From Mycoplana rhizolycopersici (lineage in GTDB: Bacteria; Pseudomonadota; Alphaproteobacteria; Rhizobiales; Rhizobiaceae): DNA of 64,000 nt. How positions within the stretch are numbered: the first letter of the stretch is position 1; each line of letters begins with the position of its first letter. A program made the position numbers and the translations under genes. Below the pieces are notes generated by a model. It saw only the letters and a program-made list of their open reading frames with translations, ran no database searches and was not told the DNA's origin. The stretch lies in assembly GCF_013378445.1 (NCBI RefSeq), contig NZ_JABXYK010000001.1, positions 372,001 through 436,000 of the forward strand, written 5' to 3'. Positions 1 through 64,000 of this stretch are shown here, piece after piece.

Positions 1-594
1 GTCATTGCCGGAGTATCCCCAGATCTTGTCGTTGCCGGCACCGCCGGTGAAAGTGTCGGCTTTGCTCGTGCCCTTGAACTGACCGCTGGACGCGGAAGCG
101 TCCACGGACGCACCGGACGAGAAACCGAAATGGGAGGCCTTGAGGCTGGAGAGCTTCACATCTTCCAGAAGCAGCGTGTTGCCGCTGCCGAAATTGAACA
201 GTACGTCCTCACCCTCGTCCACCTGGCGGGCCTTGCTCATCAACTGGCTGAAGGATGTGATGCCGAGCGAGGCATCCAGGCTGATGGTGTCGTCCCGCGT
301 GCTGAAGTCATCGATCTCGTCACGACCGGAGGAATAGACGAACAGGTCCCTGCCCGCTCCGCCTTCCATCTCGTCATTGCCGCCGCCGCCGATCAGCGTG
401 TCGTTGCCGCTGCCGCCTTCGAGCTCGTCGTTGCCCGCGCCCCCGTCCAGCCGGTCGTTGCCGGCACCGCCTTCGAGATCGTCATTGCCGGCATAGCCAT
501 ACAGCTTGTCGTTGCCGTTGCCGCCGTAGATGTCGTCGACCCGCGCCGTTCCCTTGAGAACATCGGCTCTCGTCGTGCCCTTCAGTCTGGCCAT
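1..594 (-). CDS. RTX-type calcium-binding repeat protein, N-terminal part (runs off the left edge)
   Basis: The frame stays open from an ATG at 594 to the window edge, giving 198 residues of the N-terminus. It begins MARLKGTTRADVLKGTA and soon enters glycine/aspartate nonapeptide repeats of the GGxGNDxLxG type (for example YGGNGNDKLYG, EGGAGNDRLDG, IGGGGNDEMEG). A non-repeat block of about 65 residues follows (around DLFVYSSGRDEIDDF), and then a second repeat block starts near the edge. Such repeats form calcium-binding parallel beta-rolls in proteins secreted by type I systems. No enzymatic domain is visible in the part present. An AAGGA motif 8 nt upstream supports 594 over the in-frame ATG at 603. 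The secretion signal would lie in the missing C-terminus. Function beyond calcium binding cannot be told; confidence in the family is high. Confidence 0.85.
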   Translation of the reverse strand, partial: MARLKGTTRADVLKGTARVDDIYGGNGNDKLYGYAGNDDLEGGAGNDRLDGGAGNDELEGGSGNDTLIGGGGNDEMEGGAGRDLFVYSSGRDEIDDFSTRDDTISLDASLGITSFSQLMSKARQVDEGEDVLFNFGSGNTLLLEDVKLSSLKASHFGFSSGASVDASASSGQFKGTSKADTFTGGAGNDKIWGYSGND

Positions 595-688
595 ATGCAG
601 CATCCTTTCGTTTTGCCGAGGCGCCACCGGTGGGACCGGCCCGGCGCCGTTGAATGGGCGGACCTTGGCCGATTCTGCCTTTTGGCAA

Positions 689-718
689 GCTGACAGCGCC
701 TGTCAGCAAATTGTCAGC
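689..718. promoter_or_regulatory. Repeat cluster in the divergent promoter, candidate OmpR-family regulator box
   Basis: TGTCAGC occurs at 701-707 and again at 712-718, an 11-bp period, one helical turn, as usual for sites bound by OmpR/PhoB-type winged-helix dimers. The first copy also pairs with GCTGACA at 689-695 as an inverted repeat with a 5-nt spacer. The cluster sits 23 bp before the PepSY gene, the first gene of an operon that encodes an OmpR-family regulator, so autoregulation is a reasonable inference. It could also affect the divergent RTX gene. Confidence 0.45.
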
Positions 719-740
719 TTCTCCCCGCTATGCAGGAGGC

Positions 741-1097
741 ATGACCCAGAAATCACATGTGAAACGCCTCGGGCTGCGGCTCCTGGCCGCCTGCGCGGTG
801 CTTTATCCTGCGATAGCACTCAGCGAGGCATCGCCGCCGGACGTCGACGATGTCGACGACGCCCGCGAGCATTACGAGGCACGCGAGGCCCTGCGGAAAG
901 GCGAGGTCCTGCCGCTGGAAAAAATCATCGAGGTCGTGCGCAAACAGTTCCAGGGCGATATCATCGAAATCGAGTTCGAACGGAACGACGGGAAATATGT
1001 CTACGAGATCGAGATCATCGATCCGTCGGGCCGCGTCGTCGAGATCGAGGTCGATGCGAAGACCGCGGAAATCCTGGACAGTGAGGATGGCGATTGA
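741..1097 (+). CDS. Small secreted PepSY-domain protein
   Basis: 118-residue protein with a Sec-type signal peptide (positively charged MTQKSHVKRLG, hydrophobic LRLLAACAVLYPAIA, likely cut after ALSEA) and a C-terminal PepSY-like domain. The latter is recognised from the amphipathic helix around LEKIIEVVRKQF and the strand pattern GKYVYEIEIIDPSGRVVEIEVD. The mature protein is very acidic. It is the first gene of an operon with a response regulator and a sensor kinase, so it probably modulates the kinase in the periplasm. This layout resembles rhizobial FeuN-FeuP-FeuQ, but I cannot show orthology. AGGAGG at 734-739 lies only one base before the ATG, so the start is slightly uncertain, but the signal peptide fits it well. 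The stop overlaps the TTG start of the next gene. Confidence 0.75.
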   Translation: MTQKSHVKRLGLRLLAACAVLYPAIALSEASPPDVDDVDDAREHYEAREALRKGEVLPLEKIIEVVRKQFQGDIIEIEFERNDGKYVYEIEIIDPSGRVVEIEVDAKTAEILDSEDGD

Positions 1098-1756
1098 GAC
1101 TGCTCGTTGCGGAAGACGACAAGCGTATTGCCGAGGACGTCAGAACCGTTCTGACGGCGGCGGGCTACGCCGTCGACCTAACGCATAGTGGCCAGGACGC
1201 CTGGTTCCGTGGCGATACCGAGGACTATGGCCTCGTCGTGCTCGACCTCGGCCTTCCGGGCATGGACGGCATCAGCATCCTCAAGCAATGGCGCATGAGC
1301 GGCCGGCACATGCCCGTCCTTGTGCTGACGGCGCGCGGAAGCTGGGCCGAGCGCGTCGAGGGCATCGATGCCGGTGCCGACGACTACCTGCCGAAACCGT
1401 TCCAGTTCGAGGAACTGCTGGCCCGTATCCGGGCGCTTATCCGGCGTTCGGTCGGCCACGGTGCTGCCACCATCGAGGTCGCCAGCCTGGTCGTCGATAC
1501 CCGCACGATGCGCGTCGTCGTCGATGGCATGCCGTTGAACCTGACCCCATTCGAGTATCGTCTCGTCAGTTATCTCGCCCATCATCGCGGCCGGGTCGTG
1601 CCGGCCTCGGAATTGCAGGATCACGTCTACGGCGACGACTTCTCGAGAGACGGAAACGCACTGGAGGCGATGATTGCAAGGCTGCGCAAGAAGATCGGCA
1701 GCGACGTGATTTCGACGCGGCGCGGGTTCGGCTACGTCATGGGTGACAGCGTGTGA
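1094..1756 (+). CDS. OmpR/PhoP-family response regulator
   Basis: 220 residues. The N-terminal receiver domain has the acidic pair in VAEDD, phosphoacceptor Asp51 (VVLDLGLPG), the Thr/Ser position in VLTA and Lys101 (YLPKPF). The C-terminal winged-helix DNA-binding domain ends in the typical ISTRRGFGYVM. The start is TTG at 1094, sharing bases with the preceding TGA stop (TTGA overlap), and its own stop overlaps the GTG start of the kinase, so the three genes are translationally coupled. It is expected to be phosphorylated by the downstream kinase. Closest general types are PhoP and FeuP; the exact regulon is not visible, but the TGTCAGC direct repeat before the operon is a candidate site. 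Confidence 0.9.
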   Translation: MRLLVAEDDKRIAEDVRTVLTAAGYAVDLTHSGQDAWFRGDTEDYGLVVLDLGLPGMDGISILKQWRMSGRHMPVLVLTARGSWAERVEGIDAGADDYLPKPFQFEELLARIRALIRRSVGHGAATIEVASLVVDTRTMRVVVDGMPLNLTPFEYRLVSYLAHHRGRVVPASELQDHVYGDDFSRDGNALEAMIARLRKKIGSDVISTRRGFGYVMGDSV

Positions 1757-3099
1757 TCTCGCGCCATTCCTTGCGGCTTCGTCTGGCTCTTGCAGGCGCC
1801 GCCTCGATTGGCGTCGCGCTCGTCATCGCCTTTTTCGGCCTGTCCTTTCTCTTCGAAAAGCATGTCGAACGCCGCGTGGTGGACGAACTGCGCCTTCATC
1901 TCGACCAGACCATCGCGGGCCTCGGGCCGGACCGGAACGGCATAGTCGAAATGATCCGTCCGCCGATCGACCCGCGTTTTCAGACACCGCTCTCCGGCCT
2001 CTACTGGCAGATCGAGGGCGACGGCTTCGAACGCAGGTCGCGCTCGTTGTGGGACGAGGCGTTGGATCTTCCACACCTGTCGCCCTCGGCACCGCACGAG
2101 TTTTCCTTGAAGGGGCCGGCCAATGCCGATCTCCTCGTGCTTGCCCGCGAGATCATTCCGCGCGACAGCCTTGGAGACCGCCCGATCGTCGCAGCCGTTG
2201 GCATAGACCGCTCCGACATCACGAAGGCGACCGCAGCGTTCCGCCGCAACCTTGCGCCGTTTCTGGCACTTCTGGCCGTAGTCCTGATGGCCGCGAGCCT
2301 CGCCCAGATCCTGATCGGCCTGAAGCCCCTGTCCGACTTGCGCGCGCGCATCGCGACAATCCGCAGCGGCGAGGCGCAACGCCTCGGCACTGCCTTTCCC
2401 GACGAGGTTCGACCTCTGACGATGGAGGTGGACGCCCTGCTGGTCTCGCGCGACGACCAGCTGAGGAAGGCGCGGGAACGGGCATCGGAACTTGCACACG
2501 CGTTCAAGACACCGCTGCAGGCACTTTCCGGCGACGTGCTGCGGCTAAAGCAACGCGGGCAGATCGAAGCCGCCGCCGAGATCGAGGCGCTGATCGAGGT
2601 AATGCGCCGGCTGGTCGACCATGAGATGGCGCGCGCCCGCATCGCGGGCCGGCCGCATGCGGTACGCTCCGACGTCAAGCGCGCGGTCAGCAATGTCGTC
2701 TCCGTCATCTGCCGCACACCGGCCGCCGAAGCGATAGAGTGGACAGTGGACGTTCCGAACGGGCTCTTCGCCCGCATCGACGCCGACGACCTTTCCGAAC
2801 TGCTCGGCAATCTCACGGAAAACGCCGTGCGTTACGGCCGCCAGGCAGTTTCGATAGCCGGCGTCCGGGACGGCGATTCCATCCTGATCGAGATCGCCGA
2901 CGACGGGCCCGGAATTCCGGAGGAAAAGCTCGGACACGTGCTGCGTCGCGGCACCCGGCTCGACACCAGCAGCGGCGGCGCAGGGCTCGGCCTTGCGATC
3001 AGCGAAAGCATTGTCCAGTCCGTCGGCGGCGACATCCAGCTCGCAAACGGCGCCCCCGGCCTGCGCGCCTCCATCCGTTTGCCGGCCGCCGACGGCTGA
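1753..3099 (+). CDS. Membrane sensor histidine kinase (PhoQ-like)
   Basis: 448 residues. TM1 is about residues 12-33, a periplasmic domain about 34-165, TM2 about 168-190, then a HAMP-like linker. The phosphoacceptor is His249 in the H-box LAHAFKTPLQ, a degenerate, PhoQ-like H-box. The ATPase domain shows the N box with Asn357 (GNLTENAVRYG), G1 DDGPGIP (383-389) and G2 GGAGLGLAI. It starts at GTG 1753, overlapping the regulator's stop codon by four bases. The periplasmic sensor domain is the likely contact for the co-encoded PepSY protein. The activating signal cannot be told from sequence; osmotic, cation or envelope signals are typical for this kinase group. Confidence 0.9.
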   Translation: MISRHSLRLRLALAGAASIGVALVIAFFGLSFLFEKHVERRVVDELRLHLDQTIAGLGPDRNGIVEMIRPPIDPRFQTPLSGLYWQIEGDGFERRSRSLWDEALDLPHLSPSAPHEFSLKGPANADLLVLAREIIPRDSLGDRPIVAAVGIDRSDITKATAAFRRNLAPFLALLAVVLMAASLAQILIGLKPLSDLRARIATIRSGEAQRLGTAFPDEVRPLTMEVDALLVSRDDQLRKARERASELAHAFKTPLQALSGDVLRLKQRGQIEAAAEIEALIEVMRRLVDHEMARARIAGRPHAVRSDVKRAVSNVVSVICRTPAAEAIEWTVDVPNGLFARIDADDLSELLGNLTENAVRYGRQAVSIAGVRDGDSILIEIADDGPGIPEEKLGHVLRRGTRLDTSSGGAGLGLAISESIVQSVGGDIQLANGAPGLRASIRLPAADG

Positions 3100-3247
3100 G
3101 CCGGGCAATCGGAAGTACGCCACGCGGCACAGATCGCATCAGCCGTATGGTCGAGTTGCCGGCCTGGGATGTCACCGCTACCTTCGATCTGAACCCGCAT
3201 TCACGTGCCAGGCACTCGCGTAACGCAAGAGGAAGACGGGGTATCGG

Positions 3248-4078
3248 ATGAGCGTATTGCAGGTGACCATCGGCACGCTGGCGGTCCTGGCCGTTGCCGT
3301 ATTCGGCGGCGTCTGGGCGCTGCAGACCTATGGCATCTATCGCTTCGATCCCCATCCGGGCGTTCCCGCCGCATTCGGCCTGCCCGAAACGGTGCGGATC
3401 GCCAGCTACATGTCCGAGGACGGAGCACCGATCCACGCCTGGATCGCCGATCCCGTCCCCAGCCGCCCGGTCATCCTTGCACTTTACGGCAACCAGTCGA
3501 GCATTGGCGGCTCGATGGGGCGTATCCTTCCGCTGATCGATGCCGGATATGGCATCGTGATGATGGAGTATCGCGGCTCCGGCGCCACCGCCGGAACGCC
3601 GAGCGAGAAAAACTTCGCCCGCGACGCGCGCGCGCTCTACGACCAGATGGACACGCTCATCGGCCGCACCGTGCCGCCGCAGGAACGCGTCGTCTACGGC
3701 TTCAGCCTCGGCACCGGCGTCGGCAGCCGCCTCGCAGCTGAGCGCCCGTTCGGCGCGGCCATCTTCGAGGCAGCCCCCTACCGCAATTGCCTGTACCTGG
3801 AGGACCACTATTTCGGCCTCCCCTTGTGCCGCCTCATGTGGGCCGAGCGCTACGACATCGTCGACCACGTGCAGCATATCAAGGCGCCGAAGCTGTTCAT
3901 CCATGGTACACTGGACCAGGCCCTGCCCGTCGAGCGTGCCCGCCAACTGTTCATGGAAGCGCCGGAACCGAAGGAATACGTCCAGCTCGAAGGCGGCGGC
4001 CATGCGGACCTGCACAAGCACGGCCTCTTCTCCGCAATCGAAGCGTTTCTGCAGCAACACCTGCAGCCGGCCGATTAA
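3248..4078 (+). CDS. Membrane-anchored alpha/beta hydrolase (BEM46/YfhR-like)
   Basis: 276 residues. An uncleaved N-terminal hydrophobic segment (about 4-24) is followed by an alpha/beta-hydrolase fold. The nucleophile elbow is GFSLG, the acid lies in HGTLDQALPVERA and the catalytic His in GGGHADLH near the C-terminus. The oxyanion region reads LALYGNQ. It resembles serine hydrolases of unknown substrate in the BEM46/YfhR group. It is separated by 148 bp from the kinase gene and is convergent with the megasynthase operon, so a role as that pathway's editing thioesterase is possible but not supported by anything seen. Confidence 0.75.
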   Translation: MSVLQVTIGTLAVLAVAVFGGVWALQTYGIYRFDPHPGVPAAFGLPETVRIASYMSEDGAPIHAWIADPVPSRPVILALYGNQSSIGGSMGRILPLIDAGYGIVMMEYRGSGATAGTPSEKNFARDARALYDQMDTLIGRTVPPQERVVYGFSLGTGVGSRLAAERPFGAAIFEAAPYRNCLYLEDHYFGLPLCRLMWAERYDIVDHVQHIKAPKLFIHGTLDQALPVERARQLFMEAPEPKEYVQLEGGGHADLHKHGLFSAIEAFLQQHLQPAD

Positions 4079-4221
4079 TCCGCCGGCGCACCCACGCGTA
4101 CGACGGGGGCTTTTCCGGGCCGAAGGCGGCGCCTTCCTGCGTGACTTCCGACAGGAAACATGCGCCCCGGCGCCGGGCTGGGCGCCCCGCTGAAAGCGCC
4201 CGACACCGCATGCACCAGTCG

Positions 4222-7200
4222 CTAAGACAGCCGATCCTCGATCAACGCCGCCAGCGTCCGCGCATTTTCCTTGCGCAGCATGCTCAAGTGGTCGCCCTTG
4301 ACCCAGGGCGTGTCGAGCCGGTCCTCCGCCACAAAGGCTTTCCAGCCAAGCGTCGGGTCCTGTTCCAGCGTCAGCTTCTGCACCAGATGCAGCGGCCGCG
4401 CGCGGAAAAGCGTCACCGGCGCCTTGATCGGCCCGCCTTCATAGCGGCGCGCTGCCGCCATCCAGAGCCGCTCGACCTGCCTTTGTCTATAGAGCGGCAG
4501 GTTGAAATGCTTCATCAGTTCCAGCACCGGTCCGCGCTGGAACACATGGCGCGCCTTGGCTGCGACCCGTTTCCAGAAGTAGCCGAGCCCCTCGCCCTGC
4601 ATCAGCGATATCTCGTTTTCCAGACGCTGCCGCGGGGTCAGCCGCACCAGCGGCGTGAAGTCCTTGGCAAAACCCGGCGCATAAGTATCGAGCACGAAGA
4701 GGCGTTCGACGGTGGCGCCCTCCGCCTCCAGTTGTCGCGTCATTTCCAGGGCAGTGTAGGCGCCACCCGAATAGCCGGCAAGAATATAGGGGCCTTTCGG
4801 CTGGTGCCTGCGCATGTAGCGGATGTTTTCCGCCGCCATTTCCTCGATGCTGGCGTGCGGCGTATGCCCCTGCACGCCCCGGGTCTGGAAACCGATCGCT
4901 GGTCGCTTCCGGCCGAGAAGCGTCCCGAGTTCGAACAGGTTGTTGACGTTGCCGCCGACACCGCCGACGACGAAGAAGGGAGCGCCTCCGCTCTCCGGCC
5001 CGGGATCGATGACGGTGCTGGTGTCCCAGGGCGCTTCCGGCCCTTCCAGCGCCACGACATCCCGTTCCAGCAAGGCCGCAAGCTGACGAACGGTCTGGTT
5101 GCGGAAGAGCGTCGAAATCGGCAGGTCGTGACCGAACTCCCGGCGAACGCGGTCGAACAGCCGGACGGCCAGCAGCGAATGCCCGCCAAGCGCAAAGAAG
5201 TTGGCGCACGCTCCGACCCGCTCCACGCCGAGCACTTCGCACCATATCTGGGCGAGCCGAATTTCCATCTCCCCCTGCGGCTTCTCCGCCGCCGGGTCCG
5301 CAACCGCATCCAGCCTTACCGCCGGCAGCCGGCAGCGGTCGACCTTACCGTTGTGATTGAGCGGAATTTCATCAACCGGAACATAGAATGCCGGGCGGGC
5401 GAATTCGGGAAGCATCGCCGCGACGTGCTCTGACAATTCCCGTGAAGAGGGCGCCTCACCCTCCGCCAGGAAATAGGCGACGAGAATCTTGTCGGACTGC
5501 CCCTCCGGCACCCTGGCGACCGCCACGGCCTGCCGGATGGCCGGATGGCTTTCCAGCGCCCCTTCGATTTCCGTCAGTTCCACGCGGAAGCCCCGCACCT
5601 TGACCTGCGTGTCGGCCCGACCGAAGAAGCGGATGATTCCGTCGCCCGGATCCATCGCCAGATCGCCGGATCTGTAGAGGGCGAGTTGCGGATCCCACGG
5701 TGCCTTGACGAATCGCTGCGCCGTCAGTTCCGGCCGGTTCCAGTAGCCCAGCGCCAGCCCTCTGCCCGCGATGCACAGCTCGCCGATCATGCCGGTCGGC
5801 ACCGGCTGCAACGCATCATCGAGAATGTAGATCTGCGTGCCGGGAATGGCCTTGCCGATCGGCAGCGGCAATCCGCGCTCGAGATCGCCTGCGCTCACTG
5901 CGTGGGCATTCGTCACGTTGCTTTCCGTCGGCCCGTAACCGTTGATCACGGTCAGCCCGGGGCAGGCGGCCATCACCTGCGCGACATGGACGGGAGAGAC
6001 CACGTCGCCGCCGACCACGACCTGATCGACCCTGGCAAAAGCACCCGGCCGCATATCCGCCACGGCATGGAACAGACCCGAGGTCAGCCACAGCGTATTG
6101 ACGCCGTTGCTCTCGATCGCGTCGGAGAGATCGGAGATGGACAGGGTGCCGTCCGGTGGCACCACGATCGTTCCGCCGTGCAGGAGGGCGGCGAACAGGT
6201 CGATGATCGATGTATCGAAGGCGAACGCAGACGAATGCAGCGTCACCGTCTCCGGACCGAGCCGTAGCCAGTCCGTATCGCGCAGCAGCCGGATAACCGA
6301 CCGATGCGGCAATACCACCCCCTTCGGCACGCCGGTGGTGCCCGACGTAAACATCACATAGGCGATCGTTTCGCCGGTCACGCCGGGCTCCGGCGCATCC
6401 CGCACTTCGGTCGGAAAGTCCTCCATCCGGATCGTCCGCACGCCGGTCACAGCCACGGCGTCGCAATCGCCGAGCAGAACCTTGATGCCGGTATCGCGCG
6501 CCATGAACTGCAGCCGGTCGGGCGGCAGCGTCACGTCGAATGGCACGTAACCGGCCCCTGCTTTCAGCGCCCCCATAACCGCCACGGGCAGGAGCAGCGA
6601 CCGGCTCGACGATATGCCCACGAGATCACCGTGGCGCACGCCTTCAGAGGCGAGCAGCGCGGCCAGCGCGTCGGTGCGGGCATCGAGCGTGGCATAGTCC
6701 ATTGCCTGGTCGAGGTAGCGCACCGCGACCTGGTTGGGCGCACGCGCGACGACTGCACGGAAGATTTCCGGAATGGTTTGCGGTCCAGCCGCTGCCGGGT
6801 CGATGTGGCTGCCGCTCGCCGGACGGCTGGCATCGCCCCGCAGGAGGGTGGAGACGACAGACTTCAGGCCATCCGGAGCCGAAGCAATCGCATCGAGGAA
6901 CTGCCGGAAGTTCGTAGCATGGTGGGTGATCGTCTCCTTCTCGAACAGTTCGGTGGCATAGTTCCACGACAGTTCCACGCGGCCCGGCGATTCGAACAGG
7001 TTGAAGAACAGTTCGAAATACTCATGCCCGGTCGAATTGACGTCGACGCGTGCCGGGGCATCGCCGAACAGCAGCTCGCCGATATCGGCAAGCCCGTCGA
7101 TATTGACCACGACAGGCACGAGCGCCAGGCGCGAGGGGTCGCGCGGCATCTGCAGGTCGCGCATCAGCGAACCGTAGGTGTAGTTCTGGTGATCGAGCGC

Positions 7201-10200
7201 TTCCAGCAGTTCCTGCCGTGTCTGCGACAGCAGTTCGCCGAGCCTGACGTCAGGCTTGATCGTGCCGCGAACAGGCAGCAGGCTGACCGCATGGCCGACC
7301 GCCGCTTCGAGGCGATGCGAAAGCTGGCCGGAAGCGGGTAGGCCGATCACCACGTCGCTCGATCGCGTCAGGCGCGACAGATAGTAACGGAACGCCGAGA
7401 AGACCAGATTGCGCAGCGACGTCCCGGCTTCCTGCGCCCGCGCCCGCAACGCTGCCTCCAGCCCTGCGTCGATCCTGGTCTCCACCCGATCGGCTTGCGT
7501 TCCGCGTGCGACCGGATAGGGCCAGTCGGTCGGAATATCGATCGCAGGCAATGGCCCCGCATATTTCTCAAGCCAGTAGGCCCGGTGACGCGCAGCATCC
7601 GCGCTTGATGCCCACTCAGTTTCGGCTGCGACCAGATCAGCGATGCTCGTTGCCGGCGGCAATGCGGCCTGCCGACCGCGCAGCCGCGCGCTGTAGAGTT
7701 GCGCGAGATCGGAAAGCAGCACGCCCATCGACCAGCCGTCGCAGGCGATGTGATGCACGAGCAGGATGATTTCGGCCTTCGCCGGCGCTAGCCGCAACAG
7801 CAAGGTGCGCAACACCGGCCCGTTCACGAGATCGAACGGTCTGGCGCCAAAATCGGCGTGCAGAGCATTGCGTCGGGCGCGCTGCTCCAGTTCGCACAGG
7901 CTGGACATATCCTCCTCTTCGAAGGACACCTCACGGCGCGGGTGGATCGTCAACGTGACATTGTCCACGTCGAAGGAGGCACGCAGGCTGTCGTGGCGCG
8001 CCACCAGATCCTCAAGCGCCGTCTGCAGAGCGCCCGCATCGATTGCCGTGTCGAGATGGAGACTGAAGGACAGGTTATAGGAGAGCGATGCGGAAGGATT
8101 GATGCTGATCGCGGCTGCGATCTCGCGCTGACCTTCCGTCATTCCAAGCCGGCGTACTTCCGTCGCCGTCGCCTGAGCGGGCGCCAGTGCCTGTGCCGGT
8201 GGAACCACAGCCGCCGGTGGCGGCAACATTGCCTCGCCCCCCGGAACCTGCTCGCGCACGAGTGCGGCAAGTCCGCTGAGCGTCGAAGCCTGAAACAGCG
8301 ACGCCAGCGGAAGCGAGGCCCCGAGATCCTTGCGTACGCGGGCGAACATCCGCACCGCGTTGAGAGAATGTCCACCGAGCGCGAAGAAGTCGTCTTCCGG
8401 CCCGACGTCGCTCACCCCCAGGATTTCGCCCCAGATGGCCGAAAGCTGCGCCGTGATGGGGTCGCTTATCCTGCCGCCGCCACCCTGCCGCGCCGGACGC
8501 GCACTCGGTGGCGCTGCAACTTCCGCAATGGCAAGGCGAACATGATCGAGCGAAACGGGGGAGACGACCAGCTGCCGGCCGGGATGTGCGAAGACGCGGG
8601 GAAAGAGCTCCGGCGCTTCGGCTACACGGATGCCGGTGGCAAGTAGCTGCGTCGTCAGGCTCGGTTTGGCCGCGGCACCGAAACCATCCAGCTCTACCGC
8701 CCGCATTGCGAAATTCTCGAGGATGACGACCGGTCGACCGGCATCGTCAAGAACCGCGACGTCGAAGGAACTGAACCGGCCTGCCTCGCCGCCCACCCGG
8801 ACAGCACGGCCCGTCACCGCAGCGGGCACCGGCCCGAACACGCGCATCCGGCCGATCGACATCGGAACCCACAGCTTGCCGTCCAGTCGATCGACGGTCA
8901 GAAGACCGACCGTGGCCGCCATATCCATCAGCGCTGGATGAAGGTTGTGGGCTTCCAGATCACGCACGAAGGCCTCCGAAAGGCGGAATTCGCCCTCGGC
9001 AACGCCGTCGCCGGCGCGTAGTGCCTCGATGCAGTTCCACCGCGGTCCGAATGCGATGGTGCCTTGCTGCGGGGCCTTGCCTCCATCGAGCTTCGTCCCT
9101 TTCAGCAGGGCGACCCCGAGCGCCCTTGGCAGGCGGTCGTCGACCTGCTGCATCGCCAGCACCTGCAGCCGGACGTGCTCGGTCGGTTCACGTTCCGAAC
9201 CGACGCTACTCTCGATCGTCATGTCGTAGCCATCGGCGCGCGGCTGAAGCCGGATCGCGACGCGCCGCGGCATGTCTTCAAACGTCATCGGCAGTGCAAA
9301 GGAAAGTGCCGCCAGCTCGAAGCTACGCTCTCTCATGACCACCCGTGCCGCTGCCTGGGCGAGCTCCATATAGGCCGTACCGCACAACACCGGCCGTCCG
9401 GCGACCACATGTTCGGAGACCCGCCAGTCGGTCTGCGGATCGATGACCGTTTCAAACCGGACGCTGCCGTCCGGCGTATCGATGCGCTGGCCGAGCAGAG
9501 CGTCGCCCTCCGCGTGGTCGCCCGCACCATAGGCCCGTGCCGCCATGCCCGTATCACGCCATGCCCCCCAGGCGATCGAGAACCCGTCTGACCGCGCCGC
9601 GGCAAGCGATTCAAGCGCCGCATTGGCTGCCGCGTAAGCCGCCTGCCCCGCACCGCCGATCACGACGGAGGAGGAGGAAATCACGGCGAAGAGATCGAGA
9701 CTGCCCACTGGAAGAAGCCGGCTCAGCACCATTGCGCCCTCCAGCTTGGGCCGCATCACTGCAAGTGCCTCGGCAAGCGGCTGGCTGGCAAGCGGGGCAT
9801 CGTTCAGGACACCGGCGGCATGGACGACGCCATGCAGCGCGCCGAAGCGCGACCGCGTCGTCTCGATCGTCCGCGCCACGGCCGCCTCGTCGGCGACATC
9901 GGCCGCCAGAAACAGGACGGCGCCACCGGCTGCCTCGATCTCCGCCCGAAGTGCCGCATCCTCTGCAGCCGAGCGAGACAGCAAGGCAAGTCGCGCGCCC
10001 GCCGTCTTGGCGAGCCACAGCGCGAGCTGGCGTCCGATGCCGCCGGTTCCGCCGGTGATGAGATAAGCGCCGCCCGCACGAAGCCTTTCGGGCAGGCGCG
10101 CTGGAGCCGGAGCCCGAACACGCGATCTCGTTTGGACGAAGCGACGTTTTCCCCGAAGCGCCACATGGTCCGCTTCGCCATCGGCGGCGGCCTCGGCAAT

Positions 10201-13200
10201 GAGCGCTGCAACCGTCGCCGGATCGGCGGATGGCGCCAGATCCACCAGAGCCGCTGACATGCCGGGGACTTCGCGCGGGGCGACACGAACGATGCCAAGC
10301 AGGGCGCCATCGGTCGGACGCTCCGGCTGTTCGTCGGGAAATGCTACCGTTCCCGCCGCGGCAATCACCAGCCGCGTTCCCGGCTCGGGGTCGGACTGCT
10401 GCAGGAAACGGGCCAGCAGGTAGGAGGCTGCAAAGGCCTTGTGTGCCACTGCCGGATCGAGCTCCCAGAGAACGAGGACCTTTGCAGGCACGGACGGCAT
10501 TGCGACCGCCAGCGCCTCGAAATCCTCTTGTGCATCGGGGCGCAGCACATATCCGCCGGCTGCCGCGGCAAAGGCATCGCCCACGCGAAGCACGCTTACC
10601 CGCGCGCCTGCTTCCGACAGCCGAGCCAGCACCGCTTCGGAAACAGCATCGTCGCCAGCAAGCACCAGCCAGTCACCGCCGGGCTGCGTCGCAACGCCGG
10701 AGCGCGGCCGTTCCGCCCAACCCAGCACCTCGACCCATTCGGATGGATCGGCGATGCGGGCAAGCACGGGCGCAGGATCCTCGGTTGCCTCTCCTGACTT
10801 TCCGCGGCCGGGCGATATCCAGTGGCGTTCCTTCTCGAAGGGATAGGTCGGCAGCGACACACGCCGTCCCTCACGCCCGGGCAACCTGCGGGCATCCAGT
10901 TCGAACCCATTCGCCCACAGGCCGCCGAGGGCGGCGACCGCCACGCCCATTTCGTCCTCCGCGTCGCGGGGACGCGGCGCCGAAGGCAGGATGGCGCGCG
11001 GCGCATTCCGGGTGGTAGCCGCGGCCACCAGCGGTCCGACAGTCTGCCCGGGACCGACCTCGATCACCACACTGTCGGGCGCTTCCAGCACCGCAGCCAC
11101 AGCATCGGCAAAGCGCACCGTGTGGCGCAGGTGGCGAACCCAGTAGTCGATGGAAACGAAATCCTGCCCGTCGCCCCAGCTGCCGCGCAGCGATGACACC
11201 ATCGGCACGGTCGGCTCACGGAACGAAATCCCCTGCAGCCCTTCGCGGAATCGTTCGAGCTGATCGTCCAACTGGCGGGAATGGGCCGCAACGTCGATAT
11301 GAATGCGACGCGCCTCGTGCTCGCTGCCGGCAAGGCGTGCCTCCAGCGCCTCGATCCCTGCGACAGGACCGGAAACGACGGTCGACTGCGCAGAATTGAC
11401 GGCGGCGATGTCGAGCCCCTCGCCGATCAGTTCGCGCACCCGCACCTCTCCCAACGGCACAGCCGTCATGGCCCCTGCCGGAGCCTGCTCCATCACCTGG
11501 CCGCGCAGGGTGACAATCCGCAATGCGTCGGCCAGCTCCATGACGCCGGCGGCGACCGCCCCGGCATACTCGCCGACACTGTGCGCCACGATCGCATCCG
11601 GCCGCACGCCCCAGCTCTCCCAGAGCTTGGAATAGGCGTATTCGAGGATGAACAGCGCCGGAATGGCATAGCTCGAACGGCCGAGCTTGCCTCTCGCCTT
11701 GTCGTCGGAGAGCCGCGCGCCGAACATCACCTGCCGTAGATCGGACGGCACCGAATCCGGCAAAAGAGCGAAGCACTGGTCGACGGCAGAGGCGAACACC
11801 GGCGAGGCTGCCATCATGCCAGCGCCAGCGCCTGGATATTGCGCCCCGCCGCCAGGAAACAGGAAGATGATCCGCGGCGGCGCGCTGCCCGCCTTGCCAT
11901 GCCGGCGCAGCGGCGTCGCCTTCGCCGTGAGCGCGCCCTTCAGATCGTCGCCCGAGCGGGCAGCGATCGCGAAGCGTTCCGGAAAGTGCCGGCGTCCCTC
12001 GCGCAGGGTGAACGCAACGTCCTCGATTGCCGGCAACTCGCCGCCGGCAAAGGCCTTCCATTGTTCGCGCTGGCGCTCGAGTGCAGCCGTGCTGCGGGCC
12101 GAAAAGGGAAAGAGCCGCCATTCGGACCGCGGCGCAGGCTGCTGCCGCTCGGGCGCCTCTTCGACGATGACATGCGCGTTCGTGCCGCCCACGCCGAGCG
12201 AGTTGACCGCAGCCCGACGCGGTCCGGAAGAAGTCGCCGCCCATTCGCGTCCCTCGGCCACCACCTGGAAGGGGCTGGCCTTGAAATCGAACCGGCTGTT
12301 GGGCTTTCTGAAATGCAGGCTTGCCGGCAGTCGGCGGTGCCGCAGGGCCTCGACCACCTTGATGAGGCTTGCAGCACCCGCTGCGGTGTCGAGATGGCCG
12401 ATATTGGTTTTGACCGATCCGATCCCGATGCTGCCGGCCGGTGCCGCGCCATAGACCTGCTTCAGCGCCGCAAGCTCGATCGGGTCGCCGATCGGCGTGC
12501 CGGTGCCGTGCGTCTCGATATAGGAAAGATCGCGCGCCTCGATACCCGAAAGCGCCAGTGCCTCTGCGGCCGCCTCCGCCTGGCCGTCCACCGAAGGCGC
12601 CAGATAGCTCGCCTTGCCGGCACCGTCATTGTTGACCGCGCTTGCCAGGATCACGGCCTTGATGTCGTCACCGTCTGCAACCGCGTCCTCAAAGCGACGC
12701 AAGACGACGAGAGCAGCGCCGGATCCGAAGACGGTTCCCTTGCTGTCGTCGTCGAAGGCGCGGCACAGGCCGTCCGGCGACAGGATCTCGCCTTCCGCGT
12801 AGCGATAGCCGGTGCGGTGCGGGAGCTCGATCGTCACCCCGCCAGCAATCGCCATGTCGCACTCCATGTTCAGCAGCGAACCGATCGCCGTGTGAACGGC
12901 GACGAGCGACGTGGAGCAGGCCGTCTGGACGGCGACCGATGGCCCGGTCAGGTTGAGAAGGTAGGACAGGCGCGTCGGCAGGAAATCCTTGTCGTTGCCG
13001 GTGTGGCGCAAGAGGAAGAGACCGATTTCCTCGACGAGATCGGGATTGCTCAAGAGGTTGAAGGGAAGATAGGCCTGCATGCCCGAACCCGCGAAGACCC
13101 CGATGCGGCCATCGAACCGCTCGGGTACATAGCCGGCATCCTCCAGCGCCTCCCAGCCACATTCGAGGAAATGGCGGTGCTGGGGATCGAGGATCGACGC

Positions 13201-13458
13201 TTCGCGCGGCGAAAAACCGAAGAAGCTGGCGTCGAAGCACTCCATGTCCGGCAGCACATGGGCGACCCGCACATACGCAGGATCGGCAAGCCTCTTGCGG
13301 CTCACGCCGGCTGCAATCAGGTCCGCCTCGCCGAGGCGCTGTTCGGCCGAACGGCCCTCCGACAGCAGCGTCCAGAAATCGCTGACATTCCGCGCGGAGG
13401 GAAAGCGCCCGGCACGGCCGACGATTGCGATGCGATTGTCCGGTTGGTTTTTGTCCAT
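4222..13458 (-). CDS. Hybrid polyketide synthase / nonribosomal peptide synthetase with terminal thioesterase (KS-AT-KR-DH-ACP-C-A-PCP-TE)
   Basis: 3078 residues. KS spans about 7-435 with catalytic Cys181 (TACSTSL), His317 (ETHGTG) and His355 (TNIGHLD). AT spans about 528-820 with Ser627 (AHSVGE). KR spans about 905-1310 with nucleotide loop GGTGGIG at 1136 and Tyr1275/Asn1279. A hot-dog DH follows at about 1330-1590, with His1350 and Asp1512; its first motif ends in Cys1359 where Pro is usual. ACP carries Ser1698 (LGGHSL). C has HHIACDG at 1902. A spans about 2225-2720, with Asp2415 in A4 and Lys2705 in A10. PCP carries Ser2761. TE spans about 2825-3078 with likely triad Ser2897 (GYSGG), Asp2924 and His3057. 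It should take the aminoacyl chain from the upstream protein, add one ketide unit, reduce and possibly dehydrate it, add one amino acid and release the product. It starts 32 bp after the stop of the upstream synthetase gene. Substrates are not predicted. Confidence 0.95.
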   Translation of the reverse strand: MDKNQPDNRIAIVGRAGRFPSARNVSDFWTLLSEGRSAEQRLGEADLIAAGVSRKRLADPAYVRVAHVLPDMECFDASFFGFSPREASILDPQHRHFLECGWEALEDAGYVPERFDGRIGVFAGSGMQAYLPFNLLSNPDLVEEIGLFLLRHTGNDKDFLPTRLSYLLNLTGPSVAVQTACSTSLVAVHTAIGSLLNMECDMAIAGGVTIELPHRTGYRYAEGEILSPDGLCRAFDDDSKGTVFGSGAALVVLRRFEDAVADGDDIKAVILASAVNNDGAGKASYLAPSVDGQAEAAAEALALSGIEARDLSYIETHGTGTPIGDPIELAALKQVYGAAPAGSIGIGSVKTNIGHLDTAAGAASLIKVVEALRHRRLPASLHFRKPNSRFDFKASPFQVVAEGREWAATSSGPRRAAVNSLGVGGTNAHVIVEEAPERQQPAPRSEWRLFPFSARSTAALERQREQWKAFAGGELPAIEDVAFTLREGRRHFPERFAIAARSGDDLKGALTAKATPLRRHGKAGSAPPRIIFLFPGGGAQYPGAGAGMMAASPVFASAVDQCFALLPDSVPSDLRQVMFGARLSDDKARGKLGRSSYAIPALFILEYAYSKLWESWGVRPDAIVAHSVGEYAGAVAAGVMELADALRIVTLRGQVMEQAPAGAMTAVPLGEVRVRELIGEGLDIAAVNSAQSTVVSGPVAGIEALEARLAGSEHEARRIHIDVAAHSRQLDDQLERFREGLQGISFREPTVPMVSSLRGSWGDGQDFVSIDYWVRHLRHTVRFADAVAAVLEAPDSVVIEVGPGQTVGPLVAAATTRNAPRAILPSAPRPRDAEDEMGVAVAALGGLWANGFELDARRLPGREGRRVSLPTYPFEKERHWISPGRGKSGEATEDPAPVLARIADPSEWVEVLGWAERPRSGVATQPGGDWLVLAGDDAVSEAVLARLSEAGARVSVLRVGDAFAAAAGGYVLRPDAQEDFEALAVAMPSVPAKVLVLWELDPAVAHKAFAASYLLARFLQQSDPEPGTRLVIAAAGTVAFPDEQPERPTDGALLGIVRVAPREVPGMSAALVDLAPSADPATVAALIAEAAADGEADHVALRGKRRFVQTRSRVRAPAPARLPERLRAGGAYLITGGTGGIGRQLALWLAKTAGARLALLSRSAAEDAALRAEIEAAGGAVLFLAADVADEAAVARTIETTRSRFGALHGVVHAAGVLNDAPLASQPLAEALAVMRPKLEGAMVLSRLLPVGSLDLFAVISSSSVVIGGAGQAAYAAANAALESLAAARSDGFSIAWGAWRDTGMAARAYGAGDHAEGDALLGQRIDTPDGSVRFETVIDPQTDWRVSEHVVAGRPVLCGTAYMELAQAAARVVMRERSFELAALSFALPMTFEDMPRRVAIRLQPRADGYDMTIESSVGSEREPTEHVRLQVLAMQQVDDRLPRALGVALLKGTKLDGGKAPQQGTIAFGPRWNCIEALRAGDGVAEGEFRLSEAFVRDLEAHNLHPALMDMAATVGLLTVDRLDGKLWVPMSIGRMRVFGPVPAAVTGRAVRVGGEAGRFSSFDVAVLDDAGRPVVILENFAMRAVELDGFGAAAKPSLTTQLLATGIRVAEAPELFPRVFAHPGRQLVVSPVSLDHVRLAIAEVAAPPSARPARQGGGGRISDPITAQLSAIWGEILGVSDVGPEDDFFALGGHSLNAVRMFARVRKDLGASLPLASLFQASTLSGLAALVREQVPGGEAMLPPPAAVVPPAQALAPAQATATEVRRLGMTEGQREIAAAISINPSASLSYNLSFSLHLDTAIDAGALQTALEDLVARHDSLRASFDVDNVTLTIHPRREVSFEEEDMSSLCELEQRARRNALHADFGARPFDLVNGPVLRTLLLRLAPAKAEIILLVHHIACDGWSMGVLLSDLAQLYSARLRGRQAALPPATSIADLVAAETEWASSADAARHRAYWLEKYAGPLPAIDIPTDWPYPVARGTQADRVETRIDAGLEAALRARAQEAGTSLRNLVFSAFRYYLSRLTRSSDVVIGLPASGQLSHRLEAAVGHAVSLLPVRGTIKPDVRLGELLSQTRQELLEALDHQNYTYGSLMRDLQMPRDPSRLALVPVVVNIDGLADIGELLFGDAPARVDVNSTGHEYFELFFNLFESPGRVELSWNYATELFEKETITHHATNFRQFLDAIASAPDGLKSVVSTLLRGDASRPASGSHIDPAAAGPQTIPEIFRAVVARAPNQVAVRYLDQAMDYATLDARTDALAALLASEGVRHGDLVGISSSRSLLLPVAVMGALKAGAGYVPFDVTLPPDRLQFMARDTGIKVLLGDCDAVAVTGVRTIRMEDFPTEVRDAPEPGVTGETIAYVMFTSGTTGVPKGVVLPHRSVIRLLRDTDWLRLGPETVTLHSSAFAFDTSIIDLFAALLHGGTIVVPPDGTLSISDLSDAIESNGVNTLWLTSGLFHAVADMRPGAFARVDQVVVGGDVVSPVHVAQVMAACPGLTVINGYGPTESNVTNAHAVSAGDLERGLPLPIGKAIPGTQIYILDDALQPVPTGMIGELCIAGRGLALGYWNRPELTAQRFVKAPWDPQLALYRSGDLAMDPGDGIIRFFGRADTQVKVRGFRVELTEIEGALESHPAIRQAVAVARVPEGQSDKILVAYFLAEGEAPSSRELSEHVAAMLPEFARPAFYVPVDEIPLNHNGKVDRCRLPAVRLDAVADPAAEKPQGEMEIRLAQIWCEVLGVERVGACANFFALGGHSLLAVRLFDRVRREFGHDLPISTLFRNQTVRQLAALLERDVVALEGPEAPWDTSTVIDPGPESGGAPFFVVGGVGGNVNNLFELGTLLGRKRPAIGFQTRGVQGHTPHASIEEMAAENIRYMRRHQPKGPYILAGYSGGAYTALEMTRQLEAEGATVERLFVLDTYAPGFAKDFTPLVRLTPRQRLENEISLMQGEGLGYFWKRVAAKARHVFQRGPVLELMKHFNLPLYRQRQVERLWMAAARRYEGGPIKAPVTLFRARPLHLVQKLTLEQDPTLGWKAFVAEDRLDTPWVKGDHLSMLRKENARTLAALIEDRLS

Positions 13459-13490
13459 GCTCGGTTCGTTCTCCCTTGCGGACTTTGCCG

Positions 13491-16400
13491 TTAGCGCCGG
13501 CCGAGGCGGGCAAGCCGCGCCGCGGCACGCGCGGCACCGCGATCGACGGCGCTGGCTGTCTCCGGAACACTGCCGGCAAGGTGCAGCGCGATCGCGCGGA
13601 TCGTCGGGAAGCGGAACAGGTCGGTAATCCCCACCTCCCGGCCGAGCTCTTCCTTCATCCGGCGCTGGACCTGCACGACGAGCAATGAATGACCGCCGAG
13701 GTCGAAGAAGTTCTCCGTTACCGAGACATTCTCCAATCCCAGCGCATCACGCCATATGGCCGCGATCCCGGTCTCCATATCGCCCTCTGCCGCGGTGATG
13801 ACGCCCTGCTCGACGCGCCCGGAAGGCATCGGAAGCGCCTTGCGGTCGATCTTGCCGTTCGGCGTCAGCGGCATCCGCTCCAGGAGCACGATCTGCGAAG
13901 GCACCATGAAATCTGGCAGCGTCGCCGCGAGGCCCGCACGCAGCTCGTTCACCGACGGGCGCGCGCCAGCCGGGGTTACGTAGGCGACGAGCCGCACGTC
14001 GCCTGGTCCGAATTCCACCGCCTTGACCGCAGCCTGGGCGACGGTGTCGGAAGCGGCAAGCCGCGCCTCGATCTCGCCGAGCTCGATCCTGTGGCCCCGA
14101 ATCTTGACCTGGCCGTCGATGCGCCCGAGGAATTCCAGGCTGCCGTCCGGATGCCTGCGCACGAGGTCACCCGTGCGGTAGAATCGTCCCTCCGGGGTAT
14201 CGACGAAACGCTCGACGTTGAGCTCCGGTCGGTTCCAGTACCCGTGGGCAAGCCCCGCGCCGCCGATCCACAGCTCGCCCTCGACCAGTTCCGGCAATGG
14301 CCGGCCGGCAAGCGAGCGCACGCTCAGCTCCGTATTGGCGATCGGCTCGCCGAGCGGCACCCGGTCCGAAACGCTGTCGAGCCGCGCGACGGAAGACCAG
14401 ATCGTCGTCTCCGTCGGCCCGTACATGTTCAGGAGCGTTCCGGGCATCGCTGTGCGCAGGCTGCGCGCCAGATCCGGCGGAAACGCCTCGCCGCCAACCA
14501 TCATGCAATCGAGCCGCGAAAGCGCCCGTCGCCCGGCCGCATCGCCGGCGAGATAGCTCGCCATCGACGGTGTGCACTGCAGGTGGGTGATTTCCGACCC
14601 GAGGATGTCTTCGGCCACAGAGGCCTTGCGCGTCACCCCGCCTTCGGCGAGGAGCCCGTCCATCATCCGGCGAATGTTCGGCAGGTTGGCAAGTGCCGTC
14701 TCCGTTTCGACGCCGAAGTCGATCAGACAGGCGATCTCGTCCACTCCGATCGCGGAGACGTTTCGGACCATCTCCCTGGCGGTTTCGGGCGTGCCGAACA
14801 GGCCGGCCGTGCGATAGTAGCGCTCGAACGCATGGTCCAGCAGAGCATCGAGTTCGTCGGTCGAAAGCTCTTCCTTCTCGAAGATTTCCTGCGGCGTCCT
14901 TCCGGCCTTGCCGGCGCGCTCGACGATGGTGGGGAATGTCCAGGCTGCCCTGCGAACGAGATCGACCGCACTCTTGAGATAGCTTTTCATCGGCTTGCGT
15001 GCAGCGGCCAGCACCGTTTCCTCGTCTTCACCGATGAAGGTGTGCAGCATCAGCACCACATGGCCGGGTCCGGCATGCCCGGCCTCCGCACGAGCGATAC
15101 GGTAGCTGCGGATCTTGTCTTCCACTTCGGAAAGCGTCTGACCGAGCAGATGGGTGAGGACGCCGCATCCCATTCGGCCGGCGGCAATGAAGGTCTCCGG
15201 ATTTCCGGCCGCGGTCAGCCATAGCGGCATGTCGCGCTGGACCGGCCGTGGGTGGATCTGGATCTCGACGTCCCGGCCGTCATGGCCTGGAAACGTCATC
15301 GTCTCGCCGCGCCACAACTTGCGCAGCGTCTCCACCGAGGCGAGCATGATGTCCTTGCGCTCAGTGAAAGCTTCGGGGCGAAGGAGGAAATCGTTCGGCT
15401 GCCATCCCGAAGCCAGCGCCAGCCCGGCCCTGCCGTTGGAGAGATTGTCGACCAGCGCCCAGTCTTCGGCCGCGCGCACGGGATGGTGCAGCGGAAGTAC
15501 CGTCGAACCGGCCCTGAGCTTGACGTTCTTCGTCAGTCCGGCAAGGGCTGCGGAACTGATTGCCGGGTTGGGATAAAGCCCGCCGAACGCGTGGAAATGC
15601 CGCTCCGGCGTCCAGACCGCCTCGAAGCCGTTTTCATCGGCAAAGCGGGCTCCCTCCAGGAGCAGCCGGTAGGCCTGATGACCGCTGCCCGCGGCTTCCG
15701 AGGCAAAGTAGAACAGCGAGAACGCCGGCAGCGCCGCCTCGCCGGCGCCGTCCGTCTGCAGCACGACCGTCGCCCCGCGACTGAGCGTCCAGAGAAGTTC
15801 GAGCACGGAAATGTCGAAGGAGACGGAGGTGACGGCGAGGAGCCGCGCACTCGGCGACAGCGGCACCGCCGCATCCATGCCGGCGAAGAAGTTCGCCACG
15901 CTCTGATGCGCGATCATCACGCCCTTGGGACGCCCGGTCGAGCCCGAGGTATAGATGAGGTAGGCGAGGTCGTCGGCACCGCCGCGCAAATCGTCGACGG
16001 CCGTGCCTGCAGCATCGGGATGAATCACCCGCCCGGGATCGAGCGCAAGCCGGCTTGCCGCGCTGCGGCTCGCCACGACCAGGGTCGAAGCGGAATCCTG
16101 GAGCATGAAGCCGATCCGCTCCGGCGGATAGGCCGGGTCGAGCGGCAGATAGGCCGCCCCTGTTTTCAGGATTGCCAGCATGGAAACGACGAGGTCCGCC
16201 GAGCGCTCGAGGCAGAGACCGACGACCGTGCCGGGCGCAGCCCCGCGCTCGACAAGCGCACCGGCAAGCCGCGCTGCCCGCGCATCGAGCTCGGCATAGG
16301 TCAGCCGAACCGTACCCGCCTCCAGAGCGATCGCTTCCGGCGTCTGGCGGCAGGCTGCGGCAAACTGCTCGTGGATGGTGCGGGTTTCGACAACCGCCTG

Positions 16401-17951
16401 ATCGTTGCGCAGCGAAGCGGTCCGCACGCCAAGCGGCAAGGTCGCAAGCGGCGCTCCCGCCTTCATATGGAAGGCCGCAAGGAATGTGTCGAAATCGGCG
16501 GCAAGAGCCGCAAGAACGGAGGGGGCATAGAGCCCGTTGCCGACAGCAATCGCCGAAGGATGCAGACAAAGCGCGAGGCTGCCGTCGGTCGGACTATCCT
16601 CCGGCTTGTCGACGACGACGATCCGCAGCGCCTGGAGGGCTGCTCGCCTCGTCTCGGGGTCAACCAGCCGCATCGGCAGGTCCGCCGCCATCGGCGCCCG
16701 CGCAAGGATCTCTTCCCGCGCGGCGCGCACAGCCGTCGTCGCTTCGGTTGGCGTGGCGCAGCAGGAGAGATCGAGCGTCATGGGGCGGCGGCTCGAGAGC
16801 CAGACGGCAACCGGCTTCGGATCGATCAGCGTAACCGTCGCCAGCGGCTGCCCGCTCAAGCCGCAGACCCAGGCGAGCCAGGCCGCGATCAGCGTGTCGG
16901 TCTCGACGCCGTCGGCTTTCAGCGGCGCAGACCCGCCTTCCGCGGTATGCGACTGCGGATAAGGAGGCACTGCCGGAGCCGCGTGCCGCAATACGGCCTC
17001 CCATGCCGGTTCAGCCTTTCCGATGTCCGCAAGGGCCGGCGCGACGGGATCAACCGACAGCGATTGCAGGGGCAACATGACGCCAGGCACCAGCCCCGCG
17101 GCAACCGGATCGACCGGCCGCCCGTCGAGATGGGCAAGCTCGCTGAGGCGGACGGCCTTGTCGGCGGCCATCACGGTGAGCGAACCGGCATCGCTCGCAA
17201 GGATTTCACCTGCAGGCGCAGCAAGGCCCGGGACGATCTCAAGCCGGCCGACTGTCACGAGATGCCGCCCTGACCAGATTTTTGCGAGCGCGAGCGGGTT
17301 CGCGTAGCCGCCGAAATTCAGGCCACGTACGACGCGGCAGAGTTCCTGTGCCGGCTTGTGGAAATCGAGCGTTCCGTGCAATTCCGGCCGCTTCGCTTTC
17401 GCATACCATTTGCGCGCACCGACAGGCTCGACGGGCATGCAGCGACTGTCGGCCAGTTCGGAGACCAACTCGGTGAAACTTTCGAATCCGGCTTCATAGC
17501 AGCGTGCGTTCAGGCTGAATGCCGTGTCAGTCCCATGGATCGCGAACCGCCGCTGCTTGAGGATGCGCCCCGCATCGACGCATCCGGTCATTTCATGCCA
17601 GGTCACGGCGTGCTCGTCCGCCCCCTCGATGATCGACCAGGCCGGCACGTTCGATCCCGCACGCGCGGGCAGCGGTCCGTCGTGGAAGTTCACGGCCATG
17701 TGCCGGGCACGCACGAGCGTGGACGCCGGAAGCACTGTCAGGTTCGCGACGCTGAAGAGATAGTCGGCATCGGTTCCGCCCTGCGCCGCCTCCTCGTAGC
17801 CTTCGCAACGAACGGCTTCGGCTGCGGCCCATGCGGCGATCTGCGGATCGGAAGTGACAACAGCCTCGATCGCGCCGCCTGCCTTGCGAAAGGCATCCGC
17901 GCAACGAAGCAACAGCGTTCCGTCACCACAGAAAATGGCGCTCAGATTCAT
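13491..17951 (-). CDS. Loading NRPS: formyltransferase - condensation-like remnant - adenylation domain split by luciferase-like monooxygenase - PCP
   Basis: 1486 residues. Residues 1-290 match methionyl-tRNA formyltransferase-type enzymes, with the Asn88/His90 pair (VNFHDGPLP) and Asp126 (GCVDAGRIL) in the catalytic positions, as in formylating NRPS loading modules such as LgrA. About 340-510 resembles the C-terminal half of a condensation domain without HHxxxDG. The A domain starts near 525 (A3 YTSGSTGRPKG at about 667; A4 SFDISV with Asp713). It is interrupted at about 743-1100 by an FMN-dependent luciferase-like monooxygenase of the NRPS-associated MupA/Atu3671 type. It resumes at about 1120 (GGEAF, YGPTE at 1177, YRTGD, NGKIDR with Lys1367). 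The PCP has Ser1422 (LGGHSL). Inferred role: activate and N-formylate the first amino acid, perhaps oxidise it, and pass it to the KS of the next protein. First gene of the operon; no strong Shine-Dalgarno is seen. Confidence 0.93.
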   Translation of the reverse strand: MNLSAIFCGDGTLLLRCADAFRKAGGAIEAVVTSDPQIAAWAAAEAVRCEGYEEAAQGGTDADYLFSVANLTVLPASTLVRARHMAVNFHDGPLPARAGSNVPAWSIIEGADEHAVTWHEMTGCVDAGRILKQRRFAIHGTDTAFSLNARCYEAGFESFTELVSELADSRCMPVEPVGARKWYAKAKRPELHGTLDFHKPAQELCRVVRGLNFGGYANPLALAKIWSGRHLVTVGRLEIVPGLAAPAGEILASDAGSLTVMAADKAVRLSELAHLDGRPVDPVAAGLVPGVMLPLQSLSVDPVAPALADIGKAEPAWEAVLRHAAPAVPPYPQSHTAEGGSAPLKADGVETDTLIAAWLAWVCGLSGQPLATVTLIDPKPVAVWLSSRRPMTLDLSCCATPTEATTAVRAAREEILARAPMAADLPMRLVDPETRRAALQALRIVVVDKPEDSPTDGSLALCLHPSAIAVGNGLYAPSVLAALAADFDTFLAAFHMKAGAPLATLPLGVRTASLRNDQAVVETRTIHEQFAAACRQTPEAIALEAGTVRLTYAELDARAARLAGALVERGAAPGTVVGLCLERSADLVVSMLAILKTGAAYLPLDPAYPPERIGFMLQDSASTLVVASRSAASRLALDPGRVIHPDAAGTAVDDLRGGADDLAYLIYTSGSTGRPKGVMIAHQSVANFFAGMDAAVPLSPSARLLAVTSVSFDISVLELLWTLSRGATVVLQTDGAGEAALPAFSLFYFASEAAGSGHQAYRLLLEGARFADENGFEAVWTPERHFHAFGGLYPNPAISSAALAGLTKNVKLRAGSTVLPLHHPVRAAEDWALVDNLSNGRAGLALASGWQPNDFLLRPEAFTERKDIMLASVETLRKLWRGETMTFPGHDGRDVEIQIHPRPVQRDMPLWLTAAGNPETFIAAGRMGCGVLTHLLGQTLSEVEDKIRSYRIARAEAGHAGPGHVVLMLHTFIGEDEETVLAAARKPMKSYLKSAVDLVRRAAWTFPTIVERAGKAGRTPQEIFEKEELSTDELDALLDHAFERYYRTAGLFGTPETAREMVRNVSAIGVDEIACLIDFGVETETALANLPNIRRMMDGLLAEGGVTRKASVAEDILGSEITHLQCTPSMASYLAGDAAGRRALSRLDCMMVGGEAFPPDLARSLRTAMPGTLLNMYGPTETTIWSSVARLDSVSDRVPLGEPIANTELSVRSLAGRPLPELVEGELWIGGAGLAHGYWNRPELNVERFVDTPEGRFYRTGDLVRRHPDGSLEFLGRIDGQVKIRGHRIELGEIEARLAASDTVAQAAVKAVEFGPGDVRLVAYVTPAGARPSVNELRAGLAATLPDFMVPSQIVLLERMPLTPNGKIDRKALPMPSGRVEQGVITAAEGDMETGIAAIWRDALGLENVSVTENFFDLGGHSLLVVQVQRRMKEELGREVGITDLFRFPTIRAIALHLAGSVPETASAVDRGAARAAARLARLGRR

Positions 17952-18566
17952 GTTCGTCCAACCGTTTCAAGCCAAAAAATGCCCCTCGGACCATGCGGCC
18001 CTGGCTCGAAGTATCAGTCCGTGATCTGGCGGAATCCAGCGGAATTGGCGGTCAAACGATGATGACATTGGCTGCCTTCACCGTCGTAAGTGTATGTCGA
18101 GGTCAATGTCTCGTCCTGATAAGCGTAAACTCTCAGGACAGGTGGCGGAATAACGCGACCTATCAACATGACCGATACCTACCCCATTGGCTGATGATAT
18201 CGATTAAGCGATGTACGCTACCAGTTGTAGGCTGTTACCCCTGCGAAAATGGAGCGCACGGAATACACGAAATAAAACTTCGGCATATGGCGGCAAAATA
18301 CAATAAAATTCTCGGAACCTGAAAACTTCAATCAAATTGGATTTGCACAGTGTTAAGGACAAAATTGCATAAAACATGAAGGAATTCTGGAGATAAATTT
18401 ATATATTTGAATATTATCAACCTACTTCATGCCGGCCTATAAATCTACAAGTCTAACAGATAGTAGAAATTAGAAATCATAACCAACACGAGACATCATT
18501 ACACACGTGAACTTTACGGTGAGAAGTGCGAGCGCTGCAGGTAGCGATCACCCTATCACCCAGACC
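17952..18566. other. AT-rich, gene-free intergenic region upstream of the megasynthase operon
   Basis: About 615 bp between the start of the synthetase gene and the stop of dctP, both on the minus strand. From about 18050 to 18510 the composition falls far below the GC-rich surroundings; the stretch around 18361-18420 is only about one quarter G+C. The single open frame across part of it (17993-18322, plus) has no homology that I recognise and no ribosome site. The region must hold the megasynthase promoter and the end of the thiamine/TRAP operon. A short inverted repeat CTAC-N5-GTAG lies around 18220. No clear -35/-10 pair or known regulator box could be assigned. Confidence 0.6.
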
Positions 18567-19565
18567 TTACGCGCCCTGTGCAGCCTTGATATTTTCCATC
18601 CCTCCGACGACGTCTGCAAAGTCGCGCCAGACGGTCTGGGCTCCCTCCAGCCATGTTTCCGGCAGTTCCGGCACAAGCACGGTCCCGCCGCTTGCCTCCA
18701 CCTGCTGCATCGACGCCGCCTCGTCATCGACGATCAGCCGGTTGAAATATTCGGCCCCTTCCGAAGCTGCGGCCCCCAGCACGCTTTTCTCCTCTTCCGA
18801 GAGGCCGCTCCAGAAGCCGCCGCCGAAGTAGACCACGCCGGAAGCGCGGATGTGTCCGGTCTCGGTCAGGAAGGGAACGACTTCGTACAGCTTGAAACCG
18901 GCATAGGCGGATTTCGTCAGGTCCATCGCATCGGCGACGCCGGTCGAAAGCGCATTGTAGGTCTCCGTGATCGGGATGCCGACCGGGACGGCATCGAAGG
19001 CGCTCCAGAGCTTCTGGTGCAGGGGGCCCTGGATCACCCGGATCTTGACGCCGCGCATCTGCAGGGGCCTCGTCACCGGCTGCTTGGTCAGAAGATGCCG
19101 CGCGCCGTAGTCGATGAAGCCGCCGACGATGAACCCCTGTTCCGCCAGCTTTTGCTTCAGATCCATGCCGATCCCGCCTGCCACGACGCGCCGAACATGG
19201 GCGGCGTCGCGATAGAGAAAGGGAAGATCGAGGATCTGCGCCTGCGGCACCCAGCCCGACAGCGAGGACATCGTGGAGAGGCTCGCCTGCACGGCACCGA
19301 GCCGTACACTCTCCGCCACCTCCTTCTCCCCGCCGAGCGCACCGTTGGCGACGATATTGAAGCGGAAACGGCCGGGAAGCCGGGCCTCCACCGTATCCGC
19401 GATCCGTCGCCAGATCTTCGTCTCCGGCTTGTCCTCGCCCAGAAGCGAGGCGATTGTGACCATCGTCGCGCGAGCGTGTGCCGGACGAACGAGGGCGGGT
19501 GCGGCAAGTCCGGAGACCAGAGCGGCGGCGGACGTAAGGAAGCAGCGGCGGTCGAGGCAGGCCAT
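18567..19565 (-). CDS. dctP: TRAP transporter periplasmic substrate-binding protein (DctP family)
   Basis: 332 residues. An N-terminal export signal contains a twin-Arg-like DRRCFLTSAAA, followed by a hydrophobic stretch and a cleavable AHA site. The mature part follows the DctP pattern: KIWRRIADTVEARLPGRF, NGALGGEKEVAESVRLGAV, DLPFLYRDAAH, then MRGVKIRVIQGPLHQKLW and the PVGIPITETYNALSTGVADAMD block that contains the substrate-contact region. It lies 11 bp after the fused membrane component and is the last gene of the riboswitch-led thiamine operon. The ligand is unknown. Most DctP proteins bind organic acids, but context suggests a thiamine-related compound. Confidence 0.9.
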   Translation of the reverse strand: MACLDRRCFLTSAAALVSGLAAPALVRPAHARATMVTIASLLGEDKPETKIWRRIADTVEARLPGRFRFNIVANGALGGEKEVAESVRLGAVQASLSTMSSLSGWVPQAQILDLPFLYRDAAHVRRVVAGGIGMDLKQKLAEQGFIVGGFIDYGARHLLTKQPVTRPLQMRGVKIRVIQGPLHQKLWSAFDAVPVGIPITETYNALSTGVADAMDLTKSAYAGFKLYEVVPFLTETGHIRASGVVYFGGGFWSGLSEEEKSVLGAAASEGAEYFNRLIVDDEAASMQQVEASGGTVLVPELPETWLEGAQTVWRDFADVVGGMENIKAAQGA

Positions 19566-19576
19566 GAAAACTCCGA

Positions 19577-21355
19577 TCAGGACAGAAGCGCAAAGGCGCA
19601 GAGGACGAAGAGGGCGAAAAGCAGCGCAGCAAGATAGGGAAGGACGGCACCGAACAACGCGGTCGGCGAAACGCGGGTGATGCCGCTGACGACGTAAACG
19701 AGAATGCCGATCGGCGGCGTCAGGCCGTGGATCATCAGGTTCACCACCACGATCACGCCGAACTGGACCGGATCGATGCCCGCGGCGACGGCGGCTGGCA
19801 GCAGGATCGGCCCGAGCAACAGGATTGCCGCGCCGATGTCGAGCACGAGGCCGGCGGCGAGCAGAACGAGGTTCGACAGCAGCAGGACTGCAAATGCGCC
19901 GCCGCCCAGCATGCTGACGCAGCGCGACACGAGGCCCGCAATGTCGTCCAGTGCCAGCAGGAAGGCGAAGGGGGCAGCGGTGCCGATCAGGAGGCCGATC
20001 GCCGCCGCCTCAACTGCGGCCTGCCGGAAGGTAGCGAACACGGAGACGGGCCGACCGGATGCCGCAAGGCTCAGCAGCAGGGTATAGGTAGCAGCCACGG
20101 CCGCCGCCTCGGTGGTGGTGACAATACCGAAGCGGATGCCCGCCACCACGATGATGCCGAGGCCAAGTGCCGGCAGCGCTGCCGCCAGCGCCTGACGGCG
20201 CTCCGCTGCGGATGCCCGCGGTCCGCCATCCGGCTTTCCAGCCGAGAAGTGGATCGCAAAGGCGAGGCAGAGCGCCATCAGCCCGCCGGCGAAGAAACCG
20301 CCGACAAGCAGCGAGCCGACCGAAAGATGGGTGGCTGCGGCCAGCAGCAAAAAGGCGATCGACGGCGGAATGACGTTGTCCAGAACCGAGGTGGCGGCGA
20401 CGATCGCACCGGCTCGTTGCGGGGCATAGCCCTTGCGCACCAGCTCCGGAAAGAAGGTCGAAGCGCCGAAGGCGGCATTGGCCACCGAGGAGCCCGAGGC
20501 CCCGGAAAAGAACACGCTCGTCAAAAGAGTCGTCTGCGCCAGCCCGGCCCGCCTATGGCCGACAAGCGTCTCGGCGAAACGGACGAGGCGCCCGGCGGCA
20601 CCCGATGCGGTCAGGAGCCCGCCGGCCAGCAGGAAGAACGGGATGGCGAGCAGCAGGAATTTCGACATGCCTGCGACCGTGGTGGAAACGATCGCCGGCT
20701 CCGGCAAGCCGCCGCCGAAGGCGATCGCCACATAGGCGGCTGCGAGAAAGGCATGCGGCAAGGGCGCTGCCGACAGAAGCCCAAGGCCCGCGACGACGAC
20801 GAGGAACAGGCTCGCCGGCAGACCGGTATCGACCGACAGCAGCGGAACGGCCAGATAGATCGCAGTCCCAGCCATGAACGAAGCGGTCAGGCAAAGCCCT
20901 CGCCCCTGCGACAGCCTTTGCAGCGCCAGCAGAACGATAACCATCAGGCCGCTGGCGCCGAGAAAGCCGAACCGGATCCATTCCGGCAGGCCGAGCGCGG
21001 GGGAGATGCCGCCGAGGAGAGCCACGATCTCGCGCCCGCCGAAGAGAAAGACGAGGCCGGCGACGATACTGAAAGTATCCGCGGCCGCAAATCGCCACCG
21101 CTCGGGCAGTCGCCGTGACAACAGGTCCATGCGCATGGCGAGAGGTCCGTCGAGGCCCAACGGCGCGGCGGCGGCAATCAGCGCGACATGCAGCCAGATG
21201 CACAGTTCCTCAACACCGATGAATCCGGTGTGGAAGGCGTAGCGCAGCACCACCGAGACGAGCACCATCGCCAGCAGCGCCGACAGCAGCAGCCCGGCGA
21301 TCGTACCGAGCGCTGCCTCGACGACCTTCGCCATTCGCCCGATCAAGCCGGCCAC
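19577..21355 (-). CDS. dctQM: Fused TRAP transporter small and large membrane subunits (DctQ-DctM)
   Basis: 592 residues, nearly all hydrophobic. The first 150 or so residues form the four-helix DctQ part (VVLRYAFHTGFIGVEELCIWL is the typical signature region). The rest is the 12-helix DctM permease, with recognisable segments FFLLAGGLLTASG, FFSGASGSSVANAAFG, VLDNVIPPSIAFLL and a C-terminal GLTPPIGILVYVVSG. It starts inside the end of thiD (13-nt overlap), so it is almost certainly translated from the same mRNA as thiD. Q-M fusions are a known TRAP variant. It should import the ligand caught by the next gene's product using a sodium or proton gradient. Confidence 0.92.
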   Translation of the reverse strand: MAGLIGRMAKVVEAALGTIAGLLLSALLAMVLVSVVLRYAFHTGFIGVEELCIWLHVALIAAAAPLGLDGPLAMRMDLLSRRLPERWRFAAADTFSIVAGLVFLFGGREIVALLGGISPALGLPEWIRFGFLGASGLMVIVLLALQRLSQGRGLCLTASFMAGTAIYLAVPLLSVDTGLPASLFLVVVAGLGLLSAAPLPHAFLAAAYVAIAFGGGLPEPAIVSTTVAGMSKFLLLAIPFFLLAGGLLTASGAAGRLVRFAETLVGHRRAGLAQTTLLTSVFFSGASGSSVANAAFGASTFFPELVRKGYAPQRAGAIVAATSVLDNVIPPSIAFLLLAAATHLSVGSLLVGGFFAGGLMALCLAFAIHFSAGKPDGGPRASAAERRQALAAALPALGLGIIVVAGIRFGIVTTTEAAAVAATYTLLLSLAASGRPVSVFATFRQAAVEAAAIGLLIGTAAPFAFLLALDDIAGLVSRCVSMLGGGAFAVLLLSNLVLLAAGLVLDIGAAILLLGPILLPAAVAAGIDPVQFGVIVVVNLMIHGLTPPIGILVYVVSGITRVSPTALFGAVLPYLAALLFALFVLCAFALLS

Positions 21356-22143
21356 CAGCGGTGGAAGTGATGCACCGGCCCCCGCCCCTGCCCGATCGCC
21401 AGCAACCGGCCGGCGACGAGCGCGTCGTGCAGATACGCCTTGGCGAGGCGGACAGCTTCGACAAGCTCGTGTCCCTTGGCAAGGTTTGCGGTGATCGCCG
21501 CCGCCAGCGTGCAGCCGGTGCCGTGATCGTGTCGTGTCTCGACGCGTGGCGCGGAAAGTTCCACTACCTGCGTGCCGTCGAAGAACAGGTCCGTGCTGTC
21601 GGCTCCGGCCCCATGCCCCCCCTTTACGAGCACCGCGCCGGCGCCGGCCTCCATGATCGCCTCGGCCTGGCGGAGCATCGCCGTCTTGCCGGCCGCAATC
21701 GGCATCCCGGTCAGCAGCGCCGCCTCGGGCAGGTTCGGCGTGACGATCAGGGAAAGCGGCACGAGCTCAGTCTTCAGCGTCTCGACCGCATCCGCCTGCA
21801 AAAGTCTGTCGCCGGAGGTGGCGACCATGACCGGGTCCAGCACGGGTCGAAGCCCGAACCGCCGCACCCCCTCGGCGATCACAGCGATCGTTTCGCTGCG
21901 CGACACCATGCCGATCTTGACCGCGCCGACGGAAAGGTCCGTCAGGACCGCGTCCATCTGCGCGGCGACCAGCGGCGGCGAGATGTCTTCGACCGCCGTG
22001 ACACCCTTGGTATTCTGCGCCGTAACGGCCGTCAGCACGCTTGTTGCATAGACGCCGAGCGCGGAGAATGTCTTGATGTCCGCCTGAATGCCCGCGCCAC
22101 CACCGCTGTCGGATCCGGCTATGGTGAGTGCGATTGCCGTCAT
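21343..22143 (-). CDS. thiD: Hydroxymethylpyrimidine / phosphomethylpyrimidine kinase
   Basis: 266 residues of the ribokinase-like fold. The N-terminus IALTIAGSDSGGGAGIQADIK is the ThiD signature, followed by TAVTAQNTKGV. The anion-hole/ATP motif is DHGTGCTLAAA near the C-terminus, with KGGHGAGADSTDL before it. It phosphorylates HMP to HMP-P and HMP-PP, the pyrimidine half of thiamine. The start overlaps the thiE stop by four bases and the stop overlaps the TRAP gene by thirteen. Together with ThiM and ThiE it forms a salvage pathway from imported HMP and thiazole alcohol to thiamine monophosphate. No ThiC or ThiG is present in the window. Confidence 0.95.
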   Translation of the reverse strand: MTAIALTIAGSDSGGGAGIQADIKTFSALGVYATSVLTAVTAQNTKGVTAVEDISPPLVAAQMDAVLTDLSVGAVKIGMVSRSETIAVIAEGVRRFGLRPVLDPVMVATSGDRLLQADAVETLKTELVPLSLIVTPNLPEAALLTGMPIAAGKTAMLRQAEAIMEAGAGAVLVKGGHGAGADSTDLFFDGTQVVELSAPRVETRHDHGTGCTLAAAITANLAKGHELVEAVRLAKAYLHDALVAGRLLAIGQGRGPVHHFHRWWPA

Positions 22144-22802
22144 GCCTTCCTCCTTGCCAGTGCATCATCCACCGCCGCACGAAGCGACCGCGCAGCCTCC
22201 GCGACATCGGGTTTTCGGAAGATGGCGGAGATCGATGCCACCCCGTCCGCCCCGGCGGCAATGACGCCCGGAACCTGGTCGAGATCGATCCCGGCGATCG
22301 CGCCGACCGGCAGCATCGGATTGAGGGTCCGGATGCGTTGGCGCAGTCGCTTCAACCCCTCGATCCCCACCGGCGGATCGGGATTGATCTTCGACAGCGT
22401 CTGGAACACGCCACCGATGCACGCATAATCGACCGGCGCCCGGCCGGCCCGATCCGCATCCGCCTCGTTCTTCACCGTCAGGCCGATTATCGCTTTCGGT
22501 CCGAGCAGCAGCCGGGCGGTCTCTGCGTCCATGTCTTCGGCGCCGAGATGGACACCGGCAGCGCCCGCCGCGAGCGCGACGTCGACGCGGTCGTTTATGA
22601 CAAGAGGCACGCCGGTGCCCTCCAGAGCCGCACCGATCGCGCGCGCCTGCTCGATCATGATCCGCGTCGATGCGGTCTTGTCCCGGTACTGGACGAGCGT
22701 GGTGCCGTTGCGGGCCGCGAGCGCCGCCAGTTCCGGCAGCGAGCCGATTACGGACAGTCCGGCATCCACCAGCGCGTTCAGGCGATAGTCAATTCTGGTC
22801 AT
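22140..22802 (-). CDS. thiE: Thiamine-phosphate synthase
   Basis: 220 residues, a TIM-barrel protein that joins HMP-PP and thiazole phosphate to thiamine monophosphate. Diagnostic segments are LVQYRDKTAS, PLVINDRVDVALAAGAAGVHLG, a C-terminal PVGAIAGID and phosphate-binding GADGVASISAIF. The usual phosphate/Mg loop with TPTK is altered to FQTLSKIN. I chose the ATG at 22802, which has a GAGGA about 7 nt upstream and begins MTRIDYRLNALVD; the longer open frame upstream lies inside thiM and is not needed. It overlaps thiM by 14 nt and thiD by 4 nt. Confidence 0.93.
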   Translation of the reverse strand: MTRIDYRLNALVDAGLSVIGSLPELAALAARNGTTLVQYRDKTASTRIMIEQARAIGAALEGTGVPLVINDRVDVALAAGAAGVHLGAEDMDAETARLLLGPKAIIGLTVKNEADADRAGRAPVDYACIGGVFQTLSKINPDPPVGIEGLKRLRQRIRTLNPMLPVGAIAGIDLDQVPGVIAAGADGVASISAIFRKPDVAEAARSLRAAVDDALARRKA

Positions 22803-23535
22803 CTTCGATCCTCGCATGCTGCAGGAGGTCGCCTGCACCGACTTCGGAAAGCGCATCGAGGAAGGCAACGCCGAAGCTGCCTGGCCCTTTTGCCTCCCGG
22901 GCGGCGAGCTCCGCGGACACGCCGGTGACGACGAGCGCACTTGCCGCGGCAACGAGCGTGTCCGGCTCGACAGCCATGAAGGCGGCGATCACGCCGCCCG
23001 TAAGGCAACCGGTTCCCGTAACCGCCGCCATCCAGCGATGGCCGTTTGCGATCCGCACGCTTCTGCCGTCATCGGCCAGGCGATCGACCGGCCCCGTGCA
23101 TATGCGCACAGGCGATCCGGTTTCCTCGAAAAGAGACATCTCCGCCGTATTGCCGCGGACGATCGCCGGCCCGAGCGCGACCAGTTCGTTTGCAAATGCG
23201 AGACGCGACGGAGAGTAGTCGCAATGCACCGGATCGAGGACCCATGGCTTGCCGGCGGCGTTGGCGACGTCCACGGCAAGTCGGATCACCTCGCGGCGCG
23301 CGCGGTCGAGCGTACCGAGATTGACCACCAGCGCATCCGCCTTCGCAACGAAACTCTCGATCTCCTCGATCGACGAGGTCATCGACGGTATGCCGCCGAC
23401 CACGGTGATGCCATCGGCGGTGAACTTCTGCACCACGGTGTTCATCAGGCAATGGACCCGCGGGCGTCGTTCGCGCACCTGCGCCAGAAGCGTCGCGGCA
23501 CGCGAGGATGAAGGAAGCTCCAACATGACGCTCAC
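22789..23535 (-). CDS. thiM: Hydroxyethylthiazole kinase, divergent
   Basis: 248 residues. It matches ThiM in overall order: a substrate segment RVHCLMNTVVQKFTADG (where typical ThiM has VHNITNxVVMN-like residues), a NLGTLDRARRE segment, a KPWVLDPVHCDYSPSR region, RGNTAEMSLF, and the ATP-site GTGCLTGGVIAAF with the catalytic Cys retained. Several normally invariant positions differ, including the N-terminal Asn-Ile-Thr and the DPVAVGA segment, so substrate preference might differ from ordinary hydroxyethylthiazole. Position between the ThiY binding protein (4-nt overlap) and thiE supports a thiazole salvage role. Confidence 0.85.
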   Translation of the reverse strand: MSVMLELPSSSRAATLLAQVRERRPRVHCLMNTVVQKFTADGITVVGGIPSMTSSIEEIESFVAKADALVVNLGTLDRARREVIRLAVDVANAAGKPWVLDPVHCDYSPSRLAFANELVALGPAIVRGNTAEMSLFEETGSPVRICTGPVDRLADDGRSVRIANGHRWMAAVTGTGCLTGGVIAAFMAVEPDTLVAAASALVVTGVSAELAAREAKGPGSFGVAFLDALSEVGAGDLLQHARIEDDQN

Positions 23536-24476
23536 CGGATCTCGACGGCGATGTCGTCGACGGCGGGTGCTGTCTCGATCAACCCACCCTCCTTCAGGAA
23601 CGCGGCGAAGCGTTCGTAGCGCCCGCGGTCCAGGGCGGCGGGACGCTTGGCGAAGCGGGGCAGTGTGTCGATGAAGGCCTGCCGGTTCAACGCGTCATCG
23701 AGATCGGGGTAGGCGTTGATGAAGAGCTGCCAGGCTTCCTGCGGGTGATTGGTGAGGAAGACCGAGGCCTCTTCCACAGCCTCCAGGAAGCGCGGCAGCC
23801 GGTCGTCGGCGACCAGATCCTTCCGGGTCACGAAAACCAGTTCGTCGTAGATCGGCACGCCATGTTCCTCGGGGAAGAACGAGCGACCCTCATGGCCCTC
23901 CAGCCGCATCTGCGTCAGCTCGAAATTGCGAAAGCCACCGATGGTCGCATCCACCTTGCCACCGATCAGCGAGGGCGACAGCGAGAAATTGACATTGATC
24001 AGCTCGACATCCTTGTCGCTCAGTCCCGCGGAGGCGAGCATGCGCCTGAGCATGACGTCCTCGAAACCCGAGACGGAAAAGCCCACTTTCTTGCCCTTCA
24101 GGTCCTTCAGGCTCCTGATCGGCCCGTCGGCAAGAACTGTGACGGTGTTGAGTGGCGTTTCCACCAGCGTGCCGAAGCGTACCAGCGGCAAGCCTTCCGC
24201 ATGGTCGAGATAGAGGCTCGGCTGGTAGTGCACGCCGACATCGGCCTGTCCGGCCGAGACCAGCCGCGGCACGGACGACGGATCGGCCGGCGGCACGAGT
24301 TCCACATCGAGACCGACATCGGCAAAGAAGCCCTTCTCCCGGGCGATCACCATCGTCGCGTGATCCGGATTGACGAACCATTCGAGCAGGACGGTGAGCT
24401 TGTCGGAGGCAAGCGAAGGCCCTGCGGCAAGCAGTCCCGACGCAAGCAGGAAGGCAAAGGAAAGAGAGCGGATCAT
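23532..24476 (-). CDS. thiY: ABC transporter substrate-binding protein for thiamine pyrimidine precursor (ThiY-like)
   Basis: 314 residues of the NMT1/THI5-like family. A signal peptide (LSFAFLLASGLLAAGPSLA) precedes DKLTVLLEWFVNPDHATMVIAREKG in the ORF start, the hallmark of N-formyl-aminomethylpyrimidine/HMP-precursor binding proteins. Further typical segments are DVGVHYQPSLY, KDLKGKKVGFSVSGFEDV and KVDATIGGFRNFE. It delivers a pyrimidine precursor to the permease encoded just upstream (4-nt overlap). It is under the TPP riboswitch at 25409-25497. Confidence 0.9.
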   Translation of the reverse strand: MIRSLSFAFLLASGLLAAGPSLASDKLTVLLEWFVNPDHATMVIAREKGFFADVGLDVELVPPADPSSVPRLVSAGQADVGVHYQPSLYLDHAEGLPLVRFGTLVETPLNTVTVLADGPIRSLKDLKGKKVGFSVSGFEDVMLRRMLASAGLSDKDVELINVNFSLSPSLIGGKVDATIGGFRNFELTQMRLEGHEGRSFFPEEHGVPIYDELVFVTRKDLVADDRLPRFLEAVEEASVFLTNHPQEAWQLFINAYPDLDDALNRQAFIDTLPRFAKRPAALDRGRYERFAAFLKEGGLIETAPAVDDIAVEIR

Positions 24477-25258
24477 GATTTTTGGGATCTCCTGCGGAAA
24501 GGATTGAGAGAGGCGGAAGACGATTCAGGCGCCCAGGGCGCGAGCCCGGCCGTGAGCCGATCGACGCCGAGCCGGAGTGCAACGGTCAGCGCGGCCAGCA
24601 CGGCCATGGCAGCGAAGACAGTCGGCGTCTGCATGCGCGCGTTTGCCTGCACCATCACGAAGCCGAGGCCGGCGGACGCGCCCACCCATTCGCCGACGAC
24701 GGCACCCAGCGGCGCAAGTGGTGCGGCGACGCGCAGGCCGGACACGAGCGACGGCAGCGCCAGCGGCATGCGGATGCGGACGAGCGTCTGCCAGTGCGTC
24801 GCCTCAGTCAGCGATGCGGCGTCCAGAATGGCGCGGTCGGTTCTGCGCAGGCCGTCGGCAAAGGCGGATGCGACCGGAAAGAAGATGATGATGGTCGCCA
24901 TCGCCACCTTGGAGGCCATGCCGAAGCCCAGCCACAGCACGAGGATGGGCGCGAGCACGAACACCGGCAGCGCCTGCAGGATCAGGATCGCGGGCCAGAC
25001 GAACTGCCCGAAGCGCGGAAGCGCAGCAACGCCGAAAGCGACGGCGGCACCGAAGATGGAGCCGGCCAGCAGGCCCGCAAGGACTTCCGTCAGCGTCACG
25101 AGGCCATGCTCGACGAAAAAGCCGGGACGTGCCGCGAGGGCCGAAGCCACGGCCGCTGGCGACGGGACCAGATAGGGAGGGGGAGCGAAGACGACCGTCC
25201 CGGCCTGCCAGAGGGCGACAAGCGACACAAGGGACAGCCCCGCGTGGAGGGCACGCAT
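24473..25258 (-). CDS. thiX: ABC transporter permease, thiamine-precursor uptake (ThiX-like)
   Basis: 261 residues with about six membrane helices and the binding-protein-dependent permease loop around DAASLTEATHWQTLVRIRMP (EAA motif region). It is the first gene after the TPP riboswitch and overlaps thiY by four bases. The frame is open to an ATG at 25360, which would add a charged 34-residue tail; the ATG at 25258 gives a normal permease N-terminus (MRALHAGLSLVSLVALW), so I prefer it, though neither start has a strong ribosome site. Notably, no ATP-binding partner gene (ThiZ) is present in this operon. Confidence 0.85.
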   Translation of the reverse strand: MRALHAGLSLVSLVALWQAGTVVFAPPPYLVPSPAAVASALAARPGFFVEHGLVTLTEVLAGLLAGSIFGAAVAFGVAALPRFGQFVWPAILILQALPVFVLAPILVLWLGFGMASKVAMATIIIFFPVASAFADGLRRTDRAILDAASLTEATHWQTLVRIRMPLALPSLVSGLRVAAPLAPLGAVVGEWVGASAGLGFVMVQANARMQTPTVFAAMAVLAALTVALRLGVDRLTAGLAPWAPESSSASLNPFRRRSQKS

Positions 25259-25408
25259 GGCTCTCAGACGGCGCGGTCTGGTAGGCGAACCGCCAGGGGC
25301 CCGTGTCCGTTCAGGTGAGGATTTGCAAGCGGCATCGATCGATCTCCCGACAACAATCATGGAGATCCAGGTGAAGCGGAGAATAGAAAGAGGCGCCTTG
25401 GCTGGCGT

Positions 25409-25497
25409 TTTCCGTTCCTACGCCGGTATGACCCGGATCAGGTTCAAGGGTCCGGCTCACCGCCATCTCAGCACCGTTCGGTGCTCCCCTCGGAATA
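25409..25497 (-). promoter_or_regulatory. TPP riboswitch (THI element)
   Basis: On the minus strand the conserved THI-box core is clear: a 5' stem GGGGAGCACC...GGTGCTGAGA (P2/J3-2 with CTGAGA), then GACCCTTGAACCTGATC, and the closing GTCATACCGGCGTAGGAA. These blocks bind the pyrimidine and the pyrophosphate of TPP. The element ends about 50 nt before the ATG at 25360 and 150 nt before the preferred start of the ThiX-like permease. It should switch off the downstream thi-TRAP operon when thiamine is plentiful. The 5' edge lies only about 30 bp after the stop of the upstream MFS gene on the same strand. Confidence 0.95.
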
Positions 25498-25528
25498 GGT
25501 GGGAAACTGACCAAGTCTCGTGCGAATG

Positions 25529-26947
25529 TCAACGCCCGAAGCGCGATCGCGACGGAGTTTTCGCAACGGCGCCCGCCGCATCGGCCGGATAGGGCACGGG
25601 CAGCAGCAGCAACAGCCCGACGATGAGGAAGACGACCAGCGCCCCCATGCCGAGCGCCGCCGAGCCGGTGGCGCTGGTGACCAGGCCGACGGAAAGCGGC
25701 GCGGCAAAGGAGGTTGCCCTGCCTGTCAGCGCGTACAGGCCGAAATAACGTCCCGCCTCATCCGGTGCGACGCTGCGCGAGAGATAGGAACGGGCCGAGG
25801 CCTGCACCGGCCCGAAGGCGATCCCCACCAGTAGGCCGTAGACGATGTAGGCCTTCTCGGCCGCAGTGCCGAACAGCCCGCCGGAATCGTCCGTCGAAAG
25901 CGGCAGCAGCCCGAACAACGTATGGCCGGGCGCGGTGGAGACGATGCCGAGGGTGGCGACGGTGAGGCAGGCAAGACTTGCGACGACCACCCTTTTCGAG
26001 CCGAGGCGCGTGTCGAGACGGCTTGCCCAGAAGCACCCGCCGATCGCGACCACGTTGAGGATGATGCCGTAGATGCCGAGTTCCATGGTCTGCCAGGCGA
26101 ACATGCCGGCCGCAAATGTGCCGCCCAGCGCCAAAAGCCCGTTGACCCCGTCCTGGTAGATCATTCGCGCCACCAGGAAACGCAGGATGCCGCGTCGCCC
26201 CTTCAGTTCGGCGATCGTGTCGCCGATGGAGGCGAGGCCGGAACGAACCGCCTTGCGGATGGGCAGACCGCGCCCGAGGTCCGGCGTGAACAGGAACATC
26301 GGCAGGATGAAGACGAGATACCAGACGGCGGAAATCGGACCGGTGATCCGCGCATCTTCGCCGGCTGCGGCATCGAGGCCGAACAGCGGCGCAATGCCGA
26401 GTGCAGTCAGCCCGGTTGCGGGGTCTGCCGCAAGGAACAGCACGACCGCGATCAGCACCACCATGCCGCCGAGATAACCGAGCCCCCAGGCGAGGTTGGA
26501 GACACGCCCCGCGTCCTGCGGTGAAACGAGGCTCGGCATCATCGAATCGTTGAAGACGATGGAAAACTCGGCGGCGACCGTTGCAAGAACCACCATCGTC
26601 AGCGGCACGAGCAGGCTTGTGCCCGGCGCGGCATACCAAAGCATCCACAAGGCTGCGATCTGGATCACGGCGAAGAAGCCGATCCACGGCTTGCGACGCC
26701 CGGAAGCGTCGGCAATCGAGCCCAGCACCGGTGACATCAGTGCGATCACGATGCCCGAGATCGTCAGCGTGTAGCTCCACGCAGCCTGCCCGGCGACGGG
26801 ATCCGCCGCCATCCGCGAGACGAGATAGGGGCCGAAGATGAATGTGGTGATGACCGTGAAGAACGGCTGGGCCGCCCAGTCGAACAGCATCCAGCCCCAG
26901 ATGCCGAGCCGCCCCGCGCGCCCGGCTTCACCATGCTGTTCCGTCAT
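25529..26947 (-). CDS. MFS transporter of the Atg22/UMF1 type
   Basis: 472 residues with about 12 membrane helices. The N-terminal segment WGWMLFDWAAQPFFTVITTF and the motif GSIADASGRRKPWIGFF (loop 2-3) are typical of the UMF1/Atg22-like MFS family, as is FNDSMMPSLVSPQDAGRVSNLAWG. The substrate is unknown; eukaryotic Atg22 exports amino acids from vacuoles. It lies upstream of the TPP riboswitch on the same strand, so it may share a transcript with the thiamine operon or simply precede its promoter. It is separated from the GDH gene by 125 bp. Confidence 0.85.
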   Translation of the reverse strand: MTEQHGEAGRAGRLGIWGWMLFDWAAQPFFTVITTFIFGPYLVSRMAADPVAGQAAWSYTLTISGIVIALMSPVLGSIADASGRRKPWIGFFAVIQIAALWMLWYAAPGTSLLVPLTMVVLATVAAEFSIVFNDSMMPSLVSPQDAGRVSNLAWGLGYLGGMVVLIAVVLFLAADPATGLTALGIAPLFGLDAAAGEDARITGPISAVWYLVFILPMFLFTPDLGRGLPIRKAVRSGLASIGDTIAELKGRRGILRFLVARMIYQDGVNGLLALGGTFAAGMFAWQTMELGIYGIILNVVAIGGCFWASRLDTRLGSKRVVVASLACLTVATLGIVSTAPGHTLFGLLPLSTDDSGGLFGTAAEKAYIVYGLLVGIAFGPVQASARSYLSRSVAPDEAGRYFGLYALTGRATSFAAPLSVGLVTSATGSAALGMGALVVFLIVGLLLLLPVPYPADAAGAVAKTPSRSRFGR

Positions 26948-27034
26948 CCGTCCTCCGGCGCGCCTCTAGGCGCCATCACCCGCTTTTCCGCCTGCCGGCA
27001 ACGAGCGGACGGTGTTCGCCCGCGCGACGGGCAA

Positions 27035-27063
27035 GACAGGGCGCGGCCTGACCGCACCCTGTC
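27035..27063 (-). terminator. Hairpin after the NAD-GDH gene
   Basis: GACAGGG-CGCGG pairs with CCGC-A-CCCTGTC around the loop CCTGA, a 12-pair stem with one mismatch, starting 10 bp after the GDH stop codon. No clear T-run follows on the minus strand, so it may act as an mRNA-stabilising or weak terminator structure. Confidence 0.4.
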
Positions 27064-27072
27064 CGGACATTG

Positions 27073-30000
27073 TCACCTCGTCCTGCCATGCGCAAGGTCG
27101 CTCAGAACGCCGGCGGCGACGGAGATCTTGGCAAGCGTCGCCTCCCCCGCCTCCGTCAGCGCGCCGAGCCGGCCGGTGACCATGCCGAGCCGTTCCGCAT
27201 CGGCCGCACGCCACGCCGCCAGCGGCGCCTTGTCGCCCTTGTGCCGGGTGAGGATGGCGATGGTCAGGTCGCGGCGGGCGTTCGCGATGTCGGAAAGGTT
27301 TCGCGACAATGCCAGCGATTCGTAAAGGTCCGTCGTCGGTACCCGCCCGGCAGCCCCCAGCAACGCGACGATATTCAGCGTATCGCTTACCCCGGCATAG
27401 GTTTCCGCCGTGCGAATAAGGCTGTCGCCGGTCTGTGTCGCGATCAGCATGATCTCGGGCACGAAGCTCATGGCGAGCAGTTCCGTGATCGCCCGTGCCA
27501 ACTGTTCCGGAACGCCCTTGTCCTCGAACGCAAGGGCCTTTCGGCGCAGCTCGTCGCGGGCGGATTCCGGCAGGAGATCGGCCAGATGCGGCCGGAGCTG
27601 CTTCAGCGCCTGCTTCAGCTTGTGCACGGCCGTCTCCATCGGCGCACCGATCGCCCCTGTCGTGAGGAGGAGAGCGGTGGCATTGGAGAAGACGCGGCCG
27701 AGATCCTCGTAGACTTCGTTCTGCGCAGCACCGGCAATCTGGTTGTCGAGCGCGTCCGTCGCCGCATAGAGCGGCAGCAGGTCATACCCCTCGAAAGCCA
27801 GCATCGCAGCCTTGACCACATCGGCGCTCATATAGCCGGTCCCGTCGGTGAGCTGGCTCACGAAAGCCGGACCGCCGCGGTTGATCACCCCGTTGGCCAG
27901 GATCGTGGCGATGATTTCGCGCCGCAGCCGGTGCGTCTTGATGTCTCCGGAATAGGTGCGCTGCATCTTGCCCGGGAAATAGCCGGTCAGTGTCGGCTCG
28001 AAATAGGGATCGTCCGGCAGGTCGCTATGCAGGATCTCTTCGAAGAGCACGATCTTCGAATAGGACAGCAGCACCCCGATTTCCGCCCGGGTCAGCGGCA
28101 TGCCGGCCCGGTAGCGCTCGTCCATCGCCTGTTCGCTCGGCAGCACCTCCACCTGGCGGTTGAGTTGGCCCGCCGCTTCCAGCCGGCTCATCAGCCGCGA
28201 AAGGCCGGTACGGTTGCCCTGCCCCTGTCGCTCGCACAGCGAAATCGCGAGCGACTGCAGGTAGTTGTTCCGCAGCACGAGATGCGCCACCTCGTCGGTC
28301 ATGGTCGCAAGCAGCTTGTTTCGCTTCTCGCGCGTCAGACGCTCGTCGCGCATGGCCGAGGCGAGCGCAATCTTGATGTTGACCTCCACGTCCGACGAAT
28401 TGACGCCCGCAGAGTTGTCGATCGCATCCGAGTTGCAACGGCCGCCCTTGAGGCCGAAGGAGATGCGGCCACGCTGGGTGACACCGAGATTGGCGCCTTC
28501 GCCGATGACCTTCGCCCTCAGCTCGTCGGCGGTCACGCGGATCGCGTCGTTGGCGCGGTCGCCGACTTCGGCGTCCGTCTCGCCGGCCGAGCGGACATAG
28601 GTGCCGATGCCGCCGAACCAGAGGAGATCCACGGGCGCCTTCAGGATCGCGCTCATGATCTCGAACGGCGTCGCCTTCTGCTTATCGATGCCGATTGCAG
28701 CCATGGCCTCGCTCGTCAGCGTCACCGACTTCTCGTTGCGCGAGATGATCATGGCGCCCTTGGAAAGAGCCGCGCGATCATAGTCCTGCCAGCTCGAGCG
28801 CGGCAGCGCGAACATGCGCTTGCGCTCGGCGAAAGAAACCTCCGTATCCGGGTTCGGATCGATGAAGATGTCGCGGTGGTCGAAAGCAGCAATCAACCGC
28901 GTTTTGCGGGAGAGCAGCATGCCGTTGCCGAAGACGTCGCCGGACATGTCGCCGACGCCGACGACCGTGAACGGCGTCTTCTGGATATCGACATCCATCT
29001 CGCGGAAGTGGCGCTTCACCGCTTCCCAGGCGCCGCGGGCGGTAATGCCCATCTTCTTGTGGTCGTAGCCCGCCGATCCGCCCGAGGCGAAGGCGTCGTC
29101 CAGCCAGAATCCGGCTTCCTGCGCCAGCGCATTGGCCGTGTCGGAGAATGTCGCCGTGCCCTTGTCGGCGGCAACGACGAAATAGGGATCGTCGCCGTCG
29201 AGGCGTACCGTGTCGCGTGGCGGCACGACGTCCTGTCCCTCGATGTTGTCGGTGACCGAAAGCAGCGTGCGGATGAAGGTCTTGTAGGCCTCCTTGCCGG
29301 CATTGAAAACGGCATCGCGGCTACCCCCGACCGGCAGTTGCTTCGGATAGAAGCCGCCCTTCGCGCCGACAGGCACGATGACCGCATTCTTCACCTGCTG
29401 GGCCTTCACGAGACCCAGCACCTCCGTGCGGTAGTCCTGCGCACGGTCGGACCAGCGCAGCCCCCCGCGTGCGACGCGACCGAAGCGCAGGTGCACGCCC
29501 TCCACCTCCGCGCCATAGACGAAGATCTCGCGGAACGGCTTCGGATCGGGCAGGCCTTCGAGCGCCTGCGGGTCGAGCTTGAAGGCAAGGGTCGCGAGCG
29601 GCTGGCCGGCGCCATCGCGCTGGAAGTAATTGGTCCGCAGCGTCGACTGGATGGCGTTGACGTAGCGGCGCAGGATCCGGTCCTCGTCGAGGCTCGGCAC
29701 GCCGCCGAGCGCTTCTTCGATCGAAGCGGCCAGCTCTTCACTGCGCTTTGTGCGCTTGCGCTCTGCAAGCTGCGGATCCAGCCGGGCGAAAAACATCCGG
29801 AACAGATCGGAGGCAATGGCCGGATACTTGTTGAGCGTATCGGCGATGTAGCCCTGAGAATAGGCAATCCCAGTCTGACGCAGATAGCGGGCATAGGCGC
29901 GCAGCACCATGATTTCCCGCACGTCGAGGCCGGCAGTCATGATCAGCCGGTTGAACGTGTCATCGTCCGTGCGTCCAAGCCATGCCGAAAGGAACGCGTC

Positions 30001-31863
30001 CTTCAGCACGCCGGAAAGCCTGGCAAGATCGATGTCGAGCCCGTCGCGATGGCGCAGTTCCATATCGTGCAGCACGACGAGCCGGCTGGCACCGTCCTGG
30101 TCCACCACCGTGACATCATGGGTCTGTTCGCTGACCACGTTGAAGCCCAGGTTTTCCAGAAGCGGCACCCGCCTGGACAGCGAAACGGGGTCGCCGGCGT
30201 GGAAGATCTTCAGTTCGAGCGCCTTCGTGTCTTTGTTGTCCGACTTTCGATAGAAGGCGATATGGATGGGATCGGCCGGGGTCGCCGCCTCGAAGAAGCC
30301 GAGATCGGCATGCGCCTCGGCCGGAGTGAACGCCTCCTGATAGGCCTGCGGTGCGAGGAGCTTGACGGAATCGGGACCCGACAGCGCCTCGAACCTGTCG
30401 GTCCAGCGGGTCGCGATGTCGCGGATCGACGCTTCCAGCTTTTTCTGCGGAATTCGTGGCGTCTTCCCGCCGGAACGGCCGATGATGAAGTGCACGCGCG
30501 CCAGTCCACCTTCGGGGAAAGCCGGATAATAAGCGGAGACACGCCCGTCATAGACAGTCTTCAGGTAGACCCCGATCTTTTCTCGGACGTCGGAATCGTA
30601 CTGTTCGCGCGGAACGTATACGATCACGGAGACGAAGCGGTCGAAATGGTCGATGCGGGGCAGCACCCGGATGCGGGGCCGATCGGCCAGCTCGTTGATC
30701 TGCTCGCAGAAGGTGGCGAGCAGGCCGGCGTCGATCTGGAAGAGATCGTCGCGCGGATAGGCCTCGAGTGTATTGATCAGCATCTTGCCGGAATGGCTCT
30801 GCGGATCGTAGCCGAAATGTTCGATGACCGCCTGTGCCTTCGAACGCAGAAGCGGGATCTCGGATGCCGAATGCGTATAGGCCGTAGAGGTGAAGAGGCC
30901 GACGATCCTGAGTTCGCCCGTAACCTTGCCGTTCTCGTCGAAGCGCTTGACGCCGACATAGTCCATGTATGCGCGGCGATGAACGACGGAGCGGGCATTG
31001 GCCTTGGTCACGATCAGGAAATCGGGTCCCTCGAGGAAGGCCAGGATTTCCGGCGTCGTTGTCACGGCATCCTTGCCGAGCCGCAGGACGCGCACGTCGG
31101 GATCGGAGAGGATGCCCAGGCCCTTGTCGACGCTGCGCTCCACCGACGCATTCTCGCCGTCCCTGTTGTAGGTGTATTCGCGCATGCCGAGGAAGGTGAA
31201 GTTGTTGCTGCGCAGCCATTCGAGGAACGCGACCGCCTCATCCTTCTCCGCCGGGCGGCGCGAAGGCCCAAACTCGGCGGTTTCCGCAACGACACGCGTC
31301 AGCGTGTCCATCATCGGCTTCCAGTCGCCGACGGCCAGATGAACCTGCGACAGCACGTGGCGGATGCGCTCGATCAGGCTCGCCGCCTCGGAGGCGGCCA
31401 GCTCATTGAGGTGGATCTCGATATGGCTGACGCGATGGCTGGGGTCGCTCAGCGTCTCCGGCGAGAAAAGCTTCGGCTCCCGCTCCGGCTCGATCACCAG
31501 GATAGGATGAATCGCAAGGTGGATGTCGCGGTGCGTGCTCGTCACTTCGCCCATCACCGAATCGTACAGGAACGGCTGGTTCCGGTCGGTGACAGACAGG
31601 ACCGATACCGGCTTTCCTTGCGGCGCAATCGCAGCGATCGTCTCGACCGTCACGCGCGGCTCGCAGCCATCCCAGGCATAGATCTCGTCATGCGCATGCG
31701 CCGCCGTCGCTGCCAGCATCTCGGCGCTGTAGAGTTCGAGGTCGTCGTTGCTCGCCCGCCCGAACAGGATCGCGGGATCGATGATCTTTTCGCCCAGCTT
31801 CGCCGCCGCAGCCGTCGCGGCCTCGATCTGCTTGTCGCGTTTGGTGTTGCTGCGTGATGCCAT
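27073..31863 (-). CDS. NAD-specific glutamate dehydrogenase, large 180-kDa type
   Basis: 1596 residues, the usual length for the L-GDH180 family (called gdhB or gdhZ in other bacteria). A long N-terminal regulatory part with ACT-like segments precedes a central catalytic domain. There the substrate-lysine region reads PVGAKGGFYPKQLP, with nearby RGGLRWSDRAQDYRTEV, and the dinucleotide region contains GVGDMSGDVFGNGML. A C-terminal helical domain completes it. The enzyme deaminates glutamate to 2-oxoglutarate and ammonia with NAD, a catabolic reaction. It is divergent from the pyridoxal kinase gene with a 327-bp gap. An almost full-length open frame exists on the opposite strand, but it is an artefact of GC-rich codon use. 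Confidence 0.97.
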   Translation of the reverse strand: MASRSNTKRDKQIEAATAAAAKLGEKIIDPAILFGRASNDDLELYSAEMLAATAAHAHDEIYAWDGCEPRVTVETIAAIAPQGKPVSVLSVTDRNQPFLYDSVMGEVTSTHRDIHLAIHPILVIEPEREPKLFSPETLSDPSHRVSHIEIHLNELAASEAASLIERIRHVLSQVHLAVGDWKPMMDTLTRVVAETAEFGPSRRPAEKDEAVAFLEWLRSNNFTFLGMREYTYNRDGENASVERSVDKGLGILSDPDVRVLRLGKDAVTTTPEILAFLEGPDFLIVTKANARSVVHRRAYMDYVGVKRFDENGKVTGELRIVGLFTSTAYTHSASEIPLLRSKAQAVIEHFGYDPQSHSGKMLINTLEAYPRDDLFQIDAGLLATFCEQINELADRPRIRVLPRIDHFDRFVSVIVYVPREQYDSDVREKIGVYLKTVYDGRVSAYYPAFPEGGLARVHFIIGRSGGKTPRIPQKKLEASIRDIATRWTDRFEALSGPDSVKLLAPQAYQEAFTPAEAHADLGFFEAATPADPIHIAFYRKSDNKDTKALELKIFHAGDPVSLSRRVPLLENLGFNVVSEQTHDVTVVDQDGASRLVVLHDMELRHRDGLDIDLARLSGVLKDAFLSAWLGRTDDDTFNRLIMTAGLDVREIMVLRAYARYLRQTGIAYSQGYIADTLNKYPAIASDLFRMFFARLDPQLAERKRTKRSEELAASIEEALGGVPSLDEDRILRRYVNAIQSTLRTNYFQRDGAGQPLATLAFKLDPQALEGLPDPKPFREIFVYGAEVEGVHLRFGRVARGGLRWSDRAQDYRTEVLGLVKAQQVKNAVIVPVGAKGGFYPKQLPVGGSRDAVFNAGKEAYKTFIRTLLSVTDNIEGQDVVPPRDTVRLDGDDPYFVVAADKGTATFSDTANALAQEAGFWLDDAFASGGSAGYDHKKMGITARGAWEAVKRHFREMDVDIQKTPFTVVGVGDMSGDVFGNGMLLSRKTRLIAAFDHRDIFIDPNPDTEVSFAERKRMFALPRSSWQDYDRAALSKGAMIISRNEKSVTLTSEAMAAIGIDKQKATPFEIMSAILKAPVDLLWFGGIGTYVRSAGETDAEVGDRANDAIRVTADELRAKVIGEGANLGVTQRGRISFGLKGGRCNSDAIDNSAGVNSSDVEVNIKIALASAMRDERLTREKRNKLLATMTDEVAHLVLRNNYLQSLAISLCERQGQGNRTGLSRLMSRLEAAGQLNRQVEVLPSEQAMDERYRAGMPLTRAEIGVLLSYSKIVLFEEILHSDLPDDPYFEPTLTGYFPGKMQRTYSGDIKTHRLRREIIATILANGVINRGGPAFVSQLTDGTGYMSADVVKAAMLAFEGYDLLPLYAATDALDNQIAGAAQNEVYEDLGRVFSNATALLLTTGAIGAPMETAVHKLKQALKQLRPHLADLLPESARDELRRKALAFEDKGVPEQLARAITELLAMSFVPEIMLIATQTGDSLIRTAETYAGVSDTLNIVALLGAAGRVPTTDLYESLALSRNLSDIANARRDLTIAILTRHKGDKAPLAAWRAADAERLGMVTGRLGALTEAGEATLAKISVAAGVLSDLAHGRTR

Positions 31864-32190
31864 GAAACTTCCCCCGACAGGTTTGCGATGCGGAACCTAG
31901 CAGAACAAATTTTCTAAGCGACGGATTTATAGAGGCCTTGAAAAATTCAATCGATTTTGTTGGAAAGCAGCCCCGGAAGGGCGAAAATGCCGCCGGAAAG
32001 CAGCAATTTTGGCGAAAACTCCGACGATATTGGGTGAAATCTCGATGCAGCCTCCTCGAATCGGAGCCGCCACGCACGCAAATGGTGGCCGCCCATGCGA
32101 GGCGTGGAGGTGGAACCACCACATAGGCTTGCGGTCCATCTGTTCATGGTCCAATGAAATTGCCGGCGAAGGAACGCAAGGACATTTCGG
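31864..32190. promoter_or_regulatory. Divergent promoter region between gdh and pdxY with an imperfect tandem repeat
   Basis: No gene is seen in these 327 bp. Two direct repeats share GGAAAGCAGC, a variable 6-8 nt, and GGCGAAAA: 31962-31987 and 31995-32018. The segment 31905-31965 is AT-richer than its surroundings and probably holds the gdh promoter. A short GGTGG-AA-CCACC hairpin lies close to 32110 in the pdxY leader. No regulator box was recognised. Confidence 0.4.
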
Positions 32191-33069
32191 ATGAACGAGA
32201 GCGATAAGGGCGCGGTTCTGGTCATATCGAGCCACGTCGTGCGCGGAACGGTCGGCAATCGCGCGGCGGTGTTCGCACTGGAGACGCTCGGCCACCCCGT
32301 CTGGGCCCTGCCAACCGTCATCCTGCCCTGGCATCCCGGCCACGGACGCGCGACGCGCGTGACCATGTCTCCATCCGAATTCGACGCCTTGATCGACGAC
32401 CTCATCCGGGCCCCCTGGCGCGGCGAGATAAAGGCCATCATGTCGGGATATATCGGCAATGCCGAACAGGCCGCCTCGATCGCCAGGCTCGTGCAGGCGT
32501 TGAAGAATGAAAACCCCGACCTCGTTTACCTCTGCGACCCGGTCTGCGGCGACGAGAACGGTCTCTATGTTCCGGTGGCGATAGCCGAAGCCATCCGCGA
32601 CGAACTTCTGCCGCTGGCCTCGATCGCCACGCCCAACCGCTTCGAACTTGCCTGGCTCGCCGGAGCACCGCTCGAGACGAACGGTGCGATCATGGATGCC
32701 GCCCTGTCGCTGGGACCGTCGCAGATGCTGGTGACCTCTGCTCATCCGATGATGACCGGCAGCATCGGCAATCTCTACCTTTCAGGCCGCACAGCACTGC
32801 TCGCCGAGCATCGGCAGGTGCCCAACCCGCCGAACGGCACCGGAGACCTCGTCGCGGCCCTCTTTCTGTCACGACTGCTGGACGGCCTTCCGGAGGAGCG
32901 TGCGCTGCATCTTGCAACGGCCAGCGTCTTCGAGATCGTGGCCCGCAGCGCCAAGCGCGGTGCGGACGAACTGACATTGGAACAGGATTCCTCCAGCCTC
33001 TCGACGCCGATGGCCATGGTACAGGTACGCCGGCTTGTCCATCCGGGCGCGTCGAAGCGCAACCGATGA
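32191..33069 (+). CDS. pdxY: Pyridoxal kinase
   Basis: 292 residues of the ribokinase-like PdxK/PdxY family. The N-terminus VISSHVVRGTVGNRAAVFALETLG matches the conserved pyridoxal-binding entry (SHVxxGxVGNxAA), DPVCGDENGLYV is the ATP/Mg segment, and the anion hole is NGTGDLVAALFLSRLL with catalytic Asp. It phosphorylates pyridoxal to PLP in the B6 salvage route. It stands alone between the divergent GDH gene and the carbonic anhydrase gene. The gene could equally be named pdxK in some annotations. Confidence 0.92.
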   Translation: MNESDKGAVLVISSHVVRGTVGNRAAVFALETLGHPVWALPTVILPWHPGHGRATRVTMSPSEFDALIDDLIRAPWRGEIKAIMSGYIGNAEQAASIARLVQALKNENPDLVYLCDPVCGDENGLYVPVAIAEAIRDELLPLASIATPNRFELAWLAGAPLETNGAIMDAALSLGPSQMLVTSAHPMMTGSIGNLYLSGRTALLAEHRQVPNPPNGTGDLVAALFLSRLLDGLPEERALHLATASVFEIVARSAKRGADELTLEQDSSSLSTPMAMVQVRRLVHPGASKRNR

Positions 33070-33220
33070 GGTCGCGCCAGCCTGCTTTTGACGCATAGCG
33101 CGCAAACATGCCCGGGAAACCGCGGGAGCGACCACCACGGACTTGCGCAGCCAAGTCCCGGTCGTTACAGCAGGTCCCGCGCCTTCTACTCATTCGTCAC
33201 CGCACGGGGGTATCGACCAC

Positions 33221-33862
33221 ATGCATCGCTTTCCTGATCACCTTCTGACCGGCTACCAGAACTTCATGGATGGTCGCTTCAGCGAACAGCAGAAGCGATA
33301 CAAGACGCTCGCGGAAGCCGGGCAGAAGCCGAAGACGATGGTGATTGCCTGTTGCGACTCCCGCGCTGCACCGGAGACGATCTTCGACAGCGGCCCGGGC
33401 GAGCTTTTCGTGGTACGCAACGTCGCGAACCTGATGCCGCCCTACGAGCCCGACGGCCACTATCATTCGACTTCGGCGGCACTCGAATTCGCCGTGCAGT
33501 CCCTGCGCGTCAGCGACATCGTCGTCATGGGGCACGGGCGTTGCGGCGGCATCAAGGCAGCGCTCGATCCCGACGCGGAACCGCTGTCGCCCGGCGATTT
33601 CATCGGCCGCTGGATGAACCTGCTGAAGCCCTCTGCCGAGCAGATCCAGAGCAACGACGTCATGACCGCCTCCGAGCGCCAGCGTGCGTTGGAGCGCGTC
33701 TCGATCCGCAATTCGATTGCCAACCTGCGCACCTTCCCCTGCGTCCAGATTCTGGAGCAGCGCGGCAAGCTGAACCTGCATGGCGCATGGTTCGACATTT
33801 CCACGGGCGAGCTGTGGATCATGGATGCCAAGACCGGCGATTTCGGCCGCCCCGGAATGTGA
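33221..33862 (+). CDS. Beta-class carbonic anhydrase
   Basis: 213 residues. Zinc ligands and the catalytic dyad are visible: Cys and Asp-Arg in IACCDSRAAPE, and His and Cys in MGHGRCGGIKAAL. RNVANLMPPYEPD and HSTSAALEFAVQSL are family-typical. It interconverts CO2 and bicarbonate in the cytoplasm. The frame is open to 33143, but the ATG at 33221 has a G-rich site 10 nt upstream and gives the normal N-terminus MHRFPDHLLTGYQNFM. A hairpin terminator follows directly after the stop. Confidence 0.95.
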   Translation: MHRFPDHLLTGYQNFMDGRFSEQQKRYKTLAEAGQKPKTMVIACCDSRAAPETIFDSGPGELFVVRNVANLMPPYEPDGHYHSTSAALEFAVQSLRVSDIVVMGHGRCGGIKAALDPDAEPLSPGDFIGRWMNLLKPSAEQIQSNDVMTASERQRALERVSIRNSIANLRTFPCVQILEQRGKLNLHGAWFDISTGELWIMDAKTGDFGRPGM

Positions 33863-33866
33863 GAAA

Positions 33867-33885
33867 GCCCGGCACTGGGCCGGGC
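33867..33885 (+). terminator. Hairpin terminator after the carbonic anhydrase gene
   Basis: GCCCGGC pairs with GCCGGGC around ACTGG, five bases after the stop codon and preceded by GAGAAA. The following bases CTTGCGATTT are only weakly T-rich. It lies between two convergent genes and could serve both. Confidence 0.55.
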
Positions 33886-33916
33886 CTTGCGATTTCACCT
33901 GATGCAGGAACTGCGA

Positions 33917-34738
33917 TCAGCCGCGGTCGATCTCGGCTGCGATGATAGCGATCGCGCGCTGATAGACATTGGCGGCGTTCCAGCCCTGGATGGCGGCGAA
34001 GTTGGGCTCCCCGGGCTGGTAGCCGGCGCCGGGCTGCCAGCCGTGCCCGCGCAGGAAGTTGGCCGTCGATGCGAGCGCGTCCGCCTTGGAGCGAACGAGG
34101 TCGATGCGGCCGTCGCCGTCGCCGTCGACCCCGAACTTCAGCACGTTGACCGGCAGGAACTGCGTCTGGCCGATCTCGCCATGGGCGGCACCGCGGGCCT
34201 GCGTGCTCAGCGTACCGTTCTGCACGAGATTGAGCGCGGCGTAGAGCTGGTTGGTGAAATACTCCGAGCGGCGGCAGTCATAGGCCAGCGTCGCCACGGC
34301 CGAAAGCGTGTGCTCCTTGCCGAGGAAGCCGCCGAAACCCGTTTCCATGCCCCAGATCGCGAGAAGCGGACCGGCCGGCACACCGTACTGGCCTTCGATC
34401 CGCGCGAAGAGGGCGGCGTTCTGGCGCTTCAGACCCTTGCCGCGATTGATGATCGCCTGACCGCCGCGCTTCTGCATGAACTGGTCGAGCGACAGCTTGA
34501 AGCTCTTCTGGCCGCGATCGGCCCGGATAGTCGCCTTGTTGTAGGAGACTTCGGTGAAGGCGCGGTCGAGCGTGCGCGGGCTGATCCCGTTTGCGGACGC
34601 GTCCCGCTTGAACTGGTCAACCCAGGCGGAAAAGCCGGCGGCATTGTTGCCACATTGCGCGGCCGAGGCCGCTGCCGGAATAGCCACCACCAGCGCCATT
34701 GCCGCCAGCCCCTGGAATACCCGCTTGAACAAGTTCAT
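33917..34738 (-). CDS. Lytic murein transglycosylase (MltB-like)
   Basis: 273 residues. The signal peptide MNLFKRVFQGLAAMALVVAIPAAASA is not followed by a lipobox in the usual place, so this is probably a soluble periplasmic enzyme. The SLT_2/MltB catalytic domain is clear: catalytic Glu132 in IWGMETGFGGFLG, followed by TLAYDCRRSEYF and AHGEIGQTQFLPVNVL. It cleaves the peptidoglycan glycan strand with formation of 1,6-anhydromuramic ends. The C-terminal peptidoglycan-binding domain found in some relatives is absent. Convergent with the carbonic anhydrase gene. Confidence 0.93.
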   Translation of the reverse strand: MNLFKRVFQGLAAMALVVAIPAAASAAQCGNNAAGFSAWVDQFKRDASANGISPRTLDRAFTEVSYNKATIRADRGQKSFKLSLDQFMQKRGGQAIINRGKGLKRQNAALFARIEGQYGVPAGPLLAIWGMETGFGGFLGKEHTLSAVATLAYDCRRSEYFTNQLYAALNLVQNGTLSTQARGAAHGEIGQTQFLPVNVLKFGVDGDGDGRIDLVRSKADALASTANFLRGHGWQPGAGYQPGEPNFAAIQGWNAANVYQRAIAIIAAEIDRG

Positions 34739-34859
34739 TGAATAAACCCCGTGATCTCTCGAATTGCTTCTAACGAAAACATGCCACTCTTGTCAGACCT
34801 GCCTTCGCCGTTCGATGCAATCTTGGGGCCGATCCGCCACCGGTGCTTCGTTTGAGGCA

Positions 34860-34897
34860 AAGGTCCCGCACCCGTCTGACGCTGGAGGCGGGACCTT
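34860..34897 (-). terminator. Terminator of asd
   Basis: AAGGTCCCGC at 34860-34869 pairs perfectly with GCGGGACCTT at 34888-34897. Read on the minus strand the 10-bp stem starts about 25 bp after the asd stop and is followed by TTTGCCTC. This is a good candidate for rho-independent termination of asd. Confidence 0.7.
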
Positions 34898-34921
34898 CAT
34901 TGTCCTTTAGTGTTCAGACCT

Positions 34922-35956
34922 TCAAGCGGCCTGCTTCTTGGCCTTGATCAGGCCGCGATTAACGAGGAGTTCGGCAATCTGAACTGCATTCAGCGCCGCG
35001 CCCTTGCGAAGGTTATCGGAAACCACCCAGATGTTCAGGCCATTTTCGACGGTCGCATCCTCACGGATACGTGAAATATAGGTCGCGTCTTCGCCGGCAG
35101 ACTCGTAAGGCGTGATGTAGCCGCCGTTCTCCTGCTTGTCGATGACCTGGCAACCCGGCGCTTCGCGCAGGATGTCGCGGGCTTCGTCGGCGGTGATCTC
35201 GTTCTCGAACTCGATATTGACCGACTCGGAATGGCCGATGAAGACCGGAACGCGCACGGCCGTGCAGGTGACCTTGATCTTCGGGTCGAGCATCTTCTTC
35301 GTCTCGGCCAGCACCTTCCATTCTTCCTTGGTGTAGCCGTCCTCCATGAAGACGTCGATGTGGGGGATGACGTTGAAGGCGATGCGCTTGGTGAACTTCT
35401 TGCTCTCGATCGGATCGGCGACGAAGACGGCGCGGGTCTGGTTGAACAGCTCGTCCATGCCTTCCTTGCCGGCACCGGAGACCGACTGGTAGGTCGAAAC
35501 GACGACGCGCTTGATCTTCGCGTGGTCATGCAGCGGCTTCAGCGCAACGACCAACTGCGCAGTCGAGCAATTCGGGTTGGCGATGATATTCTTCTTGGTG
35601 AAGCCCTCGACCGCATCGGGGTTCACTTCCGGAACGATCAGCGGAACCTCAGCGTCGTAGCGCCAGGCCGACGAGTTGTCGATGACGACGCACCCCTGTT
35701 GGCCGATCTTGGGCGAATACTTTAGCGAAGCAGCGCCGCCGGCGGACATCAGGCAAATGTCGGTGTCGGAAAAATCATAGGTATCGAGATTGTGGACCTT
35801 CAGCGTCTTGTCGCCGAAGGAAACCTCAGTGCCGACCGAACGGCTCGAGGCAAGCGCCACGACCTCGTCGGCGGGAAAGCCGCGCTCGGACAGGATATTC
35901 AGCATTTCGCGTCCGACATTGCCGGTGGCGCCGGCGATTGCAATCTTGAAACCCAT
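34922..35956 (-). CDS. asd: Aspartate-semialdehyde dehydrogenase
   Basis: 344 residues. The N-terminal NADP-binding motif is IAGATGNVGREML. The catalytic Cys lies in NPNCSTAQLVVAL and the active-site His/Arg region is in PVFIGHSESVNIEFE. YQSVSGAGKEGMDEL is family-typical. It reduces aspartyl phosphate to aspartate semialdehyde, the branch point to lysine/diaminopimelate, methionine and threonine. The length is normal. It is monocistronic, with a terminator downstream and a hairpin-containing leader upstream. Confidence 0.97.
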   Translation of the reverse strand: MGFKIAIAGATGNVGREMLNILSERGFPADEVVALASSRSVGTEVSFGDKTLKVHNLDTYDFSDTDICLMSAGGAASLKYSPKIGQQGCVVIDNSSAWRYDAEVPLIVPEVNPDAVEGFTKKNIIANPNCSTAQLVVALKPLHDHAKIKRVVVSTYQSVSGAGKEGMDELFNQTRAVFVADPIESKKFTKRIAFNVIPHIDVFMEDGYTKEEWKVLAETKKMLDPKIKVTCTAVRVPVFIGHSESVNIEFENEITADEARDILREAPGCQVIDKQENGGYITPYESAGEDATYISRIREDATVENGLNIWVVSDNLRKGAALNAVQIAELLVNRGLIKAKKQAA

Positions 35957-36462
35957 TGGTCTTGCTCTCTTTCTCTGTCTCTCCTCGGTCCTGAGGGGAA
36001 ATCCGCTGTCTTCGAGCGCGGATTTCTTGTCCCCGGCCTTGCCGGGGAGAGAGCGGCGGGCCAGAGACGTCAGACGGTTTTCGTCGTCGTTTTGGCCGTG
36101 GTTTTGAAAGAAACGGGCGAACGCCGTACCTGCCCGGCGAGTTCCGCCAGGAGGCTGCTGGGAGCGATGTCACGGTCGCGGCAAAGCATGGGACGCTGTC
36201 CTTTTTCCGGGGCTGCTATTAAGCGATTTTGACCGGGAGTCAAGGAGATCCTTGACTGTATCGCCTTCACGTTCACGTCACGGTCGTGTCGCCTCGCCTG
36301 CCCGGCGTTAGACTAAAGTCATAATCCGAAAGCCGCGCAGCGCCGCTGCCTCTTTTCTGCCATCTTGTGACAAGGCGCACCACGTCCGCCCAACCGAGGA
36401 GGGTTGGCCGGATCCGGGGAACGGAGCGCTCAAAATAGCCGTTTGGAGTGGAGGATTTCACA
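35957..36462. other. Divergent intergenic region between asd and an MFS gene, with two leader hairpins
   Basis: No convincing gene in 506 bp. In the asd leader, AAATCCGC (35999-36006) pairs with GCGGATTT (36018-36025) and CCCCGGC (36031-36037) with GCCGGGG (36041-36047). Read on the minus strand, neither is followed by a T-run, so control by attenuation is only a possibility. The start-deciding ribosome site of the MFS gene, GGAGGA at 36450-36455, lies at the right end. Confidence 0.45.
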
Positions 36463-38352
36463 ATGGCAAATGTCGCGACAGTGGACGGCGGCAAGACGCG
36501 TCCAATGACCAGCGAGGAGAAGAAAGTCATCTTCGCCTCGTCGCTTGGCACCGTGTTCGAATGGTATGATTTCTATCTTTATGGTTCGCTGGCGGTGTTC
36601 ATCGGCGCGGCCTTCTTCAGCGAGTATCCAGAGACAACCCGCAACATCTTCGCGCTGCTGGCATTTGCCGCCGGCTTCCTCGTGCGCCCGTTCGGCGCGC
36701 TGGTCTTCGGCCGCCTCGGCGATCTGGTGGGACGCAAATATACCTTCCTGGTGACGATCCTGATCATGGGTCTGTCCACCTTCCTCGTCGGCATTCTGCC
36801 CGGCGCCTCGTCGATCGGCATCGCAGCCCCCATCCTGCTTCTGGTGCTGCGCATGCTGCAGGGGCTTGCACTCGGCGGTGAGTATGGCGGTGCTGCGACC
36901 TATGTGGCAGAGCACGCCCCCAACGGTCGCCGCGGCTACTACACCTCCTGGATCCAGACGACAGCCACGCTCGGCCTGTTCCTGTCGCTCGTCGTCATCC
37001 TGTCGGTACAGTTTATGCTTGGCAAGGAAGCCTTTGCCGCTTGGGGTTGGCGCATTCCATTCCTCGTCTCGGTCGTCCTGCTCGGTATTTCCGTCTGGAT
37101 TCGCCTGAAGATGAACGAATCGCCGGCCTTTATGAAGATGAAGGAAGAAGGTAAGGGCTCCAAGGCACCGCTGTCCGAGGCTTTCGGCCAGTGGAAGAAC
37201 GCCAAGATCGCGCTGCTGGCGCTGTTCGGCGCCGTGGTTGGCCAGGCCGTGGTCTGGTATTCCGGCCAGTTCTACGCCCTGTTCTTCCTGACAGGCATTC
37301 TCAAGATCGACGGCCAGTCGGCCAACATCATGGTTGCTGCCTCGCTGATCATCGGTACCGGCTTCTTCGTGCTGTTCGGCTGGCTGTCCGACAAGATCGG
37401 CCGCAAGCCGATCATCATGGCGGGCCTGCTTCTCGCCATCCTGACCTACTTCCCGCTGTTCAAGGCATTGACCTGGGCCGGCAATCCGGCACTTGCACAG
37501 GCACAGGCAACCGTCCGCGCGACGGTGAGCGCCGCCCCCGGCGACTGCAAGTTCCAGTTCAACCCGACGGGCACGGCGAAGTTCACCACCTCGTGCGACA
37601 TCGCAACCGCCTTCCTGACGAAGAACTCGGTTCCCTATGACGTGGTGACGACGGCCGCAGCCGGCACGCCGGCAACTGTCGTCATCGGCAACGCCACGAT
37701 CAACAGCTTCGACGCCGTCGCAGCCGGCGATCAGGCCAAGTCAATGACGGCTGCCTTCGAAAAGCAGGTCAACATAGCGCTGCAGGATGCCGGCTATCCG
37801 CTGGCGCGTGCCGGCGCCATGGTTCCGGACAGCAAGCTCGACGCCTTTGTCGGCGCCAATCCGGAGCTCGGCCTTGACGCCGCCGCGATCCGCGCCGGCG
37901 AGAAGACGACCATGACGGGCGCGGACCTCGTCGCTGCCAAGCTGCTCACCGCAGAAGAGGCAGGCGGCGTAAACGACATGGCAGTCTTCTCCATCGCCGG
38001 CGGCGGTCCGTTCTCGATGGTCGCCGATCCGGCGGCGGTCAACTGGACGAAGATCATCGCGATCCTCACCGTTCTCGTGATCTACGTCACCATGGTGTAC
38101 GGGCCGATCGCAGCCCTGCTGGTCGAACTATTCCCGACCCGCATTCGCTACACCGGCATGTCGCTGCCCTACCATATCGGCAACGGCTGGTTCGGCGGCC
38201 TTCTTCCGGCGACGGCCTTCGCGATGAGCGCGGCCCAGGGCGATATCTACTTCGGCCTCTGGTACCCGATCATCTTCGCGGCGATCACGCTGGTCATCGG
38301 CCTGCTGTTCCTGCCGGAAACGAAGGATCGCGACATACACGCAATGGACTGA
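36463..38352 (+). CDS. MHS-family MFS transporter with a large periplasmic insert
   Basis: 629 residues, longer than the 430-450 typical of metabolite:proton symporters such as ProP or KgtP. The N-terminal half is standard: GTVFEWYDFYLYG, the loop 2-3 motif GRLGDLVGRKYTF, and LQGLALGGEYGGAATYVAEHAP. Helix 9 ends near residue 337, and helix 10 begins only near 529. The roughly 190 residues between them are polar, contain two Cys (362 and 378) and should face the periplasm. The rest has helices 10-12 with LLVELFPTRIRYTGMSLPYHIG. The ATG at 36463 with GGAGGA 7 nt upstream is preferred to the GTG at 36448. The substrate is likely a small carboxylate or osmolyte, not predicted further. Confidence 0.9.
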   Translation: MANVATVDGGKTRPMTSEEKKVIFASSLGTVFEWYDFYLYGSLAVFIGAAFFSEYPETTRNIFALLAFAAGFLVRPFGALVFGRLGDLVGRKYTFLVTILIMGLSTFLVGILPGASSIGIAAPILLLVLRMLQGLALGGEYGGAATYVAEHAPNGRRGYYTSWIQTTATLGLFLSLVVILSVQFMLGKEAFAAWGWRIPFLVSVVLLGISVWIRLKMNESPAFMKMKEEGKGSKAPLSEAFGQWKNAKIALLALFGAVVGQAVVWYSGQFYALFFLTGILKIDGQSANIMVAASLIIGTGFFVLFGWLSDKIGRKPIIMAGLLLAILTYFPLFKALTWAGNPALAQAQATVRATVSAAPGDCKFQFNPTGTAKFTTSCDIATAFLTKNSVPYDVVTTAAAGTPATVVIGNATINSFDAVAAGDQAKSMTAAFEKQVNIALQDAGYPLARAGAMVPDSKLDAFVGANPELGLDAAAIRAGEKTTMTGADLVAAKLLTAEEAGGVNDMAVFSIAGGGPFSMVADPAAVNWTKIIAILTVLVIYVTMVYGPIAALLVELFPTRIRYTGMSLPYHIGNGWFGGLLPATAFAMSAAQGDIYFGLWYPIIFAAITLVIGLLFLPETKDRDIHAMD

Positions 38353-38379
38353 GCTTCCCCCCGAGGTTCAGAACATGGA

Positions 38380-38410
38380 GACCGGCGCGTGGCGACACGC
38401 GCCGGTCTTT
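38380..38410 (+). terminator. Strong bidirectional terminator between the MFS and PAP2 genes
   Basis: GACCGGCGCGTG pairs perfectly with CACGCGCCGGTC around the tetraloop GCGA, followed by TTTC on the plus strand. It sits 27 bp after the MFS stop and abuts the stop codon of the convergent phosphatase gene. Confidence 0.85.
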
Positions 38411-39120
38411 CAGTGTTCGGCCTTGTCCTCCATCCTCTTTTCCAGTGCGGTCTTCGGTCGCGGCCATCCGGCTCCGTCCAGCCGGAACAGGGCGTTATGC
38501 CGCGCAAAGACGAACGCCACCATCAGCGCGCACCAAAGGCCGACGAGCAGCCCGGCAGCGACGTCGCTTGGATAATGCGCGCCGACAATGATCCGCGAAA
38601 CGCCGATCAGCACGGCGCCAGCGACGAAGAGCGGTCGCAGGCGCGGCACCAGCAGGGCGAACGCACCGAAGAACGCACCGACCGCCGCCGAGTGGCCAGA
38701 CGGAAAGCTCTCGAAGATCGTGTTGCCGGTCATCGGTGACAAGCTATAGGCGCCAAGTTCGGCAAAGAGTTCGGGTCGCGCGCGGCCGATGACCGCCTTC
38801 AGGAGATGCACCAGCGCGCTGGCGCTGCCAATGGTCAGGAAAAAATACAGAAACAGCCGCCAGCCCGTACGGCCGCGCCTGCTGATCGCCTCGTTAGCGC
38901 TGACGCGCCAGACGATGAAGGCTATGATGGCAAACAGGCCGGAGCCATAGATCATCCAGCCGAAAGTGCCGAAGTCGGTAATGTGCCGGTTGAAGGCGAC
39001 AACCCCTTCCGGCAGCCCTTGCGCTCGCTGCGACAGCGCTGGGTCGAACGGAAAAAGGGCGGCCGCAAGCAGCGCCGCAGAAACGAAGATCCAGAGCGTA
39101 GAGGCAAACGGACGGTTCAT
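38410..39120 (-). CDS. PAP2-family membrane phosphatase
   Basis: 236 residues with about five or six membrane helices and the three-part phosphatase motif: KAVIGRARPEL, SFPSGHSAA and SRIIVGAHYPSDV, with catalytic His residues in the last two. Members dephosphorylate phosphatidic acid, undecaprenyl or other lipid diphosphates, or lipid A phosphates on the periplasmic side. The sequence alone does not separate these. Monocistronic and convergent with the MFS gene. Confidence 0.92.
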   Translation of the reverse strand: MNRPFASTLWIFVSAALLAAALFPFDPALSQRAQGLPEGVVAFNRHITDFGTFGWMIYGSGLFAIIAFIVWRVSANEAISRRGRTGWRLFLYFFLTIGSASALVHLLKAVIGRARPELFAELGAYSLSPMTGNTIFESFPSGHSAAVGAFFGAFALLVPRLRPLFVAGAVLIGVSRIIVGAHYPSDVAAGLLVGLWCALMVAFVFARHNALFRLDGAGWPRPKTALEKRMEDKAEH

Positions 39121-39257
39121 TCAATCTCCCGATACAGGCCGGATGCTGGCTCCGACGTAAGGTTACAGGTCTAGCGCCGCCATTCCGTCGTGAAAGCAGC
39201 ACAGTGCACGACGATGTGAGGGTGGGCGCCTCCTTTTCAAGGCACTGAAAACGAAAA

Positions 39258-39281
39258 CGCCCCCGGATTGATCCGGGGGCG
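39258..39281 (-). terminator. Terminator of leuB
   Basis: CGCCCCCGGAT pairs with ATCCGGGGGCG around TG. On the minus strand it is followed by TTTTCGTTTTC, a clear T-rich tail, 29 bp after the leuB stop. Confidence 0.85.
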
Positions 39282-39309
39282 TGGTAAAAGGCTCGTGAAC
39301 CGCTCAGAC

Positions 39310-40416
39310 CTAGAGGGTCTTGAACTCCGCCAGAATGGCATCGCCCATCTCGACGGTTCCGACCTGCGTGGCACCCTCGGCCATGATGTCGCCGGTGCGG
39401 ATGCCGCGATCGAGCACGTTAGCGATCGCCTTCTCCAGATTGTCGGCTTCCTGCACCAGGTTGAAGGAATAGCGCAGGCACATGGCAAACGAGGCGATCA
39501 TGGCGATCGGATTGGCGATGCCCTTGCCGGCGATGTCAGGTGCGGAACCGTGCACCGGCTCGTAGAGCGCCTTGCGCTTGCCGGTCTTGGCATCCGGCGC
39601 ACCGAGCGAGGCGGACGGCAGCATGCCGAGCGAGCCGGTCAGCATGGCGGCGACGTCGGAAAGCATGTCGCCGAACAGGTTGTCGGTGACGATCACGTCG
39701 AACTGCTTGGGCGCGCGCACCAACTGCATGCCGCCGGCATCAGCCAGCATGTGCTCCAGCTGCACGTCCGAGTACTTCGCCTTGTGTGTCTCGGTCACGA
39801 CCTGGTTCCACAGAACGCCCGACTTCATGACGTTGCGCTTTTCCATGGAGCAGACGTGGTTCTTGCGGGTACGCGCCAGTTCGAACGCGACGCCGGCGAT
39901 GCGCTCGATTTCATAGGTATCGTAGACCTGGGTGTCGATGCCGCGCTTCTGGCCGTTGCCGAGGTCGATGATCTCCTTCGGCTCGCCGAAGTAGACGCCG
40001 CCCGTGAGTTCGCGGACGATCAGGATGTCGAGGCCTTCGACCAGCTCGGGCTTCAGCGACGAGGCGGCTGCGAGCGCCGGATAGCAGATCGCCGGGCGCA
40101 GGTTGGCGAAGAGTTCGAGATCCTTGCGCAGGCGCAGAAGGCCGGCCTCCGGGCGCACCTCGTAGGGGACGGCGTCCCACTTCGGCCCGCCGACAGCACC
40201 GAACAGGACGGCATCGGCCGAAAGCGCCTTCTGCATGTCCTCTTCCGAAATCGCCGCGCCATGCGCGTCATAGGCCGAGCCGCCGACGAGCCCTTCATCG
40301 ACGACGAAGCCGGCGCCCTTGTCTTCGTTCATGTAGGCGATGATCTTGCGGACTTCCGCCATGGCTTCCGGGCCGATGCCGTCGCCAGGCAGGAGGAAAA
40401 GGTTGCGCACTGTCAT
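39310..40416 (-). CDS. leuB: 3-Isopropylmalate dehydrogenase
   Basis: 368 residues. Typical segments are [40 protein letters not shown] (substrate Arg residues), [10 protein letters not shown], the Lys/Tyr region and Asp-rich [16 protein letters not shown], and the NAD-binding [17 protein letters not shown]. It oxidises and decarboxylates 3-isopropylmalate in leucine synthesis. The partner LeuD lies about 13 kb away in this window; LeuC is not present. Followed by a strong terminator. Confidence 0.97.
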
Positions 40417-40613
40417 GGGATATCCTTGTCGAATGCTCGGTGGAACTCAGGTCGCGCGGTTCTTAGCGCAACTTCCGTTCAAGGAAAATCGCCGCGACGA
40501 AAGAAATTTGCGCATGCGGGATGTCCCCGCGGGAACTGAGCCGATGTGCTTCGTCATGCGATCAGGGTGTCGTGCCGCCGGCAACTGGCGGATGACCACA
40601 GGAGACCTTGAAC

Positions 40614-40706
40614 ATGGTTCCCTTCTTGGAAGCCGTTGTCGCCGCGATCCGCTCGGCGATCGAAACCCTTCTCTTCCAGCACCGCCGGCCGCCGGACTTC
40701 GACTGA
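40614..40706 (+). CDS. Possible 30-residue small protein
   Basis: In the 319-bp gap between leuB and the deaminase gene, an ATG at 40614 is preceded by AGGAGA at 40600-40605 with 8-nt spacing. It opens 30 codons ending in TGA, and the peptide begins MVPFLEAVVAAIRSAIETLLF, here split as MVPFLEAVVAA and IRSAIETLLF, with a polar tail rich in Arg and Pro. The hydrophobic, helical core suggests a membrane-associated micropeptide. I know no family for it. The good ribosome site is the main support; nothing else was seen in this gap. Confidence 0.35.
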   Translation: MVPFLEAVVAAIRSAIETLLFQHRRPPDFD

Positions 40707-40735
40707 AGCCCGCGCGCTTGAAGGGCAGGGACAAG

Positions 40736-42034
40736 TCAGTTCGCGCCGAGCCGCAACGGTGCATAGGCTGCGGCATCGACCGTCGCCGGCCGGCCGGCAA
40801 GATGCAGCTCGCTGATGCGCGGGGCGGCACGTGCAATAACCTTGCCGCGACGCATGACGGCGAGCCTGTTCGCCTTCAATCGCAGCGCCTCCTGCGGATC
40901 GCGCGCCTGCAGGATCACGAGGTCGGCGTTGCAGCCTTTCGCTATACCGTAACCGTCCAGCCCCATGGTCCTGGCCGAATTGACGGTAAGCGCGTCAAAG
41001 ATCTTCCTCTTGTCCTCGATACCGGCCATCTGGGCGACGTGGATCGCCATGTGGCCCACCTCCAGCATGTCGGCCGAGCCCATCGAGTACCAGGGATCCA
41101 TGACGCAGTCGTGCCCGAAGGAAACGTTCAGCCCGGCCTCCATCAGTTCGCGCACCCGCGTCATGCCACGCCGCTTCGGATAGGTATCGTGCCGGCCCTG
41201 CAGCATTATGTTGATCAGCGGATTGGGGATCACGTTGATCTCGGCTTCCGCCATCAGCGGGATCAGCTTGGAGACATAGTAGTTGTCCATCGAATGCATC
41301 GAGGTAAGGTGCGAGCCGGCAACGCGTCCCTTCAGCCCGAAGCGCACCGTCTCCGCGGCAAGCGTCTCGATATGGCGCGACATCGGATCATCGGTCTCGT
41401 CGCAATGCATGTCGACTGGCAGGCCGCGATCGGCGGCGATCTTGCACAGCGCCGACACGGAAGCAGCACCGTCGGCCATCGTCCGCTCGAAATGCGGTAT
41501 GCCGCCAACGATGTCGAGACCCATGTCGAGCGCCCGGTTCAGCGATTCCACGCCCCCCTCGGCACGGTAGTAGCCGTCCTGCGGAAAGGCCACGAGTTGC
41601 AGATCGATATAGGGCGCCACCTTCTCGCGCACCTCGATCAGCGCTTCGGCCGTCACCAGCTTCGGGTCGCTGGTATCGACGTGGCTGCGGATCGCAAGCA
41701 GGCCCTGGCTTACCGCGAGGTCGCAGTAGCGCAACGCCCGCTCCACCAGCGCCTCGCGCGTCAGCGTCGGCCGCAATTCGCCCCAGAGCGAAATCCCTTC
41801 CAGCAGCGTGCCGGAGACGTTCATGCGCGGCAGGCCGAGCGACAGCGTCGCATCCATGTGGAAATGCGGATCGACGAAGGGCGGCGTCACCAGCCGGCCG
41901 CTGGCGTCGATCACCTCGCCCGCCTCCGCTTCGATCCCCTGCGCGACCTCGACGATCTTGCCGTCCTTGATGGCAATGTCGATGCCCTCGCGGCCATCGG
42001 GGAGATTGGCGTTCTTGATCAGCACATCGAACAT
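40736..42034 (-). CDS. codA: Cytosine deaminase family amidohydrolase with Cys at the specificity position
   Basis: 432 residues closely following E. coli CodA: metal ligands in DPHFHMD, the HCDETDD motif (His and catalytic Glu), SHLTSMHS, and LQGRHDTYPKRRG. The metal/catalytic Asp is Asp309 in SFGHDCVMDPWY. In E. coli the next residue is Asp314, which discriminates against 5-methylcytosine; here it is Cys310 (codon TGC at 41107-41105). Homologues lacking this Asp have been shown to deaminate 5-methylcytosine to thymine, so that activity is a real possibility besides cytosine to uracil. The start at 42034 is chosen because upstream sequence belongs to the permease gene. Last gene of the BMP-type uptake operon, 35 bp after the permease. 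Confidence 0.92.
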   Translation of the reverse strand: MFDVLIKNANLPDGREGIDIAIKDGKIVEVAQGIEAEAGEVIDASGRLVTPPFVDPHFHMDATLSLGLPRMNVSGTLLEGISLWGELRPTLTREALVERALRYCDLAVSQGLLAIRSHVDTSDPKLVTAEALIEVREKVAPYIDLQLVAFPQDGYYRAEGGVESLNRALDMGLDIVGGIPHFERTMADGAASVSALCKIAADRGLPVDMHCDETDDPMSRHIETLAAETVRFGLKGRVAGSHLTSMHSMDNYYVSKLIPLMAEAEINVIPNPLINIMLQGRHDTYPKRRGMTRVRELMEAGLNVSFGHDCVMDPWYSMGSADMLEVGHMAIHVAQMAGIEDKRKIFDALTVNSARTMGLDGYGIAKGCNADLVILQARDPQEALRLKANRLAVMRRGKVIARAAPRISELHLAGRPATVDAAAYAPLRLGAN

Positions 42035-42069
42035 TTGGTCACCTGAAGCAAATTGCGGGACGGGAAAGG

Positions 42070-43011
42070 CTACCGCTCGCCGCGCCGGTATGGCTGCATC
42101 AGCGCCTGCGGCACGCGGGCGCGACGCGCCATCACGGCGAGTGCGGCGATCGAGAGAATATAGGGCATCATCAGGAAGATCTGGTACGGCACGTTGCCCA
42201 GAACGGTTTGCAGCCTGAGCTGGAAGGCGTCGAAGAAGGCAAACAGCAGCGCGCCGAACAGCGCCCGGCCCGGCCGCCACGAGGCGAAGACGACAAGCGC
42301 AATGCAGATCCAGCCGCGCCCCTGCACCATGGTCGGGAAGAAGCTGTTGAAGGCCGACAGCGTCAGGAACGCCCCGCCCATCGCCATCAGCGCACTGCCG
42401 GCCATGATGGCGCCGTAGCGCACCTTGATCGGATCGACGCCCTGCGCCTCGGCCGCATGTGGGTTTTCCCCGCTCATCCGCAGCGCAAGCCCCAGCGGTG
42501 TGCGGTAGACAATGTAGGCAAGAAGCAGTGCGATGACGATCGAAAGATACGTCGGCAGCGTCTGCGTGAACAGCGCCGGCCCGATGAAGGGCAGGTCGGA
42601 GAGGCCCGGGACCGAGATCGGTTGGAACGGCGTCACGGTCGGCGGCGTGGAGGCGAGCGGCACCGCCAGACGGAAGATGTAGTAGCTGAGCGACGAGGCA
42701 AACAAGGTAATGCCGAGGCCGGTCACGTGCTGCGACAGGCCGAGGGACACGGTCATCGCCGCATGCACCAGTCCGAACAGCGCGCCCGACAGCGCCGCCA
42801 CCAGCATGCCCGTCCACAGGTCCGCGCCGTTGAACACCGCGAGCCAGCCGATCATGGCACCGAAGGTCATGATCCCCTCGATGCCGAGGTTGAGCACGCC
42901 CGAGCGCTCGGAAAGCAGCGCGCCGAGCGTGCCAAAGATCAGCGGCGTGGCGATGCGCAGCACTGCCGCCCAGAGACCCGCAGAGGCGATGATATCCAAA
43001 AACGCACTCAT
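42070..43011 (-). CDS. Nucleoside/nucleobase ABC transporter permease (second)
   Basis: 313 residues with 8-10 hydrophobic helices, of the BPD_transp_2 type. TPLIFGTLGALLSERSGVLNLGIEGIM is the hallmark of the YufQ/NupC-type permease in BMP-dependent purine or nucleoside importers. A later GENPHAAEAQGVDPIKVRY matches the cytoplasmic coupling loop. It overlaps the first permease by four bases (ATGA), so the two should be made in equal amounts and form the heterodimeric channel. Confidence 0.92.
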   Translation of the reverse strand: MSAFLDIIASAGLWAAVLRIATPLIFGTLGALLSERSGVLNLGIEGIMTFGAMIGWLAVFNGADLWTGMLVAALSGALFGLVHAAMTVSLGLSQHVTGLGITLFASSLSYYIFRLAVPLASTPPTVTPFQPISVPGLSDLPFIGPALFTQTLPTYLSIVIALLLAYIVYRTPLGLALRMSGENPHAAEAQGVDPIKVRYGAIMAGSALMAMGGAFLTLSAFNSFFPTMVQGRGWICIALVVFASWRPGRALFGALLFAFFDAFQLRLQTVLGNVPYQIFLMMPYILSIAALAVMARRARVPQALMQPYRRGER

Positions 43012-44057
43012 CGGCGGATCCTGTACTGGGTGAAGAAGATGGCGACGAGCATGGTCAGCAGCGACAGCGCCACCGTTACGTCGGCAATGTAGGTGGGAAT
43101 GCCCATCGCCCGGCTCATCCCGTCCGCACCGACGAACATCGTGGCGGTAAAGAGCGCAGCCGCGATCACCCCGAGCGGGTTTAGGTTGGCGAGCATCGCG
43201 ACGATGATGCCGGCATAGCCGTAACCCGGCGAAAGATCGGTCGTTACATAGCTTTTCACGCCCATGACTTCGATCGCGCCGGCAAGACCTGCAAGCCCGC
43301 CCGACAGGCAGGTGACCTTGACCAGCGTGCGGCCGAGCGGCACGCCGGCGAAGACCGCGCCCTCCGGGTTGAGGCCGGCAGCCCGCGATTGCAGCCCGAA
43401 GACGGTGCGCGCCTGCAACAGATAGACCAGCAGCGCTGCGACGATCGCGACCACCAGCCCGATGTGCAGGCGCGAGCGCTCGATCAGTTTCGGCAGCAGC
43501 GTGTGCTCGGCCACCGGCATCGACTGCGGCCAGCCGAAGGCGAGCGGGTCCTTCAGCGGCCCGTCGATCATCATCGAGACGAACAGCACCGCCACGAAAT
43601 TCAAAAGCAGGCTGGTCACCACCTCATCGACCGAGAAGCGCAGCCGCAGCCACAGCGGCACCAGCATCAGCGCCATGCCGGCAATCGCGCCGGCGGCAAA
43701 CAGAAGCGGTATCAGCACCGGCCCCGGCAGGCTGGAGAGAACACTCGAGCCCAGTGCGGCGACCATGATTGCGCCGAGGTAGAACTGCCCCTCGGCGCCG
43801 ATGTTCCAGAGCCGCGCCCGGAAGGCTACCGCCGCCGCGAGCCCGGTCAGCATCAGCGGTGTCGCCCGCGTCAACGTCTCGGTCGCGGCCAGCCGGGTAC
43901 CGAAAGCGCCCGTCAGGATGCGGCCATAGGCCTCCAGCACCGGCGCCCCGGCGGCGGCGATCAGGATGCCGGCAATGGCAAGCGCCGCCACCACCGCAAG
44001 GATCGGAGACAGCACGACGAGGACGAGCGGCCGGTGTTCGCGGCGTTCAAGACGCAT
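43008..44057 (-). CDS. Nucleoside/nucleobase ABC transporter permease (first)
   Basis: 349 residues with about 8-10 helices. AAVAFRARLWNIGAEGQFYLGAI is the signature of the YufP-type permease, and LQARTVFGLQSRAAGLNPEGAVFAG is the coupling loop. I use the ATG at 44057 (MRLERREHRP), which has GAAGGA about 7 nt upstream. The start lies 11 bases inside the end of the ATPase gene. Confidence 0.92.
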   Translation of the reverse strand: MRLERREHRPLVLVVLSPILAVVAALAIAGILIAAAGAPVLEAYGRILTGAFGTRLAATETLTRATPLMLTGLAAAVAFRARLWNIGAEGQFYLGAIMVAALGSSVLSSLPGPVLIPLLFAAGAIAGMALMLVPLWLRLRFSVDEVVTSLLLNFVAVLFVSMMIDGPLKDPLAFGWPQSMPVAEHTLLPKLIERSRLHIGLVVAIVAALLVYLLQARTVFGLQSRAAGLNPEGAVFAGVPLGRTLVKVTCLSGGLAGLAGAIEVMGVKSYVTTDLSPGYGYAGIIVAMLANLNPLGVIAAALFTATMFVGADGMSRAMGIPTYIADVTVALSLLTMLVAIFFTQYRIRR

Positions 44058-45609
44058 GGGAATTTCCTTCGCCGGAGACGCCATCGCCGGAAGTCCAGTC
44101 CCCGGACATCATCAGGCCGAGCCGGCGCGGATCGGCATGCTCTGCGGCGATCGGGGCAGACAGCCGGCCCTTGGCGATCGCCTGGATACGGTCGGCAAGG
44201 CCGATCACCTCGTCGAGATCCTCGGAGATGAGGAGCACGGCGGTGCCCTGCTTCCTTGCCTCGAGGATGCGCGCGTGGACGGCCGCCACGGCCCCCTCAT
44301 CCAGCCCGCGCGTCGGCTGGGAGGCGATCAGGATGCGTGGGCGGCGATAAAGGTTCCGGCCGAGGATCAGCTTTTGCATGTTGCCGCCGGAAAGAAGCCG
44401 GGTACGGCTCGCGGGTGTGCCGCCACGCACGTCGAACTCCTCGATAATCGTGGCGGCGAAGGCCTGGCCGGCCGCACGGTTCACGATGCCGCGGCGCGAG
44501 AACAGCGGCTGGCGGATGCGTTCCAGCACTGCGTTTTCCCAGATCGCCATCTCGCCGATGGCGCCCTGCTTGTGGCGATCCTCCGGAATGCGGCCGATGC
44601 CCGCCTCGACGAGATCGTGAACGTCGAGGGCCGTGACCGGCTCGCCGAAGAGCCGCATTTCGCCGGCCGCGGGCTTTGCCAGCCCGCTCATCAGTTGCGA
44701 CAGTGACGCCTGGCCATTGCCCGAAACGCCGATGATGCCGAGCGTCTCGCCCTCGCGCAGGAAGAAGTCGATCTCCTTCAGCCGCTCGATGCCGCCGCTC
44801 GATACCGTCAGTCGAGATGCTTCGAACACGATCTCGCCGGGTGTCGCCGCCTCGCGCTTTGGCCGCGTGACGCGATGGCCGACCATGAGTTCGGCAAGCT
44901 CCGCCTTGTTTGTCTCGGACGCCTTGCGCTCGGCTGCCACCTCGCCGCCACGCAGGACGACGATCCGGTCGGCCGCTGCCATCACCTCGTCGAGCTTGTG
45001 CGAAATGAAGATCAGCGACAGCCCCTGTCGCGCCATCTCGCGCAACGTGCTGAACAACCGTTCTGCCTCGATATTGGTCAGCACGGCGGTCGGTTCGTCG
45101 AGGATCAGGATCCGCGCATCGTTGTAGAGCGCCTTGAGGATTTCGACCCGCTGCTGCTCGCCCACGGAGAGATCCCCGAGGCGGGCGTCGGGATCGACGG
45201 CAAGGCCGAAGCGCTCGGCGATCGCCAGAAGCTTGCGGCGGGCAGCGGCGGTGCCCGAGCGCAGCGACCACAGCGGCTCCGTGCCGGTCATGACGTTTTC
45301 GAGAACTGTCAAGTTCGGAGCCAGCGAGAAATGCTGGTGCACCATGCCCACGCCGGCCTGAATGGCCGCGCGCGGGCGGCCTTGCGGCAGCTCGACGCCG
45401 TCGACGCGGACCGTGCCCTCGTCCGGTGTGTAGTGACCGAAGAGGATGCTCATCAGCGTCGTCTTGCCGGCACCGTTTTCGCCGAGCAGCGCCAGCAACT
45501 CGCCGCGCCTCAGAGAGATCGAGATGTCGTCATTGGCGACGATCGGGCCGAACCGCTTGCTGATGTGCGAGAGTTCGAGGACGGGAATAACGCGCGTTTC
45601 GTTGGTCAT
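44047..45609 (-). CDS. Nucleoside/nucleobase ABC transporter ATP-binding protein, two ABC domains
   Basis: 520 residues, a tandem ATPase of the RbsA/YufO type. The first domain has Walker A GENGAGKTT, signature LSVGEQQRVEI and Walker B LILDEPTAVL. The second has a degenerate Walker A (GVSGNGQAS) and the signature LLSGGNMQKLILGR, as usual for this family in which the two sites are not equivalent. The ATG at 45609 overlaps the amidase stop by four bases. It energises the two permeases encoded downstream. Confidence 0.94.
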   Translation of the reverse strand: MTNETRVIPVLELSHISKRFGPIVANDDISISLRRGELLALLGENGAGKTTLMSILFGHYTPDEGTVRVDGVELPQGRPRAAIQAGVGMVHQHFSLAPNLTVLENVMTGTEPLWSLRSGTAAARRKLLAIAERFGLAVDPDARLGDLSVGEQQRVEILKALYNDARILILDEPTAVLTNIEAERLFSTLREMARQGLSLIFISHKLDEVMAAADRIVVLRGGEVAAERKASETNKAELAELMVGHRVTRPKREAATPGEIVFEASRLTVSSGGIERLKEIDFFLREGETLGIIGVSGNGQASLSQLMSGLAKPAAGEMRLFGEPVTALDVHDLVEAGIGRIPEDRHKQGAIGEMAIWENAVLERIRQPLFSRRGIVNRAAGQAFAATIIEEFDVRGGTPASRTRLLSGGNMQKLILGRNLYRRPRILIASQPTRGLDEGAVAAVHARILEARKQGTAVLLISEDLDEVIGLADRIQAIAKGRLSAPIAAEHADPRRLGLMMSGDWTSGDGVSGEGNSHAS

Positions 45610-47042
45610 GCGGCAAGCCCCGAAACGGGAAAGCAATGCTGCCAGCGTCCTTCTGCCTCCAGGCGGGCGGCAAGCGACAGGAGAAGCCCCTCCGCCCCCA
45701 TCGGCGCCATCAGCTGGACCGGCAGCGGAAGGCCTTCGGTATCCGCGCCGAAGGGAAGGGTCAATGCCGGAAAGCCGGAGATGTTGGCAAGGCCGGCGAG
45801 TGGCGCGAAGGCAGTCATGCGCCTGAGGTGCAGGTCGGTATCGTCGTGATCGGACGGGAAGGATCCGATCGGCAGGGGAGCAGTGGCGAGCATCGGCATC
45901 AATAGGCAGTCCAGGCTGTCAAACAGCGCCCAAGTCTTGTGGCTCACATGCACCGCAGCATCGAGCGAAGTCCAGAGGGCAGCCGCCGATATCCTCCGCC
46001 CTCTTTCGACGAAGGCGGCGGTCAGCGGTTCGGCATGGCCGGGATCGAGCGATAGCGTATCCACCAGTAAGGCGAGGTTGACCGAAATGATGTCCGCAAA
46101 GATGGCCGAGGAGGCGGAAACCAACGGAGCGAAGTCGGACCAGTTAAGGCGCGCGACCGTGTGGCCGGCTCTCTCGAGCGCGCCTGCTGCCTCCAGAACC
46201 GCCCCGCTGCGCGCTGGATCGGTCGGAAACTCCAAACCGGTCTCGGCCAACACGCCCACCCGCAGGCGACCCGTGACGGGAGCGGCTTCGGCTGGGTCGG
46301 CGAAAGGTCCTCTCGCCCTGCCGCGCACCGCCTCGAAGATCATCCGGCTGTCGCGAACCGAACGGCAGATGGCCAGTTCACCGACGATGCCGCCGAGATG
46401 ATTGCCGAAGAGCGGCCCGCCGGGGATGGCACCGCGGGTCGGCTTCAGCCCGACAAGCCCGCAACAGGCCGCCGGCACGCGGATCGATCCGCCCGCATCG
46501 GTGGCATGCGCGATCGAAACGATCCCTGCCGCGACAGCCGCAGCAGCGCCGCCCGAGGACCCGCCGGCGGTCAGCCGGGGATCGAGCGGGTTGCGGCAGA
46601 TCGGTCCGCGCACCGGCTCGCTTGACAGCGACAGGCCGAATTCCGGGGTGGTGGTCAGCCCGAACAGGGCAAAGCCGGCATCACGGAAACGCCCCGCAAG
46701 ATCCGAATCCATCGTGGAATCGAGCCTGCCGTCCAGCATGCGCGACCCGGCGCGCACGGGAAATCCGGCGAAGGGGCCACCGAGATCCTTTGCCAGCGTC
46801 GGAACGCCGGCAAAGGGGCGCTCCGCGAAACGATCGGGATCGACGATCCGCTCCTGTTCGAGCGCTGCCGCTGTGGCACGACCCTGGTCGGTTTCCAGCC
46901 GGCAGATCGCGCCAAGCCCGGCATGGCTGGAAGCGGCAGCGATTGCCGCCTCCATGGCCTGGTCCGCCGAAAGCGCACCTTTGGCGATCGCACCGGCAAG
47001 AGCCGTGGCATCCGAGATCGCTTCGCTTTCGACGCTTGGCAC
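45606..47042 (-). CDS. Amidase-signature family hydrolase
   Basis: 478 residues. The Ser-cisSer-Lys triad is complete: Lys85 (PTLAKDLGGPF), Ser162 (TAGGSSGGAAAAV) and Ser186 (TDAGGSIRVPAACCG), followed by GLKPTRG. Enzymes of this family hydrolyse amides or ureides, including glutamine amides, carbamates and allophanate. The substrate here is unknown. It lies inside the transporter operon, 13 bp after the binding-protein gene and overlapping the ATPase gene by four bases, so it probably acts on an imported compound or its breakdown product. Confidence 0.9.
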   Translation of the reverse strand: MPSVESEAISDATALAGAIAKGALSADQAMEAAIAAASSHAGLGAICRLETDQGRATAAALEQERIVDPDRFAERPFAGVPTLAKDLGGPFAGFPVRAGSRMLDGRLDSTMDSDLAGRFRDAGFALFGLTTTPEFGLSLSSEPVRGPICRNPLDPRLTAGGSSGGAAAAVAAGIVSIAHATDAGGSIRVPAACCGLVGLKPTRGAIPGGPLFGNHLGGIVGELAICRSVRDSRMIFEAVRGRARGPFADPAEAAPVTGRLRVGVLAETGLEFPTDPARSGAVLEAAGALERAGHTVARLNWSDFAPLVSASSAIFADIISVNLALLVDTLSLDPGHAEPLTAAFVERGRRISAAALWTSLDAAVHVSHKTWALFDSLDCLLMPMLATAPLPIGSFPSDHDDTDLHLRRMTAFAPLAGLANISGFPALTLPFGADTEGLPLPVQLMAPMGAEGLLLSLAARLEAEGRWQHCFPVSGLAA

Positions 47043-47055
47043 GGGCTTGCGCTGC

Positions 47056-48042
47056 TTACTTCGGCTCTTCCATCATGATCGGCACTTCGAAGGTGCCGGC
47101 CTTGATCTCGGCGCGCCGCGCTTCCATCGCCGCTTCCGCCTCGGCCGGCGCCACGCTCTTGACGTAGACGATATCGCTGCCGCCTTCCTTCATCAGGCCG
47201 AATGCGGTGTAGCTCTTGCCCACCGGCTTGCCGGCGTTGACATCGGCGACGGCCGCATCGAGGATCGGGCGGAAATACCACATGGCATTGGCAAAAACGG
47301 TATCGGGGTAACGCGGCGTATAGTCGAGCAGCGAGCCGACCGACTTGATGCCGCGTTCCTTGGCGGCATCCGCCGTGCCGATACGCTCGCCGAACAGGAT
47401 ATCGGCGCCGGCGTCGATCTGCGCCAGGCCCGCCTCGCGCGCCTTCGGCGGATCGAAGAACGTGCCGATGAAGGAAACGAGGTGCTTGGCGTCGGGGTTG
47501 ACTTCCTTCACGCCTGCGGCAAAGGCGTTGATCAGCATGTTGACCTCAGGAATGGGGATCGCGCCGACGGAGCCGACGACGCCGGACTTGGTCATCTTGC
47601 CGGCCAGCATGCCGGCCAGATACGCGCCGTCATGGTTCCAGGTGCCGAATACGCCGAAATTGTCGCCGGCCGCCTCACCGCTGGATCCCATCAGGAAGGC
47701 CGTGTCGGGATAGTCGGCGGCCACCTGCCGCGCCTCGCGCTCGACGGCATAGGATTCGCCAACGATCAGCTTGTTGCCCTGCTCGGCATATTCACGCATC
47801 GCGCGGGGATAGTCAGTGCCGGAAACCCCTTCGGAAAAGGTGTACTCGATCACGCCGTCCTTGGCTGCCGCCTGCAGCGCCTCGTGCAGACGCGAATTCC
47901 AGGCGTTTTCGACAGGGGAAGCATGGATGCCCGCGACCTTGAGCGGCGCCTGCGCCCGCGCCTGCGGCAGGAAAGCGCTGGCGCTCAGAGCGAGGCCGCC
48001 GGCGAGAACGGTGCGGCGTCTAATCAGGAGGCTGTTCGTCAT
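47056..48042 (-). CDS. BMP-family periplasmic substrate-binding protein
   Basis: 328 residues. The signal sequence LIRRRTVLAGGLALSASAFLPQARA has a twin-Arg-like motif. The mature protein is of the BMP/Med/PnrA type that binds purine nucleosides or nucleobases: KVAGIHASPVENAWN, a QGNKLIVGESYAVE segment, FGTWNHDGAYLAGMLAG and GSVGAIPIPEVNMLINAF. The ATG at 48042 has AGGGGA about 7 nt upstream. First gene of a six-gene minus-strand operon: binding protein, amidase, ATPase, permease, permease, deaminase. The ligand is inferred to be a pyrimidine or purine base or nucleoside because of the terminal CodA-like gene. Confidence 0.93.
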   Translation of the reverse strand: MTNSLLIRRRTVLAGGLALSASAFLPQARAQAPLKVAGIHASPVENAWNSRLHEALQAAAKDGVIEYTFSEGVSGTDYPRAMREYAEQGNKLIVGESYAVEREARQVAADYPDTAFLMGSSGEAAGDNFGVFGTWNHDGAYLAGMLAGKMTKSGVVGSVGAIPIPEVNMLINAFAAGVKEVNPDAKHLVSFIGTFFDPPKAREAGLAQIDAGADILFGERIGTADAAKERGIKSVGSLLDYTPRYPDTVFANAMWYFRPILDAAVADVNAGKPVGKSYTAFGLMKEGGSDIVYVKSVAPAEAEAAMEARRAEIKAGTFEVPIMMEEPK

Positions 48043-48377
48043 GTTTCGTTCCCCTTCACTTTGACCAAATGGTTTAAAAATCCATAGGATTCGCACAAAA
48101 ACGAGTCAAGCGCGCACGCCGCCCACGAATTGATCAATCAAGGCATTTTTGCGCTGCAACACGACGTTGTGCAGGATCGGCCCGTTCCTGCCGTCGCAAC
48201 TGCCAACGCTCCTCCATCGCCGTTCAGGCTGCTGTCAGCTTCCCCTTACAGATTTCGCCTCCGAATGTCGGGCCACCCGGCAACGGATGTCATATCTGTC
48301 GCGGCAGGCCACGCCCTAATGCAGGCGCGGGTCGAGACCACCCGGTCCGCGATCGAAACGGATCGAGAGGAACGGGA
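48043..48377. promoter_or_regulatory. Divergent promoter region between the nucleobase operon and eptA
   Basis: No gene seen in 335 bp. An ACCA-AA-TGGT palindrome (48064-48073) lies 22 bp before the binding-protein start and TTGATCAA (48130-48137) further up; either could bind a repressor of the uptake operon. On the eptA side, GTTCAGG (48222-48228) and TGTCAGC (48233-48239) lie 11 bp apart, similar to the direct repeat in front of the PepSY operon at the left end of the window, and are a candidate response-regulator site. Confidence 0.35.
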
Positions 48378-50021
48378 ATGGCGACTTGTGAGGGCAATCT
48401 TGCTCCCTCTGCGGGCGGATGGCGTCCGGCCATCGGCGCCGTGCCGTTCAGTTTCCTCGTCGCGGGCTTTATCCTCGCGACTGCAAACCACAGCTTCTGG
48501 CAGAAGACTGCCACCTATTTCAGCGGAACCATTCAGTCCACGGTGGTCTTCGGCATTGGCCTTGCCGCCCTGCTCTTTGCAGTCTGCATCGCCCTGTCCA
48601 TGCGCTTCGTCACGAAGCCGCTGTTCATTTTCCTCGTCCTGGCGAGCGCCGGAGCGTCGTGGTTCATGGACCGCTTCGGCGTCGTGATCAGCGTCGACAT
48701 GATCCGCAATGCGGCAGAGACGACACAGGCGGAAGCGGACAATCTGATCACGCCCACCTTCGTCTGGCACCTCGTTCTGTACGGCGCGGCGCCATCCCTG
48801 CTCATACTCTGGGTGAAGGTGGAGCACCTTGCCTTTCGCGCCAAGGCGCGTCGGAACCTGATATTCGTCGTTCCGCTGCTGCTGATCGCAACGGTTGCGG
48901 CACTGACGCAGATGAAACTGATCATCAGCACGAGCCGCGAACACCGCGACTGGCTGACGAGCCTCAACCCTATCGGCCCGATCGTCAGCGGCGTGCGCTA
49001 TGTGTCGCGCACGACCGCCGAGGAAAACATCGTCGTCCAGCCGTTGGGCAGGGATGCCCGCGTCGTGGCCCCGCCCGACGGCAAGCCGCGCGTTCTGGTG
49101 ATCGTCGCAGGCGAAACGGCGCGGGCGCAGAACTTTTCGCTGGGCGGCTACGGGCGCCCCACCAATCCTGAGCTGGAGGCGCGCAACGTCGTCTATTTTC
49201 CCTTCGCGACCAGTTGCGGTACGGCGACCGCGGTGTCCCTGCCCTGCATGTTCTCCGTCTACACGCGCGAAACCTACACCCATCGCAAGGGGCTCGAGAC
49301 GGAGAACCTCATGGACGTCCTGTCCCATGCGGGCATCGACGCCGAGTGGTGGGACAACAATACCGGCAGCAAGGGCGTTGCCGACCGCGTGACCTATCAT
49401 TTCATGCCTGACAGCACCGATCCCCGCTTCTGCGCGGACGGCGAATGCACGGACGCGATCCTGCTCGATCGCCTGGGCGGGTGGCTCGACGGCGTGAAGA
49501 GGGACAGCGTGCTGGTCATCCACCAGCTCGGCAGCCACGGGCCTGCCTATTTCGAACGCTACCCCGACGCCTATCGTCACTTCACGCCCGATTGCCGCAC
49601 GGCGGAACTCGGCGACTGCACACAGGATGAAATCGTCAACGCCTACGACAATTCCATCGCCTTCACCGACCATGTGCTTGCAACGATCATCGACGGCCTG
49701 AAGCGACGCGACGCCAGCATCGACGGCTCGATGCTGTACATGTCGGACCACGGCGAATCGCTTGGCGAAAGCGGCCTCTACCTGCACGGCGCCCCCTACA
49801 TCATCGCTCCCGATGTGCAGACCCACGTTCCCTTCCTTCTGTGGCTGGGAGGAAAGGACCGCGCTGCAGTCGACCTTGCATGCCTCACGGAGCGGGCGAA
49901 CGAGCCCGCCTCACACGACAATCTCTTCCACACGGTGCTTGGCATGATGTCTGTCCGGACAAGCGTCTACGACCCCGCGCTCGACGTTCTTTCGCGGTGC
50001 CGCTCCACATCCGCAACCTGA
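48378..50021 (+). CDS. eptA: Lipid A phosphoethanolamine transferase (EptA/MCR family)
   Basis: 547 residues. An N-terminal membrane domain of five helices (about residues 20-190) is followed by a periplasmic sulfatase-fold catalytic domain. Zinc and catalytic residues are visible: Glu246 (VIVAGETARAQNFSLGGY), nucleophile Thr284 in SCGTATAVSLPCMFS flanked by the disulfide-forming Cys280 and Cys290, a DNNTGSKGVADRV segment, HQLGSHGPAYFERYP and SDHGESLGESGLYLHG. It moves phosphoethanolamine from phosphatidylethanolamine to lipid A phosphates, lowering surface charge and raising resistance to cationic peptides. It is followed after 104 bp by a two-component pair that probably controls it. Confidence 0.93.
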   Translation: MATCEGNLAPSAGGWRPAIGAVPFSFLVAGFILATANHSFWQKTATYFSGTIQSTVVFGIGLAALLFAVCIALSMRFVTKPLFIFLVLASAGASWFMDRFGVVISVDMIRNAAETTQAEADNLITPTFVWHLVLYGAAPSLLILWVKVEHLAFRAKARRNLIFVVPLLLIATVAALTQMKLIISTSREHRDWLTSLNPIGPIVSGVRYVSRTTAEENIVVQPLGRDARVVAPPDGKPRVLVIVAGETARAQNFSLGGYGRPTNPELEARNVVYFPFATSCGTATAVSLPCMFSVYTRETYTHRKGLETENLMDVLSHAGIDAEWWDNNTGSKGVADRVTYHFMPDSTDPRFCADGECTDAILLDRLGGWLDGVKRDSVLVIHQLGSHGPAYFERYPDAYRHFTPDCRTAELGDCTQDEIVNAYDNSIAFTDHVLATIIDGLKRRDASIDGSMLYMSDHGESLGESGLYLHGAPYIIAPDVQTHVPFLLWLGGKDRAAVDLACLTERANEPASHDNLFHTVLGMMSVRTSVYDPALDVLSRCRSTSAT

Positions 50022-50125
50022 TCGCGCTGGCAAGCGATGGGCGGCGACTTGATTGCATCCACGAAAATCGTGACGATGACCACGGAAGCGCCGGCAATTC
50101 GCGTGCGCTCCAGGAAGAGGGCGGC

Positions 50126-50788
50126 GTGCGCGTACTTTTGATCGAAGACGATGCCATTCTCGGCGAAGCCGTCCGCGACCATGTCGCAGCGAATGGCCAC
50201 GCGGTCGACTGGGTCCGGCAACTCGAAGATGCGCGCGCGGCAGCAAAGGCGGTCAACTACGGCCTGATCCTGCTGGACCTGCGCCTTCCTGACGGCAGCG
50301 GCATCGCCTTTCTCAAGGCGCTGCGCGAGGCCGGCAGCAAGACGCCCGTCATCATCCTGACCGCGCATGACCAGATTTCAGACCGCATCGAGGGACTGAA
50401 CAGCGGTGCCGACGACTACCTCGTCAAACCCTTCAATCTCGGCGAATTGTCGGCGCGGATGCTTGCGGTGGCGCGCCGCTATGGCGGCAATCCCTCCCCC
50501 GTGATCCGGCTGGGCGCACTGGAGATCGGCCCCGCGGACCGGCGGATCGTCACGGACGGCCGCGAGGTTGTGCTTTCGGGCCGGGAATGGGCCGTCCTCG
50601 ACGTCCTGCTGGCCCGGCCCGGCGCCACAGTCTCGAAAGGGCAGATCGAGGAAGCGCTCTATGCGTTCGGCTCCGAGATCGAAAGCAACACCGTCGAGGT
50701 CTATGTCAGCCGTGTTCGCAAGAAGCTGGGGCACGACCATATTTTGACCGTCCGCGGGGTCGGCTACCGCCTCGGAATGCAGGCATGA
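50126..50788 (+). CDS. OmpR-family response regulator (PmrA/QseB-like)
   Basis: 220 residues: receiver with acidic pair LLIEDD, phosphoacceptor Asp51 (LILLDLRLPDG), VIILTA and Lys101 (YLVKPFN), then a winged-helix domain ending LTVRGVGYRLGM. The frame is open back to 49841, but the conserved receiver begins at GTG 50126, preceded by AGGAAGAGGG; the longer version would add about 95 residues overlapping eptA and is rejected. Its stop overlaps the kinase start by four bases. By position it is the likely regulator of eptA. Confidence 0.9.
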   Translation: MRVLLIEDDAILGEAVRDHVAANGHAVDWVRQLEDARAAAKAVNYGLILLDLRLPDGSGIAFLKALREAGSKTPVIILTAHDQISDRIEGLNSGADDYLVKPFNLGELSARMLAVARRYGGNPSPVIRLGALEIGPADRRIVTDGREVVLSGREWAVLDVLLARPGATVSKGQIEEALYAFGSEIESNTVEVYVSRVRKKLGHDHILTVRGVGYRLGMQA

Positions 50789-52134
50789 GCGAACGCAGCA
50801 TCACCCGCAGGCTGACGCTGGCATTGTCCGGGGCGCTGGCGGGCTTCTGGCTGCTCGCCGCCGCACTTGGCGCGATGGTCATGCAGGACGAATTCGGCGA
50901 GATTTTCGACAGCTCGCTGCAGGAAACGGCCGAGCGGCTGCTGATCCTGGTGGTCAACGATGTCGAAAGAGGCGACGAACCGGGTTCGAACCGCCGCTTT
51001 GAAGGCGTCGTGCCGGCAACGGGCGAGGAATACCTGATCTACCAGCTGCGCGACGAGGAGGGCGACGTGCTGCTGCGTTCGCACGATGCGCCGGAGGCCG
51101 GGTTCGACGCTCCGCTCAGGCGCGGCTTCTGGCGCGGTTCCGACTACCGCTTCTATACGGCCACGACCGAAGGCAGTGAAAAGCTCTATCTTCAGGTCGC
51201 GGATGCGCTGGCCAACCGGCGCGAAGCGCTGTTCGAGGGCGCGATGGCGCTGTTCCTGCCCGTTCTCCTGCTGGTGCCTGCCAGCGTGGCGCTTGTCTGG
51301 TACATCGTGCGGCGGACGCTGAAGCCGATCGACGCCTTGCGCCAGAGCATTGCGAGCAAGGACGGCGGCAATCTGGCAGTGATTGCGCGCGAAGGCATGC
51401 CGCGCGAACTGCTGCCGATCGTGCGTTCGGTGAACCTGCTCCTCGCCCGGCTGAAGGCGGCGCTGGAGGCCGAGCGGGAGTTCACGGCCAACAGCGCCCA
51501 TGAACTGCGCACGCCGATCGCCGGCGCGCTGGCACAAACCCAGGTGCTGATCGACGAACTGCCGGGGGGCCCCAGGAAGGCGCGCGCCCGCCAGGTCGAG
51601 GCCTCGCTCGTCAAGCTCAGCCACCTCGCCGAGAAGCTGTTGCAGCTGGCGCGCGCCGAGGCCGGCGTCGGCGCCGTCGGCGCGCCGGTCGATCTCGCCC
51701 GCATTCTGGAACTCGTCGTCCTCGATTTCCAGCGCCACCCGGAAGGCGCCGGACGGCTGCAGTTCCATCGCGCCGAAGGCTCTGTGCTACGCAAGCCAGC
51801 AAGCGAGGACGGCTTCGCCATCGCGCTTCGCAACCTGATCGAAAACGCCCTTGTTCACGGCGACCCGGATAATCCGATCGACGTGCGGCTGGAACACGAC
51901 GGAACCGTCCGCATCATCAACGGCGGCCCGCTGCTGGCCGATTGGGAGCTGGATATGATCCGCAAGCGCTTCGGCCGCGGCCGGACCAATGCCAAGGGTT
52001 CGGGACTCGGCATATCCATCGCCGAGCGGCTGCTTGCCCAGATGAATGCCCGCCTGGAGCTGGCCTCGCCGCCGGAGGGACATGCCGGCGGGCTGGAAGC
52101 ACGGATCATATTCGAGCAGGAACGGACCGGCTGA
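50785..52134 (+). CDS. Sensor histidine kinase (PmrB/QseC-like)
   Basis: 449 residues. TM1 is about 11-33, a periplasmic domain about 34-152, TM2 about 153-176. The H-box has His239 in TANSAHELRTPIAGAL, and the N box Asn354 in RNLIENALVHGD. The G1 box is unusual: RIINGGP (376-382) where DxGxG with an acidic residue is expected; G2 is KGSGLGISIAERLL. The ATG at 50785 overlaps the regulator stop; the much longer open frame upstream is in the regulator gene. Probably senses cationic peptides, metals or envelope stress, inferred only from its eptA neighbour. Confidence 0.9.
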   Translation: MSERSITRRLTLALSGALAGFWLLAAALGAMVMQDEFGEIFDSSLQETAERLLILVVNDVERGDEPGSNRRFEGVVPATGEEYLIYQLRDEEGDVLLRSHDAPEAGFDAPLRRGFWRGSDYRFYTATTEGSEKLYLQVADALANRREALFEGAMALFLPVLLLVPASVALVWYIVRRTLKPIDALRQSIASKDGGNLAVIAREGMPRELLPIVRSVNLLLARLKAALEAEREFTANSAHELRTPIAGALAQTQVLIDELPGGPRKARARQVEASLVKLSHLAEKLLQLARAEAGVGAVGAPVDLARILELVVLDFQRHPEGAGRLQFHRAEGSVLRKPASEDGFAIALRNLIENALVHGDPDNPIDVRLEHDGTVRIINGGPLLADWELDMIRKRFGRGRTNAKGSGLGISIAERLLAQMNARLELASPPEGHAGGLEARIIFEQERTG

Positions 52135-52158
52135 TGCGCGCGCCGTCCCTACCGGCCG

Positions 52159-52365
52159 TCACTGCTCCGAAAGCTTGATGTCCGGATGGTACTCCTTGCC
52201 TTCCACTTGCTTCACCACGGCCTGGCCACACTGCATCAGCTTCGTTTCGGCGTTGAAGGCATAGGTCGGCGAGCCGTGAAGCGACCAGCCCTTGTTCAAG
52301 GCCAGCGTCACCTTGTGGCAGAAGGAGGCGTCGTCGGGGCCGGTCAGGAAGCGATAGACTTTCAT
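52159..52365 (-). CDS. DUF1737 domain protein
   Basis: 68 residues, MKVYRFLTGPDDASFCHKV at the N-terminus and ALNKGWSLHGSPTYAFN in the middle, the pattern of DUF1737, a small cytoplasmic domain of unknown function found alone or fused. It ends with a charged tail containing HPDIKLSEQ. It overlaps the stop of the CitE-like gene by four bases and so is the second gene of a two-gene operon. Confidence 0.8.
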   Translation of the reverse strand: MKVYRFLTGPDDASFCHKVTLALNKGWSLHGSPTYAFNAETKLMQCGQAVVKQVEGKEYHPDIKLSEQ

Positions 52366-53273
52366 GTGCGGTTCTCTTTTTTTGCAATGAGTTCGACCTT
52401 GGCAAGCAGGCGCTCGGCCTGGTCGAGATGAAGGCGTTCCACCATGCGGCCGTCGAGATTGACCGCACCCTTGCCTGCATTTTCAGGCCGCGCGAAGGCT
52501 GAGACAATGGCGCGGGCCTCGTCTGCCGCCCCATCTTGAATGCCGTAGGAACGGTTTGCCGGTTCGATCTGCGCCGGATGGATCAGCATCTTGCCGTCAA
52601 AGCCCATCTGCCGGCCCTGCTCACACTCTGCGCCGAAGGCTCCAATGTCGGCAAAGCCATTATGGACACTGTCGATCACGTCGAGCCCGGAAGCGCGCGC
52701 CGCAACCACCACCTGCATCAGAAGCGGAACGAGGAAGGGCCTGCCGGGCACGTCGGCAATGCCGGTCGCAAGCCTGAGATCGTTCAGGCCGACGACGAGG
52801 CAGTCGAGCCGGCCTCCGCTGGTGCGCCCCGCTTCCGCGATCGCTGCCAGATTGAGCATCGCCGCCGGCGTCTCGATCATCGCCCACAGCCGGGGGCTGT
52901 CGTCCACTCCCTGGTCTGCCAGCCAGTCGGCAACGGCAAGCACGTCCTGCGGCTCGCACACCTTCGGCAGAAGCACGGCATTCGGTCCGCAGGCAAGCAC
53001 CGCTTCGAGATCGGCAGGGCCGTCACTGCCGGACGGCGAATTGATGCGGATGATGCGTTCGACAGGCGACGCGCGGTCGAGGCCGGCGAAATGCTGCTTC
53101 AGCGCCTCGCGCGCTGCCGCCTTGCTTTCGGGCGCAACGGAATCCTCCAGGTCGAAGATGATGCCGTCGCATGCGAGCGTGGCAGATTTTTCCAGCGCCC
53201 GGGCATTGCTCGCCGGGACGGACAGGAGCGACCGGCGCAGGCGAAGTGGATGATTGCGAAACGGCGTGTTCAT
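52362..53273 (-). CDS. HpcH/HpaI aldolase family, CitE/malyl-CoA lyase-like
   Basis: 303 residues, a TIM-barrel C-C lyase. RRSLLSVPASNARALEKSA, DGIIFDLEDSVAPESK (metal-binding Glu/Asp), RINSPSGSDG, LPKVCEPQDV and the substrate/Mg segment WAMIETPAAMLNL are typical, ending with FDGKMLIHPAQIEPAN. Members cleave citryl-, malyl- or methylmalyl-CoA or related 3-hydroxy-dicarboxyl-CoA esters. Stand-alone CitE-like proteins often have unknown substrates, and none of the citrate lyase subunits is nearby. The ATG at 53273 is chosen; the frame is open further upstream without similarity. Confidence 0.88.
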   Translation of the reverse strand: MNTPFRNHPLRLRRSLLSVPASNARALEKSATLACDGIIFDLEDSVAPESKAAAREALKQHFAGLDRASPVERIIRINSPSGSDGPADLEAVLACGPNAVLLPKVCEPQDVLAVADWLADQGVDDSPRLWAMIETPAAMLNLAAIAEAGRTSGGRLDCLVVGLNDLRLATGIADVPGRPFLVPLLMQVVVAARASGLDVIDSVHNGFADIGAFGAECEQGRQMGFDGKMLIHPAQIEPANRSYGIQDGAADEARAIVSAFARPENAGKGAVNLDGRMVERLHLDQAERLLAKVELIAKKENRT

Positions 53274-53431
53274 TTCGCCTTTCTGCCCCGGTTCGGCCGG
53301 ATGGGCAAGCACATTGGCACGCCGGCGGGGCCAGATTCGTGGCAGCGCGAGGTGCGACACACTGGCCACTGCAAAAGCCTTGCAATGAACACATTCGCTG
53401 CCCACATTGACGATAGAGGAAAGGGCCAATC

Positions 53432-53680
53432 ATGCACAGCATTCGCTCCATTTTCGTCGCCACCCTGGCCGTCGTCATCGCCGGCGTGACACTTGTGTTC
53501 GCAGCCTCCCTCGGGCTTGCGCTTGCCGGTATTGCGTCCGTGATCATGTTCGGCAGCTGGATCGCAGCCAAGATGCAGCCGGCGCCGGTTCGCGCCAGGT
53601 GCTACGCCCGCACCGGCAAGCCCGGCCAGCGCGAACCTCGCATCTGGAACGACGGTCGCGGAACGATCATCGACCTCTGA
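53432..53680 (+). CDS. Small membrane protein of unknown function
   Basis: 82 residues. Two adjoining hydrophobic stretches (about 7-28 and 29-47) form one or two membrane helices, followed by a basic tail with RARCYARTGKPGQREPRIWN. An AGAGGAAAG site lies upstream at a suitable distance. No family is recognised. It stands alone, 160 bp before leuD and divergent from the CitE-like operon. Confidence 0.6.
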   Translation: MHSIRSIFVATLAVVIAGVTLVFAASLGLALAGIASVIMFGSWIAAKMQPAPVRARCYARTGKPGQREPRIWNDGRGTIIDL

Positions 53681-53839
53681 GGAACGGACGCACGGACGTT
53701 GCGCGCAACCTGTGGCCGCGCCACGGGCAAGATTCGGTCGTTTGCAGCTTCCGCTACGCAAGATTCTCCTTCATTTCCCGGCGAAACTGATCTAAACGCA
53801 GGCCCGGAACGATAAAGTATCGCAATCGAGGTTCACGTC

Positions 53840-54445
53840 ATGGACAAGTTCGTCAAGCTGACCGGCGTCGCCGCGCCGCTGCCCGTGGTCAATATCGACA
53901 CGGACATGATCATCCCGAAGGACTACCTGAAGACCATCAAGCGCACCGGGCTCGGCACGGGTCTTTTCGCCGAAGCGCGCTACAACGAAGACGGCTCGCT
54001 CAATCAGGACTTCGTTCTGAACAAGCCCGCCTACCAGAACGCCAGCATCCTCGTCGCCGGCGACAACTTCGGCTGCGGCTCTTCCCGCGAGCATGCGCCC
54101 TGGGCCCTCCTCGACTTCGGCATCCGCTGCGTGATCTCGACCTCGTTTGCCGACATCTTCTACAACAACTGTTTCAAGAACGGCATCCTGCCGATCGTCG
54201 TCAGCCCCGAAAACCTTGAAAAGCTGATGGACGACGCCAGCCGCGGCTCCAACGCCGTTCTGACGGTCGACCTCGAGGCACAGGAGATCTCCGGCCCCGA
54301 TGGCGGCAAGATTTCGTTCGAGATTGACGCCTTCCGCCGCCACTGCCTGCTGAACGGCCTCGACGACATCGGACTGACGCTCGAGAAAGCGGCGTCCATC
54401 GACGCCTACGAGAACGCGGCAGCAGCGGCGCGCCCCTGGGCCTGA
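53840..54445 (+). CDS. leuD: 3-Isopropylmalate dehydratase small subunit
   Basis: 201 residues, normal length. [19 protein letters not shown], the swivelling-domain motif [17 protein letters not shown] and [17 protein letters not shown] are diagnostic. With LeuC (not in the window) it isomerises 2- to 3-isopropylmalate in leucine synthesis. The RidA-like gene follows after 14 bp and is probably co-transcribed. Confidence 0.97.
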
Positions 54446-54459
54446 GCGAGGTTGCGAGC

Positions 54460-54840
54460 ATGCGACGCCTGATCTCTTCCGGGTCGCCCTTCGAACGCAC
54501 CGCCGGCTATTCGCGGGCGGTGGTGCAGGGCGACTGGTGCTTCGTTTCCGGCACGACCGGTTACGACTATGCCACGATGAAGATGCCGGACAGCGTCGAG
54601 GAGCAGACCCGCAACTGTCTGTCGACCATCCGCAAGGCACTTGAGGAGGCGGGCTTTTCGCTCGCCGACGCCGTGCGCTGCCACTACTACGTCACCGACG
54701 CATCCTTCGCCGACACCGTCTTCCCGATCCTCGGCGAAGCGTTCGGCGAGATCCGCCCTGCCGCAACCATGGTCGTCTGCGGCCTGATCAAGCCGGAAAT
54801 GCTGATCGAGATCGAGGTCACGGCCCTGCGCCAGCGCTAA
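54460..54840 (+). CDS. RidA/YjgF-family protein
   Basis: 126 residues of the RidA fold. It has SRAVVQGDWCFVSGTTG, EEQTRNCLSTIRKALEEAG, VRCHYYVTD and the C-terminal RPAATMVVCGLIKPEMLIEIEV, where canonical RidA has a catalytic Arg in RPARxxV; here the equivalent segment reads RPAATMV, with the first Arg kept. Family members hydrolyse reactive enamines/imines or have other small-molecule roles. Placed 14 bp behind leuD. Confidence 0.87.
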   Translation: MRRLISSGSPFERTAGYSRAVVQGDWCFVSGTTGYDYATMKMPDSVEEQTRNCLSTIRKALEEAGFSLADAVRCHYYVTDASFADTVFPILGEAFGEIRPAATMVVCGLIKPEMLIEIEVTALRQR

Positions 54841-55035
54841 CGGTGCAACAGGAGCGTTGCGCGCGATAGCTATCCTAGCCTCGATCTGACCGCGCAAGAT
54901 CGACGTTTTCGTGCCGTCGTCTCGTCGCCGAAAGAATGTCGGGCCTTCCCTTACACGAAGCCTTGAGCGGCGGCGCCGGAATTCATCACTCGAAATGCGT
55001 TCGCGAAGTGCTATATGACGCATAAAGGAGTGCTC

Positions 55036-55470
55036 ATGGCCCGCGTAGACCAGACAGAAGATTGGCAGAACCGCCACGCCCCGACGATCAGCACGTTCGA
55101 GTCGCTGGCTGTAGAGGCCTATGGCAATTTGCCAGACGAGTTTCGCGCACTCACCGGCAACCTGATTATCGAGATTTCCGATTTTCCGGGCGACGACGTT
55201 TTCGAGGACATGGCGCTTGAAACGCCTTTCGACCTGCTCGGCCTGTTCGAGGGACGCGGGATCTCGGAGCGCTTTACCGTCGAGACGGGCGAGATGCCCA
55301 ACCGCATCACGCTCTACCGCCGTCCGATCATCGATTACTGGGCCGAGAACGAGGAAACGCTGGGCGACATCATCACGCATGTCCTGATCCACGAGATCGG
55401 CCATCATTTCGGCCTGTCCGACGACGATATGGAACGCATCGAGGCCAGTGCCGACGCGACCGCCGGGTAG
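55036..55470 (+). CDS. Small zincin-like metallopeptidase family protein
   Basis: 144 residues. The zinc motif is HEIGHHFGLSDDDMERI near the C-terminus, preceded by ETLGDIITHVLI, matching the DUF1025/zincin_1 family of minimal metallopeptidases. ITLYRRPIIDYWAE is also typical. I use the ATG at 55036 (MARVDQTEDW), which has AAGGAG upstream; the ATG at 55015 would add seven residues. Targets of this family are unknown. Confidence 0.85.
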   Translation: MARVDQTEDWQNRHAPTISTFESLAVEAYGNLPDEFRALTGNLIIEISDFPGDDVFEDMALETPFDLLGLFEGRGISERFTVETGEMPNRITLYRRPIIDYWAENEETLGDIITHVLIHEIGHHFGLSDDDMERIEASADATAG

Positions 55471-55594
55471 GAACGATCTACCGCACTTGGCGGAGTGTTT
55501 GGACGCTTCCGGCTGCGGCCGAAAAATCTTGGCTCACGGATAGCTGCGGGCGCCGACACACTGGTCCGGCACCCGCGAGATTCATCAGCCGATA

Positions 55595-58500
55595 TCAGCC
55601 GATCGCCATCAGGCTGGCATTGCCGCCGGCGGCCGTGGTGTTGATCGAGGTGGAGACCTCTTCCAGCAGCCAGTTGAGGCAGTAGGCTTCCGCATTTCCG
55701 GCCAGGATCGCCTCCGTGGATGCGGCCTGTACCAGCACCAGCGGGCCGGGCAGGACGGCGATCTTTTCATTTGCCGCGCGAACCCGTTCCGCATCGCCCT
55801 CCACGAGGGCACCGGCAAAGGGACCGCTCTTCGCCCAGTCGTTCGACCATGCAACCCTGGCGGCAACACTTGCGGGAAGATCCTTCAGCGATGCCTGCAA
55901 GCCTGAAGCCGCATCGATGACGGCACGGTTGCCGGTGGCGAGCGCTGCGACGATCTGGCTGTAAAGGCCCATCTCGGTCTGCGGGACGAGCAGCACCTGG
56001 CCGCGCGGGTGCAGCGCATAGAGGTTGCGTTCGCCGACCGGGCCGGGCAGTTCGATGTCCAGGCCGAGCGCAGACGCGCTGCCCGTATCGCGCGCGGCCT
56101 GCGCCTGGGCATTCATGCCGCGCATGCCGAGCCAATTGGCGAAATCCGTCAGCGCCGGATCGGTGTGCACCGAGCTGTGCTGCGGCGGGATCGGCGCGGT
56201 TTTGACGAGGCGTCCGAGATAGAGCGGACCACCAGCCTTCGGGCCGGTGCCGGACAGCCCGCGTCCGCCGAACGGCTGGACGCCGACGACCGCCCCGATA
56301 ACGTTGCGGTTGACGTAGACGTTGCCGACCTTCACCCGGCTCGTGACATGGGCGATCGTCTCGTCGAGACGGGTGTGCAGACCGAAGGTGAGACCGTAGC
56401 CGGTGGCGTTGATCTCGTCGATCAGCCGGTCGAGGTTCTCGCGCTTGAAGCGGATGACGTGCAGGACGGGACCGAACACCTCGCGCTTAAGCTCGGAGAT
56501 ACCGCCAAGCTCGATGATCGTCGGCGGCACGAATGTGCCCTTGGCCGTCTCGGCGGCGAGTTCGATCTGCTCGACCTTGCGGCCCTTGCTGCGCATGCCT
56601 TCGATATGGCCTTCGATGATGCCCTTCGCCTCGCCGGTGATCACGGGGCCGATATCGACGGAGAGCTTGTCCGTCCGGCCGATGGTGAGCTCGTGCAGCG
56701 CTCCCTTCAGCATGCCGAGCGTGCGGTCGGCCACGTCTTCCTGCAGGCAGAGGACGCGCAGCGCCGAGCAGCGCTGTCCGGCGCTGTCGAAGGCCGATGC
56801 GATCACGTCGAAGACGACCTGTTCGGCCAGTGCCGACGAATCGACGATCATGGCATTCTGGCCGCCGGTCTCGGCGATCAGCGGGATCGGCTTGCCGTCG
56901 GCGGAGAGGCGGCCGGCAAGCTGCGCCTGGATCAGCCGGGCGACCTCGGTCGAACCGGTGAACATGACGCCTGCGGTTTCGGGCGCCGCGACGAGTGCGG
57001 CCCCGACACGACCGTCGCCCGGAAGCAGCTGCAGTGCTTCGGCCGGAACACCGGCCTCGTGCAGCAGCCGTACCCCTTCGGCGGCAATCAGCGGCGTTTC
57101 TTCCGCCGGCTTCGCCAGCACCGGATTGCCGGTGACGAGTGCGGCTGCGATCTGTCCGGTGAAGATCGCCAGCGGGAAGTTCCACGGGCTGATGCAGACG
57201 ACCGGGCCGAGCGGCGCATGCGCCGGGCCGAGCGTGCGGCGTGCCTGTTCGGCGTAGTAGCGCAGGAAGTCGATCGCCTCGCGCACCTCGGCGATCGCGT
57301 TCGGCAGCGACTTGCCCGCCTCGCGAACGATCAGCCCGAGCAGCGTCGGCATGCGCGCCTGCATGGCGTCTGCCGCCCGCTCCAGGCAGGCCGCCCGCTC
57401 CGCAGGGGAAACGGCCGCCCAGCGGGGAGCAGCGGCAGCGGCCAGCGTTGCGGCCTTGCGCGCCGTTTCGTCGGAGGCTTCGGTGACATGGCCGACGATA
57501 TCGCCGTTGTCGCCAGGATTGACGACCGGGCGGGTCTCACCGCCGGCGATACCGTCCGCCAGCTGCGGCTCTGCCTTCCAGGCAACGGCAGCACTCGCTT
57601 CCAGCGCATCGCAAAGCGCCGACAGCGTCGTCTCGTTTGAAAGATCGAGACCGTCGGAATTGCGGCGGACGCCGTAGAGATTTGCCGGCAGCGCGATCTG
57701 ATCGTGACGGGCACCGACGACCGCCATCGAGCGGACCACTTCGGCCGGGTCGGCGATGAGGTCGTCGATCGATACGGCGGGATCGGCGATGCGGTTGACG
57801 AACGAGGAATTGGCGCCGTTTTCCAGCAGGCGCCGGACGAGATAGGCCAGCAGCGTCTCGTGCGTGCCGACAGGGGCATAGATGCGGCAGGGACGGTCGA
57901 GATTGCCGCGACCGACGACCTCGTCATAGAGCGGCTCGCCCATGCCGTGCAGGCACTGGAACTCGTATTTGCCGACGGAAAAGTCTGGACCGGCAAGGTG
58001 ATAGATCGTTGCCAGCGTCTGGGCATTGTGGGTGGCGAACTGCGGAAAGATCACGTCGGTCGCGGCCAAAAGCTTGCGCGCGCAGGCAATGTAGGAGACG
58101 TCGGTGTGGATCTTGCGGGTATAGACAGGGAAGTCTGAGAGCCCGTCCACCTGGGCACGCTTGATCTCCGCATCCCAGTAGGCGCCCTTGACAAGGCGCA
58201 CCATGATACGCCGGCCCGAGCGGCGGGCAAGGTCGATGATGAAATCGAGCACGAACGGGCAACGCTTGCCATAGGCCTGGACGACAAAGCCCATGCCGTT
58301 CCAGCCGGAAAGATCCGGATCGGTGCACAGGCTTTCGAGCAGGTCGAGCGACAGCTCCAGCCGGTCCGCCTCTTCCGCATCGATGTTGAGGCCGATGTCA
58401 TAGGTCTTGGACAGCAGCGCCAGCGCCTTCACCTTGGGCAGCAGTTCGACCATGACGCGATCGGCCTGCGCGCGCACGTAACGCGGATGCAGCGCCGAAA

Positions 58501-59302
58501 GCTTGATCGAGATGCCGGGGCCTTCGTAGATGCCACGGCCGGCCGATGCCTTGCCGATCGCATGGATGGCATTCTCGTAGTCGCGATAGTACCGCTCGGC
58601 ATCGGCAGCGGTCGTCGCGGCCTCGCCCAGCATGTCATAGGAATAGCGAAAACCCTTCTGCTCCAGGGCGCGCGAGCGGTTCAGCGCCTCGTCGATCGTT
58701 TCGCCGGTGACGAACTGCTCGCCCATCATCCGCATCGCCATGTCGACGCCCCGACGGATCACCGGTTCGCCGCAGCGGGCGATCAGCCGGGTCAGTGCCG
58801 CCGACAGGCTGCGGTCGTTGACCGTTCCCGTCAGCTTTCCGGTCACGACAAGTCCCCAGGTCGCGGCATTGACGAACAGCGAGCGGCCGCCACCGATATG
58901 CGACTTCCAGTCGCCGTCGGCGATCTTGTCGCGAATCAGCGCGTCGCGGGTCGCCGTGTCGGGAATGCGGAGCAGCGCTTCGGCAAGGCACATCAGCGCC
59001 ACGCCTTCCTGGCTCGACAGCGAATATTCGTGCACCAGCCCCTCGACGCCGGTGCCCTTGTGCTTGGCGCGCAACGCCGAGATCAGCTTGCGTGCCGTGG
59101 CGCCTACGGCATTGCGCTGCTCCGGCGCAAGCGTGGCGCTTTCAAGCAGGGCGGCGACCGCTTCGGCCTCGGGAAGGCGGTAGGCGGCCGTGATCGCCTG
59201 GCGCAGCACGCCTTGCGGACGGATCGGCGGGGCGAAATCGGCAAAGGGGCGACGGTCGCCGGCCACGCCGGCATTCTTCGGGGAGGGGGAGGTGTTGGTC
59301 AT
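55595..59302 (-). CDS. putA: Bifunctional proline dehydrogenase / L-glutamate-gamma-semialdehyde dehydrogenase
   Basis: 1235 residues. The FAD-binding proline dehydrogenase barrel (about 100-470) shows GISIKLSALHPRY, DIGLNIDAEEADRLELS, VRLVKGAYWDAEIKRAQ and CRIYAPVGTHETLLAYLVRRLLENG (the last in two blocks). The aldehyde dehydrogenase part (about 540-1000) has CISPWNFPLAIFTGQI, LIAETGGQNAMIVD and the catalytic Cys in DSAGQRCSALRV. A C-terminal ALDH-like tail follows. There is no N-terminal ribbon-helix-helix, so unlike the E. coli protein it does not repress its own gene; that role falls to the divergent PutR. The ATG at 59302 (MTNTSPSP) is preferred over GTG 59356, though its ribosome site is weak. 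Confidence 0.96.
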   Translation of the reverse strand: MTNTSPSPKNAGVAGDRRPFADFAPPIRPQGVLRQAITAAYRLPEAEAVAALLESATLAPEQRNAVGATARKLISALRAKHKGTGVEGLVHEYSLSSQEGVALMCLAEALLRIPDTATRDALIRDKIADGDWKSHIGGGRSLFVNAATWGLVVTGKLTGTVNDRSLSAALTRLIARCGEPVIRRGVDMAMRMMGEQFVTGETIDEALNRSRALEQKGFRYSYDMLGEAATTAADAERYYRDYENAIHAIGKASAGRGIYEGPGISIKLSALHPRYVRAQADRVMVELLPKVKALALLSKTYDIGLNIDAEEADRLELSLDLLESLCTDPDLSGWNGMGFVVQAYGKRCPFVLDFIIDLARRSGRRIMVRLVKGAYWDAEIKRAQVDGLSDFPVYTRKIHTDVSYIACARKLLAATDVIFPQFATHNAQTLATIYHLAGPDFSVGKYEFQCLHGMGEPLYDEVVGRGNLDRPCRIYAPVGTHETLLAYLVRRLLENGANSSFVNRIADPAVSIDDLIADPAEVVRSMAVVGARHDQIALPANLYGVRRNSDGLDLSNETTLSALCDALEASAAVAWKAEPQLADGIAGGETRPVVNPGDNGDIVGHVTEASDETARKAATLAAAAAPRWAAVSPAERAACLERAADAMQARMPTLLGLIVREAGKSLPNAIAEVREAIDFLRYYAEQARRTLGPAHAPLGPVVCISPWNFPLAIFTGQIAAALVTGNPVLAKPAEETPLIAAEGVRLLHEAGVPAEALQLLPGDGRVGAALVAAPETAGVMFTGSTEVARLIQAQLAGRLSADGKPIPLIAETGGQNAMIVDSSALAEQVVFDVIASAFDSAGQRCSALRVLCLQEDVADRTLGMLKGALHELTIGRTDKLSVDIGPVITGEAKGIIEGHIEGMRSKGRKVEQIELAAETAKGTFVPPTIIELGGISELKREVFGPVLHVIRFKRENLDRLIDEINATGYGLTFGLHTRLDETIAHVTSRVKVGNVYVNRNVIGAVVGVQPFGGRGLSGTGPKAGGPLYLGRLVKTAPIPPQHSSVHTDPALTDFANWLGMRGMNAQAQAARDTGSASALGLDIELPGPVGERNLYALHPRGQVLLVPQTEMGLYSQIVAALATGNRAVIDAASGLQASLKDLPASVAARVAWSNDWAKSGPFAGALVEGDAERVRAANEKIAVLPGPLVLVQAASTEAILAGNAEAYCLNWLLEEVSTSINTTAAGGNASLMAIG

Positions 59303-59413
59303 GGTGACGCGCTCGTGAATGATGGGGCGTTTCAACCGGTCGCCCGGACGGGCCACGCCGATAAGCCGGCCCTCCGGCGCCTCGTTTCGCAGCCCGTGAA
59401 TGTTAGCACCGGC

Positions 59414-59441
59414 GAAGAAATCATGTTGACTTGATTTCTTC
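59414..59441. promoter_or_regulatory. Perfect palindrome in the putA-putR intergenic region, candidate PutR operator
   Basis: GAAGAAATCA (59414-59423) and TGATTTCTTC (59432-59441) are perfect inverted repeats separated by eight bases that contain TTGAC. The site lies 112 bp before putA and 51 bp before putR, in an AT-rich patch. Lrp-type PutR proteins bind such sites and activate putA with proline; this assignment is inference from position. Confidence 0.65.
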
Positions 59442-59491
59442 CAATTTTAGTCCGATCAAACTATTTTACGACCATAATCGAGACCGAATGA

Positions 59492-59986
59492 ATGACGAAG
59501 TTGCAGACTATCGACGATTTGGACCAATTTGATATTCGCATCCTCGACGTGCTCAGTCAGGACGGACGGATCTCCGTGACAGAGTTGTCCAAGCGGGTGG
59601 GATTGTCAAAGACGCCCTGCCAGGCGCGGTTGAAGCGACTGATTGAGGATGGCTTCATCCTCGGCTTCCATGCCGAGATCAACCTGCGCAAGCTCGGCCT
59701 CGACCACATCGCCTTTGCCGAAGTGAAGCTGTCGGACACGCGGGAGAAGGCGCTGGAAGCGTTCAACAGCGCCGTCCGCCGCATCCAGGAGGTCGAGGAA
59801 TGCCACATGATAGCCGGCTCGTTCGACTATCTCCTGAAGGTCAGGACTCCCGACATCCGACGCTATCGCGAAGTGCTGGGCGAAAAGATCTCCAGCCTGC
59901 CGAACGTCTCCAATACCTCCACTTTCGTGGTGATGCAGGCGGTCAAGGACAACGGTGCGCCGGGCTCTCCGACGGCATTGCTCTGA
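59492..59986 (+). CDS. putR: Lrp/AsnC-family regulator of proline catabolism
   Basis: 164 residues. The N-terminal helix-turn-helix domain (LDQFDIRILDVLSQDGRISV, then ELSKRVGLSKTPCQARLKRL) is followed by the RAM ligand-binding domain (EVEECHMIAGSFDYLLKVRTP). It is divergent from putA across 189 bp that hold a perfect palindrome, the classic alphaproteobacterial putA-putR arrangement in which proline-bound PutR activates putA and represses itself. Confidence 0.93.
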   Translation: MTKLQTIDDLDQFDIRILDVLSQDGRISVTELSKRVGLSKTPCQARLKRLIEDGFILGFHAEINLRKLGLDHIAFAEVKLSDTREKALEAFNSAVRRIQEVEECHMIAGSFDYLLKVRTPDIRRYREVLGEKISSLPNVSNTSTFVVMQAVKDNGAPGSPTALL

Positions 59987-60120
59987 AGCGCAGCTATGAC
60001 CTTCGGACGGAGGACGCTTGTGCTTCCGTCACCAAGCGGAACAGCAATACCGCAATGGAAACCTGACGTTAACCATGCGCCCGGTATGCAGGATCGATCG
60101 CATACGAGGGGACAGCATTC

Positions 60121-60420
60121 ATGAGCGCAGCATCTGCCAACGCCGGCCTGACGTCTAACAGGGCTACGGTACCGTTTCCGATCGCCCGGCGGACGGGCGT
60201 CGTTCGGCGCTGCGCCGCCGAACTGGAAACCCTGCATGGCGAACCCGCGCTGCACTACTGGCGTGCCGAATGCCGCCGGCTTGCCCAAGAACTGCTGGCG
60301 CTAGGCTGCGACGAGGCGGAAATGCGTCTGCAGGTGCTGGACTTTCAGGACGAGGTCCAGGCCGAGTTGCGCCGGCGGCATCTCGCGCATGCATCCCGGG
60401 AAGGAGCCGGGCGGGCCTGA
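60121..60420 (+). CDS. Rhizobial small protein, DUF6074-like
   Basis: 99 residues. VPFPIARRTGVVRRCAAEL, a central HYWRAECRRLAQELLALG and FQDEVQAELRRR match my memory of DUF6074, a small family common in Rhizobiales with no known role. GAGGGGA lies about 8 nt before the ATG. All predicted helices; no membrane segment. It stands alone between putR and the Rrf2 regulator. Confidence 0.65.
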   Translation: MSAASANAGLTSNRATVPFPIARRTGVVRRCAAELETLHGEPALHYWRAECRRLAQELLALGCDEAEMRLQVLDFQDEVQAELRRRHLAHASREGAGRA

Positions 60421-60550
60421 ATGCTCTTCCGAGTGCTCCGGTCGGTTGCCAATCGGCAACGTCGGCTCTAATTCGGTGCGCGAAATACGATTCGGGGCAA
60501 TCCGCCGCCTTGCATTGCCGTTCGCGAATAAAGTATACCTTTTTTATATG

Positions 60551-60574
60551 ATTTTAGCACTTGCGTGCCTAAAA
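60551..60574. promoter_or_regulatory. Near-perfect inverted repeat upstream of the Rrf2 regulator gene
   Basis: ATTTTAGCAC and GTGCCTAAAAT form an inverted repeat with one extra base in the right arm and TTGC in the middle. It follows the AT-rich AAAGTATACCTTTTTTATATG. The spacing and AT-rich setting fit an autoregulatory operator or promoter for the gene at 60703. Confidence 0.4.
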
Positions 60575-60702
60575 TGCGTCGGAATCATCCGTATGGGTGG
60601 CGGGCGTTCGATCTCACCGACAGGCGGGTGATTTTTTTGATCGGGGCGCCCCCCTTGGGCGGACCTGACGGCGCCGTTTTTGCAACTGGAAAGCAGAATG
60701 AC

Positions 60703-61179
60703 ATGCTGACAAAGAAGGGCAAGTACGGGCTGAAGGCTCTGGTCGATCTGGCGCGCCTGGCCCCTGGCGAAACCGCCTTCGTCAGTGAAATTGCGCTCCG
60801 CAACAACATTCCGAAGAAGTTTCTCGACACCATCCTGCTCGAGCTTCGCAATGCCGGCATCCTGCGCTCCAAGAAGGGCCCGGGAGGCGGATACGCCCTG
60901 TCTCATCCCGCATCCGCGATCCGGATCGGTCATGCCATCCGCGTGCTGGACGGGCCGTTGGCACCGATTCGCTGCGCCAGCCGCACGGCTTACGAGGCTT
61001 GTGACGATTGCGCGGACCCGGCAGCCTGTCAGGTCCGCCGCGCCATGACCGACGTGCGCGACGCCATTGCTTCCATTCTCGACAATATGACGCTCGAGCA
61101 GTTCGTTGCTTCTCCCGGCACTTCCGGGCTTATCGAGGACGACGTCCCTGAAAAGAGGGCCGTTGGCCAGCAGGCCTAG
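60703..61179 (+). CDS. Rrf2-family transcriptional regulator
   Basis: 158 residues. The winged helix at the N-terminus (KKGKYGLKALVDLA, IPKKFLDTILLELRNAGIL, GPGGGYALS) is typical of Rrf2. Cys91, Cys100, Cys103 and Cys109 lie in the region where IscR and NsrR bind an Fe-S cluster, so iron-sulfur or redox sensing is likely; the spacing differs from IscR. It does not look like RirA. The frame is open from 60565, but MLTKKGKYGL at 60703 is the family start. The regulated genes are not evident. Confidence 0.9.
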   Translation: MLTKKGKYGLKALVDLARLAPGETAFVSEIALRNNIPKKFLDTILLELRNAGILRSKKGPGGGYALSHPASAIRIGHAIRVLDGPLAPIRCASRTAYEACDDCADPAACQVRRAMTDVRDAIASILDNMTLEQFVASPGTSGLIEDDVPEKRAVGQQA

Positions 61180-61293
61180 ACCGGAGCCCGCAGTCGGTTA
61201 GAGCACTAAATCTATAGACTATTGACATGCGTCACGATTCCGCCATGATTACTTCACGGTCGTTAACGGCCGGGGATGATCAGGAGTTGGCGC

Positions 61294-61500
61294 ATGTTCT
61301 ATATGGGTGGAATGACGCTCGGCTATTTCTCTCCGCATTCGGTCGATGACTGCGCTTCCGATGGCAGCGAACGCCGGAAGGGCGACACCACGGAAAAGCC
61401 AGCCCGCAAGAAGGGGCTTCTGGATTTCCTGAAACCCGCCGACGGGCAGGGAAGTCCCACCCGCCAGTTCCCTGCCTGGCCGATCCACGTCTTCTACTGA
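61294..61500 (+). CDS. Hypothetical small protein
   Basis: 68 residues from the ATG at 61294 (MFYMGGMTLGYFSPHS), with AGGAG about 8 nt upstream. The middle is charged (ERRKGDTTEKPARKKG) and is followed by LLDFLKPADGQG. No family recognised. Codon third positions are GC-rich as in its neighbours, which together with the ribosome site gives moderate support. Confidence 0.5.
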   Translation: MFYMGGMTLGYFSPHSVDDCASDGSERRKGDTTEKPARKKGLLDFLKPADGQGSPTRQFPAWPIHVFY

Positions 61501-61957
61501 CTTCGCCATAGATTCGGATCCTGGCTGCTCTCCGCTCAGGAAAGCCTCCGCCATGCGAACAGCCCGGCACGATGCGGGTTGAGGGCGACGGACGGCTGCT
61601 GCGGTTCGGGGCGGCTGTTCCCGGCGTGAGCGTGATTGGCCGCGCCGCCGGCGGATTGCGTGCGGACGGGCGTCTTTTCGCCGATACCGTACGTCGCGCG
61701 GCAATCAGCCTTGATGCCCGCTATGGCGGTCTTTCCTGCCGCGCGGGCGGCTGAGCGAGAGCGAGGCGCGCCGTTCAGGCCGGATCCCGCGGGATGCCGC
61801 TATCATCGAGGGTGCTGCTGAAATGTTCTCCGAGAGGCTGCCTCTGATCCTCTGGAGCGCAATGTTGTGATCGTCCTGTAGCGAATTGGCGTTGACTCTT
61901 TTCGGCCGTTCTGGAATCCATAAGAACATAACATGAACAAATAGAGGAACGACCGTC
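61501..61957. other. Intergenic region upstream of imuA
   Basis: About 457 bp. A 60-codon open frame at 61572-61754 has no ribosome site and no recognisable similarity, so I do not call it. The right end holds the SOS box at 61924-61938 and the imuA ribosome site AGAGGAA. Nothing else is seen. Confidence 0.5.
61924..61938. promoter_or_regulatory. LexA (SOS) box of the alphaproteobacterial type
   Basis: GAAC-N7-GAAC, which is GTTC-N7-GTTC on the other strand, the direct-repeat LexA operator of Alphaproteobacteria. It lies 20 bp before the imuA start, so LexA would block the promoter until DNA damage. Confidence 0.85.
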
Positions 61958-62899
61958 ATGGCAACGCCTGCCCTGGCGCGTGAGCGGCTTGTTGCCTTGC
62001 GAGAGGCCGTCGCACGCATCGAAAACGCCGACGGGCCCGGCCTCTCCGGGCGAAAATCCCGCTGGCAGTGGGATGCGCAGGAGGCGGCGCGGAACGATCC
62101 CCCGGCAACAGACGGCCTCGATGCTATTTTTGCAGCCGGCCTGCCGGCCTGCGGGCTCGTCGAGATCCGCAATGCGCAGACGCGCGACATGGGCGCGGCC
62201 ACCGGCTTCACGCTTGCCGTTGCCGCCATGCGGCAGGAGATCGCGAAGACCGGCGCAACACTTTGGATCAGCCAGGCAATGGCACTTTCGGAGGCCGGAA
62301 TGCCCCATGCCCCGGGCTTGAAGAACTATGGCCTCGACCCGGCACGCTTCTTCCTCGCCCGCCCGCGGACGGTTCAGGATGCGCTCTGGATGGCGGAAGC
62401 CGCACTCGGCATCTCGGCCTTTTCGGCCGTCATTCTGGAGATCCGCGGCAATCCCGCCTGTTTCGGCCTGACGGAAAGCCGCCGCCTGCAACTGCGCGCG
62501 AAGGCGAACGGCAGCCTTCTTCTGCTGCTGCGCCAGGCGGGCGAGGAGGAGGCAAGCAGCGCGCTCTGCCGCCTGCGCGTCGAGCCGGCGCCTTCAGGCG
62601 AACGCCCGCTGCCGGACGGGTCGACGCTGGCCGGTAGCCTCGGCAATCCGGCTTTTCTCGTCACCCCGGAAAAAAGCAAGATCGCCGACGCCGTCGGCAC
62701 AGTCCTGGAGTGGAACACCGATGACCGCCGCTTTCGCCGCACAGAAACCTGCCCCGAACCCCATCCTGAATCACACCCTGCCGCTCAGCAGCCACAGCGG
62801 CAGCCAGAGGATACTTTGCCTTTGGTTTCCTTATCTTCCCGCCGACAGGGTGGCCCGGGCCCGCTGGGGACGGTCGTGGCTCTCCAAAGGACGCCCTGA
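61958..62899 (+). CDS. imuA: Mutasome accessory protein ImuA
   Basis: 313 residues. The RecA/SulA-like core is visible from LVEIRNAQTRDMGAATGFTL through GATLWISQAM to ALGISAFSAVILEIRGNP and ESRRLQLRAKANGSLLLLL. ImuA works with ImuB and DnaE2 in SOS-induced translesion synthesis. The last 60 residues or so (from about DDRRFRRTE) overlap the start of imuB in another frame and look like unselected Pro/Gln/Ser-rich sequence. A LexA box lies just upstream. dnaE2 would be expected beyond the right edge. Confidence 0.92.
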   Translation: MATPALARERLVALREAVARIENADGPGLSGRKSRWQWDAQEAARNDPPATDGLDAIFAAGLPACGLVEIRNAQTRDMGAATGFTLAVAAMRQEIAKTGATLWISQAMALSEAGMPHAPGLKNYGLDPARFFLARPRTVQDALWMAEAALGISAFSAVILEIRGNPACFGLTESRRLQLRAKANGSLLLLLRQAGEEEASSALCRLRVEPAPSGERPLPDGSTLAGSLGNPAFLVTPEKSKIADAVGTVLEWNTDDRRFRRTETCPEPHPESHPAAQQPQRQPEDTLPLVSLSSRRQGGPGPLGTVVALQRTP

Positions 62900-64000
62900 T
62901 CATCCGCCCGTCGTCTTCGCCAGCCGCAGCGAAAATGCCATGCGGATAAGCCGTCTCGATCGTGAGGCCGAACGCATCGGCCTGCGCAAGGGGCATGGGG
63001 TCACGGAGGCACGTGCCATCTGCCCGTCGCTGGATATCCTTCCCGCCGAGCCCGCCGCTGACCGGGCGCTGCTCGAGGCCCTGGCCGACTGGTGCGACCG
63101 CTACACGCCGCTCGTCGCCCTCGACGGCGACGACGGGCTCTATCTCGACATCACCGGCTGCGCCCATCTGCACGGCGGTGAGCGGGCCCTGCTCGATGGA
63201 CTTCTATCCTCGCTCTTTGCGCTCGGCGTCGAGGCACGCGGAGCGATTTCGTCCTCTCCCGGCTTGTCCTGGGCGGTCAGCCATTTCGGCGAGGGCGGCG
63301 TGATCGATGCCGATGTGGCGGAAGCGGCGCTGGCACCTCTGCCGACGCCGGCGCTGCGCCTGCCCAAGGATACAGCCGAGATGCTCGGGCGGGTCGGGCT
63401 GAAGGCAATCGGCGATCTTCTGCCCCTGCCGCGCGCGCCGCTTGCCCGCCGCTTCGGACCGTTGCTGCTCCTGCGGCTGGACCAGGCGCTCGGCCTGGAG
63501 GACGAGCCCATCTCGCCGCGCTTGCCGGTACCGGTTCTTTCGGCAGAGCGCCGTTTGTTCGATCCCGTCAGTTCCGCGGACGACATCCTGGCGCTTTCCG
63601 CCCATCTTGCAGGGTCGCTCAAGGAGGGCCTCGAGCGACGCGGCGAGGGCGGACGCCTGTTTGCGCTTCTGCTCTTTCGCGTCGACGGCCGCGTCTTTCG
63701 CATCCATGCGGCGACCTCCGCCCCCCAGCGCGATCCCGATCGCATCACGCTTCTGTTCCGCGAGCGGCTTGCGGCGGTTCATGACGGGTTGGATGCCGGA
63801 TACGGGTTCGAGATCGTCCGCCTCTGCGTGCTCACCGCCGAGCCTTTCGAGACGGTGCAGGAGGGCTTTGCCGACGGCACCGGCGACAGTTGCTCGCTGT
63901 CTGCCTTCGCCGAGCGGATCGTCGCCCGCTTCGGCCCCGACAGCCTGCTTGCCGTCACGCTTGCCGAAAGCCATCTGCCCGAACGCGCCGCGCGTCTCGC
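62721..64000 (+). CDS. imuB: Y-family polymerase-like mutasome protein ImuB (runs off the right edge)
   Basis: 426 codons are present from the ATG at 62721 to the edge without a stop. The conserved ImuB start is RILCLWFPYLPADR, followed by the Y-family-like palm/fingers (RISRLDREAERIGLRKGHGV, ARAICPSLDILPAEP) and VALDGDDGLYLDITGCAHLHGG. Here the acidic catalytic pattern of active Y polymerases is not conserved, as is usual for ImuB, which acts as a scaffold that recruits DnaE2 and the beta clamp. The little-finger domain follows; the beta-clamp motif would be in the missing C-terminus. It overlaps imuA by 179 nt in a different frame. Confidence 0.93.
   Translation, partial: MTAAFAAQKPAPNPILNHTLPLSSHSGSQRILCLWFPYLPADRVARARWGRSWLSKGRPDHPPVVFASRSENAMRISRLDREAERIGLRKGHGVTEARAICPSLDILPAEPAADRALLEALADWCDRYTPLVALDGDDGLYLDITGCAHLHGGERALLDGLLSSLFALGVEARGAISSSPGLSWAVSHFGEGGVIDADVAEAALAPLPTPALRLPKDTAEMLGRVGLKAIGDLLPLPRAPLARRFGPLLLLRLDQALGLEDEPISPRLPVPVLSAERRLFDPVSSADDILALSAHLAGSLKEGLERRGEGGRLFALLLFRVDGRVFRIHAATSAPQRDPDRITLLFRERLAAVHDGLDAGYGFEIVRLCVLTAEPFETVQEGFADGTGDSCSLSAFAERIVARFGPDSLLAVTLAESHLPERAARL

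Follow-up and report, generated by a model that had tools for sequence, protein, structure and literature searches.

A rare three-gene variant of an orphan NRPS-PKS family in Mycoplana rhizolycopersici combines a formyltransferase-type start with an embedded monooxygenase

Introduction

An FMT-A(Gly)-PCP starter has been proposed to provide the N-formylglycine thioester in conglobatin biosynthesis (cited part of PMC4504003). Luciferase-like monooxygenase (MOX) domains located between a4 and a5 of glycine A domains are described, in the cited parts of PMC10204066 and PMC11342130, as hydroxylating the alpha-carbon in the myxothiazol and melithiazol lines, where cleavage follows. Solanimycin B keeps its alpha-hydroxyglycine, and its MOX lies between a8 and a9 (cited part of PMC10204066; see also that of PMC11342130). 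For MupA, in vitro work showed alpha-hydroxylation of a beta-keto chain bound to an ACP (cited part of PMC10952193).

Here we describe a locus of Mycoplana rhizolycopersici located in the window, i.e., the whole stretch of 64,000 nucleotides that was analysed. The initial annotation presented it as a compact two-protein assembly line. Our analysis shows the line to be real and under selection, a rare variant with three genes within a broader orphan family of NRPS-PKS systems.

Domain Organization of the Assembly Line

Two intact ORFs are situated on the reverse strand, 32 bp apart, at positions 4222–17951 (Table 1), in agreement with the initial annotation. The domain order read there, FMT-(C-like)-A/MOX-PCP followed by KS-AT-KR-DH-ACP-C-A-PCP-TE, is borne out by Pfam and TIGR04020 and, for the C-like part, by predicted structure; catalytic residues of FMT, KS, AT, KR, DH, ACP and TE were found.

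Table 1. Features of the cluster and its neighbouring genes (nucleotide coordinates are those of the window; aa, amino acid positions in the respective protein).
Feature	Protein	Amino acids	Coordinates	Strand	Length	Basis or remarks
Initiation protein			13491..17951	-	1486 aa	ORF, Pfam, TIGR04020
FMT domain	Initiation	1–285	17097..17951	-		PF00551 and PF02911
Half condensation domain	Initiation	about 286–525	16377..17096	-		without HHxxxDG; predicted structure
A domain, glycine-type	Initiation	525–1375		-		split by MOX
MOX, luciferase-like monooxygenase	Initiation	744–1096	14664..15722	-		TIGR04020; inside A domain
PCP	Initiation	1396–1458		-		Pfam carrier
Elongation protein			4222..13458	-	3078 aa	ORF, Pfam, residue reading
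KS	Elongation	8–440				C/H/H
AT	Elongation	531–806				S/H/R
KR	Elongation	1130–1302				K/Y/N
DH	Elongation	1321–1590				His1350, Asp1512
ACP	Elongation	Ser1698				
C domain	Elongation	1789–2205				Pfam
Second A domain	Elongation	2233–2705				code DTILVGGVTK
PCP	Elongation	2734–2797				Pfam carrier
TE	Elongation	about 2850–3078				S/D/H
Alpha/beta hydrolase			3248..4078	+	276 aa	convergent with elongation protein; third cluster gene
OmpR-type response regulator and histidine kinase			1094..3099	+		adjoins hydrolase

The N-terminal FMT domain is fused to the initiating A-PCP, a feature of the LgrA/conglobatin type, from which N-formylation is predicted. Its residues Asn88, His90 and Asp126 are present in 84 of 86 distinct loci, the window included, the remaining two having gaps there; this set is composed of 77 loci (76 with readable A codes), 8 further ones and that of genome G796. 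Pfam produced no match over the C-like piece of the protein, whose predicted structure resembles condensation domains; the match is often to the later part of these. Since the half carrying HHxxxDG is absent, an active condensation role for this piece was rejected.

The MOX domain matches TIGR04020 (MupA/Atu3671 monooxygenase) with 485.9 bits at a cut-off of 244.45. It is flanked by pieces of the A domain, FDISVLE before and YGPTETTIW after, positions which we take to place the insertion between a4 and a5. Motif landmarks and alignment gave the code of this A domain as DILQMGMIWK, and the pattern DILQ[MLFYC]GM[IV]WK is found in 85 of 85 readable codes among the 86 loci. Judged by DILQLGLIWK, which we take to be the glycine reference code, the first amino acid, left without a name in the initial annotation, is probably glycine, while the product stays a prediction.

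The elongation protein possesses KS, AT and ACP with their catalytic residues, as in a cis-AT type I PKS. Its AT motif is VAAHS, neither of the two textbook AT motifs. The initial annotation also expected ketoreduction and perhaps dehydration, and the KR and DH residues are indeed present; however, the DH motif carries Cys1359 in all six proteins of the window's genus, a position occupied by Pro in 6/6 other proteins with the C-A-PCP module (hereafter C-A proteins) and in 58/58 proteins of the simple type lacking it, which makes dehydration unsure.

The code of the second A domain is DTIL[VI]GGVTK in 11 of the 12 C-A loci and DAFLLGGVCK in the twelfth, that of G796. From the hydrophobic look of both codes, the second amino acid may itself be hydrophobic, and the differing code of G796 suggests that it may vary between loci. 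We know of no A code matching DTILVGGVTK, and a search of solved structures with this domain gave no close specific relative; together with the other code in G796, this led us to abandon naming the second amino acid.

In genome G796 (L129–L130), a second assembly line of 3504 aa lies upstream of the C-A cluster at a distance of about 2.5 kb; it comprises A, KS, AT, an aminotransferase-like stretch, C, A and TE (carrier and aminotransferase labels come from reading the sequence). The A domain that opens this line shares 54% identity with the second one of the window's line, which does not reveal the substrate.

Convergent Hydrolase and Neighbouring Two-Component Genes

A gene encoding an alpha/beta hydrolase adjoins the elongation gene convergently in 12 of 12 C-A loci, which represent only about four independent settings: the window, five relatives from its genus, four genomes of the Phenylobacterium family (two of them Phenylobacterium), Aliiroseovarius sp. 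M344 and G796. None of 12 simple-type genomes or records holds a close copy (two of them have matches of 31–32% identity and 79–88 bits). This linkage extends the cluster from the two genes initially annotated to three. No hydrolase match was obtained in G001, the genus member without the pair.

The triad Ser153/Asp223/His252 is invariant in all 12 hydrolases. The structural model (pLDDT 79.5) shows an N-terminal helix at aa 3–26, and by fold it matches esterases and S9 peptidases. The protein is probably membrane-anchored; we infer that it faces outwards and would act on the finished product, be it in maturation, export-side cleavage or self-protection.

The response regulator and kinase genes lie next to the hydrolase in four of the five pair-bearing relatives of the genus, and they are not in the stretch of G003 that was examined. 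It is possible that this loosely linked pair regulates the cluster.

Wider Two-Gene Family and Origin of the Variant

The C-A loci belong to a wider family in which FMT-A(Gly,MOX)-PCP is encoded beside KS-AT-KR-DH-ACP-TE, found in Rhodobacteraceae, Methylobacterium, Ramlibacter and others. The window line differs in having C-A-PCP between ACP and TE; since it shares all family features except a TE directly after the ACP, it is a variant of this family and not the isolated novelty it had seemed.

Scanning the FMT region against genome contigs revealed at least 574 relatives at an E-value of 1e-3, among at least 590 pattern matches, and the best 80 of these relatives were surveyed. Loci of sufficient length mostly encode FMT-A(MOX)-PCP and KS-AT-KR-DH-ACP-TE; only L018 and L019, both from Phenylobacterium, have C-A in the PKS. 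By motif, 56 of the 80 hold FMT-MOX and KS, 10 FMT-MOX only, 9 KS only and 5 neither, numbers that are lower bounds because contig ends and strict motifs cause misses (L018 and L019 hold both proteins and were missed, their MOX motif being different). Within the 56 two-protein loci, the order is PKS, a gap of over 600 bp and FMT in 36; FMT stands directly before the PKS in 10 and the PKS directly before FMT in 9, and one locus is divergent.

In Ruegeria (L005), the gene in this gap is annotated as a glycosyltransferase of family 2; 45 of 78 loci have a homologous ORF, which in 35 immediately precedes FMT. A glycosyltransferase-like ORF often separates the two genes in simple-type loci of Rhodobacteraceae (L027–L096 and L005). 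Polysaccharide genes surround the annotated loci L004 and L005, the former of which also has a PPTase next to it. A link of the simple family to the envelope or exopolysaccharide merits its own study.

The C-A version is rare in the genomes searched. Of 385 class genomes, it occurs in that of the window alone, and seven, this one included, encode a full-length initiation protein. It occurs further in four of 199 genomes of the Phenylobacterium family, and as one true case among three genomes with matches when 394 genomes of the Roseovarius family were searched. A quick KS tree built from 79 rows, with SH-aLRT support and no bootstrap, puts the 12 C-A rows together in a single group (SH-aLRT 99), within a larger set with simple types from Ramlibacter, Methylobacterium and Hyphomonas. 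This single grouping suggests that the extra C-A-PCP module was probably gained once.

Conservation and Selection

The initial annotation named conservation of the pair in related strains as support for its reading, and six of seven genus genomes examined, the window's own included, encode the initiation protein in full length. All five relatives among them also carry the elongation protein, and G001 lacks both the initiation protein and the hydrolase. The other 54 genomes of that search show no full-length initiation protein among the best matches listed.

Compared with the nearest relative, G004, dN/dS is 0.16 for the initiation protein, 0.10 for the elongation protein and 0.20 for the hydrolase. 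The pair is thus under purifying selection which, with the intact ORFs, fits the complete colinear line proposed initially; these ratios and the presence in six of seven genus genomes show that the locus is not a product of chance.

Against G004, MOX has the lowest dN/dS among all domains of both proteins (0.019). In comparisons with two more distant relatives it reaches 0.068 and 0.078, and some domains of the elongation protein are more constrained in both, among them KS (0.060 and 0.059). Within the initiation protein, MOX is lowest in two of the three comparisons, the PCP (63 codons; 0.042) falling below it in one; in two comparisons constraint is weakest in the half condensation domain, which equals FMT in the third.

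Such constraint argues against MOX being a silent insert, in which case a plain N-formylglycine starter would lead to a 4-formamido-3-hydroxybutyryl or 4-formamidocrotonyl amide. The scanned ORFs of the window contain no flavin reductase family and the conglobatin starter was proposed without a MOX (cited part of PMC4504003), both in line with a silent domain, but for MupA the reductase is presumed to be encoded elsewhere in the genome (cited part of PMC10952193), and we consider this explanation quite improbable.

Proposed Biosynthesis

We hypothesize, at about even odds, that the three genes form a working cluster joining an N-formyl-alpha-hydroxyglycyl starter to one AT-loaded unit, processed by KR and DH, and then through an amide bond to a second amino acid, with release by TE. 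We infer every chemical step, including the order of formylation and oxidation and the retention of the hydroxyl. The initiation protein would activate glycine and load it on its own PCP, where FMT would N-formylate and MOX alpha-hydroxylate it. KS of the elongation protein would accept this starter and add one unit, probably malonyl; KR would reduce the keto group and DH would probably dehydrate, giving 4-formamido-4-hydroxycrotonyl-ACP. The C domain could then join the crotonyl unit to the second, perhaps hydrophobic, amino acid, and TE may release the product as an acid or a ring. Conglobatin-like oxazole formation was considered and is thought unlikely, since the intact KR would remove the keto group it needs.

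We favour hydroxylation of PCP-bound formylglycine with the hydroxyl kept, because N-acylation is expected to stabilise the hemiaminal, and otherwise there would be little use for FMT. Against retention stands the fact that, in the cited descriptions of both a4/a5 precedents, hydroxyglycine collapses, and there the module is terminal and not initial. If the carbinolamide collapsed here as in myxothiazol, KS would extend a glyoxylyl-S-PCP and the formyl nitrogen would be lost as formamide. Such a course has in its favour the a4/a5 insertion and the glycine-type A domain, shared with the enzymes for which cleavage is described, yet formylation would be pointless if the nitrogen were discarded, and the FMT residues are kept in 84 of 86 loci (gaps in two). 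Moreover, the myxothiazol glyoxylyl is released by TE, not extended, as described in the cited part of PMC10204066. We regard collapse as improbable.

Alternatively, MOX might act later in the line, as MupA, whose family it shares, required an ACP-bound beta-keto substrate in vitro (cited part of PMC10952193). MOX would then work in trans on the beta-ketoacyl chain of the ACP, placing the hydroxyl alpha to the thioester and leaving the starter as plain N-formylglycine. This is rather unlikely, given that MOX is embedded in the glycine A domain of the other polypeptide, and that in the a4/a5 examples the target is the glycine of the same module (cited parts of PMC10204066 and PMC11342130).

Starting from the favoured N-formyl-alpha-hydroxyglycyl starter, a bolder conjunction may be drawn for the whole family, which taken jointly we consider doubtful. 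Oxidised N-formylglycine, a formyl-stabilised hemiaminal, would prime the PKS in both types and yield the 4-formamido-4-hydroxycrotonyl unit, a masked C4 electrophile. TE of the simple family would lactonise it to 5-formamido-2(5H)-furanone (C5H5NO3, 127.027 by arithmetic), and in the variant this crotonyl unit would be joined to an amino acid, the conjugate possibly closing to a formamido-lactam. The dedicated hydrolase would have been added when the extra module was gained.

Genome Setting and Significance

As initially annotated, the surroundings provide no PPTase, MbtH protein or iron-uptake gene: Pfam found none among the 39 of the window's ORFs that were scanned. Genome-wide, there is one condensation-domain match and no MbtH match. 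The ACPS family is matched twice, and one of these matches falls in a 279-aa frame, a candidate for the PPTase on which the line would depend.

NRPS-PKS lines of related bacteria can make metallophores, fabrubactin of Agrobacterium being an example. It is very improbable that this cluster does so: no TonB receptor and no family for siderophore uptake or export occurs among the same 39 ORFs, and no catechol or hydroxamate group is predicted in the product. With iron genes absent among the scanned window ORFs, the siderophore reading was set low.

The flanks comprise genes for a TRAP transporter, PutA and NAD-glutamate dehydrogenase, a thiamine operon with a TPP riboswitch, and asd-, leuB- and leuD-like genes. 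A search of the assembly yielded no 16S gene, whereas the NAD-glutamate dehydrogenase gene shows 77.7% identity to Shinella, from which membership of Rhizobiaceae would follow. The TPP riboswitch, the only Rfam hit at gathering score in the 64-kb window, is located at 25398–25500 (-) and precedes thiamine genes encoding an NMT1/THI5-like binding protein and a permease, together with thiM, thiE and thiD. Further along, at 40736–48096 (-), an amidohydrolase and an amidase are encoded along with an ABC uptake system of the Bmp/PnrA type, perhaps as a nucleoside or amide catabolic set.

The family represents an orphan pathway spread across several bacterial groups, many copies lying beside polysaccharide genes, and it is tied to a testable chemical prediction, namely oxidised formylglycine as a PKS primer. 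The variant offers a natural case of an NRPS module set before TE, together with a hydrolase gene, in apparently three orders of Alphaproteobacteria. Its product, if found, would give the first structural anchor for many unassigned clusters of the wider family.

Comparison with Known Systems

LgrA, of linear gramicidin synthetase, is the best solved-structure match of the initiation protein, and there too FMT starts the line, an NRPS. LgrA is not known to contain a MOX or, between FMT and A, a half condensation domain, nor to work with a PKS partner.

In conglobatin and oxazolomycin initiation, FMT-A(Gly)-PCP feeds a KS, as proposed for the window, but the cited part of PMC4504003 describes a start without MOX in which formylglycine is cyclised to an oxazole. 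Like the window's line, those of myxothiazol and melithiazol have a glycine A domain with MOX inserted between a4 and a5; according to the cited parts of PMC10204066 and PMC11342130, cleavage of their chain leaves an amide, and TE sets free the remaining glyoxylyl part. In contrast to these terminal modules, the MOX module of the window starts the line with FMT, and its TE is on the other protein.

Our literature search, which did not cover MIBiG, found no description, product or colinear characterised cluster of this family; the cited parts of PMC4598715, PMC8949500, PMC13252402, PMC12858407 and PMC8739492 do not describe this line.

Other close counterparts are known as sequence records. Members of the wider family (Ruegeria L005, Aminobacter L004, Methylobacterium L003 and Ramlibacter L021) have KR before DH and the catalytic residues as in the window, and the initiation proteins of the first three are 41–52% identical to ours. 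They differ in having no C-A-PCP before TE and, in the 12 checked, no close hydrolase; many of their loci run PKS, glycosyltransferase, FMT, with polysaccharide genes around the annotated ones. The plasmid cluster of Aliiroseovarius sp. M344 (NZ_CP081154, L002), a record that is annotated only, belongs to another bacterial order and has other surroundings, yet both proteins (57% and 54% identical) are encoded there in the order of the window, along with the convergent hydrolase (51% identical).
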